In this document: one piece after another, positions 1 through 64,000 of the stretch
Position numbering within the stretch: position 1 is the stretch's first letter
Layout of the letters: each line of letters begins with the position of its first letter
NCBI RefSeq assembly: GCF_921293095.1
Contig: NC_060254.1
Location: 4,464,001 to 4,528,000 of the forward strand
Reading direction: 5' to 3'
Length of the DNA: 64,000 nt
From: Ischnura elegans
Taxonomy: Eukaryota; Arthropoda; Insecta; Odonata; Coenagrionidae
Translations under genes and position numbers: made by a program
The notes under the pieces: model-generated
What the model was told of the DNA's origin: nothing
What the model saw: the letters and a program-made list of their open reading frames with translations, nothing else
Database searches by the model: none

Positions 1-1527
1 ATGTTCCCTCTTCAATTTTCTTCACTACTTCTTCTTTTGTATAATGGGCTCTATCGCCATCTTTATACTGTTCAACATGGTCATTTTCCTCAGAAAGAGC
101 GTCAGCCATCTCGCTAGGGGTCCCCAAAAACGGAATAAAACCGAAACACCCAAAACCTTGCACGAAACGCGACGATTTGTTAGGGAACTTCGCGTTAGGA
201 ATATTGTATTTTTAATGTTCTTGGACACGTTAACTTATAAGAGAAACATTACAATAACTCTGTTTTAGCTGCAGATACTTTTCTTTTTTTTTCTAAATTC
301 TCTTTGTTTGTTTGTTTTCGAATTTCTCTTTGTTTGTTAGCACTCTTGGTAACGTACTGTGGCGTCCCACCCCCGACTCGCCCGGATACCACGATAGAAC
401 CGGGGGGAGACGTCGCACAAAAAATAAGAAAAAATACAAATCCGCGAAGATCCCTCCCGCATGGGACCTACGGGACAAAACTATGCCACTCACTTCTCGT
501 AATTCAAATAAATAAAGAAAATATTCCCCTTCTGTGAAGATGATTGCGGGTGGGGGAGTTCCCGATTCAAACTTATGGGTGACGTTCGGGCGCTGATGCA
601 CTCGTCCAACACGCATTTACGGGAAGGAAATCAGACGGGGCGAAAGGAAGGATGAAGGATATTTTCAATGGGGTGACCCGTGGAGGAATCAGAACAAAAA
701 ACACTCTCAAAACACTTTCAATTAAACAAAATATAATTCACACAAATAAGGTTGCATATGACAAAAAAAGCAAAAGGAACCCTCTTATACGCTAATGAAA
801 TATGAATTGGTGAAAGCCACTTATGAAACATCGATGATAAAAAATAAAAAAACAATATAACTTGGTTTCTGGATGAAAATCAATATAGAAAATGATGATA
901 ACAAAGTAAAGTTCGGTGGTGAACACGTAAATATGATACAAATTCAATGATTTCTTGACTGGGGAGGTAAATGATAGTCCATCCCGTCGAATGTAAATTT
1001 GGGGTGCGAACGTTAATTGTACTTGGTGACTGATTTCACTTTCACTTATGTAACGGGTGCGTTCCGTGACTGTTTGTCTTAACTTGGCTTGGCAGGAGAC
1101 ACAAGGGGGCTTTGGGGGGGGGAATAGCTGCAATCTTACTTTATCGTAGTCCGAGTCTCGACCAGGTTGGATCCAACACTCTCTCTTTCCATTTACTGCA
1201 CTCCTTTCTCCCTTGTTGGAGGAAGCTGCATCCGGAACGGAGATAATGCGTCCTCTTCAGCTGGTCCTTTGCTCCTTCGGACGGGGGGGGGGGATTCTTC
1301 TTCCAGATCAGTCTTTCTGAAAATACTTGGGCCCCTTGTCTCCTCCTGCCGTGCGTCGCACTGATTTTGGGCATAGGCTCCGCCCGACAGTCACTTAGGA
1401 ATTCTCTCGTTCTCTTTCGTGCACCACCTTTTTATCATACCTCAACTAGGGGTGGGGTAATGCACAATGAAGGGAGGGAGGAGTAATACGCCACTCATTC
1501 AGGGAAAACCCGAGCTCCCCTCCTCCC

Positions 1528-1552
1528 ACACACACACACACACACACACAAC
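1528..1552. repeat. CA dinucleotide microsatellite
   Basis: About twelve CA units between CTCCTCC and ACCATAC. A simple repeat with no gene context. Confidence 0.95.
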
Positions 1553-1860
1553 CATACAAAAATCGGCGAAAACACATTCATCCCCTCTTACTCATCCACG
1601 CCTTCCTCCACGGGCCCTGGTTTGGGGGTGGGGGTTTTGGGAAAGGTCGTGGAACGAGCGGGTAAACTGGTGGGGAAGAAAATGCGCCGAGTGGAAATGC
1701 ACTGTAATGGGGCTTGAACCATTACAGTACATATCTACAAAATCGGCATCACAGCGCCATCTCTGCATTAAACAATAAACTTAGGAATTCAACTTGATTT
1801 TAACATAATTACTTCAACAAGGAGGGTTCGTGTAAGTCTGCTAGAAAGCCAGCTAGTAGA

Positions 1861-2030
1861 TTTGACGGATAGCACATACTATGTGCTATCCGCCAAATTG
1901 CCGGGAGCGACGAGAGCTCAATCCCGCTCGCTCCCGAGACCGCAATCCGGGATTGTTCGCTCCCGGGAGTGAGACTACCAGTTTGACTCCCGAGAGCGAG
2001 ACTCGAGCGGGAGCGGAACGGCTTTTGCGC
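1861..2030. repeat. Palindrome plus CTCCCG/CGGGAG-rich block
   Basis: Positions 1861-1897 form a near-perfect inverted repeat around GATAGCACATA/TATGTGCTATC. The next 130 bases contain many copies of GCTCCCG or CGGGAGC in both orientations, so the strand can fold extensively. This resembles the subterminal region of a DNA transposon, but the other end was not found. Confidence 0.6.
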
Positions 2031-3874
2031 GCCTCTAGCTTTAAGTAGTACCCTACTATTGCTTAAGTCATCTGCTTACTGATTTTCCGTCATAATACTA
2101 GATTTAATGAACCTATTTTACAGGAGGAGGCAAAACTGAGCGAAACAATGCAAAGCAGATTATTGATGACATTGAAAGTGTAATGCTGAACAGCAAAATC
2201 GATATACTATTGGGATACTTTTTTGGTAGCACTGTTTTGTGGGAAGGAAAGGACAGCTGTGCAAAACACATTTTCAAAGATTAACAAAGCTCTAATGCTG
2301 ATTATGATCTGCTAATGGACGTGGAACTTCACAAGCGTCTACACCAAAACCTCTATAAGCAACCAGGAAGAAATATGCTCTCATGCATTTTCAATGGAAA
2401 CACCAGAGGCCTTCATTAAACATTCCACTTTACAAGGTAGATGATGCAAACATTAGACAATGGTTAATCTAATATGTTGAAGCTTCTTTTTTAAATTATG
2501 TAATTTAGAAGCTGCATTAGACCATTAGTAAGCAAAATATTTACTTGTTTTTATGTGCTTTTGAAATAAAAACTATGCTATGGAAGAAGATATGATTCCT
2601 TAGCAGTTCATGTCGTAGAATATCCAGAGAGGATTCTGGACATGTAGGTAAGAATTCAGAACAAGACAAATGATTTTTCTTGTGGAATTTTCATACTTAA
2701 CTTGCACTTGCAGGTGACCGTAAAGGATTGCCAGTGGCTAGTCTGGTGTTATTTTCTTGAATACTGAAATATTAATGCTTTCCATTTGATGTTAATTATG
2801 TACCATTCTCATTTTAGGCCCTCCTACGAGCACTAAGTTTGTCATAGCATTGACTAGGGTCAATTTATCCAACTAATCTACTGTCTACACTGACAGCTGT
2901 TCTGTTCAACTGACTACAGCTGTTCCATAATGCATAAGAACACATTTGTATTTCATGAATAGCGATCAAATGAATAGGAAATGCTGTGATTTCTTTAGAT
3001 GATGCATTAGGATTCATTCCACTTCACGTTTTTTACTTCTCCAAAACTCAACAGTTAGTACCACCTTATCCATGTTTTTTCCTTGAAAATATCTAACTTG
3101 CACATATGTGCATTCAGTCTAGACAGCAGATTTGTTGCATAAATTTACCCAGTCAATGCAATGATAAATGAAATTAGGTGGGCCTAAAATGAGAATGGCA
3201 CGTAATTAGGATCAATTGTATTGCCATTAAAATAAAATTTATTTCAGGGGAAAATAACTCCACTTTTGGTGATGAAACAACAATGTCACCCTTTGCATGT
3301 GTCTATTCATTGGTAATCTCCAATACTTAATGATTAATTTTTTCCCTTTGCATTCCAAGAAATCCAAAATTAATGAATCTAAACCTCAAAGCAGATAAAG
3401 TTTTGCGGAAGGAAAGAGTTTCCGACCACAGGCTTACATGAAATAAAAATCCCAAAGAGATGAAGAGGAAGTTTCCTAGTGCATGACTTGGGTGCTGAGC
3501 ACTGGACCACCATTGTCCGCATGTTTAAGTCTTTCAAAACGGTATTTTATTACAGCCGCAATTGTTTTAACTATTGGTTATATATGGAGGATGATCCCTG
3601 GACAAGGTACCATGGACTGCAAGTCCATAAAGGTTGGATTGGATTCCGAGTCCCGGTTGAGGGACAATCCTAGCTAAAGTCGTTAATAATCACTCTTTAG
3701 TGTTATATAAAACATAGATAAATTTAATTCGTCAGCAAGAGAACAAAAGATATATGTAAATGCATTTCAAGCACAGCCAGAAAAAATAAAGGCTCTCCAC
3801 ATGGTGGTCGACTGCACCACCATTATTTGAAAAAGCGCAGAGCTGCTGCGCTTTATGATAGGAGTGGATTCAAG

Positions 3875-4882
3875 ATGGCGGATAGTGAACTAGCTTGTGC
3901 GTTATGCTCCGAAGTAATTGGCGAAAACCAAACGTTTTTATCGTGCGAATATGGCTGTAATGATATCTTTCATTTAGGATGCGTTGGTGTCTCTAAATCG
4001 TTAGCTAATTCAGTGATTAACAGTGAAAATTTCCTTTATCGCTGCAAAAAATGTGTGACTTCGCCGCCATGTGACTCGCCGCCATGTGACTCATTAAGCC
4101 AGATCCATAAAAGACAGGAAGACATGTTCAAATTAATTCTTAAACTACAATTCAATGTTTCTTGTTGTGTAGAATTAATTGAATCGCAAAAGAATGAAAT
4201 AGTGTCATTAAAGAACGAACTTCGATCCAAGGTGGACTCAAGTAACAGCTCGACGTACGCTAACAAAGTAGTGTGCACTCAAGAACTCTCTACGTTCAAA
4301 CCTGTGCCTGCCGTCCATCCTCCAGCAAATCCTGTGCAAAAAAGTTCATCGATGATTAGAGTAGATTATAGTAAAAATCCTCAGCAAACTACCAAACTGA
4401 GGAATGTTACCAAACATGTGACCTTTGTCCCCAAAACAGTTAGTATTGATTCCAATGCGAGTAAAGATGTCAATCTAGTAAAGATTGATCCAACGAGGGA
4501 AACTCCTGATAATGGTGATAGTTACACAGTAGTGAAATCGAGACGTCGCAGGAAAACCCCGCTGGCCGTTGGTACCAAACCTCCTTCAGTGTGTACCCTG
4601 TCGGCAGTTCCACGGAAGACGCATCTGCATGTGTGGAGGTTTCTTCCAGAGACCACAATTGAGAATGTGTCTGATTTTGTCGTAAAAGTAGTTCCTGGGT
4701 CATCGAGTAAGGACTTAGACATCGAACAGCTTAAGGTAAGGGATAATAAATATGCCTCATTTCGGGTATCTGTGAGTCCCGATATCGGCAACGTCCTAAT
4801 TGACAATGACGTGTGGCCAGAAGGTGTAGTGGTGGACAGATATTTTTTTCGGAATGCAACAAAGAATCCCCTTCCCGGATAG
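3875..4882 (+). CDS. LINE ORF1 protein with PHD-type zinc finger
   Basis: I chose the ATG at 3875 (context CAAGATGG, protein start MADSELACAL) over an in-frame ATG 16 codons upstream because its context is better and the zinc finger follows at once. Residues 8-60 form a C4HC3 PHD finger: C8, C11, C24, C28, H33, C36, C57, C60. A predicted coiled coil follows at about residues 80-115 (ELIESQKNEIVSLKNELRSK), then a basic Ser/Thr-rich linker with RRRRK, and a C-terminal compact region (THLHVWRFLPETT onward to DRYFFRN) of the kind found in ORF1 of insect CR1-like elements. It probably acts as nucleic-acid chaperone and RNP component. Its last 70 bases overlap ORF2 in the -1 frame. Confidence 0.85.
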   Translation: MADSELACALCSEVIGENQTFLSCEYGCNDIFHLGCVGVSKSLANSVINSENFLYRCKKCVTSPPCDSPPCDSLSQIHKRQEDMFKLILKLQFNVSCCVELIESQKNEIVSLKNELRSKVDSSNSSTYANKVVCTQELSTFKPVPAVHPPANPVQKSSSMIRVDYSKNPQQTTKLRNVTKHVTFVPKTVSIDSNASKDVNLVKIDPTRETPDNGDSYTVVKSRRRRKTPLAVGTKPPSVCTLSAVPRKTHLHVWRFLPETTIENVSDFVVKVVPGSSSKDLDIEQLKVRDNKYASFRVSVSPDIGNVLIDNDVWPEGVVVDRYFFRNATKNPLPG

Positions 4883-7734
4883 TTGACTCGCAGATAAAAG
4901 TGCTACATCTGAATATTCAGTGTATTCGCAATAAACTGCTTGAACTTGAAGTGCTCGCGAGTGAATATAAACCGGATGTGATTTGTTTAAGTGAACACTG
5001 GTTAAACCAAGAAGAAATATGCGCAATAAAACTCCCAGGGTATCGCACTGTCGATGTTTTCTGCCGTATAAACTATAAAAATGGGGGTGTAATTATATTA
5101 CTGGAAGAATCACTCTGCCACACACCAGTTAAATGTACGAATTTTCCAAGATCGACTGATAAAATTTTTGAGTATTGTATTGTTGAAATTATGAAAGACG
5201 AGTGTAAATTCATTGTAGTTTCACTGTATCGATCTCCATCCACTGATTTCCGGGTGTTTCTGGATAAATTTCAACGATTAATTGAAGAAATTCATAAATG
5301 TAACAGGTACTCTAAAATTATAATAACCGGTGATTTCAACTGCAATTTACTCCACAATACAAAAGACAAAACTGATTTCTTAGATATTCTTGCCGCTTTT
5401 GATATCAAAATAACAAACTTTGCTCCCACTAGAGTTACTCACTCCACTCAAACAGTGATAGACAACATCCTAACCAACATTGACCTCAAAGATGTGAGCA
5501 CCCAGGTAACTCATGAGCATATCTCAGATCATCTTCCCTTAATTGCTACCTTTAGATACAATGCAAATCCTGAAGCAAAGTGCCAAATCAAAAGAAACTT
5601 TTCTGACCAGAATATGTCACATTTCCTACTGTCTCTCAATTCCCAGGACTGGTCAGAGGTCTTTAATGCTAAATCTTTTGAGGAGAGTCTCCATAGTTTT
5701 TACTCAGTTTATCTGCACCATTTTAATGTGTCATTTCCTATGGAAACGAGAAAAATACATTCTTTTAGACAAAAAAAGTCCTGGATCACAAATGATATAA
5801 AATTCTACTCATCACTCCTTAAAAAACTGGCATATGAAACAAAATTGTCTGGTAGTTCCAAAAGCAAAGACCATTACAAACTCATGAAAAAACAGTACAG
5901 ACTTCTCTCGAAAGCTAAAAAAACATATAATGATGCAACTTTATCTAAAGCTACTAATAAAACTAAAGCTGCTTGGAAAATTATAAATAGTGCCAAAAAC
6001 AAAGATAAAAACTATGTCTTACCCAGCTCTCAATTCACTTCTAGTGAAAAGTCAAAATGTATGTATGATCTAGCTGATGCTTTTAATAAGCATTTTAGTT
6101 TGTTACCTGACACCTCAGATGTAAGTCCTGGCACTAATTCTGCTGCGTTTAAGGCACCTTCTATCTTTATGATGCCCTCCAATGAAATAGAGCTAAAGTC
6201 CGTAATAGCAAATTCATGCCAATACAGTTATAGTTCTGGTGTTGATGAGATCCCTGGTAATGTAATATACCTCAGCTATGATATGATTAAGTCTCCATTT
6301 CTGCATCTAGTTAATGAATCTCTGAGACTTGGAATTTTTCCAAACTCACTCAAAGTGTCTAAGATTGTGCCCTCTTATAAGAATAAAGGTAATACTGATG
6401 ATTTGAATAACTATAGGCCAATTGCACTGCAAAATGCATTTTCCAAAATTTTTGAAAAAATAGTCTACTCAAGATTTGTATCATTTTTAGACAAACATAA
6501 ACTACTTTCTAGTAATCAACATGGGTTTACAAAAGGAAAATCCACAGTTACTGCTATTACTCATGCAATTGATAAAATACTGGTATCCATTGATAATAGA
6601 AATGAAACTATGGCTTTATTCTATGATTTTACGAAAGCATTTGATCTTGTAAATCATGACCAGCTATTGATTAAACTTTATAGATTGGGCATTAGGGGTA
6701 CTCCGCATCAATGGATAAAATCATATCTACACAATAGATCTCAGGTGGTGACCATAAAATTTGATGGAGTCAAATATACTTCAACTGCTCGTCATTCAAC
6801 AGTGGGTGTTCCACAAGGATCAACTCTTGGTCCACTATTATTTTTATTATATGCAAATGACCTTTCATCATCCTTATCTTGTAATCAAAATAATACACCA
6901 GTTTTATATGCTGATGACACGACAGTGATAGTGTCATCCAATTCTGAACAATCATTGATTGATCAAGCTCAGTTAATTTCAAATGAGATCAGTAAATGGT
7001 CAAAGGATAACTTTTTAATTATTAACCCTAACAAAAGCAATTTAATGCACTTTAAGACCAGTGGCCCACGATCAGAAAACATCAGTGTAAGTCTGAACAG
7101 TAAACCTATTGATCAAGTGGATAACTGTAAATTCTTAGGAATACATCTGGATTACAAAATGTCCTGGGCAGACCACATTGTATATATCAGCAGCAAACTT
7201 AGTTCTACTTGCTACTTGTTAAGACAGCTCAGTTCCACAGTGGAAAGGAAAACTTTATTAAACCTATATTACAGTGACTTTTATTCACATGTTACTTACA
7301 GTGTAATTTTCTGGGGATCAACTTATAAATCCATTAAAATATTCTGTCTACAAAAACGGGCCATGAGAATAATTGCTCATAAAGGCTATAGGTCTCCCAG
7401 TAGACCAATATTTAAAGAATTGCTTGTACTACCCATTCCGTGTGTATATATATTGTCAACTATTATGTATATAAAGAATAACCTGAAAAATTTCACTTTC
7501 AATAACAGTGTACATAGCCATAACACTAGATCGCAAAGTGATATTCATCACAATTTTGTACGCACCAGAGTTACTAAAATGGGGCCCACAGAAATGGGCA
7601 TCAAACTTTTTAACAAATTACCGAAGGAGATTAAAAATGTAAATAATTCTAATTTGTTTAAAGCCAAGTTAAAAAAACTACTTCTGGCTAAAATGTATTA
7701 TTCAGTTGATGAATACTTAGGTGATGCATTTTAA
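4813..7734 (+). CDS. LINE ORF2: endonuclease and reverse transcriptase
   Basis: The open frame runs from 4810 to the TAA at 7732-7734. The N-terminal endonuclease shows LHLNIQ, LSEHW, GDFN (about residue 173) and SDH (about 238), counting from the GTG at 4813. The reverse transcriptase shows NYRPIAL, FYDFTKAFD (D605), GVPQGSTLGP and YADD (699-702), so its catalytic aspartates are present. It nicks target DNA and copies element RNA there. The first in-frame ATG is at 5191, inside the endonuclease and after two of its catalytic motifs. The frame therefore cannot start there and must be entered by frameshifting, re-initiation or a non-AUG codon. The 973-codon length is normal for the group and I see no internal break. 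Confidence 0.9.
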   Translation: MARRCSGGQIFFSECNKESPSRIVDSQIKVLHLNIQCIRNKLLELEVLASEYKPDVICLSEHWLNQEEICAIKLPGYRTVDVFCRINYKNGGVIILLEESLCHTPVKCTNFPRSTDKIFEYCIVEIMKDECKFIVVSLYRSPSTDFRVFLDKFQRLIEEIHKCNRYSKIIITGDFNCNLLHNTKDKTDFLDILAAFDIKITNFAPTRVTHSTQTVIDNILTNIDLKDVSTQVTHEHISDHLPLIATFRYNANPEAKCQIKRNFSDQNMSHFLLSLNSQDWSEVFNAKSFEESLHSFYSVYLHHFNVSFPMETRKIHSFRQKKSWITNDIKFYSSLLKKLAYETKLSGSSKSKDHYKLMKKQYRLLSKAKKTYNDATLSKATNKTKAAWKIINSAKNKDKNYVLPSSQFTSSEKSKCMYDLADAFNKHFSLLPDTSDVSPGTNSAAFKAPSIFMMPSNEIELKSVIANSCQYSYSSGVDEIPGNVIYLSYDMIKSPFLHLVNESLRLGIFPNSLKVSKIVPSYKNKGNTDDLNNYRPIALQNAFSKIFEKIVYSRFVSFLDKHKLLSSNQHGFTKGKSTVTAITHAIDKILVSIDNRNETMALFYDFTKAFDLVNHDQLLIKLYRLGIRGTPHQWIKSYLHNRSQVVTIKFDGVKYTSTARHSTVGVPQGSTLGPLLFLLYANDLSSSLSCNQNNTPVLYADDTTVIVSSNSEQSLIDQAQLISNEISKWSKDNFLIINPNKSNLMHFKTSGPRSENISVSLNSKPIDQVDNCKFLGIHLDYKMSWADHIVYISSKLSSTCYLLRQLSSTVERKTLLNLYYSDFYSHVTYSVIFWGSTYKSIKIFCLQKRAMRIIAHKGYRSPSRPIFKELLVLPIPCVYILSTIMYIKNNLKNFTFNNSVHSHNTRSQSDIHHNFVRTRVTKMGPTEMGIKLFNKLPKEIKNVNNSNLFKAKLKKLLLAKMYYSVDEYLGDAF
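4843..4849 (+). promoter_or_regulatory. Candidate -1 ribosomal frameshift heptamer (U UUU UUU)
   Basis: Seven T residues lie in the ORF1/ORF2 overlap with the phase required for -1 slippage: in ORF1 the reading is TAT-TTT-TTT-CGG, so the heptamer splits as T TTT TTT. A one-base slip joins ORF1 ...DRYFF to ORF2 SECNKESPSR. The ORF1 stop is 33 bases downstream. No strong stem-loop was obvious by eye after the heptamer. Confidence 0.55.
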
Positions 7735-7890
7735 CTCTTTATGTTAACAGGTAATTATTCCTGATTAATTATGTATATCTGTATTTTTCTGTATTTACAT
7801 GTATTATTGACGTGCCTTATATCTTGACCATTGCGAATGTACTAGATCGTTGGGCAAATAAAGATATTATTATTATTATTATTATTATGG

Positions 7891-8042
7891 TCACTCCTCC
7901 TCGCAGCGCCCGATCATCATCATCAGAGCGTGAAGAAGATTGACCGACGCCATCTCTTCAGCTGCACTCTTGTCAGGACCTTCACCAAATTTCACCAACT
8001 CCGGAGTGGTACCCAGACTAGCAGCGCACAATGCATTCCCAA
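7891..8042 (-). CDS. Exon E: terminal coding exon with stop codon
   Basis: The exon begins after a CCTTGTACAG acceptor, completes the codon split with exon D, and encodes LGNALCAASLGTTPELVKFG, then EGPDKSAAEEMASVNLLHAL and MMMIGRCEEE before TGA. GEG-x-DKSAAEEMA-x-x-LL is the loop and helix 2 of a dsRNA-binding motif, but with acidic residues where RNA-binding members carry lysines. That is typical of third domains that bind Dicer or another protein instead of RNA. The TGA (7893-7891) is followed after two bases by the ATT tail of an oppositely oriented LINE, so the normal 3' untranslated region is displaced or replaced. Confidence 0.83.
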
Positions 8043-8686
8043 CTGTACAAGGGAGAGCAGAATTAGGCCAACGCGTACATCAACCCACGACTTGTTCTTT
8101 CAAAAACACCATTGAACAACAACTGAGATTACCCGGGTAATTTTTTCAGTTTCTTGAGTAAGCTAAAGATTTCTCAGGCATCAGACAAAATTTATCCTTT
8201 CAACAAAAATTCAAAGTTTCACCTTCATTCTTTATTCACCATGGAATCTTCTAAAAATAGGTTGAATTTAATGTAGATTTGAGAAAAATGGAAAAATCTC
8301 GCGTTTATGAAAAAATTTAAGTTAGGAAAATAGTTTTAGCTTCTAATTAAATCGTTATCGATAAAAGCAGAAGATTCCGCAAAAGTAAGAGGTTTATGAT
8401 AGGATACAACCCAACTAGAGGCCACACCCCACCCAAGGGAGAAAAAAAATACCTGACCAGAAACCAAAAATTCTGCCCTGCAAACCACTGCAATTAGGAG
8501 TGGCAATTAAGAGACTTTGGTTTGAATCCAAACTGAGCCACCAGAGTTTTTCACAGCCAGCATCAGCCTTGATTGAAACCCACTTTGCCTAACTGTGTGG
8601 GAAGTCACTTTTCAGAAGCAGTGTTTGGAAATAATGTTAAAGAGCTGCTCGAGTCAGCCACACAGCATACACAAGAGTGCACTTAC

Positions 8687-8777
8687 GATTAGATTTCATG
8701 AACATGTAATCAAGAGGAAGGTCATTCCCTTCTGCAAACTTCTCCAAAGTCTCCTTGGGTGTGTGGCTCAACGCAAA
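8687..8777 (-). CDS. Exon D: start of C-terminal dsRNA-binding-like domain
   Basis: A 91-bp exon after a TTTGCTTTCAG acceptor, ending at a GTAAGT donor. It starts in phase 0 and encodes 30 residues plus one base: FALSHTPKETLEKFAEGNDL, then PLDYMFMKSN. The pattern of a helix ending in a short polar turn, then PLDYMF as a strand, resembles the start of a dsRNA-binding motif. Exon E supplies the remaining strands and helix. It is too short for a simple open-reading-frame search, but splice signals, phase and protein pattern agree. Confidence 0.82.
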
Positions 8778-9540
8778 CTGAAAGCAAAGACAAGCAGAGT
8801 GTTACAAGAGTGGTTTCCAAAAATAAATGCATCATTCTCTCTGCTGGCTACTTATTGACTTGCCAGCCATCTAACCAATGGAAACACTTGGACCCAAAAT
8901 CACAATTCCCCAAAAGAACTCAGTACACGTAAGGAGGAAAATACAAGTTACGTCAGAGAAAAATCTTCGCATTGAAATTTAGCAATGAAAAGGATATTCA
9001 CATCTGTATAGTCATTTTGCATTTTTCTTCCTTTTCTTACGTGAAGATGCCAACAAATCCTTCACTTTCACCATTTTTTCTCACTCTATCTTAATTAAAA
9101 CAAGACATCAAAATGCCAAAAGCAAGGAATTTGGATGATTGAAAACATTTTACACCATAGCAGTCATTGAGGCATCGAAGATCCTGCCAGTATCTAGCAG
9201 GTGCATTCCCTGAGATATTCAGCTGTAGTTCGTACATCCTTTCATTCAGAATTAATATCATCTCCACTATACACCATTCACTGGCTTGTCGTAATAAAGA
9301 CATAAATAGAGGAAAAACATTGATTGCATTGATGAAACACTGACATTCTTTACAGTATATGGTGCTCGGGGGTAACTGGGGCATAGTTTTTCAATGTGAT
9401 AGTACCATTTCATTTTCAAATATGTATTTATTGTACAGATAACTCCAGTGAATGGGTGAAAATAAACACGTCGATTTGACAATAATATGACTAGCACATC
9501 ATGTGACTTGAATTTAATTACTACCATTAAACAATATTTT
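8778..9540. other. Intron sequence, nothing recognised
   Basis: Part of the intron between exons D and C. No coding signal or repeat end was recognised before the GGGTGTTCTAT terminus at 9548. Confidence 0.5.
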
Positions 9541-10984
9541 ATATTAAGGGTGTTCTATCCTAATTCAAAAATCCAAATTCAACCGTCGCCGGATTTTAGT
9601 TGCGAAGTCGGCCGCTACGGCCTGTGGAATGGGAAGCCTCCTTGGGTGGAGGGGAGTAGTCGCTGACCAAAGGAAAAAAAAAGGAAAGGACGAGGGGTCG
9701 AGCTTCGCTCCGACCGAAAAAAAACACCCGGCGCTGTATCAAATTTCACTGCGGAGGTGCGATATTGAGAGTGGTCGGGATTCGGAGGTTGATTTTTGCT
9801 CTCTAGTGGCATTAGTCCCATCTCAGCCACTCGGTTGACGTTTCTCGGAAGAATCCAAATACGCACGCTCTCGACGAGGCTGGGAAGTACGGCCGGCTTC
9901 TATGAAGAAAGGCGATTACTTGCAAAGTTCTCTCCTTATTATCTCCTATATCCCTCGAAGGGGAGAGCTAGTCAACGTTCACATCACAAAATTGTTAAGT
10001 GCTATTCAAAGCATGGTAAAAGTCAATTACGCTAACCGAAATGCGCGTACTTAGTGAAACTTTTTTTAAACGTACAACTTTACATTTTTACGTTATTCCT
10101 CAGTATGAATGAAATAGTAATCACCCACGTCCATTTGAAAACGTGTATTCAATACATTTACTTTCCGAAACATGTTTATTCGGTAATCATAGCACTACAG
10201 GGAGAACACTAATGAGAAATATGACAAATAATGAATGAACGAACATTGATTTTCAATCATCTTTAATATTTATTGATTTATATGGTAAGAAAATCATAAA
10301 TTGCATATTGCATTAGACATCACATACAGCTTTAATAAAGCCAATAACCCTGAATATATCGCATCGGGTCATGTTGACTTTTTCTTCGATGTTTTTTTAA
10401 CGAAATGATGCCGTTCGAACTAGAGTTTTTCTGATCTCTAATTTCTTGTAATTCTGACTGAAGTAACGTTTAATATTCAAAGTGTTCCCTAGTTTTGCTG
10501 CAACCGACGTTTTGACCCGATGCGACCGAAAGTGTTACAATTTATTCTCTCTTCCGATCCATCGTGAAGACGATTAAAATTCATTCGCTCGCATTTGGCT
10601 TGATGAAATCGCCGATGACTCATCTTCCTGGAATACATCCATGTGCTAAGTGTGTGTAATGAATCATCAGCATTTCGCCTCTTTTTGCGCAGAATTATTA
10701 GTTATAATTGTGAAAATCACAAATCTCTACTTTAATTCTGTTTCTGGAAATTATGCAAAGGATCGTGATACTAGGCAGTTGAGTGAAGATGAATAACTGG
10801 CTCTTATTGGTCTCCTTTTTCTCTCAGGTGCGTATGAAATTTCTTATGTTGATATCAGGGAGATGTGGAGCAAAGAAGTCTATCAATGTTTTTCCCGTAC
10901 ACTGAGCTATCAGATTTTTTCTACGGTCCATTAGTTTTTATGACCTCAGCACTAGACTAGAAAGTAAGAAAAGTGGCTATTAAG

Positions 10985-11430
10985 CCGCAGTTACTGAGTT
11001 CATTAATAAAATATCCAACAAATTTGAATTTGCAAATACACCATCAGAGTACATCACGATCCTTGAGCAACTTATACCATTTCGAGGCCGATGTTCTTTA
11101 ACGCAGTATCTATCCAAAAGCCAAAGAAATATGGTATTGAAGTAATTGCTGTAGTGGATGCTAGGAAATTTTACCTAAAAATTGAAATTTATATGGTCAC
11201 GTAGTCAGATGCCCTTTCAAAGAATCCAATTCACCTCATGAAATTGTCAAACGCTTAGCAGAGCACATTGAATGCAGAGGAAGAAATATTACCATTGACA
11301 GTTGGTGTACCAGCATGCCTTTAGCAGTAGAACTTCTTCAAAAAAGATTGGCTATAGTAATGACGATGAGTAAGAATAAAGCAGACGTTCCTCCTGAATT
11401 TCCCCCAATAAAAAATAGAACCTTACATCA
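10985..11430 (+). pseudogene. piggyBac transposase remnant
   Basis: Conceptual translation gives, in order, LIPFRGRCS, then after a frameshift KKYGIEVIAVVDARKFYLKI, then after another break CPFKESNSPHEIVKRLAEHI and RNITIDSWCTSMPLAVELL, ending KNKADVPPEFP. These match in order the central part of the piggyBac catalytic domain around the first and second catalytic aspartates (D in ITIDSW is the second). At least two frameshifts and missing ends make it non-functional. It resembles neither of the two intact piggyBac elements of this window closely. Confidence 0.75.
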
Positions 11431-12595
11431 TGGACGAGGGGCAGGGGGGACAGCTGCCCCCCCCTCCAGAAGCAAAAATCGCAAATGTCTTTAAGAAAAA
11501 TCAGTACTGAATTAAAACGAAAGTATTCAACTTTTCTTTTAACCCATGGAAAATTATATGCATTAGCATAAGATATGTAATTAAAATAATAATATTTTTC
11601 TAGGAAATAATATCATAAACGAAAAAAGCGCTGCTATAATTTTCTTAAAATATTTGTTTCATTCACCTTTTCCATGCTAAAATGTCACAACTTGGCTTGC
11701 GCTCCCTGTAGGAGTCTAGACCATGGCTTGCCCCCTAGTTATGACCCTGGGTACGCCCTTGTCTTAAATCCTTCCTTCCCTTTTTGGCTCTACTCCCGAC
11801 ACTTCCGCGTTGTAATACCTACGTTTCAATAAAATCCATGAAGTACTTATTTCTACCATTATCCATGACGCAAGTATTACTGCCTCAAGTGGTAACAAAA
11901 TGCTTCCTGACATTATATCATTTTACAATACTATCAAGGGGGTGTGGATTCAAATGATCAGCTTTGCTCAAATTACAGTGTCGGCCGAAGAACGAAAAGG
12001 TGTTCCTTTCTGTGGGATATTGTCGCCCTTTTATGACGCAAAGCGACCCTTCGCGTATTATGATTGATTTCTTTGCGATGTCCCTCAGCCTGTTGCAGTA
12101 GTTGCACTATAAATGATTTATGCACTCTTAACTACTGGGCAGTTGATACCGTAGGGCAGTACTTCAAACAATTTCTTCGTAACGCTGCTGTTCGAACCCT
12201 TCGACTGATATATCAGCTTCCATTGCTGACGAGGATTTGCTCCAATTTTTGTAGCATAGCCCTTTCACCTCTGATTTTGTATCCTTACTTCTCGCACAAA
12301 TACAGCAGTAGATATCTGTTCCTCACTTCAATAAACAAGACCTTTTGAGTTCGAAAGGCGACAATACAGGCCTGTGAAATGAGAGAGAATTTTAATTGTA
12401 ATGCTATGAAAATGTAGTTTAAAATAAAAAATAATTACATGCAATATTGTCCTACAGAAGAATCCCTCTCTTACTCCAGTAATAGATATTAATGCCAATG
12501 TGTTGACAAAATTCATACTGCTACGTTTGGGCAATAGTAAACGTTGTTGGACTAGTATGCTTCCGAATATTTCTGCTCTTCTAGGTACCAAGGGA
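11431..12595. other. Non-coding repeat-like stretch
   Basis: It includes a G/C-tract repeat near 11430-11480 (GGACGAGGGGCAGGGGGGAC) and a segment near 11700-11765 ending GACCCTGGGTACGCCCTTG that look like ends of an old interspersed repeat. No gene was recognised. Confidence 0.4.
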
Positions 12596-12599
12596 TTAT

Positions 12600-13570
12600 A
12601 GGTATGAAATCATTATTATTAGTTGACAATTGTAAGACTGATTTGACGCAGCTCTCCAATCTTCTCTCCTATCCGCTAGCCTCTTCATAGCGACATATTT
12701 CTTCTCTTTTGCACCCTTTATAACCTGTCCAATGTAACTCATTCGGGACCGTCCCTTGCCATTCTTCCCTTCCACCTGTACTTCTAAGATGGTTTTCATC
12801 AGGCCATCATGTCTCATGATGTGGACAAGTAAGTTGTCCCATCTTCTGCTCAAGGTTTTTAAAAGTCTTATTTTTTCTCCCACTTTCTTAGCACTCCTTC
12901 ATTACTTACACGTTCGATCAATTTTATCTTCATCATTCTTCGGTAGAACCACATTTCGAATGCTTCCACTCTTTGACTTCTCTGCTGAGCATATGATGAA
13001 TTGTTTCCTTACTTCTTTTCTTGTAATCTCAGATGTAAGAACAGTCATCTTTTTGTAGTAAACCCTCTTCGCCAGCGCTATTCTATTGATTATTCCTTTC
13101 TTCCTTCGTCCATCGTTGGTGATTCGGCTTCCCAGGTAAGAAAACGCTTTCACCTCTTCTAGCATTTGATTTCCTAGCCTAATGTTTGTCCTAGCCTCCT
13201 CTCTTTTGCTGCATACTAATATCGTAGTCTTCCTTTTGTTAATTTTCAAACGATATCAGGCCAAATTCTTTTCTATATTCGTCAAAGCTTCTTAAAATTC
13301 TTCTCTCTCTCTCGGCTATGACTGCTACGTCGTCAGAGAATAGTAGCATACTAATTTTTCTCCGTTTATATTGACACCCAAAGCCTTCTCCTTGATTCCA
13401 ATCGCCTAAAATTATAAGGTTTTCTTCACCTCTCACATATTTGATTACTGCTGTGATATCTTCGTAGACGCCTTTGACTTCTTCATCCTAGTAGTCCGTC
13501 ATAGATATGTAAACTTGTACCACTACGGTATCTACCGGCTTAGTCTCTAGCTTTACCATAATTATCCATT
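12600..13570 (-). pseudogene. LINE remnant: endonuclease piece joined to reverse transcriptase C-terminal half
   Basis: Reading from 13.57 kb leftwards, the translation gives EEVKGVYEDITAVIKYVRGE, then LIILGDWNQ (the GDWN endonuclease motif), and within a few residues RRKISMLLFSDDVAVIAE, a variant of the reverse transcriptase catalytic box. FSYLGSRITNDGRRKKGIIN and RWDNLLVHIMRHDGLMKTIL follow and are typical of the C-terminal part of arthropod RTE/Jockey-like LINEs. The reverse transcriptase N-terminal half is missing, so an internal deletion fused endonuclease to the catalytic region. Several stops and frameshifts show decay. Confidence 0.75.
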
Positions 13571-13599
13571 TATTTAGGGCGGAACCTTTTCCACTGAAT

Positions 13600-14215
13600 T
13601 TCAATCGTATGCTCCTTATCTTTTATATAATTAACGGAAGGAGGAATATTTCTCGCAGTTTTTCAAAGTAAATTAGTATAGGCATTAGAAACAATTTATC
13701 CCCTACGAAATTAAAGCGGGCCAAACGTTGGCAAAGTCGAATCCATTTCTTCGTAATCAGACATGGCTTAGTCCCAAGAAGATACATTGAATTAATTACA
13801 CACCATTTGTACGTTGAAGATGTTGTTATAACATTGAAATCTAGGCCACAATAACTTTTCTTTTAGCCGTGGAAAATTGCAAGTGTTTATTTCAATATTG
13901 AAAAATTCCGCTCCATCACGTTCGAATCTTCGGATTTTGTTTGTAAATTGAAGTAAGTATATGTTTTAATGTAGAGCGTTTGAAAACCATTAATCATTCT
14001 ACCAAATAAAGTTGTTAAGCATGGAACGGCAACTAAATATTATCTTCCGTACAATGGTTAGAGTTATTTATGAAAGAGGATATTCCAGCGTCACATGCAA
14101 AAGGTTTTGTGCTCTCACTCATACAAAATACTGCATCGAACAAGCAGCTTTGTACGCAGTCACGCGCGCGAGTGCATAGTTAAATACACCAAGTATGATA
14201 TTCGACATGAAAAAA
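13600..14215. other. Intron sequence, nothing recognised
   Basis: AT-rich sequence with no open frame of note and no recognised repeat end. Confidence 0.5.
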
Positions 14216-14221
14216 CCATTT

Positions 14222-14295
14222 GGCTAACCTGGGATTCGAACCCGGATATCCCCGATGGCCGGTCAAATATGCTACCAATTATACAGCGAAGCAAC
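14222..14295 (-). repeat. tRNA-like SINE head
   Basis: The minus strand has an A-box-like TATAATTGGTAGC and a B box GGTTCGAATCC in tRNA spacing, followed by CAGGTTAGCC. Stems are imperfect, so this is a tRNA-derived SINE or pseudogene and not a working tRNA. It shares GACCGG-x-x-ATCGGG with the plus-strand copy 120 bp away. Confidence 0.55.
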
Positions 14296-14335
14296 CTTTT
14301 TACTTGAATATGAGATTCTCTTTTTCCTTGTGTCT

Positions 14336-14413
14336 AAGATTCGCCTAGAAAAAAATTACTTGGTAATGTAACTGACCGGAAATCGGGAGGATCTTGCTTC
14401 GAATCCCGGCTTA
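14336..14413 (+). repeat. tRNA-like SINE head, second copy
   Basis: The plus strand carries TTGGTAATGTAACTGACCGG and CTTCGAATCCCGGCTTAGCG, the same order of A-box and B-box-like parts as the neighbouring minus-strand copy. Divergent, and the acceptor stem does not close. Confidence 0.45.
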
Positions 14414-14419
14414 GCGAAA

Positions 14420-17400
14420 TGTTTTTTTCGTGGCAAATAACAGTCATGGTATATATGTATTCTCATTTATGTTTAATAATAGTGGAGTATAAGAACAAAA
14501 ATTCCCTTCGAAATTTAAAAAATGGGAAACAACAAGTACAAGACCTAACTTCAGTGCAGGGTGCCATCCCGGAAGGGTCATACAGTGTACTGAGGGGTAG
14601 AGAGAAATTGATCTGGTAATGCTCGTGAGAAATTTTAGTTTCTTCCCAATGACTACAACCGCTCTGCGGTGATGTTAGTATCATTTTAAACTGAAGAATT
14701 TATAATGAAATTACATTTAGTTGCCATAAATTTCTAGACGTATTATTATGCCGAAGAATTTCAACAGTTAAATTAAATGAGTCTACCTGATCCTGCGCAC
14801 TAGTATTTCACATGAAGTCTCGCATATTTATATCGCAATGTGGTCGTTTACTCTGACACGAAATCGTAATTTTAGTTAATAATTCGGTCGATGGATGGGT
14901 AAAAAAAACTAACTACCTCGTTCAGTCATTCTCACCAAAATTAGAATTGAAAAATCGCGGAAGTTGCCGCCCACTTCCGAGAAATGTTGCATTCATCATC
15001 AGAGTTTCGGTTCATTACGACCTGTAGTGAGAACCATTCATTGAGAGAATCAGTCGCTCAGAAGAGTGTAAGCAGCACGTGAAACAGGTTTTTGGTGAGA
15101 AATATAACGCGAAGTTAGTTTGCATAATTCACTCGAGCGAAATAAATATCCCACATTCGAGTATTATCCGTGTGTATTGTTTGTTTTCTCGTCACTCCCG
15201 CTACACAAGTAAAATTATTGTCTTATACTTGTAAAACTGGTTCGCAGGTTTATTGGATCTCATGTATCTATTTTTGCTTACAAAAAGCATATTTACGCAA
15301 ATAGGAGATAGTTTACGATTAAATTTGGTCATCTAGACGTCATCGCTGTATTACATCGACCAAACATCAACCCCTGCTTAGTGATACGTTGGTTCAAGTT
15401 CAAATTCTTTCTTTTCGGCGACTCACGTAATAATTAATAATAGTAATTTTAATAATAAGAATATTTTTATAAGAAAATAACTTATCGAAGTTTTCTCCCC
15501 CGGTTGCAAGTTATCGAGAAACATATACGTCGGAAATCGAAGACAAATAAATCAACGTGATACTTTTCATATCGTGTTTTGATGACATAACGGTTACTTT
15601 TGAAAATGTTTAGACACGAAATGAAGGTATGCACAATATATTACCTACTCGGTGAAATATTTATTCTTGGTTAGCGTCGGCAAGAACTTAAAAGGCAATG
15701 GTGTAACCTAGAACCTAACTCATAATGTGCAGTATATTCTCTATATTCATCTTATTTTCAATGCTTGGTTACAAAAAATTAATATATTATAGTCATAGCC
15801 AATACATTATCGAGAAGTAATTAATTTAAAGCAGTTTCTCCCTCTACAGTGTAAATAGCATCTTTTGTTGTAGGTTTGGAATGCCAAAAATAGTTAAAAT
15901 AATTTGATAGACTATTTATTAGCTGCATCACGTTTCTACAGATTATACGTGGATGAAAATACGTGTCTAAAGATATAAAAACTGTTAATAATGTAGCACA
16001 CTTAAAAAGGATTATTCCTAGTACTCCTTTTCTACCTTCCCACAAAATATATGCTTCCTCTTTCCTCCTCAATTGGTTTTCATATTCTTCTTCCTCTTAG
16101 ATTTCCTGTCACTTTCCTTGCATGAGAACAGAAAACTTGAAAAACTCGCGCTCCCCCCCCGTTTCAAACGCACCGCTCGCAACACAACACAGGGCTTCGG
16201 ATTATAAAGAAAAAAAACTGTTGGCCTGCTGGGGTCCGACGATGGGTGAGAGACGAGAAAGGAGGGGACACAAGAGACGTTGGAGGGGAAGTAGTGAGAG
16301 AGACTGCAGTGGGGTGGGAAGCTCTTTCCTCGAGAGTGGGGGATCACACAGCAGCGCCATGGAAGAAAAGATCGTAAGCGCTTGACGTTGAGAAAACATG
16401 CTCTGGAATTTGAGCTACAGCATAGTTATTACCAAGATGAGATTCATGAAACGTATCTTATTTCCAAGAAGAAGGATGAATGTTCTCATCTACCGAAAAA
16501 AAAAATTCAAATCGCGTTGTCTACGTGGTAGAATTACATCGAGAAAACAGGCGTTTTATGGTGTTTTTGAGCGACAAAAACTAAATAACAAATGCTTTTC
16601 AAAATTTTCTTTTTCACTAGCCGAGAACAATAATCTTAGCTTAAACCATATCCAAAACAAGTTCTCTCCAGAGTGTATAATAAGCGAGCAAATGGCGAGC
16701 AAACTGAAGTCTGCAGAGCCGTTTTTCGCGGACGTATAGAACACCCTTAATATTATTTTCACATCTCAGTTGACCCCACTTACCCCACTACTTGAGGGTA
16801 ACTGGATCACCCCATGGCAAATCCCATTTGAGCACTGCCACAATTATTTTGGATAACTGGATCTATCAAAGTACTTTAAATTATCAGAAAAAATATTGGT
16901 TAACACAGCTATTTTGATTATTATGAATGTAAAGGCCGTTGTATCAGAACGGTTACGGAGACCTCACGGATTTCCCTTTCAAAACACAAACACCAGAGGC
17001 GGACTCTGCCAAGTCGAACATTCTGAGTTAGTGCTTCAGAGATTTCAATCGGTGGGGTGAATTCTCAGCTGAAAAATGCGCAGTAAATTCTCGGTGAAGC
17101 TTCATTCAATTCACTGCAATATTCATGAACTCTTCCGCGCATTCTTACATTATTAGATATAAAATCAATAAACATTAATATAGTCTAAGAGTTGCATCTC
17201 GAGCATTGCCAATCAAAATGCGTAACATTATTCCCCGAATTGACCGATCGCATGGATTCAGGAAAGTATGGTATCTCAGCGCTACATTACTAAACTGAAT
17301 ACTTAAATTGATTCATTATGTTATACTGCGATCTAAGGGCCCATAGTTTGCATTGTCTACTTGCCTTTAATCATTATATCTTCTGCCTTTTATATACTAC

Positions 17401-19830
17401 GTAGATTGACGAATCTGGTGGTTTCACTGTCACAGTTAATACATGCACAAGGGGTTTCAAGGATTACGAGCAAATAACACAAAAAAATACCAGTAAATCA
17501 CTATATTCTTAGACACATTCACACGCACATACACTCAATCTTTCACGCACACAAACATACTTTCATTCTCTCATATCTCAATAAAATGATGTGAAAATAT
17601 AATCATTTGAATAATTACTTCGCTGGAAACATCGAAGAGTATTTCAAATGCACGAAGCTAATAAAAAGTGAGCTTTTATTCAGCCAACTCCATCATTAAC
17701 TTGCAACAAAGTTAGTGGGGAAAAGCTTTCAATAACGCAGTATTCATTTACATTGGCACACAATATGAGAGAACGAGAAAAATCAGCTTAATAAAATCTT
17801 TGCAAAATACAACACGGTAAATCAGTCGCCAGAAACATGTAAACAAGTACGCAATTAATATCGTGTGTCAACTTTTTCTTCACTTTTTCGCATCGTTCAT
17901 TGCTAACACTCAAAATTTCAATGCCTTCACGTGGGTGTCAACTAATTCTTTTCCGCAATAAAGATTTCTGCTCGTACTTCATTTTCTTTTAATTCCACAG
18001 ATGGAAATGTTCAAACTTAAGGATACAATTTCTAATGTTTGAAAGTCGGAGTTGGGGTGCGTATGGAGTGTAACAAGCTGTACCCTACAGGAGTGAGCGC
18101 AACCACTTCCATTGCTAGAACTGCAAATTTTCACGTTGATTGGTGAACTGGGATTTATAAGCGATTTTTCTACAGAAATAAATGAAAATTCCTTCGAGGA
18201 ATGATAAAAAAAATGGGTCACTTTATTTTGTTTAGCACGTAAAAATCTCGATAACTATTCGATATTTTTTCTGCCATTGGGTATAAGAGCGAATATCTAC
18301 TTCATCGCGCTCTCCATTCAAAAATTGATGTAATCACTTGAAATACGGTTATCACTTACGTAAGTACGGATTTTCGTAAGTCGAGACATACGTAACTCGG
18401 GGGATGCCTGCAGTTAATTTAGATAATTAATTAAGCGTGTACATAGTGGAAATACGGTTTGAGACATAATTTTTGCCGTCATAGGTTATCGGGCGATTGA
18501 CTTCCAGGTAGAAGGTCTACACTAAAGCCTTCAAGGTTTCGGTATTCATGGGGGAGAAATGGAGCGGTGGCTGAGTTGCGTATGAATAGCATAAACACAT
18601 AAAAGGGTCCGCTACAGAGTCTCAAACACAATGACTTCATTCCCTCCCAGCAGTCGTAGGCACTCTGCATCTGAAGTATACAGTGCAGCAGTTGCCCAGC
18701 AGTTGTTTCGATAGAGCCATACAGTGTAAAAACCAAGAGAACAATGGAAAAAAATAGGAATGCGGATAGAAAAATCAAGAAGTTATCAAGAAAAACCATA
18801 AACCAAGAAGAGAAATTGAAAGAGGTCAATTTCTTTGAAAATTGAGAGTGTCAAAGCGATATTGCGTGGAAGTTTAAACTCACGATGCTTTATTCTGAAT
18901 AAAGACAAAGTTAAACATCAGTGACCTCAGCCGTACCAACTTCAACCAAGCGGTCAACACTTACGGAAAGTTCATCGTGAATCGAGCCACTTCCTCGTGG
19001 TGAGTTCTGGGTAGTTTCTTCACGATACTAACAGAGAGCTACTCAGTGTAATGCTTGGTGTTCAGGTTCTGTTCTTTCTCAGCCTTGGTTGAATTTCTTG
19101 TTTTAAATAGCTCCACAGGTACGTAATTCGTCATTATGATTGATGATAATTTAAAATAATTCACCTTATTTTTACTTTTTGTGGGATTATTAACTACCAT
19201 ATGAAGACTTGCTAAAAACTTAAATTCAATCGAAATAAATATCATTTTAACTGCGATTTAGCCCCCAAAATGGAATTTTAGAAACGTATGCAAAAATGAG
19301 TTTTGTTTTGCGGGTGGTCTATACTACAATTTTGTTGTTAATTCATAGACATTGTTTGAACCATATATTTTGTCAAATAAACTTCAAATTTCATTTTTAT
19401 AAACTATAAACATGTATACACTCTTTGATATTATCCATTATCCCATATTTTCATTAAATTCGTCTTCACAGCCGTTTTATTCTGAAATCAGCCTGATTTT
19501 TCACAAAATTTTAAACTTTAGAGCTCGGGCGGCAGTGGTTAATATTATCCGATTTGAAAAAAAATTTGTGTGCGAGATCCTTATATCATTTCGCAACTTT
19601 CCCGCACAGGGCAAATTTGATCAGGAAAAAAAATCTTTTTTCGGCCTACCCTAATGCACAGTCCTCATCAAGTATAGCTTACGGAGATGGAATGATTTAT
19701 AGGGAGGTGTTTTTCAGGTTCTGATGCATCACTTTAAAGCATGTACAGTCCTCATCAAGAGTTATTTATCACTATCCAAAACCAAACCATTAACCCAACT
19801 GCCCTGACCTGCAGAGCAACGCTCGACCGC
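14420..19830. other. Intron sequence with no recognised gene
   Basis: Scattered open frames below 120 codons have no domain I can name. The right end of the possible TTAA element is at 16746. 16.75-19.83 kb shows nothing beyond AT-rich and purine-rich tracts. Confidence 0.45.
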
Positions 19831-20499
19831 AAAATACCGTATATCTCAGAATATAGTCCCCCTCTGAATATAGTCCCCCCCCCAATTTTGAGACCTCGGT
19901 TTTGGGAAAAATTTTAAAATGCAAAGGAAGGCAATTTTTCTGTGGTTAGCAAGTTAAGATTCTAGAGTCGATAAAAACCATTATTTTCTGTGAAGATTAA
20001 GAACAAATCTGTTCACATATTTTCCATCACAACAAAATAACTATACCTAAAACATGTTGTGATCCATTGCATGTATCAGTAATTTATAGTTCCTTAACCA
20101 GATGTAATGAAGAAATGAGAAAATGTTTTAAGTATCCAAGGCTATTGTATTTTTTAAACATTCACAAATTATTAATATTTTTGATTTCGAAATGACTACA
20201 AACAATGTCAATATATAAGCTTTAACTTAAATCCCATAAACAGTATAGCATTTGGCCCTGAAACTTCCTTAGATCCAGTGTAACACACCCATCAAGTCAT
20301 CACAAATCCAAGTGACCTGAAGAATTTAGGAAATCTAAATAAAATTGTGTTAAATAAATTATAAACATTATAAAAATATTGCCATCAAATGCCTGCTAAG
20401 CAAAATAATTAAACTACAGGACTTACAAATATCAAAGTAATAAAATTTAGAAATAAACTTTTTCCAACAAACGTTAAAACTGAAAAAAATATTATATAA

Positions 20500-20760
20500 A
20501 TTTTCAATGCCTCGTCGCGAATCATTGCATAAGTTACACAAAGAGCTTCTGCTCTGCATTTGCGCACAAATTCGATGATATTTTCCTCTAATTCTTTGAA
20601 TCTGCCGCATCGAGACCCCCGAAATGACTTCCGCGATGTATTAGCACTTTGCAAGCGCTGTGAATACTATGATTTACGGCGTATTATGCAACGGCTATTT
20701 TTAAATTGGCATCGAAACTCCGTCTTTGATGGCCTCTAATCTGCCGCAGGATTGATCCTC
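20500..20760 (-). pseudogene. pogo-type DNA-binding region in U1
   Basis: The minus strand encodes KSFRGSRCGRFKELEENIIE, then FVRKCRAEALCVTYAMIRDE ALKI after it. This is the CENP-B-type helix-turn-helix pattern found in the N-terminal half of pogo/POGK-like transposases. Further upstream, in another frame, is the RRSFDANLKIAVAEYA type motif that normally precedes it (clearer in U2). A frameshift separates the two motifs. Confidence 0.65.
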
Positions 20761-21108
20761 ATCTTTCTACTTGATCCATCACCTCACTGTTGAACGTAAA
20801 ATTATTTTTAATAAAGAAAATATCGCGGAAATAATTGCGAAACGTTATGTGACGTAATTTATCGATCCTACTTACCCTGGCGAATTGAAGATATTCCTCA
20901 ATAAATTGATCACACTTTCAATGCTGAGTGGCTGGATTTCGATCAAATGCAGTAATGCCGGTGCTTTTGGTTTAAAGTCGTCGATTATTGCACCTTTTCA
21001 GAAACAAATGCATCACCTACAGTGCAACCTCGATATAACGACACCCCACGGTGCACTAATTAACACTCGCTATAGCGAATTGTCGCTTTACCGGAGGTGG
21101 AGCAAATA

Positions 21109-22923
21109 CCGTATATCTCCGAATATAGTCCCCCCTTTTTTTCCAAAAATGGCCACGGAAAAGTAAGGGGGGGGGGACTATAATCGAGTGTAATCCAATT
21201 TAGCATACTAAAGGTGACCATAAAGTAATAAATAACGGCATAATGGCTAATGTTCTCGTAGTCTTTCTATTTGAGTATATTTATGAGGATTATAATCGGA
21301 GATATTAGTAAATACTGCCACGTTTTACTGGAAATTAAGACAATTTTTACCACAAATGTTGTACAGATACGATTATTCCGATTCAAATAGCATATCGAAT
21401 ATGCGTTTTCACGGAATCCATCGGGTAGCCGCTAATTTTTCTTGGAAAAGTATTGTTAGAATAATTCAATCGACACTGATCACTTAATGACGCAAAACAG
21501 TAAATAATTAAAATGAAAACTAAACACACACTATCATTACATTAATCGAACACTAGAATTGAATCAGTAGTATATGTACCCGTCACTCATTTAATAACTA
21601 CACGATTTAAATAATTGCGAAAAATAAACAGATAAAGTGAACCCGATTTAGCATTTCATTGCGTCCGTAGCTACTATACGTCCGTGCGGTTCGTGTTTAC
21701 AACCACTGCCTTTACCGCCTTCATAGAACAAGAATGCGCAATAGGTGATGCATTTGTTTCTGAAAAGGCGCAATAATCGACGACTTTAAACCAGAAGCGC
21801 CGGCATTACTGCATTTGATCGAAATACAGCGACTCAGCATCGAAATTGTAATCAATTTATTGAGGAATATCTTCAATTCGTCAGGGTAAATAGGATCGAT
21901 AAATTACATTGCATAACGTTTCGCAATTATTTCCGCGATATTTTCTTTATTAAAAATAATTTTACGTTCAACAGTGAGGTGATGGATCAAGTAGAAAGAT
22001 GAGGATCAATCTTGCCGCAGATTAGAGGCCTTCAAAGACGGAGTTTCGATGCCAATTTAAAAATAGCCGTTGCAGAATACGCCGTAAATCATAGTATTTA
22101 CAGCGCTAGCAAAGCGCTAATACATCGCGGAAGTCATTTCGGGGGTCTCGATGCGGCAGATTCAAAGAATTAGAGGAAAATATCGTCGAATTTGTGCGCA
22201 AATGCAGAGCAGAAGCTCTTTGTGTAACTTATGCAATGATTCGCGACGAGGCATTGAAAATTGATATAATTTTTTTCAGTTTTAATGTTTGTTGGAAAAA
22301 GTTTATTTCTTAATTTTATTACTTTGATATTTGTAAGTCCTGTAGTTTAATTGTTTTGCTTAGCAGGCATTTGATAGCAATATTTTTATAATATTTATAA
22401 TTTATTTAACACAATTTTATTTAGATTTCCTAAATTCTTCAGGTCACTTGGATTTGTGATGACTTGATGGGTGTGTTACACTGGATCTAAGGAAGTTTCA
22501 GGGCCAAATGCTATACTGTTTATGGGCTTTAAGTTAAAGCTTATATATTGACATTGTCTGTAGTCATTTGGAAATCAAAAATATTAATAATTTGTGAAGG
22601 TTTAAAAAATACAATAGCCTTGGATACTTAAAAAAATTTCTCATTTCTTCATTACATCTGGTTAAGGAACTATAAATTACTGATACATGCAATGGATCAC
22701 AACGTGTTTTAGGTATAGTTATTTTGTTGTGATGGAAAATATGCGAACAGATTTGTTCTTAATCTTCACAGAAAATAATAGTTTTTATCGAATCTAGAAT
22801 CTTAACTTGCTAACCACAGAAAAATTGCCTTCCTTTACATTTTAAAATTTTTCCCAAAACTGAGGTCTCAAAATTGGGGGGGGGGACTATATTCGGGGGG
22901 GGACTATATTCGGAGATATACGG
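21109..22923 (-). mobile_element. Element U2, complete pogo-like copy inside C
   Basis: A complete 1815-bp copy running from CCGTATATCTCCG at 21109 to GGAGATATACGG at 22923, flanked by TA at 21107-21108 and 22924-22925. It is the inverse of U1, so the two copies form inverted repeats: 19837-21019 pairs with about 21744-22923 (1.18 kb) and 21109-21743 pairs with about 23405-24047 (0.64 kb). It shares the same non-autonomous internal structure as U1. Confidence 0.85.
22020..22272 (+). pseudogene. pogo-type DNA-binding region in U2
   Basis: Plus-strand translation shows RRSFDANLKIAVAEYAVNHS, then after a frame change SRKSFRGSRCGRFKELEENI and VEFVRKCRAEALCVTYAMIR. The order is that of the paired helix-turn-helix domains of pogo/POGK-like transposases. 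The catalytic DDE domain is absent. Confidence 0.68.
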
Positions 22924-24085
22924 TAATAGCCAATATACCTGTTGCGAACAGATATACAGGAACAGGAGTGGTGCGGTGACAGATAAACGTAAGCATAAAT
23001 CCAGACGAAAGGCGATGTTTTTTTTGAATCACTTAATTTCCTTACTCAAATAACGACTAACTATTCAAACAATTTATAAACGTCGCACTGAATAAAAATC
23101 ATGCAAAGCATTGTTTCGTCAATCATTATATTTATCGAACGACAGTTTACCACATAATTTTGAGACTGAGCACTCCATTAACTTCATTTCTAAGAGATCG
23201 CTAGCAGTTACAGAGGTTAAGGAGTCTTGATGAAAGTCTTCCGGCGGTGAAACCCTCGCTATGGTGAGAGCCAACACCGAAAGGGTCTCGTAAAAACGAA
23301 TTTTTAACACGCTTATTATAGGGTCAATTGACGGTGCATTGGCTATCTCTCGTAATAACGGTGGTGTCGCTATAGCCCGTACTCGCTTTAACGAGGTTCC
23401 ACTGTATTGCGCATTCTTGTTCTGTGAAAGCGGTAAAGGCAGTGGTTGTAAACACGAACCGCACGGACGTATAGCAGCTACGGACGCAATGAAATGCTAA
23501 ATCGTCACGAAAGGTTCACTTTATCTGTTTATTTTTTGCAATTATTTAAATCGCGTAACTATTAAATGAGCGACGGGTACATATACTATTGATTCAATTC
23601 CAGTGTTCGATTGATGTAATGATAGTGTGTGTTTAGTTTTCATTTTAATTATTTACTGTTTTGCGTCATTAAGTGATCAGTGTCGATTGAATTATTCTAA
23701 CAATACTTTTCCAAGAAAAATTAACGGCTACCCGATGGATTCCATGAAAACGCATATTCGATATGCTATTTGAATCGGAAGAATCGTATCTTTACAACAT
23801 TTGTGGTAAAAATTGTCTAAATTTCCGGTAAAACGTGGCAGTATTTACTAATATCTCCGATTATAATCCTCATAAATATACTCAAATAGAAAGACTACGA
23901 GAACATTAGCCTTTATGCCGTTATTTATAACTTTATGGTCACCTTTAGTATGCTAAACTGGATTACACTCGATTATAGTCCCCCCCCCCTTACTTTTCCG
24001 CGGCCATTTTTGGAAAAAAAGGGGGGACTATATTCGGAGATATACGGTATACCCCATCGAGCCAACTATGTACACACACACTTAC

Positions 24086-24250
24086 ACCTCTCAAAATTGA
24101 CAGCTGAGGACCGTAGAGTTCTTGCAGCATCAGGTGAGACGTGCTGAGCGTTTGGCTCACATTCTTGCCAGCTGAACTCCCACCATCTTTATCCTTGATG
24201 GAGCAGTAGCCATCAATGGCAGCCTGATAATTTTTCTCCTCAAATTTCAC
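24086..24250 (-). CDS. Exon C: linker of dsRNA-binding protein
   Basis: A 165-bp, 55-codon exon with an ATGGCAG acceptor and a GTAAGT donor, both in phase 0. It encodes VKFEEKNYQAAIDGYCSIKD at the start and SHLMLQELYGPQLSILRG at the end. I see no named domain; by position it links the two dsRNA-binding domains, and the last residues (LMLQELYG) may be the helix that begins the C-terminal one. The donor is only 36 bp from the end of a nested transposon (U1, ending 24049), which is unusually close for a large inverted-repeat element. A longer open frame that runs on into the intron exists but is not supported by the splice signals. Confidence 0.82.
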
Positions 24251-24556
24251 CTGCCATAATAAAAATAAAAGTAATGATAACCAAGGAAAAGACCATCGTC
24301 CAGAAAGTCACTGAGGAATAAAACATCAGGTTCACACTCATTCCAACAGCACAACTGAATAAATAGCATAACAGAATAACATGACTTGAATAGAATAGCA
24401 AGAAAAATGTGGACAGATATGAAAGCACGTCACCCAAACTCTCCAATTGCAAGGTACATAACGTACATAAGAAACGTACATAAAACGAGGAAGAGGCAGG
24501 AGAGAATTAACATTAATCTTCACAATAAACACATTGAAAAACTTAGAAATTACGTC

Positions 24557-25265
24557 AGCAGACTCCCGATTATCCGGCTACGGTTTATCCGGGTTCCGGA
24601 TTATCCGTACATGTTTTCACTCTCGCTCAATTCTTCTGCGATCTTTATAAAAAAATAAAACTGAACATAAAATCACCAGAATCACTCCATTATAATATGT
24701 ACCAGGATACACTGCAGTCATTATATCCCTTCGTAAAACGGAAGCAATCAGACCCAAGCTGCATCCACGGGAGCACCGTGTTCCTGTTTTCCAAGCCTCA
24801 CAGAGTATGACCGCACTCCATGATCACGGACACATGTCCCGCAGCAGTTGCAACGCGGGCAACTTGTGCGAGACGCGACTACGTCGCATGGTGCCTGACA
24901 GTGTAGTTTCCGACGTCGAGCAGTGGTTTTGAAGCATTCGTTCAAACCACTTTTCTGTATCTGACATCATGCACCCACGGATGTGTGGTTTTCGAAACCA
25001 GGCCTTAGATGGAGCATTAATAATACGAGTAAAACCATGTTATCGCCACTAAAAAGACCACGAACTGGCAAAGAAAGCTCTCAATGAGTCCGTTAAGCAC
25101 TCTTAAATAACAGAATAACTGCATAAATAATAATGTATTGTTTGTTTTACGTAAATTGTGAACACTACAAAACATTTAAGAGAAAGTTTTGATTATCCGT
25201 GTTTTCCGATTATTAGTGCCGTCCCTCCCCATCACATCATTAGCCCATTCGGATCATCGGGAGTG
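24557..25265. mobile_element. pogo/Tigger-like MITE with CTCCCGAT ends
   Basis: AGACTCCCGATTATCCG at 24560 is mirrored by CGGATCATCGGGAGTG ending at 25265. The about 700 bp between are non-coding. The termini resemble Tigger-type MITEs, but the last few bases and the TA duplication are degenerate on the left. Confidence 0.55.
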
Positions 25266-25843
25266 TATTAGGAAACAGCTGTATGGAATGTTTTCTACAT
25301 CTTCCTTCATCAAAAATGTATGGACACCTTACAGTCAAATACCTGATTGAAACTGATGGTGCAATAGCAGCTATACTAGACAGGCTTATCAGCACAAAAA
25401 ATCATGGAAAATTTATAATGAAGGATATAATCGCATAACAAAATGTGAAACAATTGAGCATATAATCGCGTTACGCACACTGAAATTTTTTCAGGTACAA
25501 AAAGGTCACTCCTTCAAAATATTTTTCATTCTTTCCTACTCGTCAGCTTCATAATACGATCCTCTGAACATATGAAACCTCCCAAGATATTGCCGATGTG
25601 ATCATCTTTTTTGACAATGAGTCAGTCAGTGTTTGCAGTTTTTTATACATCGATATACAAGGTGAGACTGAGCAATAGCCGTTTATCTGTAGATATTCCT
25701 TAAACTATCTTACTACTAATGCTAAAATTCAGGCAATTGGTGCATTTTTAATTGCTTATAAGGGTACCAAACGAGCCATACTAGGAAGGAATCTGAGTGA
25801 GCCCAGATGAGAGGTTGAGCTAACATGGATTGCCACAGTTATA

Positions 25844-28570
25844 CCGTATAAGCGTGTGTAAGAGGCGCACCCCTATTTTGAGCATCAAAGCTATGAAGAA
25901 AAAAAATTTTGCAACATTTTTTAATACTATCCCGCGGTGTTGCAGACGTATATTCGATAACTGTCGAAATTCCAGTACGCCTGGAATTTCGACAGTTATC
26001 GAATTTTCCTCTTTCAATATTAATTGAAAGAGGAAATTTTGATAACTGCGGCGGTAATAGTGGCATAAGAGAGAGTAGAAAGAGTTTCGATCCTCTCTTA
26101 GCATACGCCGTTGCTCTACGATGCTTGTCCTATTCACGAACAATTTAGTTTAAATGCTCTCGCAGGAGTACTGCAATAGAATTGCAGCCGTGAAAATTTT
26201 AAGGCAATACACGACAGGCACATAGCATGAACCTTCCCAAGAGCTTGGACAACAATCGGGGCAATCTCAGCGCCATATGATAATAACCACATCGTAAATT
26301 TAACGGAACCACACTCGGCCCTCCATCAGCCAATGCCTCTGCCGTTTTTTTTCCTTTCCGAGACCCCACAGGAAAATAGGAAAACATCAAGTTACAGGGG
26401 AACAATCGAAACGTGTTTCATCCCTTCCCCGTCTCACCAACTGACCTTGATCGATCTCCCAGTTTATGGAGGCCAAAAGGCCAAAGGTGAGTCATCTACT
26501 GAGCCTGAAGATACCTCGATAGCTTTCAATAATTGAATGACACTCACGAGGTTCAAAAAAAGAAAGAGATCTAACGCGACGCATATCTGACAGAATTTAA
26601 GTTTTTTAAGCTCTAATTGTTTGACACAAAGATTTATAGTTACAACAAGACTACTAATATTCAAAATACAGGTGGTCCTCGACTTTCGTACACTCGACTT
26701 TCGTACAATCGCCACTTTCGTACGTCCAAAAGTGACACCTTTTACTCGACTTTCGTACGCTAAATTCGGACTTTCGAATGCTGGTCTGTAATTTTTTTAA
26801 AATTCCCGCTATGTTTATTGCGCATCCCAACATTCAATTGTTTCAAATTGCAGTATCGGCAGTATATGCGAACAATATGAACGTATATAATGAAGGGAAT
26901 TGTTGGTAATTGACTCTGATCTAGGTGATTTATTTGGGAGAGAGACTGCCTGCTATAGGCTCCTTTATCAAGAGAAGAGGAAAGCCTTCATTGAAGATAT
27001 TTTTCAAAAGACGTTGACTAGACATCATCGAATAGCTTTCAATAAAACTAGTAAGACCTTCTTTCTAATTGTGTTTTTCCGTTTGAGTGCTGTTTAATTC
27101 ATGTAAACCTTCAGCAACGATATTGCACGACATATCACCCGAATTCCGTTTGTCTTTTGTCTTTTTTGAATAACATGCAGAACATACGCGATCACGAATG
27201 TCACCTGCCAAACATCGAATTTTGGTGTAAAAATTAAAAGGTATCCAGAGTGCGGGTTCAACGAATACATTTTTTTATGCTACTTGATACGTCCTTTTAT
27301 TTATAGTGGACGTAATAAGTGGAATGTCAACTTAAACGCCAAGAGGAAGTTTCACTCGATAGCCAACGGAGTTCTTGTTTTTTAAACTTATATTTGCATT
27401 TTCTGCGTATTTTCGAAATAAATTATATGATTTGAGGAGTTTTATTAATATATTATTAAAATTAAGTCAATTGAAATGAATTCCGTGAAAAAAAAGTTTT
27501 AATACGTAAATTCCGCTCTTTTGGAACGTAACCCCTAATTAGTATGGAAGTCAATGGTTCGACTTTCGTACAATTCGACTTTCGTACAAGTTTTCGGGAA
27601 CGCATTGTGTACGAAAGTCGGGGACCGCCTGTAGTCCAAACAGGACAATTTCGGAAGAAACAAGAGTAGCATAAGCGCATTCAAACAAGACGAGACGGAC
27701 TGGAAACTTCAGGCAACGCAAACTGCGTATATCATATTGCTGCCCCTTCGCCCCTTTGCTTTGAAGACAACGACGTCACATGCAAGATCGGACGTGTTCT
27801 TCCCGTGCTCCTTCACTCATAGCCTCGTAGCTTGAAATACGGAGGGGAGGGAGCACGCGCGCTCCTTCCCCTCCGTATTTCGTTGCTTGCTTCGAAGACA
27901 GAGGGATCGCGCTCCTTCCCCTGGACCTCTCCTTCCGCGCTCCTCACTTATAAGCATTCCTGATTTCTTCCATCCACAATTTAGTCCAACAATGAACACA
28001 CTCGTTCGAATTTTTTAAAGCGCAGGTTTTGATACCAATATAATTTTCAGTTGCAATAATCCTCATATTAGCGTCTGCAGATGATTTTTGAAAAATCATG
28101 TGCTCAGCGTAATGGCAAGACAGATGCTGACTATTAACCAGGTATGTCCTTCAACACTACGCGTTTCTCTACGTTTGATAAGCGATTACTATGGGCAGTA
28201 TAAATGCCGTGGGATGCCCACTCGTGGCAGTAAATTTTGCGTGCCCTCCGGAGCGAAAAACCCTGCGCGATCTTCCATGTTCACCTCTGGGGTACCGACG
28301 TGACGGCGTAATGCTTACAAGAAATTCAAACAGGAGCATTTTAAAAATACGTTACTAAGGGAGTAACTCCCCTGCCTGCCGCTTGTTTTTGACCTAGGGA
28401 TTCAGATGACCGACTCACACTGAAAACCAAGGCCACTCAGTTCCCCTTAGACTTGCGACCGGTGAAGGGGAGGGGGGGGGGAAGATAAGAAGTTTGTGTA
28501 AGAGGCGAACCCTCATTTTCGGCTGCAATTTCTGGGAAAAAAGGTGCGCCTCTTACACGCACTTATACGG
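25844..28570. mobile_element. Element V1, TA-flanked DNA transposon, carries MITE P
   Basis: Ends are CCGTATAAGCGTGTGTAAGA and its inverse ...CGCACTTATACGG, with TA on both sides (25842-25843, 28571-28572). Just inside the left end is a hairpin (GTCGAAATTCCAG/CTGGAATTTCGAC, 25960-26045). After removing P (26669-27631) it is about 1.76 kb and aligns in opposite orientation to V3 (51357-53286). No transposase was recognised. The CCGTATA start, pyrimidine/purine-biased TIR and TA target recall U, suggesting the same broad superfamily. Confidence 0.75.
26669..27631. mobile_element. MITE P, TA-flanked, inserted in V1
   Basis: CAGGTGGTCCTCGACTTTCG on the left and CGAAAGTCGGGGACCGCCTG on the right are imperfect inverted repeats, flanked by TA. 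CGACTTTCGTAC is repeated several times beside both ends. V3 has the corresponding sequence uninterrupted near 52203-52220 (minus strand), which confirms the insertion point. No coding capacity was recognised. Confidence 0.8.
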
Positions 28571-28572
28571 TA

Positions 28573-29310
28573 TTTCGTTTAATTTGACTGTACAGCAAAA
28601 TATACTTCTAGTGCAACAATACACCCCCGCAATACGAAGTGGGGAATGGAAGTGAATAACCGTGAAAAGCTATTGCACACAACTCAATCACACATACAGA
28701 CATGATTTGGAGTGAAATAATTAATGAATGCCATTTCAAGCTCCCAAGTATGTTTGCAAAGGCAGTGCTTAATTTCAATGTTCCCCTACTCGGGTAGTCA
28801 TCCCACCACAGGGATGGAATACATTCTCCATTTATTTTTCATTTTTAGCAATTGCCATAGCGAAGGAAACATTCATGAACAGGAAAGAGAGCATCATTAC
28901 GTATGAGTAAAAAGAAAAGTCTAGCGAAGGGAGCACAGCACAATTCAGAGCCAAAGCATGGTCTACACTTGGGAAGGAGGAAAGGAAAAGACCTGAGGGA
29001 TTTGGGTTCAGGGGAGAACTGAGACGATGATGCTGACGAAGACTGACCACAAAGTGCTGGACATGGGGGTGAGGAGAGAAAGCTTAAGATACGGAGGAGA
29101 TGGAAGGGGTGGATGTAGGGAGTACTGAGTGGGGAGGGGATGTTGAAAACAGCGTTAGATTAGGGGAGAGTGTTAGACAAGCAAGAAAGGGGAAGAAAGA
29201 GATTAGGATTAATCGCTGGAATGAAATAAAGTAGGCCTCGTAGAGAAGCGGAGAGGGAAGTCGAACTTGGGATGGGACTTGCCACGCTATTCTCATATTG
29301 ATCCATGTTG
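28573..29310. other. Intron sequence, nothing recognised
   Basis: Purine-rich in 28.9-29.2 kb. No domain or repeat boundary recognised before the MITE at 29313. Confidence 0.45.
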
Positions 29311-29312
29311 TA

Positions 29313-30322
29313 CAGTAGACTCTCGTTAATATGAACATCGTTATTACAAAGTTCTTGTTATTACGAAGCAAGTCGTTGGTCCCGACGAAAAGGCCTACCC
29401 AATCTAATGTAAAATAAAAATTAATAAGAAATCTTCATTATTTTGAAAATACGAATCTGATCCGGTCCTGGCAATTACAAAATGAACTTTATTACGAAGT
29501 TCCACTAGTAGTAGGCAACGGCATTTAGGTGGAAATAGACTACGCTACTTTATCATCATTGCACTACATTTAAATTCTCCTTGTGCATTGTGCCCAAGAG
29601 CGTCAATTATGGTACTTCATTCAGTAGGAGATATGTACTTCAGTATGCACGCAACATCAGATACTAAGCTTCATTCCTGTGGAATTATGGTGACCCACTC
29701 ATTAATGCTCGCAAATTGGACGTCCAGTTAGTCCTCTTCCTACGCACATTGGATTTATGAACTTTCAGAGATATGACGTTTAAAAAAATTCAAGAGTGCC
29801 CAAAATTTAAAATTTGGTGCCTATGGAGTTCGCCGATGCGACACGACATGATGTACAGGAACTCGCACTTTGGGCTGAACAAAGTATCATTTAATCTGGT
29901 TTGAAGTCAGGAACTGTTCAGCGCTTCGCCCGTTCTTTCTTCCCGCACAAAGCGAATTTTTTCGGCACCGGCTACATTGCAAGCTAGATCAGTTGGTCAC
30001 AATCGTGAGTTAACGCACGATTGTGATGCAGTGTTGCATTCTGCAAGATCTCTCGATGCCTTGTATAGGTTTATCAACTTAAAGAGCAAGGTCTCGGAAC
30101 GCATCTTCTTCGTATATCGAGGACTTGTGCATAATTTAATCGCGTACATTACACACTTGACTCTGAAGATTATAAGTTTAGGAGATTGAAGAGACAAGAA
30201 ATTTTGACAAAGTATGTTTTTTTTTATTCGATGATTCCTAAAAGAAACATTCATACGAACTTCGTTATTACGAACCTCTGCTTTTTCAGTCCCGTGAATG
30301 TCGTAATAACGAGAGTCTTCTG
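29313..30322. mobile_element. pogo/Tigger-like MITE with CTCTCGTTA ends
   Basis: CAGTAGACTCTCGTTAATA at 29313 and TAACGAGAGTCTTCTG ending at 30322 are inverted repeats flanked by TA. The interior repeats ATTACGAA-type motifs near both ends. About 1.0 kb, with no transposase. A shortened relative follows at 30893-31395. Confidence 0.75.
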
Positions 30323-30462
30323 TAGTCTACATAAAATGGAATAGCTAGAATACTTTACTAGATAACCGAGTATCAGATAAAAATTTAATAAATTTGAGTC
30401 ATCTAAACTATTTAATTGAGTGGCACAATAGGTATGGAGACCAGTAAAAAGGATGCACTAAC

Positions 30463-30590
30463 CTTCTCAGCTTGCTTCACCGTTCTCGTCTCACTGATCA
30501 AAGGTGAGGCCATGGCCAGATGTTCCCTTATCTTGTCAATCATCAGCTTGGCAGAAATTTGTTTGGCTTGCTTTTTTGTGCGAGCCTTCC
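30463..30590 (-). CDS. Exon B: second half of dsRNA-binding domain
   Basis: A 128-bp exon between a GCTTCCAG acceptor and a GTTAGT donor. With the base carried over from exon A it encodes 43 residues that start GKARTKKQAKQ and continue into ISAKLMIDKI. This is the conserved loop, lysine-rich N-terminus and helix 2 of a dsRNA-binding motif; the KK-x-AK lysines are the ones that contact the RNA backbone in this fold. The junction with exon A falls between strand 3 and helix 2. A pogo-like MITE (29313-30322) lies 140 bp past the donor, and oppositely oriented copies of repeat V lie on either side of the exon (V1 at 25.8-28.6 kb, V2 at 31.7-36.0 kb). Confidence 0.88.
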
Positions 30591-30892
30591 CTGGAAGCAA
30601 AATCATAATTCCATGACTTTTACACTCAAACATCATCATCATAACAAACATCCGTTCCACAAAACACCTCTGCACAGCAAATATACATCATGGCCCCAAT
30701 CACCCTCTCATGAACCACACCTCTTCCCAAAAAGCATTTCTGTGCATAAAAATTAATTGGTGGCACACACAAGATTTTTCACCTGTTTAGAACAAAATAC
30801 ATAGCAAGATTTGGTCACTGACATTCCCAATTATGCCATCACAGAGCACAATGCCGAAGAGTAGCTAAAGAAATATGAAACGAACGATATGA

Positions 30893-31395
30893 TACATTAA
30901 TGCGAACAACCTTATTACCAAGTTTTCATTATTAGTACAGTCTGAACAAAGTATCAATTAATCCATCATGAATTTAAGAACTGTTCAGCATTTCACCCAT
31001 TTTTCCTTCCCCACTGATGGCAAATTTTTTTCGGCTCCAGCCACGTCGCACGAGCAGCTAGATCAGTTTGTCACCATCATGAGTCTATGCAAAATTGTAT
31101 TGCAGTGTTGCATTATGCAGGTTAACCAAACTTTTCAATGCCTTGCATAGGTTAATCCATTTATGAACAAGGTCTCGGAACAGACTTTGTGCGAAATTCA
31201 GTCGTCTAATTTTAAACACTTGGCTCTTAAGCTATTCCGCAGTGCAACTATAAGTACGGGATATTAAAGAGACAAGGAATTTTGGCACAGTATGTTTCTT
31301 TGAGATGATTCCTGAAAGAATCATAATTACAAACTCCATTATTACGCACCTATGGTTATCGGTCCCACGAACTTTGTAACAAAGAAAGTCTCCTA
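30893..31395. repeat. Degenerate second copy of the 29313 MITE
   Basis: The stretch from GAACAAAGTATCAATTAATC onward matches 29878-30322 in the same orientation, including TGCAGTGTTGCATT and AAGGTCTCGGAAC. Its right end, AAGAAAGTCTCCTATA, is a decayed terminus and the left half is mostly deleted. Confidence 0.6.
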
Positions 31396-32323
31396 TAATT
31401 CCTTTTTCATTCCTGTGATTTGAATGGTGTTGAAGGCCATTAAAAATGCACATATCCAGGAAAAAACATTTGAATTTTTTTCATGGGAATTTTGGAAAAA
31501 TTCCTCACTTTAGCTGCTGCTTGTTGCAATGTAGCTTGATTTAACTCACTCCCAATAATTGGCCAGGACATATGAGCCAAAATATTTTCTGTACAGCAAA
31601 CAATGAGTTTTTATTGCCTTAGAATTAGTAAGCTATACAGCAAACACTTCCATGCAAAAAGAAATTTTTAGTCCCGAAAAGTCTGTTTTAAAGATATACT
31701 ACTGTATAAGCCCGTGTAAGAGGCACACCTTTGAGGCAAGTGATTTATGGTCTGTGGCATCTCGGAAAGGAAAAAAAATCAGAGGCATTGGCTGATGGAG
31801 GGCCGAGTGTGGTTCCATGAAATACGGCACTGAGATTCCCCCAATTGTCGCTCAATCTCTTGGGAAGATTCAAGCTATGTGCCTGCCGTGTTTTGCCTTA
31901 AAAATTTCCACCGCTGCAATACTCCTAAGAAGGTGTTTAACAGGTTGACTGCCGTGGCGGACACCGGTGTCCGCTGTGGTATCTTCTTCTCCCGCCGTGG
32001 CGGTCACCGGTGTCCGCGGAAAAAAGTTCGTCTTCGTGCGCCGGGTGACCGCCATTTACGTACTTTTGCATAGATATCTTTTCCGCAACGGCCTCAGCTA
32101 AACTGTCACTCCTTTGGTTTTTGCTAATTGTTTATAAAATTTTTTTTGCTGTCTTGAATGTTACTTACGTATTTTTTTATACCGGTTGGCACATTGGAAG
32201 CCGTTATCCCTCGAAGTAGACCTCCGGAGACGCTTTTTCCGTGTTAAATGTTTCATAAACTACGATGTTGTATGAGCAGGGAGTACTTACTCTTTGTTCG
32301 TAATCCAGGGCTGCTATATATAC

Positions 32324-32365
32324 ATTAAATCTGAAAGCATACTATAGTATGCTTTCAGATTTAAT
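32324..32365. repeat. 42-bp perfect palindrome in piggyBac 1
   Basis: The sequence reads identically on both strands about the centre 32344/32345 (half: ATAGTATGCTTTCAGATTTA plus T). It lies in the non-coding left part of the element, beyond the transposase stop codon. Confidence 0.9.
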
Positions 32366-32682
32366 TGAGAAAGAATATATATCTTCTTTGGGAGACGAAT
32401 TATATTTTCTACTCAGTGTTTTGCATCCTTCAGATAGTTTCAACTGGTAAACACATCTATAAAAAGAAATTGAAGAGAAGGATAACAAAATCTTTCCCAG
32501 CTTTACCTTATAATTCAAATTAACTTTACCGCAGTAATTTTGTAGGTCTTTAGAGCCCTCCTCTCACCGACATTTATTCTTACTTTCCCTTGCTCCTGAA
32601 ATATCAGAAAGGTGAAATAAATAATATATATCCTTTTCAAATAATCACTTTTTATTGCAATAATGGACAATTATTCATATTT

Positions 32683-34446
32683 TTACAGATGATGTTTATG
32701 AAAGCAATCCAAACAGAACCGTGGCTTTTTAGGGCAGTCATCACAGTAGGTAGTGACTTTTTTCACTTTGTTTTTTTCAATTTCCCCAAGTTGTTTCTTT
32801 TCGTAGCATCCTCGGCAATATTTCCGATTGATTCGCGCACCTCCTTCCTCCTTTTTGAATGAATGAGTAGCCATTCTTTTCCGTGATGTTTGTGGCAATG
32901 TAAGACTGGTCGGAGATCTATCGCCCTGTGACTCATTTCCCAAAAGCGATCCGATAAGGTTTTCCCTGAATTTTACTATCTGCATCTTACTGCCACAAAT
33001 TTGGTTGAAAATGAAATAAGCATTCACCACAGAAGTCCCTAATAATAGTTCTAACGCTACTTTTCTGTACCATTTCAAAGACCGACGCAATGGCGTTGAA
33101 TAAGAGGAAAGTTGATCAGAAAGGTCTATGGATGATTTCCCCTCATTATACTTCAGGATAGCTACTGGTTTCAAAACCCTTGACCTATATTTTTCCACTT
33201 CCTCCATCTCGTTTGAGTGGCATGTTGACAATAGCAAAACATCGCGTTTATCTTTCCACTTCATTATTGACACACCTCTTTGATTTTCTTTGACTACTAT
33301 TTCCCCTTTCTTAAGTTTTTTGGCCGTTACATCTTTGGGTATTCCCCTCCGATTTTTACGCAGGGTACCTAGTAAATGTGTCCTACGATCAAGAAGTGAA
33401 TTGGCCAACTCTAAGCTCGTGTAATAATTGTCTGTAACAATCGTTCTGCCAGCATCTAGTAACTTCTCGGAGAGCTGCATAACTACAGCTGTTGGAACAG
33501 ATCGCCTGGCATCGCGCTCACGTCCTGCATAAATTTTCATATTCCATACATAGCCCTTACCAGAGCACAATTTAAAAATTTTGACACCGTACTTATGCCT
33601 TTTTTGAGGAATGTACTGTTTTAATGCTAACCTGCCTTGAAATGGAATAATTGATTCGTCAACGCATAAAATTTCCCCAGGTGTATATAATTCCTGATAA
33701 TTACAAATGATTTTATCCAAGAGTGGTTGAATTTTATGCAAACGGTCTTTGTTTGAATTTTCTTCATTATTGGAGAAGTGCAACATCCGTAACAAGAGTT
33801 CAAAACGATTTCTGCTCATGTGAGAAGGAGCTACATCATTACGATATATGAAGTTTTTACTCCAGTAGTCAGAAAGTTTTGGCATTTTTACCACACCCAT
33901 ATAAATCAGAATCCCAAAGAGCTTTTTGATCTCGTGAAGAGTTGTCGGTTTCCAATCTACCACACGAGATTTTCTAGAAGTAGTCAGACCTTTCACTTGA
34001 TTGGCATAAATATTAGTTTGTTCCACTATCATTTCGAGAATTTCATTGTCTATAATGTTAGAAAATATTCCAAAAGGGGAAGGATTACTCATATCTGCAA
34101 CTACAGCACTCAATCCACTCTGCGCCGTAAACTGAAAATTCGGATGATTTTTCACTGGTTCAGTCCAAAAGTCAGATGACGCATTTGGTGATGAGGGCAC
34201 CGGTCTATTTAGCTGCACATTTTCACTCTCACTTAGCTCTCCGTCGGTTGTATCGGAGGTTGCCCCTCGTAGCAATTGTCCATCCTGCAAGGAATCGTCG
34301 CTTGAAGAGTTCACTCTGATGTCCTCATCACTGGAAGGGATATATTCATCATTTCCCGTTACACTTTCAGAATCAGATGACTCTTCTAAGTATTTCCTCT
34401 TAGCCGCTTCAACAATGAATCTGGTCCGCGGGGTGAATTTATCCAT
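32683..34446 (-). CDS. piggyBac transposase 1 (PGBD4-like)
   Basis: A 587-codon intact frame of normal length for the family. It begins with an acidic Ser/Asp-rich segment (to about residue 95), followed by the piggyBac DDE domain. The catalytic aspartates are D263 in CVDESIIPFQGR, D339 in IVTDNYYTS and D441 in SIDLSDQ. The C-terminal cysteine-rich domain is complete: C544, C547, C568, C571, C578, C581 and the final HKHH, which in this family binds the terminal repeats. The enzyme cuts and pastes DNA at TTAA without leaving footprints. The start codon follows an A/T-rich leader, and ATTATATATAGG about 310 bp upstream on the minus strand is a possible TATA box. No frameshift or stop was seen. 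Confidence 0.93.
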   Translation of the reverse strand: MDKFTPRTRFIVEAAKRKYLEESSDSESVTGNDEYIPSSDEDIRVNSSSDDSLQDGQLLRGATSDTTDGELSESENVQLNRPVPSSPNASSDFWTEPVKNHPNFQFTAQSGLSAVVADMSNPSPFGIFSNIIDNEILEMIVEQTNIYANQVKGLTTSRKSRVVDWKPTTLHEIKKLFGILIYMGVVKMPKLSDYWSKNFIYRNDVAPSHMSRNRFELLLRMLHFSNNEENSNKDRLHKIQPLLDKIICNYQELYTPGEILCVDESIIPFQGRLALKQYIPQKRHKYGVKIFKLCSGKGYVWNMKIYAGRERDARRSVPTAVVMQLSEKLLDAGRTIVTDNYYTSLELANSLLDRRTHLLGTLRKNRRGIPKDVTAKKLKKGEIVVKENQRGVSIMKWKDKRDVLLLSTCHSNEMEEVEKYRSRVLKPVAILKYNEGKSSIDLSDQLSSYSTPLRRSLKWYRKVALELLLGTSVVNAYFIFNQICGSKMQIVKFRENLIGSLLGNESQGDRSPTSLTLPQTSRKRMATHSFKKEEGGARINRKYCRGCYEKKQLGEIEKNKVKKVTTYCDDCPKKPRFCLDCFHKHHL

Positions 34447-36632
34447 GTGGAATCACTAATGATGAAAGTAGATTTTGGTTCAACATTTCTTATATAATGA
34501 AAAAGATTATGAAAATATTCCAAAAATATACCAAAAAGTAGAAAAATGCAACTAAATATGTAAACCAATCTTACCAAAAGGACGATGACGCACCAAAGTA
34601 GAATTCAGCGCAGGACGCACAAAGTGGCACCGAGCACTCTTCACATTTCTTCTACTAATCGTATTATAGAAGAAAATGTAGCCTCTTTTCATGTCACTGT
34701 GACAGCACTGATCTTTCGAAACGTTCTGTCGTCTCAAGACATAAAAGCGCCCTATATATAATGCTACGTATACCTTCAACAAGTAGAAAGGGATACATTG
34801 TGTTGATGATGTGATATGAAGTTCCACACAATGATTTACATTAGTCGAATAAAAGAGTTCTCCGTCATAAACATAATAGCACTACATGTAGAAGGAAGGA
34901 GGGTCTCCTGGTATAACTTGTTGTTTAGTGTCTGTGCAGCGCCTACTGGCAGGAACGGACTTGAGTATACGCTAGGGAAGGAGACAAAGTTAGCTCCGCG
35001 GAGGACAGCTGTGTCCGCGGAGGGGGGGCGGACTGGAGAGAAAACTGCTACTAAGAAGTGTAATACTGAATATAAAATGAATGTAGGTGTTATTTATCAC
35101 TACGAATATTTTACTGCACTACAAATGAAGTAATTGCCGTGTTTTCGTAAATTTATAGGTATCCGCCAGCGCATAAGTTGGTGGTCGTGACGCTGACACC
35201 GTGGCGGACACCGGTGTCCGCTAATTAAATTTATCATTAGATAGAAAAAATAATGTTACGTGCAATTTATTTTTTCATTAGCAAAGTTTTACTGCACTAC
35301 AAATGAAGTTATTGCCATATTTTCGTAAATTTGTAGATATCCGCGAGTGCATAAGTTGGTGGTCGTGACTCCGACGCCGTGGCGGACACCGGTGTCTGCT
35401 AATTAAATTTATCATTATAATGAAAAAATTAATGTTATGTGCAATTTAATATTGCTCAACTCTATTAGTCACAATAAACACATTTAAATATTAACTTGGC
35501 CTAAGGGGACATATTTAAAAAAAACCCTCGGCAGTTAACCTGTTAAACAAAATTGTTCGTGAGTAGGACAAGCATGGTAGAGCAACGACGTATGCAAAGA
35601 GACGATAGGAACTCTTTCTAATCCCTCTAATGGGACATTGCAATCATGAAAGCAATGATTTAAAATTTCGGATTCATATTGAATTTCCGACCATACCTAG
35701 TAAGCATCATAAGGTTAAGACTATAAGTGAATACCTACTTATCACCGAGAGCCATAGGTATCATGAAAATTAGGCTGAAAAAATACCGCGAAAATTTTTA
35801 GTACTGAAAGAGGAAATTTTGATAACTGTCGAAAGTCCAGGCATACGTCTGCAACACAAACGATAACACAACAACGATAGGATAAAAAAATGCCGCAAAT
35901 TTTTTTTTCTTCAGCTCCGACGCTCAAAATATGGGTGCGTCTCTTACATGCACTTATACAGTAACAGAATCATACTGAATAACTCAACACACTGCTGCAT
36001 TTTAAGCATGCTGGAGAGCTATCAGATGTGCAAAAAATACACCTGCAGACTGCAGTTGATGACTTGACAGCTTGTCATGGCATTTTGTGCATTTGATCAC
36101 AATTTTTCATTGTTTCTTGTACTCTAGGGATGCGTTCCAAATCACACATCACGTGCATCGATGTGGGCATGCATAGAGCATATTTTGAGGTTCCGGAAGC
36201 ATCAACTCACATTGGCTAGCATCAGAAATTCTTGATGCAGTTGATGCAAAGGCAAGAACGGGCACTGCCCCTAAAATTGTGATGGTGTCTTTGGAGTTAG
36301 CATAGGATGTTTATATTGTGCTCCTAAAGTTTTAGGAAAGAGTTGAAAGAGTTATAGTTATTAGTTTTTGATATAATTAGTCCATCTATAATTGAAAATT
36401 GGGAATTCTATATCGATGCGTTGAAGTGAGCATGTAAGTAACTTGTTTACGCCCATTCTTAATTTCACAGGTAGCAAAGAATGCAATATACAATCTATAA
36501 TTTAACTCATTGAAATGCAAGCGTGGTAGTTTTAACCAAAATTTTGCTTATATACACTAAATTGTGGAAATTTCCAACACTTAAATGTTGTATTGCAAAA
36601 ATATTAGTTTACTAGGGAGTGTTTAGCGGTGT

Positions 36633-36657
36633 GGTCAGAATTATAAATTGGCTCCAA
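36633..36657. repeat. 25-bp direct repeat, left copy
   Basis: GGTCAGAATTATAAATTGGC plus TCCAA is repeated exactly at 42416-42440. The pair brackets the Tigger element at 36696-41968, about 40 and 450 bp outside it. Confidence 0.75.
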
Positions 36658-37689
36658 GTTGTATGTATTAGGGAGTGGTTATAACATAATACATACAGTA
36701 AACTCTCGATTATACGAAGCAGGATTTTACGAAGTTTTCGATTATACGAAGTGATATTGCGGTCCAGCGAAAAGCCTATGCGAAATACATGGCACTATTC
36801 GATTATACGAAGTTTCGATTATACGAAATGTTTTGAATTTACGAACCTCGGATCGGTCCCCAGGAGCGAAAGGCATTCGTTTATACGAACTATGGCGAAA
36901 TATTTGTCAACAAAACTAGTTACGCCGGCGTAAGTAGCTAAAAATATCAGCGCTTCCAACTGTGGTTCATCAAAAGTGTGAAATCGTAAATGATAGTGCA
37001 ACTTTGGAGAGAAAGGGTTCGCCTAAAACCTCACGGTGGAAATTTAGGGGAAGAAGGAGTTAAGTAAAATATCGTGACTGACATAATGCCCCTATTTACG
37101 TGCCTATTCGTAAACATCGCTTCGACAATACTTTGTAGTTTAACATGTCAGGAAGGTCGCACGGGGTATTTCGTACACTCCTAATTAACCCTTTGTACTG
37201 CTGTGAACGTACCTGGTACGTTGCTACTGTGAAAGTACTTCGAAGACTACTCGACTACTTTTCACCGAAGCACTTCAAAGGGTCCCTAATCCGGGACCCT
37301 TTCCTCGACGAGCTCACCCTCGCTGGCCCCTCTCTTCGACCCTCCGAGCCTTTCTCCCCAAAAGTGACCGCTCTGACTACATTTTGAGTATCTATAAATC
37401 AATACCATCATCAAAAAATAATTGTTTGCATCGCACTCCTGCCAATCAGATTTTGTTAACTTTGCTAAAATGGCCAAGTTAATAAAACTGTCATTTTTCA
37501 TCGCAGAAACACGGTTCAAAGACATGCTTTATTTCCTCCACTACAATCGCAAATTGCTGGAAATCGGCCGGATTCTCTTTGATAACGCATCATGAGGATG
37601 TTCTCGAGGTTGGTAATTGATACAACTAGCCTACTAGTAATTCTACCACTATAATATCACGGCTATGGTTGATTCGTTACGTTATACCT

Positions 37690-38026
37690 TCAGGAAGATG
37701 CAGCGGATAAAATCGCGGAGGGTATTAGAGGCCTAAAAGATGATTTTGAAAAATTCTTGGAAAAAGCAGGAAGAGCACAGCGCGCAACATCTAACGATTA
37801 TATTGCCCTTGACGATGATCTCCGGGCTTGCGACAATGGGACGCCGGTACATATGTCGGAAGAAGCAGCGGCCAGGTCTAGTCAGAATAGCAGTGACGAC
37901 GAAGATGAAAATGAGGTAGTAATTTCACCAAATAAAGAAGAAGTACACGTTGCCCTCCAAACATTAAGATATTTTGATCTGGCTAACGAGTTAGGTCCCC
38001 AATTTGATTCCCATTTATGCAAGTGA
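37690..38026 (+). pseudogene. Tigger transposase C-terminal remnant
   Basis: The translation gives EDAADKIAEGIRGLKDDFEK, then an acidic segment with SSQNSSDDEDENEVVISPNK, then EEVHVALQTLRYFDLANE. An acidic patch followed by a V/A-x-x-AL-x-x-LR-x-F helix is the usual end of Tigger-type transposases. The DDE domain and CENP-B domains are absent upstream, so it is a fragment. Confidence 0.55.
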
Positions 38027-38029
38027 GAA

Positions 38030-40150
38030 ACCATGGTGGAAGCGGCGATGGAGAAGGGCAAAAAGAAAATATAACAGATTTTTTAGTACTATCTTTTCGT
38101 GTATATAATAGCCTTCCTGAGTAAACAACTTAAATATCTTAAGTATTGGGCTCTATTAACCACAAACTTATTTTTCAGGCTACTCGTAATGAAGACGCAC
38201 TTCTAACTCTAACCATGAACTTTCTTCTCGCGTGTCTCCCCGTTTTCCCATGCCGAGAGATCTTTCTTTCCAAGTCTTTGTTTACTTCCTCCCGCGGCCT
38301 TCTGCTGATCTTGCTGACACCCACCTTGGCATTCCAAACCCCTCCTTCCCCAGCATTTCCCATTCACTCCCCCCCCTAAAGTTACGGAGCTTGAGTGCGT
38401 CGTAGGAAAAAACGCCCCCCAAACTTAAACTGAGGCAGAGCTGAAGGCCCTTTCCTCACCCTTCTTTCTCCTGCCCCCTTCACCCCACCATATGCCGACC
38501 ACTTCTTTCCTCAGGCAATCCCCATCCCACTCTTATCCACCCCACCCACTGGGAACGTTCCCCGATTGTGGAGAAGGGCATGGTTCATCTTTACCTGCAA
38601 CGGGGGTAAGTTACTAACCGGAGAGAGGCTGAAGAAGTATCTTCCACTATCGGGGAAATGGTGCCGCGCTTATAATGGGGAACTTGCATGAATTTTTTTT
38701 ATTTCATAGGCGGACAGAAAATTATTTTCTGAATACAACAAAGAAAACCGCATGTAAATCTGAGTTTTCCTTCGCGAGATATTTAATGATAAATATAACG
38801 AATTTTAAAGCGCGGGAAAAACTCCCTCACCCCCCAAGCCACTGCCGACGAAGCCTCGATGACGTCAAAGGTGCCTAAACATCACGCGAAGCTATTGTTG
38901 TGATTGTTTGTAATAGTTGCCAGCAGTTGTGAGAGCTTCGTTTGTTAGACGTGTTGATTATTTTATATTTAAAGATAAATATCCGACGATAGAGGCTTGG
39001 AAGCCCTCGTATTTTGCATTATTTATAATATTAATATCTGAGTAAAGGCATAAAATATAAAACTGGAGCAGTTAAACCAAAAATTTTATAATACCTAAAT
39101 AACACCGTTGTAGGAGTCTGAGCCACGGCCATTGGAAGGGGGATACGTTAATTGTAAGTTGATGTTATCGACGGCATATCATTCATTTAAGTATGTAATT
39201 AGAACGATTTTGATGTTTACTAATGTCCGCTTAGCTTGTATATACAATAACTTCATCCGTTTATTCGTAGGTACCGGAGAATTCGTCGTTTAGGACTGTC
39301 TGTGCATGTATTATGGGGTGAATTCCAGTCAATGCAACTTTTGCTCGCTGATTGGAGACATCTAGGAATATTTTTGTGCCAAAATAGTGTTATTTTCAAC
39401 GTGACATCTCCCGTTAAGCTACTGCTAATAATCACAGTGCCAGTGGTTGTAATGCACAAAGTTTGACAAGGTTGAAAAATATCGGCCAAGAGTTATCAGT
39501 GTTCCATCGTGATTGAATTGTAAAAAGTGCTATTACGCTATCGATAAATGTGTAACAGTGGTGTAAAAATTGTCAGTGGCGTGCTAATCTCCGTTGTTCA
39601 CCGTAGATATGACATTTCACGATCACGCTATTGAAATAAAAACTGTGTGTGAAGTTTGTTATTCCATTATTTCAACGAATAGTAGTGAGAAATGTCACCT
39701 GTGTCGGCTAATTTAAGGGTTTAAATCAGTGAATAAATAGTTGTATTCATCATTCATCATCAACGAGTTCTGTTATTGTAAGTTGTACGTGATGAATATA
39801 AGAATGTGATAGTGACATCCAGTTTTTGATAAGAGTATTTGCCTATTTCCCACTATATTTTTATGGTATATGCTAGTATATTGTTTATGGATTTACCTAT
39901 ATTATTGAAATAGGTTGTAGCTTGTGTGTGTGTTGGCAGCGGAACTGATTCGTGATCTCACATGTGGATTGTGTGCAGACTGTTTTGCTGTGAATTCGTA
40001 CCGTAGGACGGATAGGACTACCTTCTCCGTTAATCCGGCGTTGCCAAATTCAACAGCACAGCTTACTCTAATGTCAACAGCACAGCTTACGATCTTTATC
40101 CTCCAGTATTACAAGTTTCTTTCACAACTCGATTTGCCGCCGACGTATAG
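38030..40150. other. Non-coding interior of the Tigger element
   Basis: No gene recognised. GACGTCAAAGGTGCCTAAAC at 38861-38880 is matched by GTTTAGGCACCTATGACGTC at about 40543-40562, an inverted pair that may mark a further nested element of about 1.7 kb. Confidence 0.4.
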
Positions 40151-40169
40151 CAATAATTTGTCTTAACAA

Positions 40170-40283
40170 ATTCCATGAGGGTCGTGGCATCAATTTTTGG
40201 TGTCCTAAAAAAAGGCTGGTGTCCTAACACCCCATGCCACACGCCTTTTAGGCGGCTTGCGGGGTATTATGTAGACGTAGATG
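40170..40283 (+). repeat. LINE 3' end fragment (TAGATG-type tail)
   Basis: GGCTGGTGTCCTAACACCCC through GGGTATTATGTAGACGTAGA closely matches 54659-54724, where it follows a LINE coding remnant. This is a 5'-truncated copy carrying only the 3' untranslated region. Confidence 0.7.
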
Positions 40284-42984
40284 AATTTCAGGTGTACTAT
40301 TCGAACGAGTGGCAACGTTATCATCCATTTTTCTGATAACCAAAACACACGAAGTGAAACGCTTGTACTTCATCATCCCGATGCCGCATTATTAATATCC
40401 CAAGTAATAATCTAGGCACAATATCAATAGGAAAACTTGCCCAAGAATAACAGAACAAAATAAAGTGACGATAAGCGGCTAAATACTCCCTCAAAACAAA
40501 TTTTACACCATGCGCTCAGCGTATTTCCCTACTCCCTACGGTTGTTTAGGCACCTATGACGTCACGCCTGGCCTCGGCAACTCTCGGGTGTCTTCGCGCA
40601 GTGGTCGGCTCAGAGAAATTTTTCTTGATTTTAAATGCAATTTTTTTTATTTCTTTTGATGTTGAATGGAGAAACTGAAGGTATTTTTGCGAGCTAATGT
40701 ATCCATTTGACTTATTCAAAATAGTTTTCAGAGGAATCTACGACCCATGCAAGTTCCTCATTGTCTCTCTTCTTCTCTGCTGACGTTTCAATTGAAATTA
40801 TTTTCTTTGCTCTTTCCTCACTATATTTATTCACGATTATGGCACGACTATTTTTTAGTGCTAAAGCTAAGAAAATCTTTTCTCTACGTCAATGATTCTT
40901 TGCATAACTTTCAATACGGCAGAGAAAGGAACACGAAAACTAAATGAGGTGAATGTACAGGTTTTTGCGTGTCATTTTTGGGAATTCACGCAAGTGAACC
41001 AATACTTAACACACATTGAGAAATGATGAAACATCTCTTGTAGGAAAACAATCAATGCGGATAATAACGTTTCTCTCTTTATTTCTCCGATAATGGAAGA
41101 TGCTTCTCCTGTTGTTTTCCGGTTGGAACCTTGCTCCCGTCGGCATAAAAGAAGAGAGAAATACTATATGAACATAGCACTTCACACCCAGTATGAAGAA
41201 TATGGTCCTGATGAAGAATAAAGTCTTTCGTAGCAATGTCTGCTAAGATGACGGAGCACAGTATCCGGACGGAGAACTCAAACAGAATTTACTTCAAATA
41301 TTCGCCAGAAGATAATCATATCCTACGTAATTTATAATCGTAACTGAATCTCAATGAAAATAACTAATGGAAAAGATAGCACATTCAACTGAAAATACGG
41401 AGTAACTCGAAATATTTACTTATGAAGGTTATTTTGGAAACGGGTGGAGGCCCTCGTTTTTCTTTTTTTTTCTCGTCACTGAGCGATAGAGGGCGACATA
41501 AATGGCGGTTAGGCCGGCTGCCGCTAAAATTCCGTGGGTGCTGGAAACAAATATCTATCTTACGCGAACTTAATAATTGTTATTCGCTCCTAACCACAAA
41601 TTTATAACATGAAATTCTTATAATAAACTTTGCAATTCATTATTTGATTACGTTTTCTAAACTGGTCGGGAATTTCTTAAGCGATCGTTGACGTTGAAGT
41701 ATGAACGAGAAATCGGAATTTTATGGTGGTTTAATCATTTAACGATCTTTCACAGCATAAATCGATAACAAAAAGCCTTTTCTATGAATAATACCGAGAA
41801 TAACCACCGAAAACATTTAAAGGAGACCACTAAAGACAAAAAAGGGCGGAAGAAACAAAAGCGAACATTTTTTCGTGGCTTATGAAAAAGGTTTGAAATT
41901 ACGAAACTCGACTTCACCAAGTGCCAATTTTCAGGTCCCACTGACTTCGTAAAATCAAGAGTTTACTGTAGCCACTTCAAAATAACTATATAAGATTTTG
42001 TTTATTGATATAAAAGAATGCTTATGAATATAAAATTGCTTATGCTTTGCAGAATCTCACTGGTCTATCATTTGAAGGCACATCGCAAATTGTTCCTATT
42101 TTGCCACACATTTATTAGCTCTTTAATATGCGAAATTAACTTCATTGCAAGTGAATTTGCTCAGTAAGTACCAAAATTATTTACCCTGCTAAACAGATTA
42201 GTTCACCTAAAGTAAAGGGACATACAGGGTAGTGAAGCCGTAATAGACAACAGCATCAAGTAATTTATATATGTATGCATTTTATACAGTGATCATGGAT
42301 GTGAGCTTGATTTACAGAGATATGTGCTTAAAGAATCCCATTGAGGTGATTGAGTATTAAGTGCAATTATTTTTTTTCAAAGCACGTGATTTGCTAAGCC
42401 TTGATAAAAACTTGCGGTCAGAATTATAAATTGGCTCCAAATACTCTTTGATACTCCAAATACTGTATTGATGACACGGCAAACTCATTTTCAGTATCCT
42501 CCCAAATGCTATCTATCTATAGGCACACTCCTATCAATGATATCAAAATTAATGGGTTTCTAAAATGGTTCTCAGCTGCACTCGGGTATTGATTTTGTTT
42601 TAAGAAGCTGCATCATCAAACATTGAAGAGTACCGGTGATCACTATCTTAGTAGTGATTACTGATTTTCAATGTTTATATTAAATTTTCAAATATAATTG
42701 CTCCATGTAAAACTTTCTGATATCAGAAGGAAGTGCAAAATTCTGTCTCAAGACAGCCACAATGTCCAATGATGCATTTCACAAAATACTCAGTTTTGTT
42801 GTGATTTAGGTTTTCTATGGACTCGAAACAGTTCAACACGTACCTCTTTTTAAAAATGAGACTCAAAACATCCTTTTCATCAGAGAACAACAGTACATTA
42901 GCGGTTGCCACAAAACATGTTGTTGCTATTTATTTCTTAACTTAGCAACTAGGTTACAAGTACAACACCCTCCCTCCAACTAGT

Positions 42985-43480
42985 TGCTTCCATCAGCTAC
43001 AAGATTCTGTTGATTAATGCAGTTCCCACGCTTGAAATTGTAAAGCCCCTTTGGTAAAACATATGCTACCATATATATTATGTTGACTTGTATTCAGCAA
43101 TTATTTTTCCTTCGGCAACAGTGCTTCTAACAAAATTGTGTCTAACCTCTGTGCTGTGACCTTTCCTTGATGTGTCCAAAATTTGCATTTTTTACTCCAG
43201 ACTTGTCATAATTTCCACCAATTTTAATTTTAATTTCATTAATGCACCACATCACTACCAAGTATTTTAATGCAGTTCTTTCCAACGATTCCTTGTATAA
43301 CTCTGGAGACTGTAACACTATTTTTTGCTCCAGCTGCCAAACTTACATACCTACTCGCCTTCTATTGCATACATGGCTACACATCACTGCTCTTTGTTTT
43401 CCCATGCTACTGCTCCATTAGCTAACTTAAGTTTATCCAGTGCAGGATACTCCGTTAATAGTATGGCATTTTGCAATGTG
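42985..43480 (-). pseudogene. Ty1/copia RNase H-end remnant
   Basis: Translated on the minus strand in several frames: YVSLAAGA and NSVTVS, then GHIKERS, then HNFVRSTVAEGKIIAEYKS, then ICFTKGALQFQAWEL. In order these resemble the end of a copia-type integrase/reverse transcriptase/RNase H polyprotein (the H-x-FVR...EY...TK-L region). Many stops and frameshifts are present and no long terminal repeats were found. Similarity is judged by pattern only. Confidence 0.45.
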
Positions 43481-44774
43481 GTAGGTTGCCATGATATTTC
43501 TTATTTATGTTTTTTCAAACAGTTTGTTTTGCTAATTTTTGTTGGAATTTGATATAAAGTGTATGGTGTGTTGTGTGTTTCTCCTAATTAAAACTGTTCA
43601 CGATTTGGACTAAAGGACTGTAATACAGGGTTCCCACTCTACCTGAACAATGAAATTCACGGCTTTTTCCAGGTTTTCACGGTTATTTTTCACATTTTCA
43701 CGTTTTTTTTTAAGGTTTTCACGGTCTCAATTTTGCTAAATTCACGGTCCGATAATAAGCCAACAATAAGAAAATCACTGGCCGTATATCAACAGAAAAT
43801 TAACGTACGCGAAAAACGCCGTGAATGTTAACGCCGCAATGAAAAGTGATATCTGTTATGACGTGATCTATCGTTTGCAAAATTCAGGGCCGACTAAAGG
43901 ACCAGCCCAACCGCGCTCTTGCCCGGACGCCGAATACCCTTCGGACCTTCTTCCGTCCGGACACTCGAGGTACTTTTTTAATTCCTCGCTGAGAGATTGT
44001 TTTTTGCGCACGTTGTTATTACTGCAAAGTAACCGAATTTCCCCCACCCCAATATTTCTTATTTAACGGAAAATATTTTATTTAAATTGTTTATAGAATA
44101 TAATAAATTGATTCTTTCTTATTCAGCGGAAAATATTTTATGAAAATTGTTAATAGAACATAATAAATCGAAAAACAATTTCATACACCGTATTAGCACG
44201 AATCTAAGACGAACACGATTCTAAGACTACCCTCCTTTTTTGGAACTCCACTAGGGGACAATTTTTCTTTATTAATAACGATACGATTATAAAATGAATG
44301 CGGAAAAACGATCAATGCTTCATTTTTTTTGCTGGATTGCCTATGTCCCAGGAAACGCAGGATTTTGGCGAGTAATTAAGAAATTCATTTAAGGTTTCAA
44401 AACAATATTTTAGATAATAACAGGAATAGTAGTACTTTATCAAGACACACGGCATTTACACTGCTATTATGGATTTCAGTGAGATATAAAAATTCTTATC
44501 CATCAAACACCATTTCCAGTACACGTATTCACGAGAGCAATGTGCATGTTGTGCCTAAAACAACCGCATTCGCCGGTGCAGTGACTGGTTGTGAGATGGA
44601 TCACGAAGGCCAAAAATAGTCAATTACTTGAATTGTTCCTGTCTAATGAATATATTTTTAATACAATTGAGGTAGTGTGTAAAGCGTGAACAATGTTGCG
44701 TTAATCGTCAGCGGCACGCCCACCTGGATCTTCGCCTTCATATCTCTACTTGTTTTCTCCAGGTAGCTCACTCT

Positions 44775-44919
44775 ACCCCCACCCCTACCGTCATGTGCTA
44801 GCGGACAACCCAAGGCGCTCTGCAATATTCACGTGCATCTAGCCCGGATTCTTTTCTTCATGTTCAATTATTTTCAGTCCATCTCTTAAAGTTCTCAATA
44901 GTTTCTTCGGAGGGGCCAT
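44775..44919 (-). pseudogene. Tigger/pogo transposase N-terminal remnant
   Basis: Starting at the ATG at 44919-44917 the minus strand encodes MAPPKKLLRTLRDGLKIIEH, EEKNPG, a stop, then MHVNIAERLGLSAST and a second stop. Basic start, LK-IIEHEE helix, and NIAERLGLSAST are the first helix-turn-helix of a CENP-B/Tigger-type transposase. Two in-frame stops within 50 codons mark it as dead. Confidence 0.6.
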
Positions 44920-45354
44920 GGTCGGAAGACGACTAAAATTAAACTAGTGAAAATGACTCTATTAAACTCACATGGAAAACACTCGGTGGTTCAAAGTCCA
45001 GCCACCCCGGAAAGTAGGGAACCACTCGTACGAGGTGAAGTTCGGAACTGATGCTATCGCGTACGGGGGTACGCAGAGCACACTGCAGAGGGCGAAGCGT
45101 GACCATATGACTGCGCCATGAAATTTTTTACCCTAAAGATGCCCATTCTTTTCTAATTAGCGTAGAGCAAGATGATCAGATGAATTCGGATTGTTAGTAG
45201 GGAGAAACAAAAATCCTGAGAAGATATCCCTTCGTCAGTAACTCTGACAAGTGAGACTACTTGTAGTAGTATAGCTCGTAAATTGATAACTGATAACAAC
45301 CTGGTATCATGTTTTCGGAACAAAATGCCGAATTAACTGCCGTAAGCTCAGCTA

Positions 45355-47917
45355 TAGAGCGTTCCACATTTAGTTGACAGTATGGGCTCTTATGGAGAAT
45401 CGTTTCCCATGTTAATCTCCATAAGGCCGGGAGCGCGGTGTTGTCAATAACAGCACGAAAATTAATGCTGCGCTACACACTGATTAAAAATTGCATTCCT
45501 ATGTAGGAATAGATGCTGCATTCATTAGTGCCAACAGTTTTTCGATAAAAATTATAGCAAAAGCTATAAAAAATATTTCCTTAAATTTCCGTCAGAAACG
45601 TGTATTTTTTTACTTAATCTTCTTCTCACAATTGCTGCCTGACCATTGTCTGTATTGAATTGAATCTTCTGCACATAATTTTTCATACTATTTTCTCTTT
45701 GACGGTTTTCACCAATTTTACAATGATTGAGTTAAAATGTTGTTATGCCGACGTAACAACCTTTAGGACAAGAAAATTTTGATTTTTGCAAGGTAAAAAG
45801 TAGTCGCTTACTAACTTACGTTTCTTACGTCGTAGGTCCCTATATGCTGCGTATCAAATGTAAATAAAATTACAAAGTTATTTTTGGTGAAAAAATCATT
45901 AACTCACATCAAATCTGAAGCGAGTTACAAGGTTTTGATCTTGAGAAAAAATATTACGGCGCCGCTGGGCCGGGCTTCTCGCTTTTTCTTGCGCGCAGAG
46001 GGAAAATTCTCGGGCGGAAAAGGAGTTTTTTGTCAATGCATACTATGAAATGTATTTATCTATTCGTTTCATATCCTAAACAGAGAATACTCATACGTCG
46101 TAACAGCAGTGTTTTTATATGAATACATTGATACACGAAAGTAAGCAAGCGGCTTGGAAATAAGACGCTTTCGCCTTGGGTGCTTCGGTCCCATCGCGGA
46201 AACCAAGAAAGAGAATATCTCATAATCTGTGCGAAACACTACCCCATCCAGTGCACGCCTTTTACAAAAGGGGGCTTGGGTTTTTTCTGAGTTCCTTCCA
46301 TAGGGTACCATAAAACTTGCACCAGAATCGACCCTAGCCGAAGGGGCCGTTCGAAGAATTTACGTAGGCGTTCAGTTTGCCGTTGCATTTTTTTGGAGTG
46401 AACAAGTGTTGTGTGGTCTGCTGAATTTGAGAATTGTGAAGTGTGTTTTACACTTATCTCTGCTGTATCACGCCCAATCAATATGTCCGATACAAAGAAG
46501 AGGAGAAAAGGTGAGAAGCTCATAAGCCGCGAAAGACAGTTGGTGCTCAAAGTCTTCTCGTACTTCAGGAAATCTCTAAGCATTAGTGAGGTCTGCCGAG
46601 AAACTTCAAAGGCTACCGGGTGCTCGGAGTCTACTGTTTACAGAGTGAAAAAGGAAAGCTCCCGTGGTCCATTGGTAACTCCTTCAAAAACTAAAGAAAT
46701 TAGACTGCCTTAGAAAAATTCGAGAGCAGTGATTTTCGACGATTTTGTGAGATAGGGAATTACAAGGAAAGTCCATGAATCCTTCGTGAAAAATATTCCT
46801 CCGACTTCAAAATCCATCTTAAACTCGGTATATATGGATAGAATTCTCCCAGATTACAAAAGGACAACACTATATCGTTTTCTTTTGGACATAGACTTCG
46901 TGTACGAACGCAGGGGGAAAAGAATCATCTTTATCGAAAGGGATGATATTATTCATTGTTGGCACAATTAATTATTTAAGGCAGCTAAAAAAAATATCGT
47001 CGCGATCACAGGACGAGTGCATTCACAGGCGAGAGTTGGATTAATGTTGGACAAATAGTGAACATTAGTTTGCGAAACGAACAATTAGAAAATCCGCGTC
47101 AAGCTTTCCTTGTTGGACTAAATACTGGGCTTGGCCCCCACTTCCCGAGGCCGATTTGCAATTATACACGCAGGAACGGAAAATGGGTTCATAGAAGGAG
47201 CATCGCATGTGTTTCTGTACAAAAAGAACTCAATGGATGAGCATGAAGAAGTGGGTGGCGAGTGTTACGAGAGATGGTTTGAGCACTCACTTCTTGCAAA
47301 CTTACCCGAAGGATCAATTATAGTGGTAGATAATGCCTCTTATTACTCAAGGAAATTGGAATCCTTGCCTAATACAAGGCGGAGGAAAAAGAACATTAAG
47401 GAAATTAGCTTTGAAGATGTCAGCTTGAAAAGAAATCTTTAATTTACAATAAACCAAGTACGGCAAAAATTTTGAAAAATTAAAGACTGATGATGTTTTA
47501 TACAACATCACCTTTCATGTAATACTAGCCAGAGCCAAAAAATATTGCATAATATGGGAGGAATAGAAATTTTGTCTCATTCAGAAGTGGCGATAATTTT
47601 TATTATCCTTCAATTTATTGTTATTTTGTATATTACAAATTATTCATTATTAAGCTTGTGAATTGAATAAGTACATACATAAAATAACAAAAGACTTTTC
47701 CTTCTATATTGCAGCAAAGGTATTGCAATTTACGCTGAAAAATTCCTTAATTTACGCCGTCATTCGTGCGATCCCTAACTCCTTTTTGAACTAAACCATT
47801 TTGGCACCATATTATGTGTGGTTGCATACGCTGTTAGGATGCCTGCCGGCGGAGCGGAAGCTTGGCAACACTGTTATCCATAAGGCCCGTACTGTCAACT
47901 AAATGTGGAACGCTCTA
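45355..47917 (+). mobile_element. Element W, mariner-like (IS630-Tc1 superfamily), decayed
   Basis: Terminal inverted repeats of about 32 bp with one mismatch begin TAGAGCGTTCCACATTTAGT on both ends, next to TA (45353-45354, 47918-47919). The 2.56-kb element holds a broken DDE_3-type transposase on the same strand. It sits inside X. Confidence 0.85.
46483..47442 (+). pseudogene. Mariner-like DDE_3 transposase, broken
   Basis: The natural start is the ATG at 46483 (MSDTKKRRKGEKLISRERQL). A helix-turn-helix follows (ISEVCRETSKATGCSESTVY). In-frame TAG at 46711 and 46753 and TAA at 46969 interrupt it. A frame change near 47.0 kb is needed to read TGESWINVGQIV, where the first catalytic Asp (normally before ETW) is Gly, and a return to the first frame gives HAGTENGFIEGASHVF and IIVVDNASYYS (second Asp encoded at 47329). 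The C-terminus with the third acidic residue is missing. It is non-functional and the inactivating changes are multiple. Confidence 0.8.
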
Positions 47918-48069
47918 TACGAGGATATCGCGTTTCGCCAAAAATCACCATCGTATTTTTCCATCTATTTCCTTGCTTAAAATACGTCATGTGTGGTCTC
48001 GTTTTTTTTTAACGTGCAAATTACTAACATTTCAATCTAATAAAAGCATAATAGCAATTACTGAATATC

Positions 48070-48430
48070 ATTGTTAGATACCTTTTGGGCTAATAGGTGA
48101 TTCATGCAGCAGTTGACCTCCATAAACTGGGAACTTTAGGCTGAAAAAGGTCAGTTGGTGAGAAGAGGGGGGAGCGCGAAACACGTTTCTATTGTTCTCG
48201 TGTAACTCGATATTTTTTTCGAAGCTAAAGTCTTCGTAATAAGATCCCTGCGCGAGCTGGGACCTGTTTTTATTTTGAAGAAGAGAAAAGCGTCAGAAGG
48301 GGGGAGGCGAATGGTGAATGGAGGGGGATAAAGGTTCTTGGGAAATGCGCTAATGTTACTTTCCCACGGCACTGAGCTTCTCCCAATGGTAGTTCCATCT
48401 CTTGGAGAGGATTCCAACTACGTGCTTGTC
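48070..48430. repeat. V-related repeat fragment
   Basis: It matches 57190-57575 in opposite orientation (TTTTGGGCTAATAGGTGATT, GAGCGCGAAACACGTTTCTA), and more distantly 52380-52500 of V3 and 26400-26500 of V1. Confidence 0.65.
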
Positions 48431-48852
48431 GTTATTAGCCATAAATGACACATTGTATTTATTTCGTCTCATTTTCGTCAAACGATGGATGCGGGAAAAT
48501 TCTGCGTCGGAACCGCGATCTTCAAACGATCAATGCGAGAAACGATACTTCGGGGAACGATAGATGCGGTAAAAAATTAAATTGTCTATAAGGAACTTTA
48601 TTTGGGACCAGAAACGGCGAACGATCAATGCGGGAACGATAGATCGAGGTTCCACCGTATAACTTTCTTTTGAAAGCGGCAGTGTAATGACTTCTTTTCT
48701 CTGCTGTTGTAATACTCTGAAACCAAAACTGAATCGATCTCTCTAATCAGAGGCAAATCATGTTCCCTTCTTACCGTTGCTCTGGGAAAAATGGAACGAC
48801 TATGTAGCATAATTAATCGTAGAGGGCGTAACTTGGTGGAAATCCATAATAT

Positions 48853-48904
48853 CACGAATACAAGGATCAAGGAAATAGCAAAGTTCTTGATCCTTGTATT
48901 CGTG
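48853..48904. repeat. 18-bp stem hairpin
   Basis: CACGAATACAAGGATCAA and its exact complement are separated by 16 bp. Confidence 0.85.
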
Positions 48905-49839
48905 AGACTATGTAGCAGTTTATATCGCGACGGCATTGAGGCTTTAACGACACAAACAAACAGCATTACCTTAGATAGCACAAAGCGGAGGAACTGGATC
49001 ACCACCGACAGTAAATAACTCCACACAAACTTTCCGGTTGCGACGTAAAACTGGCAAGTTCCAGGTCGACGCATGCGGCAATCGTGTAATGCTGTGTTGC
49101 CATAAGCGGAAATCTTCTCTCGTTTTCAGGGCCGCAATGCGCGAGAATTAGTAACGTCACGCCGAAAGCTCGCTGTCACCCGGTTCAAACGCAGGGAGCG
49201 TAGTGTCCACAGCGCATGGCAGGTTGTCAAGGCTAGCGGTCTTCCAGTCATAGGATTGAGGGTGTTGAATAAACGTTCAAATTTTTCGACACAATGGCCA
49301 TCTAGATTTAGTTTCGAAAGTGGTCGCTGCAGCCAGTGGGAAGGCTAATTGGGTGGAAGGGGGACTAAGCAGTGACCGAGGGAGGGGAAACCAAGCCATT
49401 TGAGGAAAGTAAACAAGCTGATGAGAAGTGGTGTCATATTTCAGGAGGGGGAGAGAAAAGGCCTGCGCTGGGGAAAGATGTTTTTTTCTTCAGGCAACAT
49501 TCGTTCCCACGCTTTTCTGACCCACGCGACCGCATGCGACGAAGCTCGCCACAATGAATAGAAGTGTGCTAGCCACGAACGAAGATGAAAATTTCTGGGA
49601 AGGTATTATTGTCAAGATTGAGAGATTTTTAAGGTTTTATGACGAAATTCACGGCTATTTCCCGGTTTTTTCACGGTAGAGGAAATTCACGGCTAATTCA
49701 CGGTTTTAAGGTTTTCACGGTTGAGTGGGAACCCTGGTAATAATACATATTTTATCAGGTTATGGAAGCCCAGGAACCCTTTGGTCAACATTGGAAATTC
49801 TGAATTGGAAATTGTATCAGAAATTGAAGGCTGATGATG

Positions 49840-50095
49840 AATCATGACTACTCATATAGAAACTAGGTCCCTGTGACGTCACGTGGAGTGGCATCATATG
49901 GGCGCCAATCTGGCCTTTTTCAAATGAGGTTAAAATTGACAATTGCCATTCGTCAAAACTGGGATTTCTAAAACCAAATACTTTGTATATTACGAATACA
50001 CTAATGGTGGGTAACGAATCGCAATCAATGCCTTTTGTTTTCTTTGACAAAGGAAACTACCCTATTTCATGATATACCGATAAAAATGTCTTTCA
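49840..50095 (-). repeat. Interspersed repeat Z, copy 1
   Basis: On the minus strand it matches 58750-58794 joined to 60946-61135, including GGGTAGTTTCCT, GATTCGTTACCCAC, GGTTTTAGAAATCCCAG and CCACGTGACGTCAC. It is uninterrupted, and so serves as the empty site for the hAT element at 58795. Confidence 0.75.
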
Positions 50096-50099
50096 TTGT

Positions 50100-51350
50100 G
50101 TAGAAACATTTTTATTGACAATAAGAGACCCATAAGCGTGCACGGTGACGTGAAACTGTCGTTAGGGAGTGCAAAATCCACCTCAACGCAACTGAAGCAT
50201 TTGAGGGTGGAACACAAGTCAGTATGTGATGAGAAAGTGACAAAATTCAGGGGAAACTTATGTGAGGAATATCAAAATTAAGTCAAAGGTTTCTTTCAAA
50301 AGTTTCTGAAGATTGAACCTATTTTCATTTCCAAACGCAAGCATAACGGTTTACGTCCTGAGCGTGTAAAAATTTTATCATTTTTAAAAATGATCTGAAA
50401 GCTTATAAAAATGATTTTTTATCGGTAAAAATATTTAAATGTGTATGTAAATCTAAATAGCATTCCTTTGATTGTATGTACCCAGAAGAAACTTGAATAA
50501 CTACTTCGTTTCATAGCAGACAATTGAAAATGCATTTGGATCCGAAAATATCCCGAGATCCGGGTCCTAAAAAAATCCTGGATTTCGCCAGCCTCAGAAT
50601 CATGCGTGGCACATGAATGACAGTTGTTTATTTTCCTTCTTGAAAAATGATTAACCTACTTTTTCATTCATTGAGCTCCAACAATCATGAAGATGAATTC
50701 TCCTGACGTTGACATACACTCATTTTGCAGCAGTAAGAATCAGCATTTTCTTTAAAATACTGTTCTTCAGATGCCGTTTCTGCAAGTGAAAGCACTCTTT
50801 TCCAATCAAGGGTTCATATATTTTTTTGAAAATCCACGAGCGAAATAGCCAGTTGTTTCAAGTGCAGACAGTGCTAGTTTTTCCCAAATTACTCCCATTC
50901 TCCACACTTATAAGATTAGCTGCGACTACTAACACTAAATTAAACAGTTCAAATTCACAATCGGTTACTATTTACAGTAACTTGCCGTTGTGGGATAACT
51001 CCTTTCGGAGGATTTGATTATTACCAATAAGTTCATGTCCGTGGTCATGAAAATGATACGGAATTTGCGACAGGTGCTCATTGAAAAATATCGAGGTGCA
51101 AAATACTGATGTTCTAGTTTTATTGTAAAAATATTGTGCCATTTTTCTTCCATTTACAGGTAGTCTCATCCAGATTACTTTCACAACTTCTACCTTCACA
51201 ATTTACAGAGGAAGAACTTTTTCAAATGTTCTGAATCTTTTTTAATAACTTTTAATCATACATGTTATGAATTTGAACGGGTTATTCTAATCACTTGTCC
51301 CTTTACACAACAATTCATCATTTCCACTGATGCCAACGTACGTTCCGAAC
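50100..51350. other. Intron sequence, nothing recognised
   Basis: No domain in the short open frames and no repeat ends. Confidence 0.45.
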
Positions 51351-51356
51351 AAAATA

Positions 51357-53286
51357 CCGTATAAACGCGTGTAAGAGGCGCACCTTTTTTCCCAGACATT
51401 GCAGCCAAAAATGGGGGTGCGCCTCTTACACAAACTTCTTATCTTCCCCCCCTCCCCTTCCCCGGTCCCAAGTCCAAGGGGAACTGAGTGGCCTTGGTTT
51501 TTAGCATGAGTCAGTCATCCGAAACCCTGGGTCAAAAACAAGCAGCAGGTAGGGGAGTTTCTCCCATAGTGACGTATTTTTAAAATGCTCCTGTTTGAAT
51601 TTCTAGTAAGCATCGCGCCGTCATGTCGGTATCCCAGAGGTGAACATTGAAAAGATCGCGCGGGGTGATTCGCTCCGGAGCGCACGCTAAATTTACTGCC
51701 ACGAGTGGGCATACCGCGGCATTTATACTGCATATAGTAATCGCTTATCAAACGTAGAGAAACGCGTAGTTTTGAAGGACATACCTGGTTAATAGTCAAC
51801 ATCTGTCTTGCCGAGAAATTTCCATTGCGCTGAGCACCTGATTTTTCAAAAATTATCTTCAGACGCTAATATGAGGATTTTTGCAACTGAAAATTATATT
51901 GGTGTCAAAACCTGCGGTTTAAAAAATTCGAACGAGTGTGTTCATTGTTGGATTAGCGCTGAAGGAGAGGTCGAGGGGAAGGAGCGCGCACCCTCCCCTC
52001 CATATTTCAAGCTACGAGGCTACGAGCGAAGGAGCAAGGGAAGAACACGTTCGATCTTGCATGTGACGTCGTTGCCTTTAAAGCGAAGAGGCGAAGGCGC
52101 AGTAATGTGATATACGCAGTTTGCGTTGCCTGAAGTTTCCAGTCCGTCTCGTCTCGTTTGAATGCGCTTATGCTACGCTTGTTTCTTCCGAAATTGTGCT
52201 GTTAGGACTAAGTTGAATATTAGTAGCCTTGTTTTAGCTATAAATCTTTGTGTCAATCAATTAGAGCTCAAAAAACTTAAATGCTGTCAGATATACGTCG
52301 CGTTAGGTCTAATTCTTTTTAGAACCTCGTGCGTGTCATACAATTGCTGAAAGATATCGAGATATATTTTCGAGCTCAGTTGGTGACTCACCTAGCATTT
52401 GACCTCCAGAAACTCGGAGAATTGAACCTGGTAGACCGAAAAAGGTCAGTTGGTGAGATGGGGTAGGGATGAAATGCGTTTCCATTGACTGTAACTTGAT
52501 AATTTCCTATTTTCCTGTGGAGTTCAGGAAAGGAAAAAAGTCCCCTTGCACACACACCGATTTTGGATGGCCGGTAAAAAATATCGGCCGATATTTTACC
52601 GGCGAAGCGATGCTTGCACACACGCCGGATTTTAACCGGTCAAACGATAAGTTGCTATGTTTTTGAGCCGGCGACGGCGATCCACAGTGACAATGGCCGG
52701 CAGCTAACCGGCATTTAGCCGGTGCCGGCGCGTGTTCGGTACGTGTGCAAGCTCCAATGCTCTCCCATTGTTCACTATTGGAATGTGGACGGCCGATATT
52801 TTACCGGCCGTCCAAAATCGGTCTGTGTGCAAGGGGCCTTAAATATATGAGGTGGTTATTATCCTAAGGTGCTGAGATTGCCCCGATTGTTGTCCAATCT
52901 CTTGGGAATGTTCATGCTATCTGCCTGTCGCGTTTTGCCTTAAAATTTTCCACGGCTGCAATTCTATTGCAATACTCCTGTGAGAGCTTTTAAACAAAAT
53001 TGTTTATGAGTAGGACAAGCAACGTAGAGCGATGGCGTATGCGAAGAGAGGATCGGAACTTTTTCTACTCCCTCTTATGCCGCTATTACCGCCGCAGTTA
53101 TCAAAATTTCCTCTTTCAAACAGTACTGAAAGAGGAAATTTCGATAACTGTCGAAATTCCAGGCATACGTCTGCAACACCGCACGATAGGATAAAAAAAT
53201 GCCGCAATTTTTTTCTTTATAGCTTTGATCCTCAAAATAGGGGTGCGCCTCTTACACGTGTGCGCCTCTTACACACGCTTATAAGG
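51357..53286. mobile_element. Element V3, TA-flanked DNA transposon
   Basis: Ends are CCGTATAAACGCGTGTAAGA and GTGCGCCTCTTACACACGCT followed by TATAAGG, with TA on both sides. The left end contains a second inverted GCGCACC...GGTGCGC pair at about 51370-51432. It matches V1 in inverse orientation over most of its length and lacks MITE P and the piggyBac insertion, so it shows both empty sites. No transposase recognised. Confidence 0.75.
52541..52838. mobile_element. 300-bp MITE with CCCCTTGCACACA ends, inserted in V3
   Basis: Inverted ends of about 37 bp (CCCCTTGCACACACACCGAT left, CCCCTTGCACACAGACCGAT right) with a GC-rich interior full of CCGGC/GCCGG. V1 and V2 lack it at this position. 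The target duplication is unclear, with TAA only on the right. Confidence 0.75.
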
Positions 53287-53289
53287 TAA

Positions 53290-53965
53290 TATCATGAGTT
53301 GCAGTGTTTACAAATAGGTAACAGATTTATTCACCATTAATGTCATTCATCCAGAATGCATTCTGTCCCAAGCATTTGTAAGTTGCCGTGACTCTCTCAT
53401 CATTGTCATCATCCATCAGAGAAGGATAGGAAGAGTTGCACAGAAAATAAGTCGGGAAATTTCGGGAAAACTAACGCTTTATTCTCACTTCATTAACAGA
53501 CCCACGTCGACTGAATGCTGTGCCATTGTCTCCCTCTCGTCAGTGTCGTAGACATTTATTTCAATCATTTTACATCCATGCTACATGAACTCAATCACTG
53601 AATCATGAAAGAAGACATCTTGGAAAGAAAAATAACATAATGAATAAAATCAAAGGACCCAAAATAAAAAGAAAGACAAGCCATTAACAACTACTTGACT
53701 CCATTTCAACATAGTGTGCGGCAATTCGCTGCTAGTTCTTCTGAGGTATGACAGATAGCATCCAGTACGCACTAGTTTTTTTATACGTACACCATTTAGC
53801 AAATTTTTCATTCACTGATGAATCTTGTTTTTGCTAATTTTTTCTGTTATCCGGCCTTAAGACTCCCTGACATCCCTTATGTTCGATTCAAGTCAAGTTC
53901 ATTTCAAATCCCTTGAAAATGCATCATAGATTGTCATCATGATGATGACAATAAACAATGGCTAC
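53290..53965. other. Intron sequence next to exon A, nothing recognised
   Basis: No gene or repeat boundary recognised apart from ATCATGATGATG-type simple sequence close to the exon A donor. Confidence 0.45.
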
Positions 53966-53969
53966 TCAC

Positions 53970-54172
53970 CCTGCTCCCTTAGCGTAAGCACCTGGCAGAG
54001 AATGACAAATGTTTTCGAATGCGCAGGACCAGACTCAGCCACCAGTTGGTACTCTGGTTCTTTGAGGTTCTGTTGCGCACACAGCTCTGCCAGCGCACCA
54101 ACAGAATTCTCCGTCACCTGCTCAGCATACGGGGAGACAGCCACAGACGCAGCGTCATCCTTATCAAGTGTC
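53970..54172 (-). CDS. Exon A: first half of dsRNA-binding domain
   Basis: This 203-bp internal exon begins after a TTGCAG acceptor, finishes a split codon, and encodes 67 residues plus the first base of the next codon before a GTGAGT donor. The peptide begins TLDKDDAASV. The domain starts at NSVGALAELC and continues through EPEYQLVAESGPAH (helix 1 and strand 1) to the strand FVILCQV, which is the N-terminal two thirds of a type-A dsRNA-binding motif. The PEY..ESGPAH pattern is typical of the second dsRNA-binding domain of TARBP2/Loquacious-class proteins. Because the exon starts in mid-codon and has no initiator methionine, at least one upstream exon must exist; none was recognised in 54.2-64 kb. 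A plus-strand open frame over the same bases is antisense noise. Confidence 0.88.
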
Positions 54173-54369
54173 CTGCAACACATGCACACCCATCACCACA
54201 AAGAACATATCAAAACAGTAATTCACTCCAGCTTGTGGAACTTTTCAATCACGACAGTTCAATGATACGATATGATGACTCTTCTTTCTTGCTTGACAAC
54301 AAATTGCTTTCCACAACCCTTGCAGAACAATCAGACAAAACCTTCCTGCAAAACCTACCTCAAAAACTA

Positions 54370-54726
54370 CGCATATATGGTTTAAGCGAATTAGGCTGGG
54401 AACCGCTTGAGACTTGGAGGCTGCACGCACTAGGCTTAGTTTGCTTGAACAATTGAGAATGGATATCTTTAAGAGTGACACAGAGAACATAATATTAGAG
54501 CCACACTATATTTCTAGGTCCGATAGAAGCGATAAATTAAGAGAGATGTTTTGCCGAATGGATAGATATGGGAATTCGTTTTTTCCCCGAACCATAAAGT
54601 ACTTCAATAAATGCTAGTTCCATCTTCGTTAGAGCACTTCATTTTTTATGTGTATATGGCTGGTGTCCTAACACCCCCTGCCACACGTCTTTCAGGCGGC
54701 TTGCAGGGTATTATGTAGATGTAGAA
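54370..54726 (+). pseudogene. LINE ORF2 C-terminus and 3' end
   Basis: Read across one frameshift near 54.41 kb, it encodes LSELGWEPLETWRLHA, then RLSLLEQLRMDIFKSDTENI, then DRYGNSFFPRTIKYFNK and a stop: the usual last residues of Jockey/CR1-type reverse transcriptases. A 3' untranslated region ending GGTATTATGTAGATGTAG follows, which also occurs alone at 40170-40283. Everything upstream is missing, so it is a 5'-truncated dead copy just upstream of exon A. Confidence 0.72.
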
Positions 54727-54816
54727 GTATCCTGGGAGTAGCCACGGAGATAACTTTACAGGAGTCACTTGCAAAGCACAAATTGTACGAAAAATTCACA
54801 GAGAAAAAAATCATTT

Positions 54817-54888
54817 GCCTTGACCGGGATTTGAACCTGGATGCCCCAATCTCTGGTCAAATGCTTTAGCCAACTAAGCCACCGAGGC
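54817..54888 (-). repeat. tRNA-derived SINE head
   Basis: The 72-base minus-strand segment starts GCCTCGGTGGCTTAGTTGGC (A box) and has the B box GGTTCAAATCC and the closing GGTCAAGGC. The acceptor stem pairs with one mismatch, but the anticodon stem is almost all wobble pairs and position 33 is C. It is tRNA-derived, not a functional tRNA. A degraded copy lies at 55550-55612 on the plus strand. Confidence 0.65.
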
Positions 54889-54981
54889 ATCATCCCTCCC
54901 ACTGGATATTTGCGGACACTACCGCACAAGGTGTGGACACTACCACCTTGTCCAGTTATGTCCACAAATATCCATAGGGAT

Positions 54982-55535
54982 TAGGGATGTGTGAGTACTC
55001 GAAAATTCGAGTCGAGTAGTTGGTACTTAACTCAAGTGATTCGAGTGGCATTACGAATGTTGAGTCGAGTCGAGTAGTTTCGGTTACAGTGTTGTCGATG
55101 CCAGTAAGTTCAAAAATCTGCCGACAGGAAGCGCTATCATGAAGCATTATCACAATGGTGCAAATGCTTTTACTCAGGGCTGTTTCTGGCAGTTCGGCTA
55201 CATATACATATAAATATTAATTAAATTCACCACATATTACCATAGGTTAATTCATTCCCATAGTGCTTATGGAACTTTTCAAGACTCTTTAATTTTCATT
55301 CATTTCCTAATACAGACGCAATTACCATCAACATTCCTCATAATCTTTCACTTTTTACATCAAGCTAAGCATTCAGGACAGAAAATTCACAAAGGGATTT
55401 GAAAATTAGAATATGTTGTCGCATATATATTATCATATTGCCAGATCCAGAGATGACCAAACTCGACTCGACTCGATACTCCTGAGTAGTTTTCAACTCG
55501 AGTCGAGATCAACAAGCACTCCTTGCACATCGCTA
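54982..55535. mobile_element. hAT MITE with TAGGGATGTG ends
   Basis: TAGGGATGTGTGAG at the left and CTTGCACATCGCTA at the right are inverted ends. They are bordered by ATAGGGAT (54974-54981) and ATAGGGAC (55536-55543), an 8-bp duplication with one change, as hAT elements make. The interior is rich in CGAGTCGAGT repeats and non-coding. Confidence 0.7.
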
Positions 55536-55650
55536 ATAGGGACGAATGATGCCTCGGTAGCTTTACAGGCTAAAGTGCTCAAACGGAAATAGGGGGGGGA
55601 TCCAGGTTTGTCTGTGGATTTCTCCCACTACACATATTTCCCACCCTTAA

Positions 55651-56603
55651 GGGTGCCTTCATAGCTCGGCGTTGCATACTTGGGGGCAGAGCTAACTCAT
55701 CGCAGCAAGTTGGAGCCCATCACAGTTCTGCGTTGCGAAAACAAATGAAAGGCAAAATGCATTGGCTCCTAAAAATCGGCATGGGAGCATATCATCTTAT
55801 GATTTCGAGCAAAACACACTATACATATGTTGTTTTGTGTATTTTTATGCAATTTCATTTCTTAAAATATTCTTCGCAACTATAAATAGCATTTGAAGTT
55901 AATATGGCGACCATAATGTCAATAATCATGCATGTAATGATGGCCCTTGCCTATGCATTATTATGATCTTTAAATTTTATTTCCCAACTTGCAATATTCG
56001 AAAAATAGCTATTTACATACACTCAGTGAACATGAGTAACTTGGAATGTTATCAGGAATATTTATTAATGATAACTGTTGTTCAAATAGATTCCCCTAGT
56101 CATGTTATCTAAATAGCTCTAACTGAGTAGATCATGGGGGCACAATTATTAGATATCAATTGGAATTTAAACGACCGTAGTCACCAACAAGGAGCTCTCA
56201 AGCCGTATTTAGCTTGTGATACAATTGACGGGTATGATTTATGCTAATCTACGCTCCTCAGTGATTGTAATATAATTTAGGGTTAACATTTATCCTATGT
56301 TTAGGAAAGATACGAAATATCTATGCTTAACACTTCAAAATAATAGTAAATAATGAAATAAACAGCATTTGTCACTCCCATTGGAGCTAATCTTGCATAT
56401 TTGTATACCTAAGCTTCCCATAGACAAACACCAATTCGAAATCGCCGGCGTACTGCCGCCTTCACGCAGAGAAAATCCGACAGGTTCAGTTTTTCTGCGA
56501 CGATGCAGCGAGCTGGAGACGTGACGTCATCAATTCTCAAAGACAGGCTCTGATGGGCTCGCTAGCTGCGGCGTCAACGCAACGCCGAACTGTGAAGGCA
56601 CCC
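55651..56603. mobile_element. PIF/Harbinger-type MITE
   Basis: GGGTGCCTTCATAGCTCGGC and the inverse GGGTGCCTTCACAGTTCGGC, bordered by TAA on both sides (55648-55650, 56604-56606). A 3-bp TAA duplication is the PIF/Harbinger signature. 953 bp, no transposase. Confidence 0.75.
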
Positions 56604-56899
56604 TAACCCTTTCACTGCCAGCCCATTTCAGGATGTGGGATGTATGAAGACTGCCAAGGCTATTTTCCGGAGTTAGCAACATTTCACATTTAAAAATTTT
56701 TCAGCTACTTAATTATATTTAAGGTCTCGATTTTTTTCCCAATTCTTAAGATATACTTATATCTTATAACTATAGATAGATCATGGGGGTATGCATAAAT
56801 TACAGCCGTTGAAAAGGCCACAATCACGAAATAAAAGTGAAATAATTCAGGCCGATAAATCGGCCCCTGGCAGTTTCCGCTCTACCAACGGTGGCAGTA

Positions 56900-56965
56900 A
56901 AAGTAGAGATGTGCGAATAGTATCCGCGAATACTCGAAAACCTCGAATACTTCGAATACTTTGAA
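56900..56965. repeat. Possible hAT end (TAGAGATGTGCGAATAG)
   Basis: TAGAGATGTGCGAATAGTAT followed by CGAATACT repeats resembles the end of a hAT MITE. The matching right end was not found. Confidence 0.35.
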
Positions 56966-57189
56966 TTTTGCGGCCTACACTGTCGTTGGTAGTTGACTTA
57001 GAAAATTGTAAAGAACTCAACGTTTAGTGCATGCAGTGCCGTTATAGACTAGTTGACGAACTACATCAAATTCGTAGATTACAGCGGTGAAAAGAGTTCG
57101 ACGTGGGGAGCCAAAAATGATTGGGTGAAAAAATCCAAAAATCCCCGCTTTCCCCACCAGGAGAACCTCAGTGCCATGGGATAGTAACT

Positions 57190-57575
57190 ACGTAGCACAA
57201 TTCCCAAAATCCGCTACCCCTCCATTCAATAGCCCTCGGCCACTCCTCCGATGCTTTCCTCCTCTCCAATATCAAACAAAAGGTGAAAAGGTCCCAGCTC
57301 GCGCAGGGTTCGCATCACGAAGACCATAAATGAAAAGCTTCAAAAGAAAATATCCAGTTATAAGAGAATAATAGAATCGTGTTTCACCCTTCCCTCTTTC
57401 TCCCTCCAAAAAATATGAAGTTACACGAGAACAATAGAAACGTGTTTCGCGCCCTCCCTTTTCTCACCCACTGACCTTTTTCAGCCTACCTGCTTCAAAG
57501 TTCCCAGTTTCTGGAGGTCAACTGCTGCATGAATCACCTATTAGCCCAAAAGGTGTCTAACAATGACTTTCGGCT
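57190..57575. repeat. V-related repeat fragment, inverse of 48070-48430
   Basis: It shares TCCCAGCTCGCGCAGGG, ACGTGTTTCGCGC and AATCACCTATTAGCCCAAAA with the copy at 48 kb in opposite orientation. Confidence 0.65.
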
Positions 57576-57579
57576 TAGC

Positions 57580-58740
57580 TCATTAGCGTCTGATTGTTTG
57601 AATTGAAACTGAAAATTTTGTCCTCATAATATTCTCATACAACCGGGCATTTTCCAACAACACAACTCTTGAGCCAGGGAAATTCAATCATGTGCCGTTC
57701 AGTAAGACAAAGTGTAATAGACCCAAGAAAGAATTTTTCCGAAGTATCCCAGCCCACATCCCACCTTGAATGGAATATACTCTCGTTGGAACATCAGTGA
57801 ACACAGATGACATTTTGGACATTGAAACTGCTATAGAGCACAATCGTTCCCATGGTGTAGTGTGTTAAGTATCATGCAACAAAATAGAAGTTTTAAAACA
57901 GAAAATAACCATTGAAAATTATTGTGATGAATAAACACAAGTAAATCGGTGCTTATAGGGGCACATATATTAGTAGTAAACAATCAAAAAGTGAATAGAA
58001 AATGATGGTTAATCATCAAACGTTTTCCATAGGGCAGATTGTTAGTTTCCATAAATATGCTTTCCTGTGCCCCACATCTCATTGGAAAGAAAAACCATAG
58101 GATCATAAAACACCAGTGCACTTCTTTCTATAGGCATGTGCGTGAGCATCACTCATGTGCATGGAATGAAATATTTAAGCAAACCATTTACATCTTACTT
58201 TGAAGAGAAGAATTCACAAGCTCATTCAGTTCTAACTAAGGGCAGGGTTGTACATTCATATAGATGAATCCAGTTTTGAGAAATTTCACTGGAAATTTTT
58301 TATATAAACGGTTGGGGGTGGGAAGCTACAACGGCAATTTGTTCCCCGTTTTGCTGCCATGGCCTCTTGACTGATTTGCTGAGAAAGAAAAGCCTGGCAC
58401 CCATCTAGAGGGGGGGGGGGGAAGAGGGAGAGAACAAGATGAGGCTTTTAGAAAATTGAAAAATGCCTTTAGAAAATAGAAAGCAGCTACTACAGATTAA
58501 TCATTTCAGCAGAAGACTTATGGAATTTTCAAAACATTGAAAAATATTCAAAAATTTTATTTCTGGCCCGGGTTTAGGCATGACATGAGTCGTTACGTGT
58601 GGGAATGTAAAAGCTGTCAGAACATAGTGATCTGGCCGGTTTGATGGAATCACAGAAGATGATTAAACATTGGACAGTAGAGTCCATGGATATCATCATC
58701 CCCATGCCCAGGTCTAGGCAGGGATCCCATTACATTCTGA
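57580..58740. other. Nothing recognised
   Basis: AT-rich with a G run near 58410-58420. No domain in any frame that I can name. Confidence 0.4.
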
Positions 58741-59418
58741 TGTTTGTTGAAAATAGGGTAGTTTCCTTCATCAAAGAAATCGAAAGGTAGTGATTAGAGA
58801 TGGGTCAAAAAGAACCGAACTGCCAAAACGAACTGTTCACTGAAATGAACCAGTTCGAAAATGAACCGTTCTCTAAAACACCCTGTTCACTGTTCATGTT
58901 GGCACTGCACAATTGCGGCGTACTCGGTACAGTAGGTATGATCATCAAGAGGCATTTTGAACTGCAGCTTACTCGAGCAAGTACGTTGTGGGTACAACAG
59001 ATGGCGGTTACGAGGGAGGCCATCCAAGGCCGCCGAAGTGCGTCGTAGACGACCAAGCCCCTCCCCTTCTTTCTCTACTATTCCCCTCCGATAGCCACTG
59101 AACCGTTCGTTCTAACTAATATTTGAACTGATATTTAAAATATTAGTTCTTTCGAACCGTTCGAAATAACTAATATTTGAACTGATATTTAAAATATCAG
59201 TTCTTTAGAACCGTTCGAAATATTAGATCAAATATTAGTTTCCTCGGGGCGTTCAGTTGGGATATCGCGTTCATTTTGCTTTCGTATTTTGAACATTTGT
59301 GGATCTGTGGATGCATCTCCAAAAATATTGTTTAAAACGCGATTCATGAACTTAGGAAACGATTGAACACATGATTGTGAAACATTTTTTTCGGTCCCTT
59401 TACCAAGTTGATATTTGG

Positions 59419-60535
59419 ACTTAGTTTTTGGCGCCTACGATGAAATTTTAATTTTTTAAGTGCGCTGTATTGTGCAATGTGGATGCATCTCCAAAAATGT
59501 TGTTTACAACGCGATTCATGAACTTAAGAAACAATTAAAGTCTTTGGACTTTGTTTTTTCAGGTGCATCATCTAACTAGGAGTTTAATCGTTTCTTAAGT
59601 TCATGAATCGCGTTTTAAACAATATTTTTGGAGATGCATCCACATTTCACATCACATCGCACTTAACCCTTTCGAGACCGCGGAGTTTTCGTCTTAGCTT
59701 GACTGCTGTACTGCTCCCCAAGAGACTCTTCTTTCTCGTGGTACGGAGCATTTTTGGAGGGCATTCGTTAAGAAGGGTCTCGCTGAACCTTTTTCGACCC
59801 CTCCACGGTGGGACTCCGTATTATCTCGGACTCCAAGAGTAGTTGTGCTCCCTCCTTTCCGGGTTTACGACCATACCTGCGGCATTGGTTCGCGGTCAAC
59901 TTATGTATTGCTTATATGTATTTAGCAAATGGATAATTGTTGCTTGCACGTAAATTACAGGCATTGAATATAATTCCTCATTTTTATCTGAGCATTGTCA
60001 AATTTTAAACGAAGTTCTAAGGCCATTATCAAAGCATTTAACGCAGCAACAATTTCCATGTTGATGTTTATACATAACTCGAGATAAGTTAATATTTGTC
60101 GTAGAATTACGTTTAAAAATTGTAAACGCTGCTCAAAAGACAAAGAATTCAATTCTTAGTTTATATTTCTTGAGAAATGAACAAATATTTATTTCGAAAA
60201 TTGACTCTATAAACAATTGTATGACCGCTGTCCCTTACCGCTGAGAGAGGTTATAAAAGACGAAGGGTCCGGGTACCTGCTCCCGGATTCGGAGGGTTAA
60301 TCCTAAACCCCGAAGCGTTGGGTCCCGAGACAAATGCGACCTAAACCCACGACAGTCCTGAAAGGGGGAGAGCTCGAAAACGTATATATACGGGTTTCGT
60401 TTTCTTGACCGGGAAAATCTCACACGTATATATACGCCCGTGGTCTCCCGGGTCAGGAAACGTCCACACGTATATATACGTGTACGGTAGGGAAAAGGTT
60501 AAAAAATTTCATCGTAGGCGCCAAAAACTAAGTCT
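59419..60535. repeat. Internal inverted repeat of the hAT element
   Basis: 59419-59545 (TTGGCGCCTACGATGAAATT ... GGATGCATCTCC ... TTCATGAACTTAAG) is repeated inverted at 59585-59662 plus 60503-60535, interrupted by the TTAA MITE. A third, direct copy is near 59308-59370. Confidence 0.75.
59667..60498. mobile_element. piggyBac-type TTAA MITE, 832 bp
   Basis: TTAA with CCCTTTCGAGACC on the left and GGGAAAAGG with TTAA on the right. The opposite arm of the host inverted repeat keeps the empty TTAA at 59456-59459. Three CGTATATATACG palindromes lie near the right end. The TIRs are short and resemble those of piggyBac-like MITEs. A CCCTTTG start after TTAA also occurs at 37186 without a partner. 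Confidence 0.72.
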
Positions 60536-61251
60536 ATAACTAAAAAAGAGTATATGATGACAATATAAAATGTGTACATTGTATCCACTATTTATGTTTT
60601 TCTTAGGTTGGTCGTACAGATATTTACTTTTAACTGGTTTAATCTATATTTTACCCTGCGTCGCTTAAGAGTTCTCAACTGATGATAGTGGGAAACACAT
60701 ATTTGGCTCCAAATTACATCAAATTACTTGTTTGTATCTGCAAACTTTGGCAAGCTTGTAATAACCTATTAATCGCACACCACACTAAGCTTTCATGTAC
60801 TCTAAACGCATGATAAACAATATTTTCTACCAGATGACCCTACCTGTTCACTATGAACCGATATTTTGAACTGTTCTTTTTACTGAACAGGATCAAAGTG
60901 AACGGTTCATAAAAATGAACAGTTTAACCCACCTCTAGTAGTGATTGTGATTCGTTACCCACGATTAGTGTCTTCATAATATACAAATTATTTGGTTTTA
61001 GAAATCCCAGTTTAGACGAATGTCAATGGTCATTTTTAACCTCATTTGAAAAAGGCCAGATTGGCGCCCATGCCAATCCACTCCACGTGACGTCACAGTG
61101 GCCTAGTATCTACACGAGTAGATAGGAGTTTTACATTGTCTGAGATTACCTATGCATGCATGAGCCACAGAGCTCATGGAAACATGTCTTAACAATCAAC
61201 TATTAAAACTGCCTATGGTGGGAAAGTTTCCTTTGTTTGATAAGGTATTAA

Positions 61252-63879
61252 CACGTTGCGTACCGGGGTATTTAAATTCCTTTTAACCCTCTGTTCCGGC
61301 GGTTTTTTAAACATCACTCACTTAGAAAACCTTCCATTCGAAAAAATGCCATAACTTATTTAAAAATTAAAATTTTTTCATGCAATTTTGAATGCAATAC
61401 TCACAAATAATTTCAGAATCTTTTTCTCGTGTGATACTTTCCCTTGTGGAGTGGAATGCCGCAAGTTGAGCACACATATCTTGTCTCTTTTCTAATTTTT
61501 CTCGTAGCGCACATTTTGCATCTTCTTGTGTGATATTTTTTCGTCCCCTTCCCCACAATAGGAACGAGATGGTGTTTGCTAAGGTCTCTCGATAAGCGCT
61601 GTGGGTGATCTCTTGAAGGGGCCCGTCCTGTTGGCTTATCATCGCAGTCATCATCCGAGAATGATTCACTCGACTCCTGCCTACTCGCTGCCCACTCTTT
61701 GGCGGTCTGGAGCAAAAAGCTTTTGAATCGAATGCCATTATTTTTGTTTAGAGTTTTATAAACTCTGAAAGCATTAAAAAGAGCGCAATTTATTAGCCAA
61801 AGCACGACTTTCTTCGACCATTTCATTGTTTTTCTCATGATGGAGTAATAGGATAAGTACATATCCGCCCTGTCAACACCTTTCATGCACTCATTGTATT
61901 TTAGAATACAAGTGGGTTTTCTGAATGACTGTCCTGTAACCCTATCTTTTACCTTTGAGTTACCCATGCTGGCGTTATGAGCAGTGCTAATCATTCTTAC
62001 TTCCCTCTTGTCTTTCCAAACCACTAGTAACACCTCACCTTTACGAGAGAACGTGCTCTGTCCCTTTTTCAAAGTTTTTGCCTCGCTCTTCAACGTGGGA
62101 GGGAGTCCCCGATTTGGTCTTATGGTTCCACACACTCTTACTTTGTTATCTAAGAGCAGTTCTGCAATTTTCACACTATTATAATAGTTGTCTTGATAGA
62201 CATGATGCCAAAGATTGAGATGTGGCTTCAAAAGAGACAAGATAGTTTGTTCTAATTTTTTCCCCTCGGCTGAATAAATTTCTAAATTACTAATGTAGCC
62301 AGAATCACTTTCACAAACGATTCGAACTAGTAAACCATATTTTACAATTTTTGCAGGATTATAGGTCTTGATTTTCAATCTTCCTCTCCATGGAATCATG
62401 GCTTCATCAAGTGACAATTCCTGCTTTGGTTTATACACATTTTGAAATTTTTCAACTAAGTATTCCAGGGTGGGTCTTATTTTATATAGTCTATCCGAAG
62501 TATCTGAGAATGCTTCGTTATCACTAAAATGCCACGCTTTCCATATCTGCTCAAATCTGTTTCTCGTCAGTAGCTCTCTAAATATTTTTGTTTCGATGAA
62601 AGGATCTGTACTCCAATACTCCTTCAGTGTATCTTTCCTCACTTGACCCATCAGAATCAAAATAGAAAATAATTTTTTCATTTCAGCCATGGTTATGTTT
62701 GACCACTTCCCTGTTTTTGGCGATTCTTTGTATTTATGCTTATTTTGACAGTAATACAAATTGGATTGATGGCACATCATTTCAAAAAAATCATTACCAA
62801 GAAATAGTGAGACTACGTCAAGGATGTAATTGGAATTTTCTGGTAATCGCTTCACTCCAGGTTGGCCCAAAAATTGCTCTAAATGTCTCTCAAAATCTAT
62901 TTTTTCCCATGAAGTAGAACTTCCTGCCAAAGTATTGTCTTCATTTTCACTCGCATAGGAGTCACTTTCACTGATAACTAGAGGAATACGTTTTCTAGTT
63001 TTCATATTCACCACAACATCAGAATCGCTTTCACTTTCGTCGTTATCTTCGTCATACCCTAATGGTACATCTGACAAATCATCAGCACACAAGTCTAACA
63101 GAATTTCTTCTTCATCCAAAGTGTTGTCCTTCCGATGTGATGCCATAATATGGAATATTCTTATGAGTGGTTTTTAGAGCACAAATGCGTGCAAACCTTC
63201 AAGCGAGAAAAACTTGACACCAAATGTTCTATTCACTTGGACTCAGGGAAACACCAACTGCTCTTGACACATTAGGAGAGGAAACTAACCCAGAGGCAGG
63301 AAACAAGTAAGAGAGCATCATCTCCCTCCATGGCATGGACGAAAAGAACTGGGGGCCTCATTGTGAGTCCCCCAGTTCCTTTTGTCGAGAATGTTTATGT
63401 TGACGGAGCAGAGCAGTCCACTTGCTGAGAGTGCATCTCGAAGAAGCGGCGATGAAGATAAGGGTCAAACTCGCTAGATAAAACAAGGCCATGTGGATAA
63501 ACTCTTTGGAAATAATAAGCCAAGTGTGTGGGGTAACTCAAGGAAAACGATAAATAAGAAGCCAACGCTGGTAAGAAGAGGAACGCCGATTCTGGGTGGA
63601 GGTGTTGAGAATGGAAATATGTGCCTATTCGGGCGTAATGCCTTTGGTTTAAACATAGTTAAAAAGCTAATGTTTAGAATATAACTTTACCCAATCAAAC
63701 TTAATGATGTATCAATTCATTATTAATAACGAACAACAACTGATAACGTTCTAACGAATACGGATTGCACGCTTTAAAATTGTTTTGGTTGACGTGCCTA
63801 AATGACGAGAATCTTCGTCATCCGTCCGGAACGTTCGGGAAAAAAATGACGAGAATTCTCGCCATCCGTACGCAACGTG
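61252..63879 (-). mobile_element. piggyBac element 2, complete
   Basis: CACGTTGCGTACCGGGG at the left and the inverse of CACGTTGCGTACGGATGG at the right (first 12 bases identical), with TTAA at 61248-61251 and 63880-63883. Near the right end ATGACGAGAA-type motifs occur as inverted repeats. 2628 bp with an intact transposase. Termini and protein differ from element 1, so it is a separate family. Confidence 0.92.
61413..63146 (-). CDS. piggyBac transposase 2 (PGBD-like)
   Basis: 577 intact codons. An acidic N-terminus (residues 10-75) precedes the DDE domain with D247 in LSLDEAMIPWRGR, D319 in VYQDNYYNS and D425 in GVDRAD. The C-terminal cysteine-rich domain has C543, C546, C559 and C562 with flanking His residues; it is shorter than in element 1 and lacks its third cysteine pair, HTRKRF closing the protein. 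The normal length, lack of stops and clean ends suggest recent activity. It shares only the general family architecture with transposase 1, not close identity. An overlapping 123-codon frame on the same strand is a shadow. Confidence 0.92.
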   Translation of the reverse strand: MASHRKDNTLDEEEILLDLCADDLSDVPLGYDEDNDESESDSDVVVNMKTRKRIPLVISESDSYASENEDNTLAGSSTSWEKIDFERHLEQFLGQPGVKRLPENSNYILDVVSLFLGNDFFEMMCHQSNLYYCQNKHKYKESPKTGKWSNITMAEMKKLFSILILMGQVRKDTLKEYWSTDPFIETKIFRELLTRNRFEQIWKAWHFSDNEAFSDTSDRLYKIRPTLEYLVEKFQNVYKPKQELSLDEAMIPWRGRLKIKTYNPAKIVKYGLLVRIVCESDSGYISNLEIYSAEGKKLEQTILSLLKPHLNLWHHVYQDNYYNSVKIAELLLDNKVRVCGTIRPNRGLPPTLKSEAKTLKKGQSTFSRKGEVLLVVWKDKREVRMISTAHNASMGNSKVKDRVTGQSFRKPTCILKYNECMKGVDRADMYLSYYSIMRKTMKWSKKVVLWLINCALFNAFRVYKTLNKNNGIRFKSFLLQTAKEWAASRQESSESFSDDDCDDKPTGRAPSRDHPQRLSRDLSKHHLVPIVGKGTKKYHTRRCKMCATRKIRKETRYVCSTCGIPLHKGKYHTRKRF

Positions 63880-63883
63880 TTAA

Positions 63884-64000
63884 TAATCCTTATTAATCCA
63901 AGTGCTATCTGCTAGCAGGTTACTCTGCTACCTGCTAGCAGCCTGCATCGTAGCAGTGCTCATAGCCTTGCACCAAGGTGGCAGCCAGAATCAGAATGAT
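63884..64000. other. Right edge, nothing recognised
   Basis: Short CTGCTAGCAG-type inverted repeats only. Confidence 0.5.

Follow-up and report, generated by a model that had tools for sequence, protein, structure and literature searches.

A three-level nest of TA-bordered DNA elements in Ischnura elegans, with an uninterrupted counterpart of each layer in the same genome

Positions 19837-24047 of the window, by which we mean the whole 64,000-nucleotide stretch analysed here (C9:4464001-4528000), consist of three cut-and-paste elements stacked as U1{C{U2}}: an element of one family, U1, was split at a TA by an element of a second family, C, which was itself split at a TA by U2, another U copy in inverted orientation. 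This three-level nest had been proposed from a sequence-only reading, and comparison with the organism's own genome (1.72 Gb, 110 contigs) shows the proposal to be right to the base, with an empty site at each level. The element ends, the TA borders, the uninterrupted state of every level, the subfamilies of the two U copies and the flanks shared between copies of the nest were all observed directly. Very probably, these observations reflect three separate TA insertions, stacked one upon the other, and subsequent copying of the segment that carries them, which we regard as the best explanation. The nest is an ordinary and well-documented kind of event, cleanly documented here, and the principle by which nesting orders insertions is already established. 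It provides a compact case in which each nested layer has an uninterrupted counterpart in the same genome.

The borders of all three elements are exact to the base. The left copy of the U1 TA target site (19835..19836) is followed by the left arm of U1 (19837..21019, minus strand), which is 96.2% identical to U2 over 1186 columns and belongs to an older U subfamily; the strand given for the U1 arms is that of weak transposase-like frame pieces. The TA at 21018..21019 is the left copy of the C target site and leads into the left part of C (21020..21106), which starts with CAGTGCAACCTCGATATAACGA and has family copies elsewhere. Next come the left copy of the U2 target site (21107..21108) and U2 itself (21109..22923, plus strand), a complete U copy of 1815 bp that is inverted relative to U1 and belongs to a younger U subfamily. 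The right copy of the U2 target site (22924..22925), seen in the sequence at the border, precedes the right part of C (22926..23404), which ends with CGAGGTTCCACTG. The right copy of the C target site (23405..23406) is evident from the sequence and from the alignment of U1 with U2, and is followed by the right arm of U1 (23407..24047, minus strand; 95.5% identical to U2 over 645 columns) and the right copy of the U1 target site (24048..24049), again seen in the sequence at the border. Over its whole span (21020-23404), C thus runs from CAGTGCAACCTCG at 21020 to CGAGGTTCCACTG at 23404 with a TA on each side, while U runs from CCGTATATCTCC to GGAGATATACGG between TAs, the left end of U1 in the window differing by one base.

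In line with the earlier expectation that the two arms of U1 would align throughout with the reverse complement of U2, alignment of 19835-21019 plus 23407-24050 with the reverse complement of 21107-22926 covered both arms end to end, with 1755 of 1818 aligned columns identical, 63 mismatches and 13 gap letters. The region contains inverted-repeat arms of 621, 553, 538 and 100 nt at 94-97% identity; as the sequence-only reading had recognised, these overlapping inverted repeats arise because U1 and U2 are mutually inverted. Allowing at most three mismatches, the U end CCGTATATCTCCGAATATAG matches the window four times, where shuffled sequence would give 0.01. When U2 and the two parts of C were used as queries against the window, no additional copy came to light.

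The uninterrupted state of each target site is preserved elsewhere in the genome. For U1, a probe of its right flank (window 24052-25300) detected five copies of the nest at 98-100% and, at 95%, seven sister segments that lack U1, three on C9 and four on C6; all seven are continuous across the predicted target, GCAAAATATACCCC. For C, the target within U is unbroken in every one of the 42 other U copies checked, five of them copies of U2 and 37 others. The sequence-only reading had pointed to GCGCAATAGGTGATGC as the uninterrupted C entry site, and this sequence is exact in 40 of the 42 and altered by one base in the remaining two, which are also uninterrupted. Among 12 U1-like copies, eight have the exact site and four align in one piece across it. 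Finally, all 20 solo C copies that were read run unbroken through the U2 target (18 match the pattern used exactly and two carry substitutions), and the uninterrupted form occurs at 2,371 places in the genome within three mismatches. The presence of an empty site at each level supports the nested order U1, C, U2.

The nest in the window (copy A, C9:4483837) is one of five, the others lying at C9:4612715 (B), C9:4758802 (C), C9:4897075 (E) and C6:91612522 (D). The duplicated segment that carries it spans at least 16747..34800, the right limit being set by the sequence compared, and is homologous to the sequences from C9:4609626 and C9:4755713 onward, so that copy A is 99.6% identical to copies B and C over at least about 18 kb, from a point 3.1 kb beyond U1. 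Copy D matches copy A piecewise at 98.1-99.8%, with extra inserts between the matching pieces, and copy E is 98.7% identical to copy A over the 4.5 kb read, with flanks in common over 175 and 107 bases outside U1. A 1.2-kb right flank of U1 is common to all five. On C9, nest and sister segments alternate at a spacing of 57-80 kb; on C6, one nest copy lies amid four sister segments. Arrays of two segment types occupy C9:4.49-4.90 Mb and C6:91.50-91.77 Mb, with 12 copies by one flank probe. The U1 left arm of copy D holds two inserts that none of A, B, C and E has: one of 2,114 bp, with ends GGGGTCTATTCTC and a 4-bp overlap at the junction, and one of 4,318 bp with TA borders, in which one frame piece matches DDE_1 (E 4.8e-27).

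U is a multicopy family with solo copies elsewhere in the genome. A search with U2, in which the best 40 of 988 candidates were scored, yielded 37 complete or nearly complete U copies outside the nest, all of which were fetched; a search centred on U1 gave 1,536 candidates, and 12 of the 36 non-nest places listed were used as a U1-like sample. In a tree with these 12 U1-like and 37 U2-like copies, U1 and U2 fall into separate clades, and thus represent different U subfamilies; U2 carries an 8-bp deletion that most of the sampled copies do not have. The distance to the respective majority is 0.71-2.39% for the U1-like and 0.22-0.88% for the U2-like copies, both ranges being biased downward because copies were chosen by similarity to the query.

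The substitution clocks give no ordering that matches the nesting. Stems up to the split of the nest copies measure 0.0050 for U1 and 0.0037 for U2, and the differences that are fixed in the five nest copies and absent from the other samples number 4/1822 in U1, 5/1803 in U2 and 5/567 in C. In number of private differences, U1 and U2 (4 versus 5) are indistinguishable (Fisher p = 0.75); the count for C nominally exceeds that of U1 (p = 0.04), and its excess over U2 is not clear (p = 0.066). The insertion order therefore rests on the nesting and on the empty sites. An apparent excess of private substitutions in U1 (34/1821, versus 5/1803 in U2, p = 2e-6) was rejected: U1 had been compared with the wrong subfamily, and the contrast of 34 versus 5 vanished when U1 was rescored against the 12 U1-like copies. 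Dating U1 against the wrong subfamily is thus a trap that suggests a false age gap. The claim of the sequence-only reading that one family inserted both before and after C holds in that both elements are U and that nesting supplies the chronology; it needs amending in that two subfamilies are involved and that C and U2 could have arrived together. So amended, the nest gives a relative order for two U subfamilies around one C insertion.

The U searches also gave several separate observations. At one place (L051), two U copies lie in inverted orientation about 100 bp apart. At two others (L056 and L057), the U alignments both stop at the same TA (U position 1609), beyond which two different sequences start (CACCCATGTCTCG and CAGTAGAACCCCG), as if cut by other elements. 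The U end had no match in viral contigs; among genome contigs, a single match, the exact 20-base U end, was found in a metagenome-assembled gammaproteobacterial contig (L009:4038-4057), perhaps by chance or through eukaryote contamination.

C is an abundant, non-autonomous family that also has solo copies elsewhere in the genome. A genome search with its right part, in which the best 40 of 1,304 candidates were scored, returned the five nest copies and 35 others, 20 of which were fetched. Without U2, C measures 568 bp, in keeping with the range of about 568-583 bp for C copies. Its ends, CAGTGCAACCTCG and CAGTGGAACCTCG, form CAGTG... inverted repeats, and CAGTGnAACCTCG is a Tigger-like sequence. 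All 20 solo copies have a TA next to the right end, and all but L069 also have one next to the left end (19 of 20). The longest frame piece of C (94 aa), the only one scanned, had no Pfam match.

Could U2 have been inside C before C reached U1, the two moving once as a 2.4-kb composite by means of the ends of C? The intact ends of C and the clean TA borders of the composite are what such an arrival would leave, and the substitution clocks are compatible with it. A genome-wide search with the right U/C junction, a pattern expected to catch U either way round because the U ends are inverted repeats, gave seven places within three mismatches: the five nests, C12:37841372 and C19:113872407. At the place on C12, of which both ends and 211 U bases were read, a C{U} composite with its own TA borders does exist, with U at the same TA of C and in the same orientation as in the nest, and with other flanks. 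However, it is not a close relative of the nest's C{U2}: wherever the nest C has a fixed departure from the majority, the C on C12 keeps the majority state, and its U, in the part read, has neither the 8-bp deletion of U2 nor two of the U2 stem states, differences that mark it as a separate insertion. On C19, the right side shows 80% identity across 255 columns, and no left end of C appeared at the position inspected. With five of the seven junctions belonging to the nest itself and no donor or sister of C{U2} seen among them, joint arrival seems to us unlikely; C{U2} as a mobile unit gained no support from this genome-wide search and the two extra junctions read in part. Sequential insertion in place is the simplest account. 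A further U in C, at another TA, was seen at L049.

The number of nest copies raises the separate question of whether the nest as a whole has moved. Five copies on two contigs might be taken for a composite transposon mobilised by the outer ends of U1, and tallying nest copies alone would indeed set this trap. Yet the sequence beyond U1 is common to the copies on the sides read, making the copying unit larger than U1, and none of the five shows a fresh TA duplication in unrelated flanks, so that mobilisation through the ends of U1 is highly improbable. Nor do U and C form a fixed composite unit, since the five nests share their outer flanks and both families occur solo elsewhere. Because flanks beyond the U1 ends are common to the copies, the five are, on the sequence compared, one nest multiplied by segmental duplication as a passenger of its segment. 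We also considered a mis-joining of inverted copies during assembly, given that a 200-N gap lies about 3.4 kb from the nest in the C6 copy. Such an artefact can be given almost no credence, as the U1/C left and U2/C right junctions are free of mismatches in all five copies, the borders are TA throughout, and the sister segments carry the empty site.

Having set these alternatives beside stacked insertion in place, we propose the following sequence of events. U1, of an older subfamily of the non-autonomous family U, would have landed in one of the units of a duplicated stretch of chromosome, after which the 568-bp C would have entered a TA of U1. U2, of a younger subfamily, would then have entered C in inverted orientation, at a TA that suits the preference of U and lies close to the left end of C, C presumably being already inside U1 when U2 arrived. 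The finished nest would have spread with the segment, of which at least five nest-bearing copies now exist, four of them on C9 and one on C6; in the C6 copy, two more elements have landed in U1. Transposase would have been supplied in trans, probably by Tigger/pogo-type enzymes.

The choice of target may also have contributed to the nesting. At the 32 U copies for which a single-TA target was extracted, A at -3, A at -2 and T at +4 each occur in 23/32, giving a palindromic preference, AAnTAnTT. By motif score, the U2 site comes third among the 49 TAs that lie within C or next to it; relative to the TAs of the window it stands at the 95th percentile, and the U1 site at the 84.6th. U hit the same TA of another C copy independently on C12 and probably did so on C19, and all three U-in-C events (nest, C12, C19) apparently share one orientation. 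Such repeated use is partly attributable to the fit of the site to the U motif. We entertain, at somewhat below even weight, the idea that one C TA might be a recurrent U landing site (in the nest, on C12 and, in diverged form, on C19), with nesting directed by AAnTAnTT together with the sequence of C rather than random. For 2,374 C copies and an assumed 1,500 U copies (the first searches gave 988 and 1,536 candidates), 0.028 U hits would be expected at this TA, or 0.19 with the motif preference, whose factor of 6.7 is a conversion of the motif score for a TA chosen after being seen. With 6,000 U copies and the preference, 0.76 would be expected, and three hits would then be unstriking (P 0.04). 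C in turn may reuse its TA in U, as suggested by two candidate C-in-U junctions with one mismatch outside the nest (C5:99799255 and C13:16947258; 0.14 expected by a uniform-base estimate). Two more junctions have two mismatches and 16 have three, numbers near chance (cumulative expectations 2.0 and 16.6). From the repeated use of one C TA, a test could be built of how a TA-specific element chooses its targets.

The window also holds other elements. A piggyBac-like element at 31937-35546 is bordered by TTAA, has inverted ends CAGGTTGACT/CAGGTTAACT and contains an open frame of 587 aa (32683-34446, minus strand; DDE_Tnp_1_7, E 1.6e-93), and the C6 segment copy has its uninterrupted TTAA site. 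A second piggyBac-like element (61248-63883) also lies between TTAA borders; its ends, CACGTTGCGT, are inverted, and its open frame measures 577 aa (61413-63146, minus strand; DDE_Tnp_1_7, E 1.2e-82). The segment copy in the window further holds, at 9548-16746, a 7.2-kb insert with TTAA borders and ends GGGTGTTCTAT in inverted orientation, which B, C and D lack. Finally, 3827-7734 holds a frame with a PHD-finger match followed by an endonuclease/reverse transcriptase frame of non-LTR retrotransposon type.

Regarding identity, U and C are non-autonomous TA-target elements. In each of the five nest copies, U1 and U2 are flanked on either side by the TA duplication of U; among the U2-like copies, the left TA is present in 37/37, and in 25/37 the alignment reaches the final base of the right end, with the right TA there. 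The terminal inverted repeats of U2 are identical over 29 nt at both ends, TA included. Frame pieces of U gave an HTH_Tnp_Tc5-like match (E 0.0045 in U2, 22110-22310, plus strand; E 0.0031 in U1) and a BrkDBD-like match (E 0.025 in U2, 22003-22170, plus strand), all below curated cut-offs. The two pieces lie on one strand in a plausible order and in different frames, the frame difference recurring in 3/3 other copies examined. Ten more U2 frame pieces compared with Pfam gave no transposase domain and an implausible RAMP match at E 0.011, which places the BrkDBD match at chance level and leaves the HTH match suggestive only; a search of solved structures with the HTH piece gave no hit. No DDE domain was found in 16 of the 18 U2 frame pieces of at least 40 aa (the other two being 40 and 43 aa) or in one U1 piece, so U is at most a non-autonomous derivative and not a complete Tigger. 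The nest region has no ORF of at least 100 aa, and the frame pieces scanned identified no transposase gene for U or C. A Tigger/pogo affinity of both families is thus plausible but weakly supported.

Tigger/pogo transposons and their non-autonomous derivatives have, in the parts of the literature available to us, TA target duplications and short terminal inverted repeats (PMC9219625, PMC7325037). U and C resemble them in their TA targets and short inverted repeats, and U additionally in its weak match to a Tc5/CENP-B-type DNA-binding domain. They differ from the elements described there in that both lack a catalytic DDE match and a long open frame, and in that the domain matches of U fall below Pfam cut-offs and lie near the level that chance produced elsewhere in U (PMC9219625, PMC7325037). 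As for the ordering of events, insertions of elements into elements are used to order transposon activity in the Transpositions in Transpositions (TinT) approach (PMC3014933). As in TinT, the nested elements described here yield an order of activity; whereas the part of that work available to us concerns retroposons and is genome-wide, the present case is a single locus with three layers of DNA elements and an empty site for each (PMC3014933).
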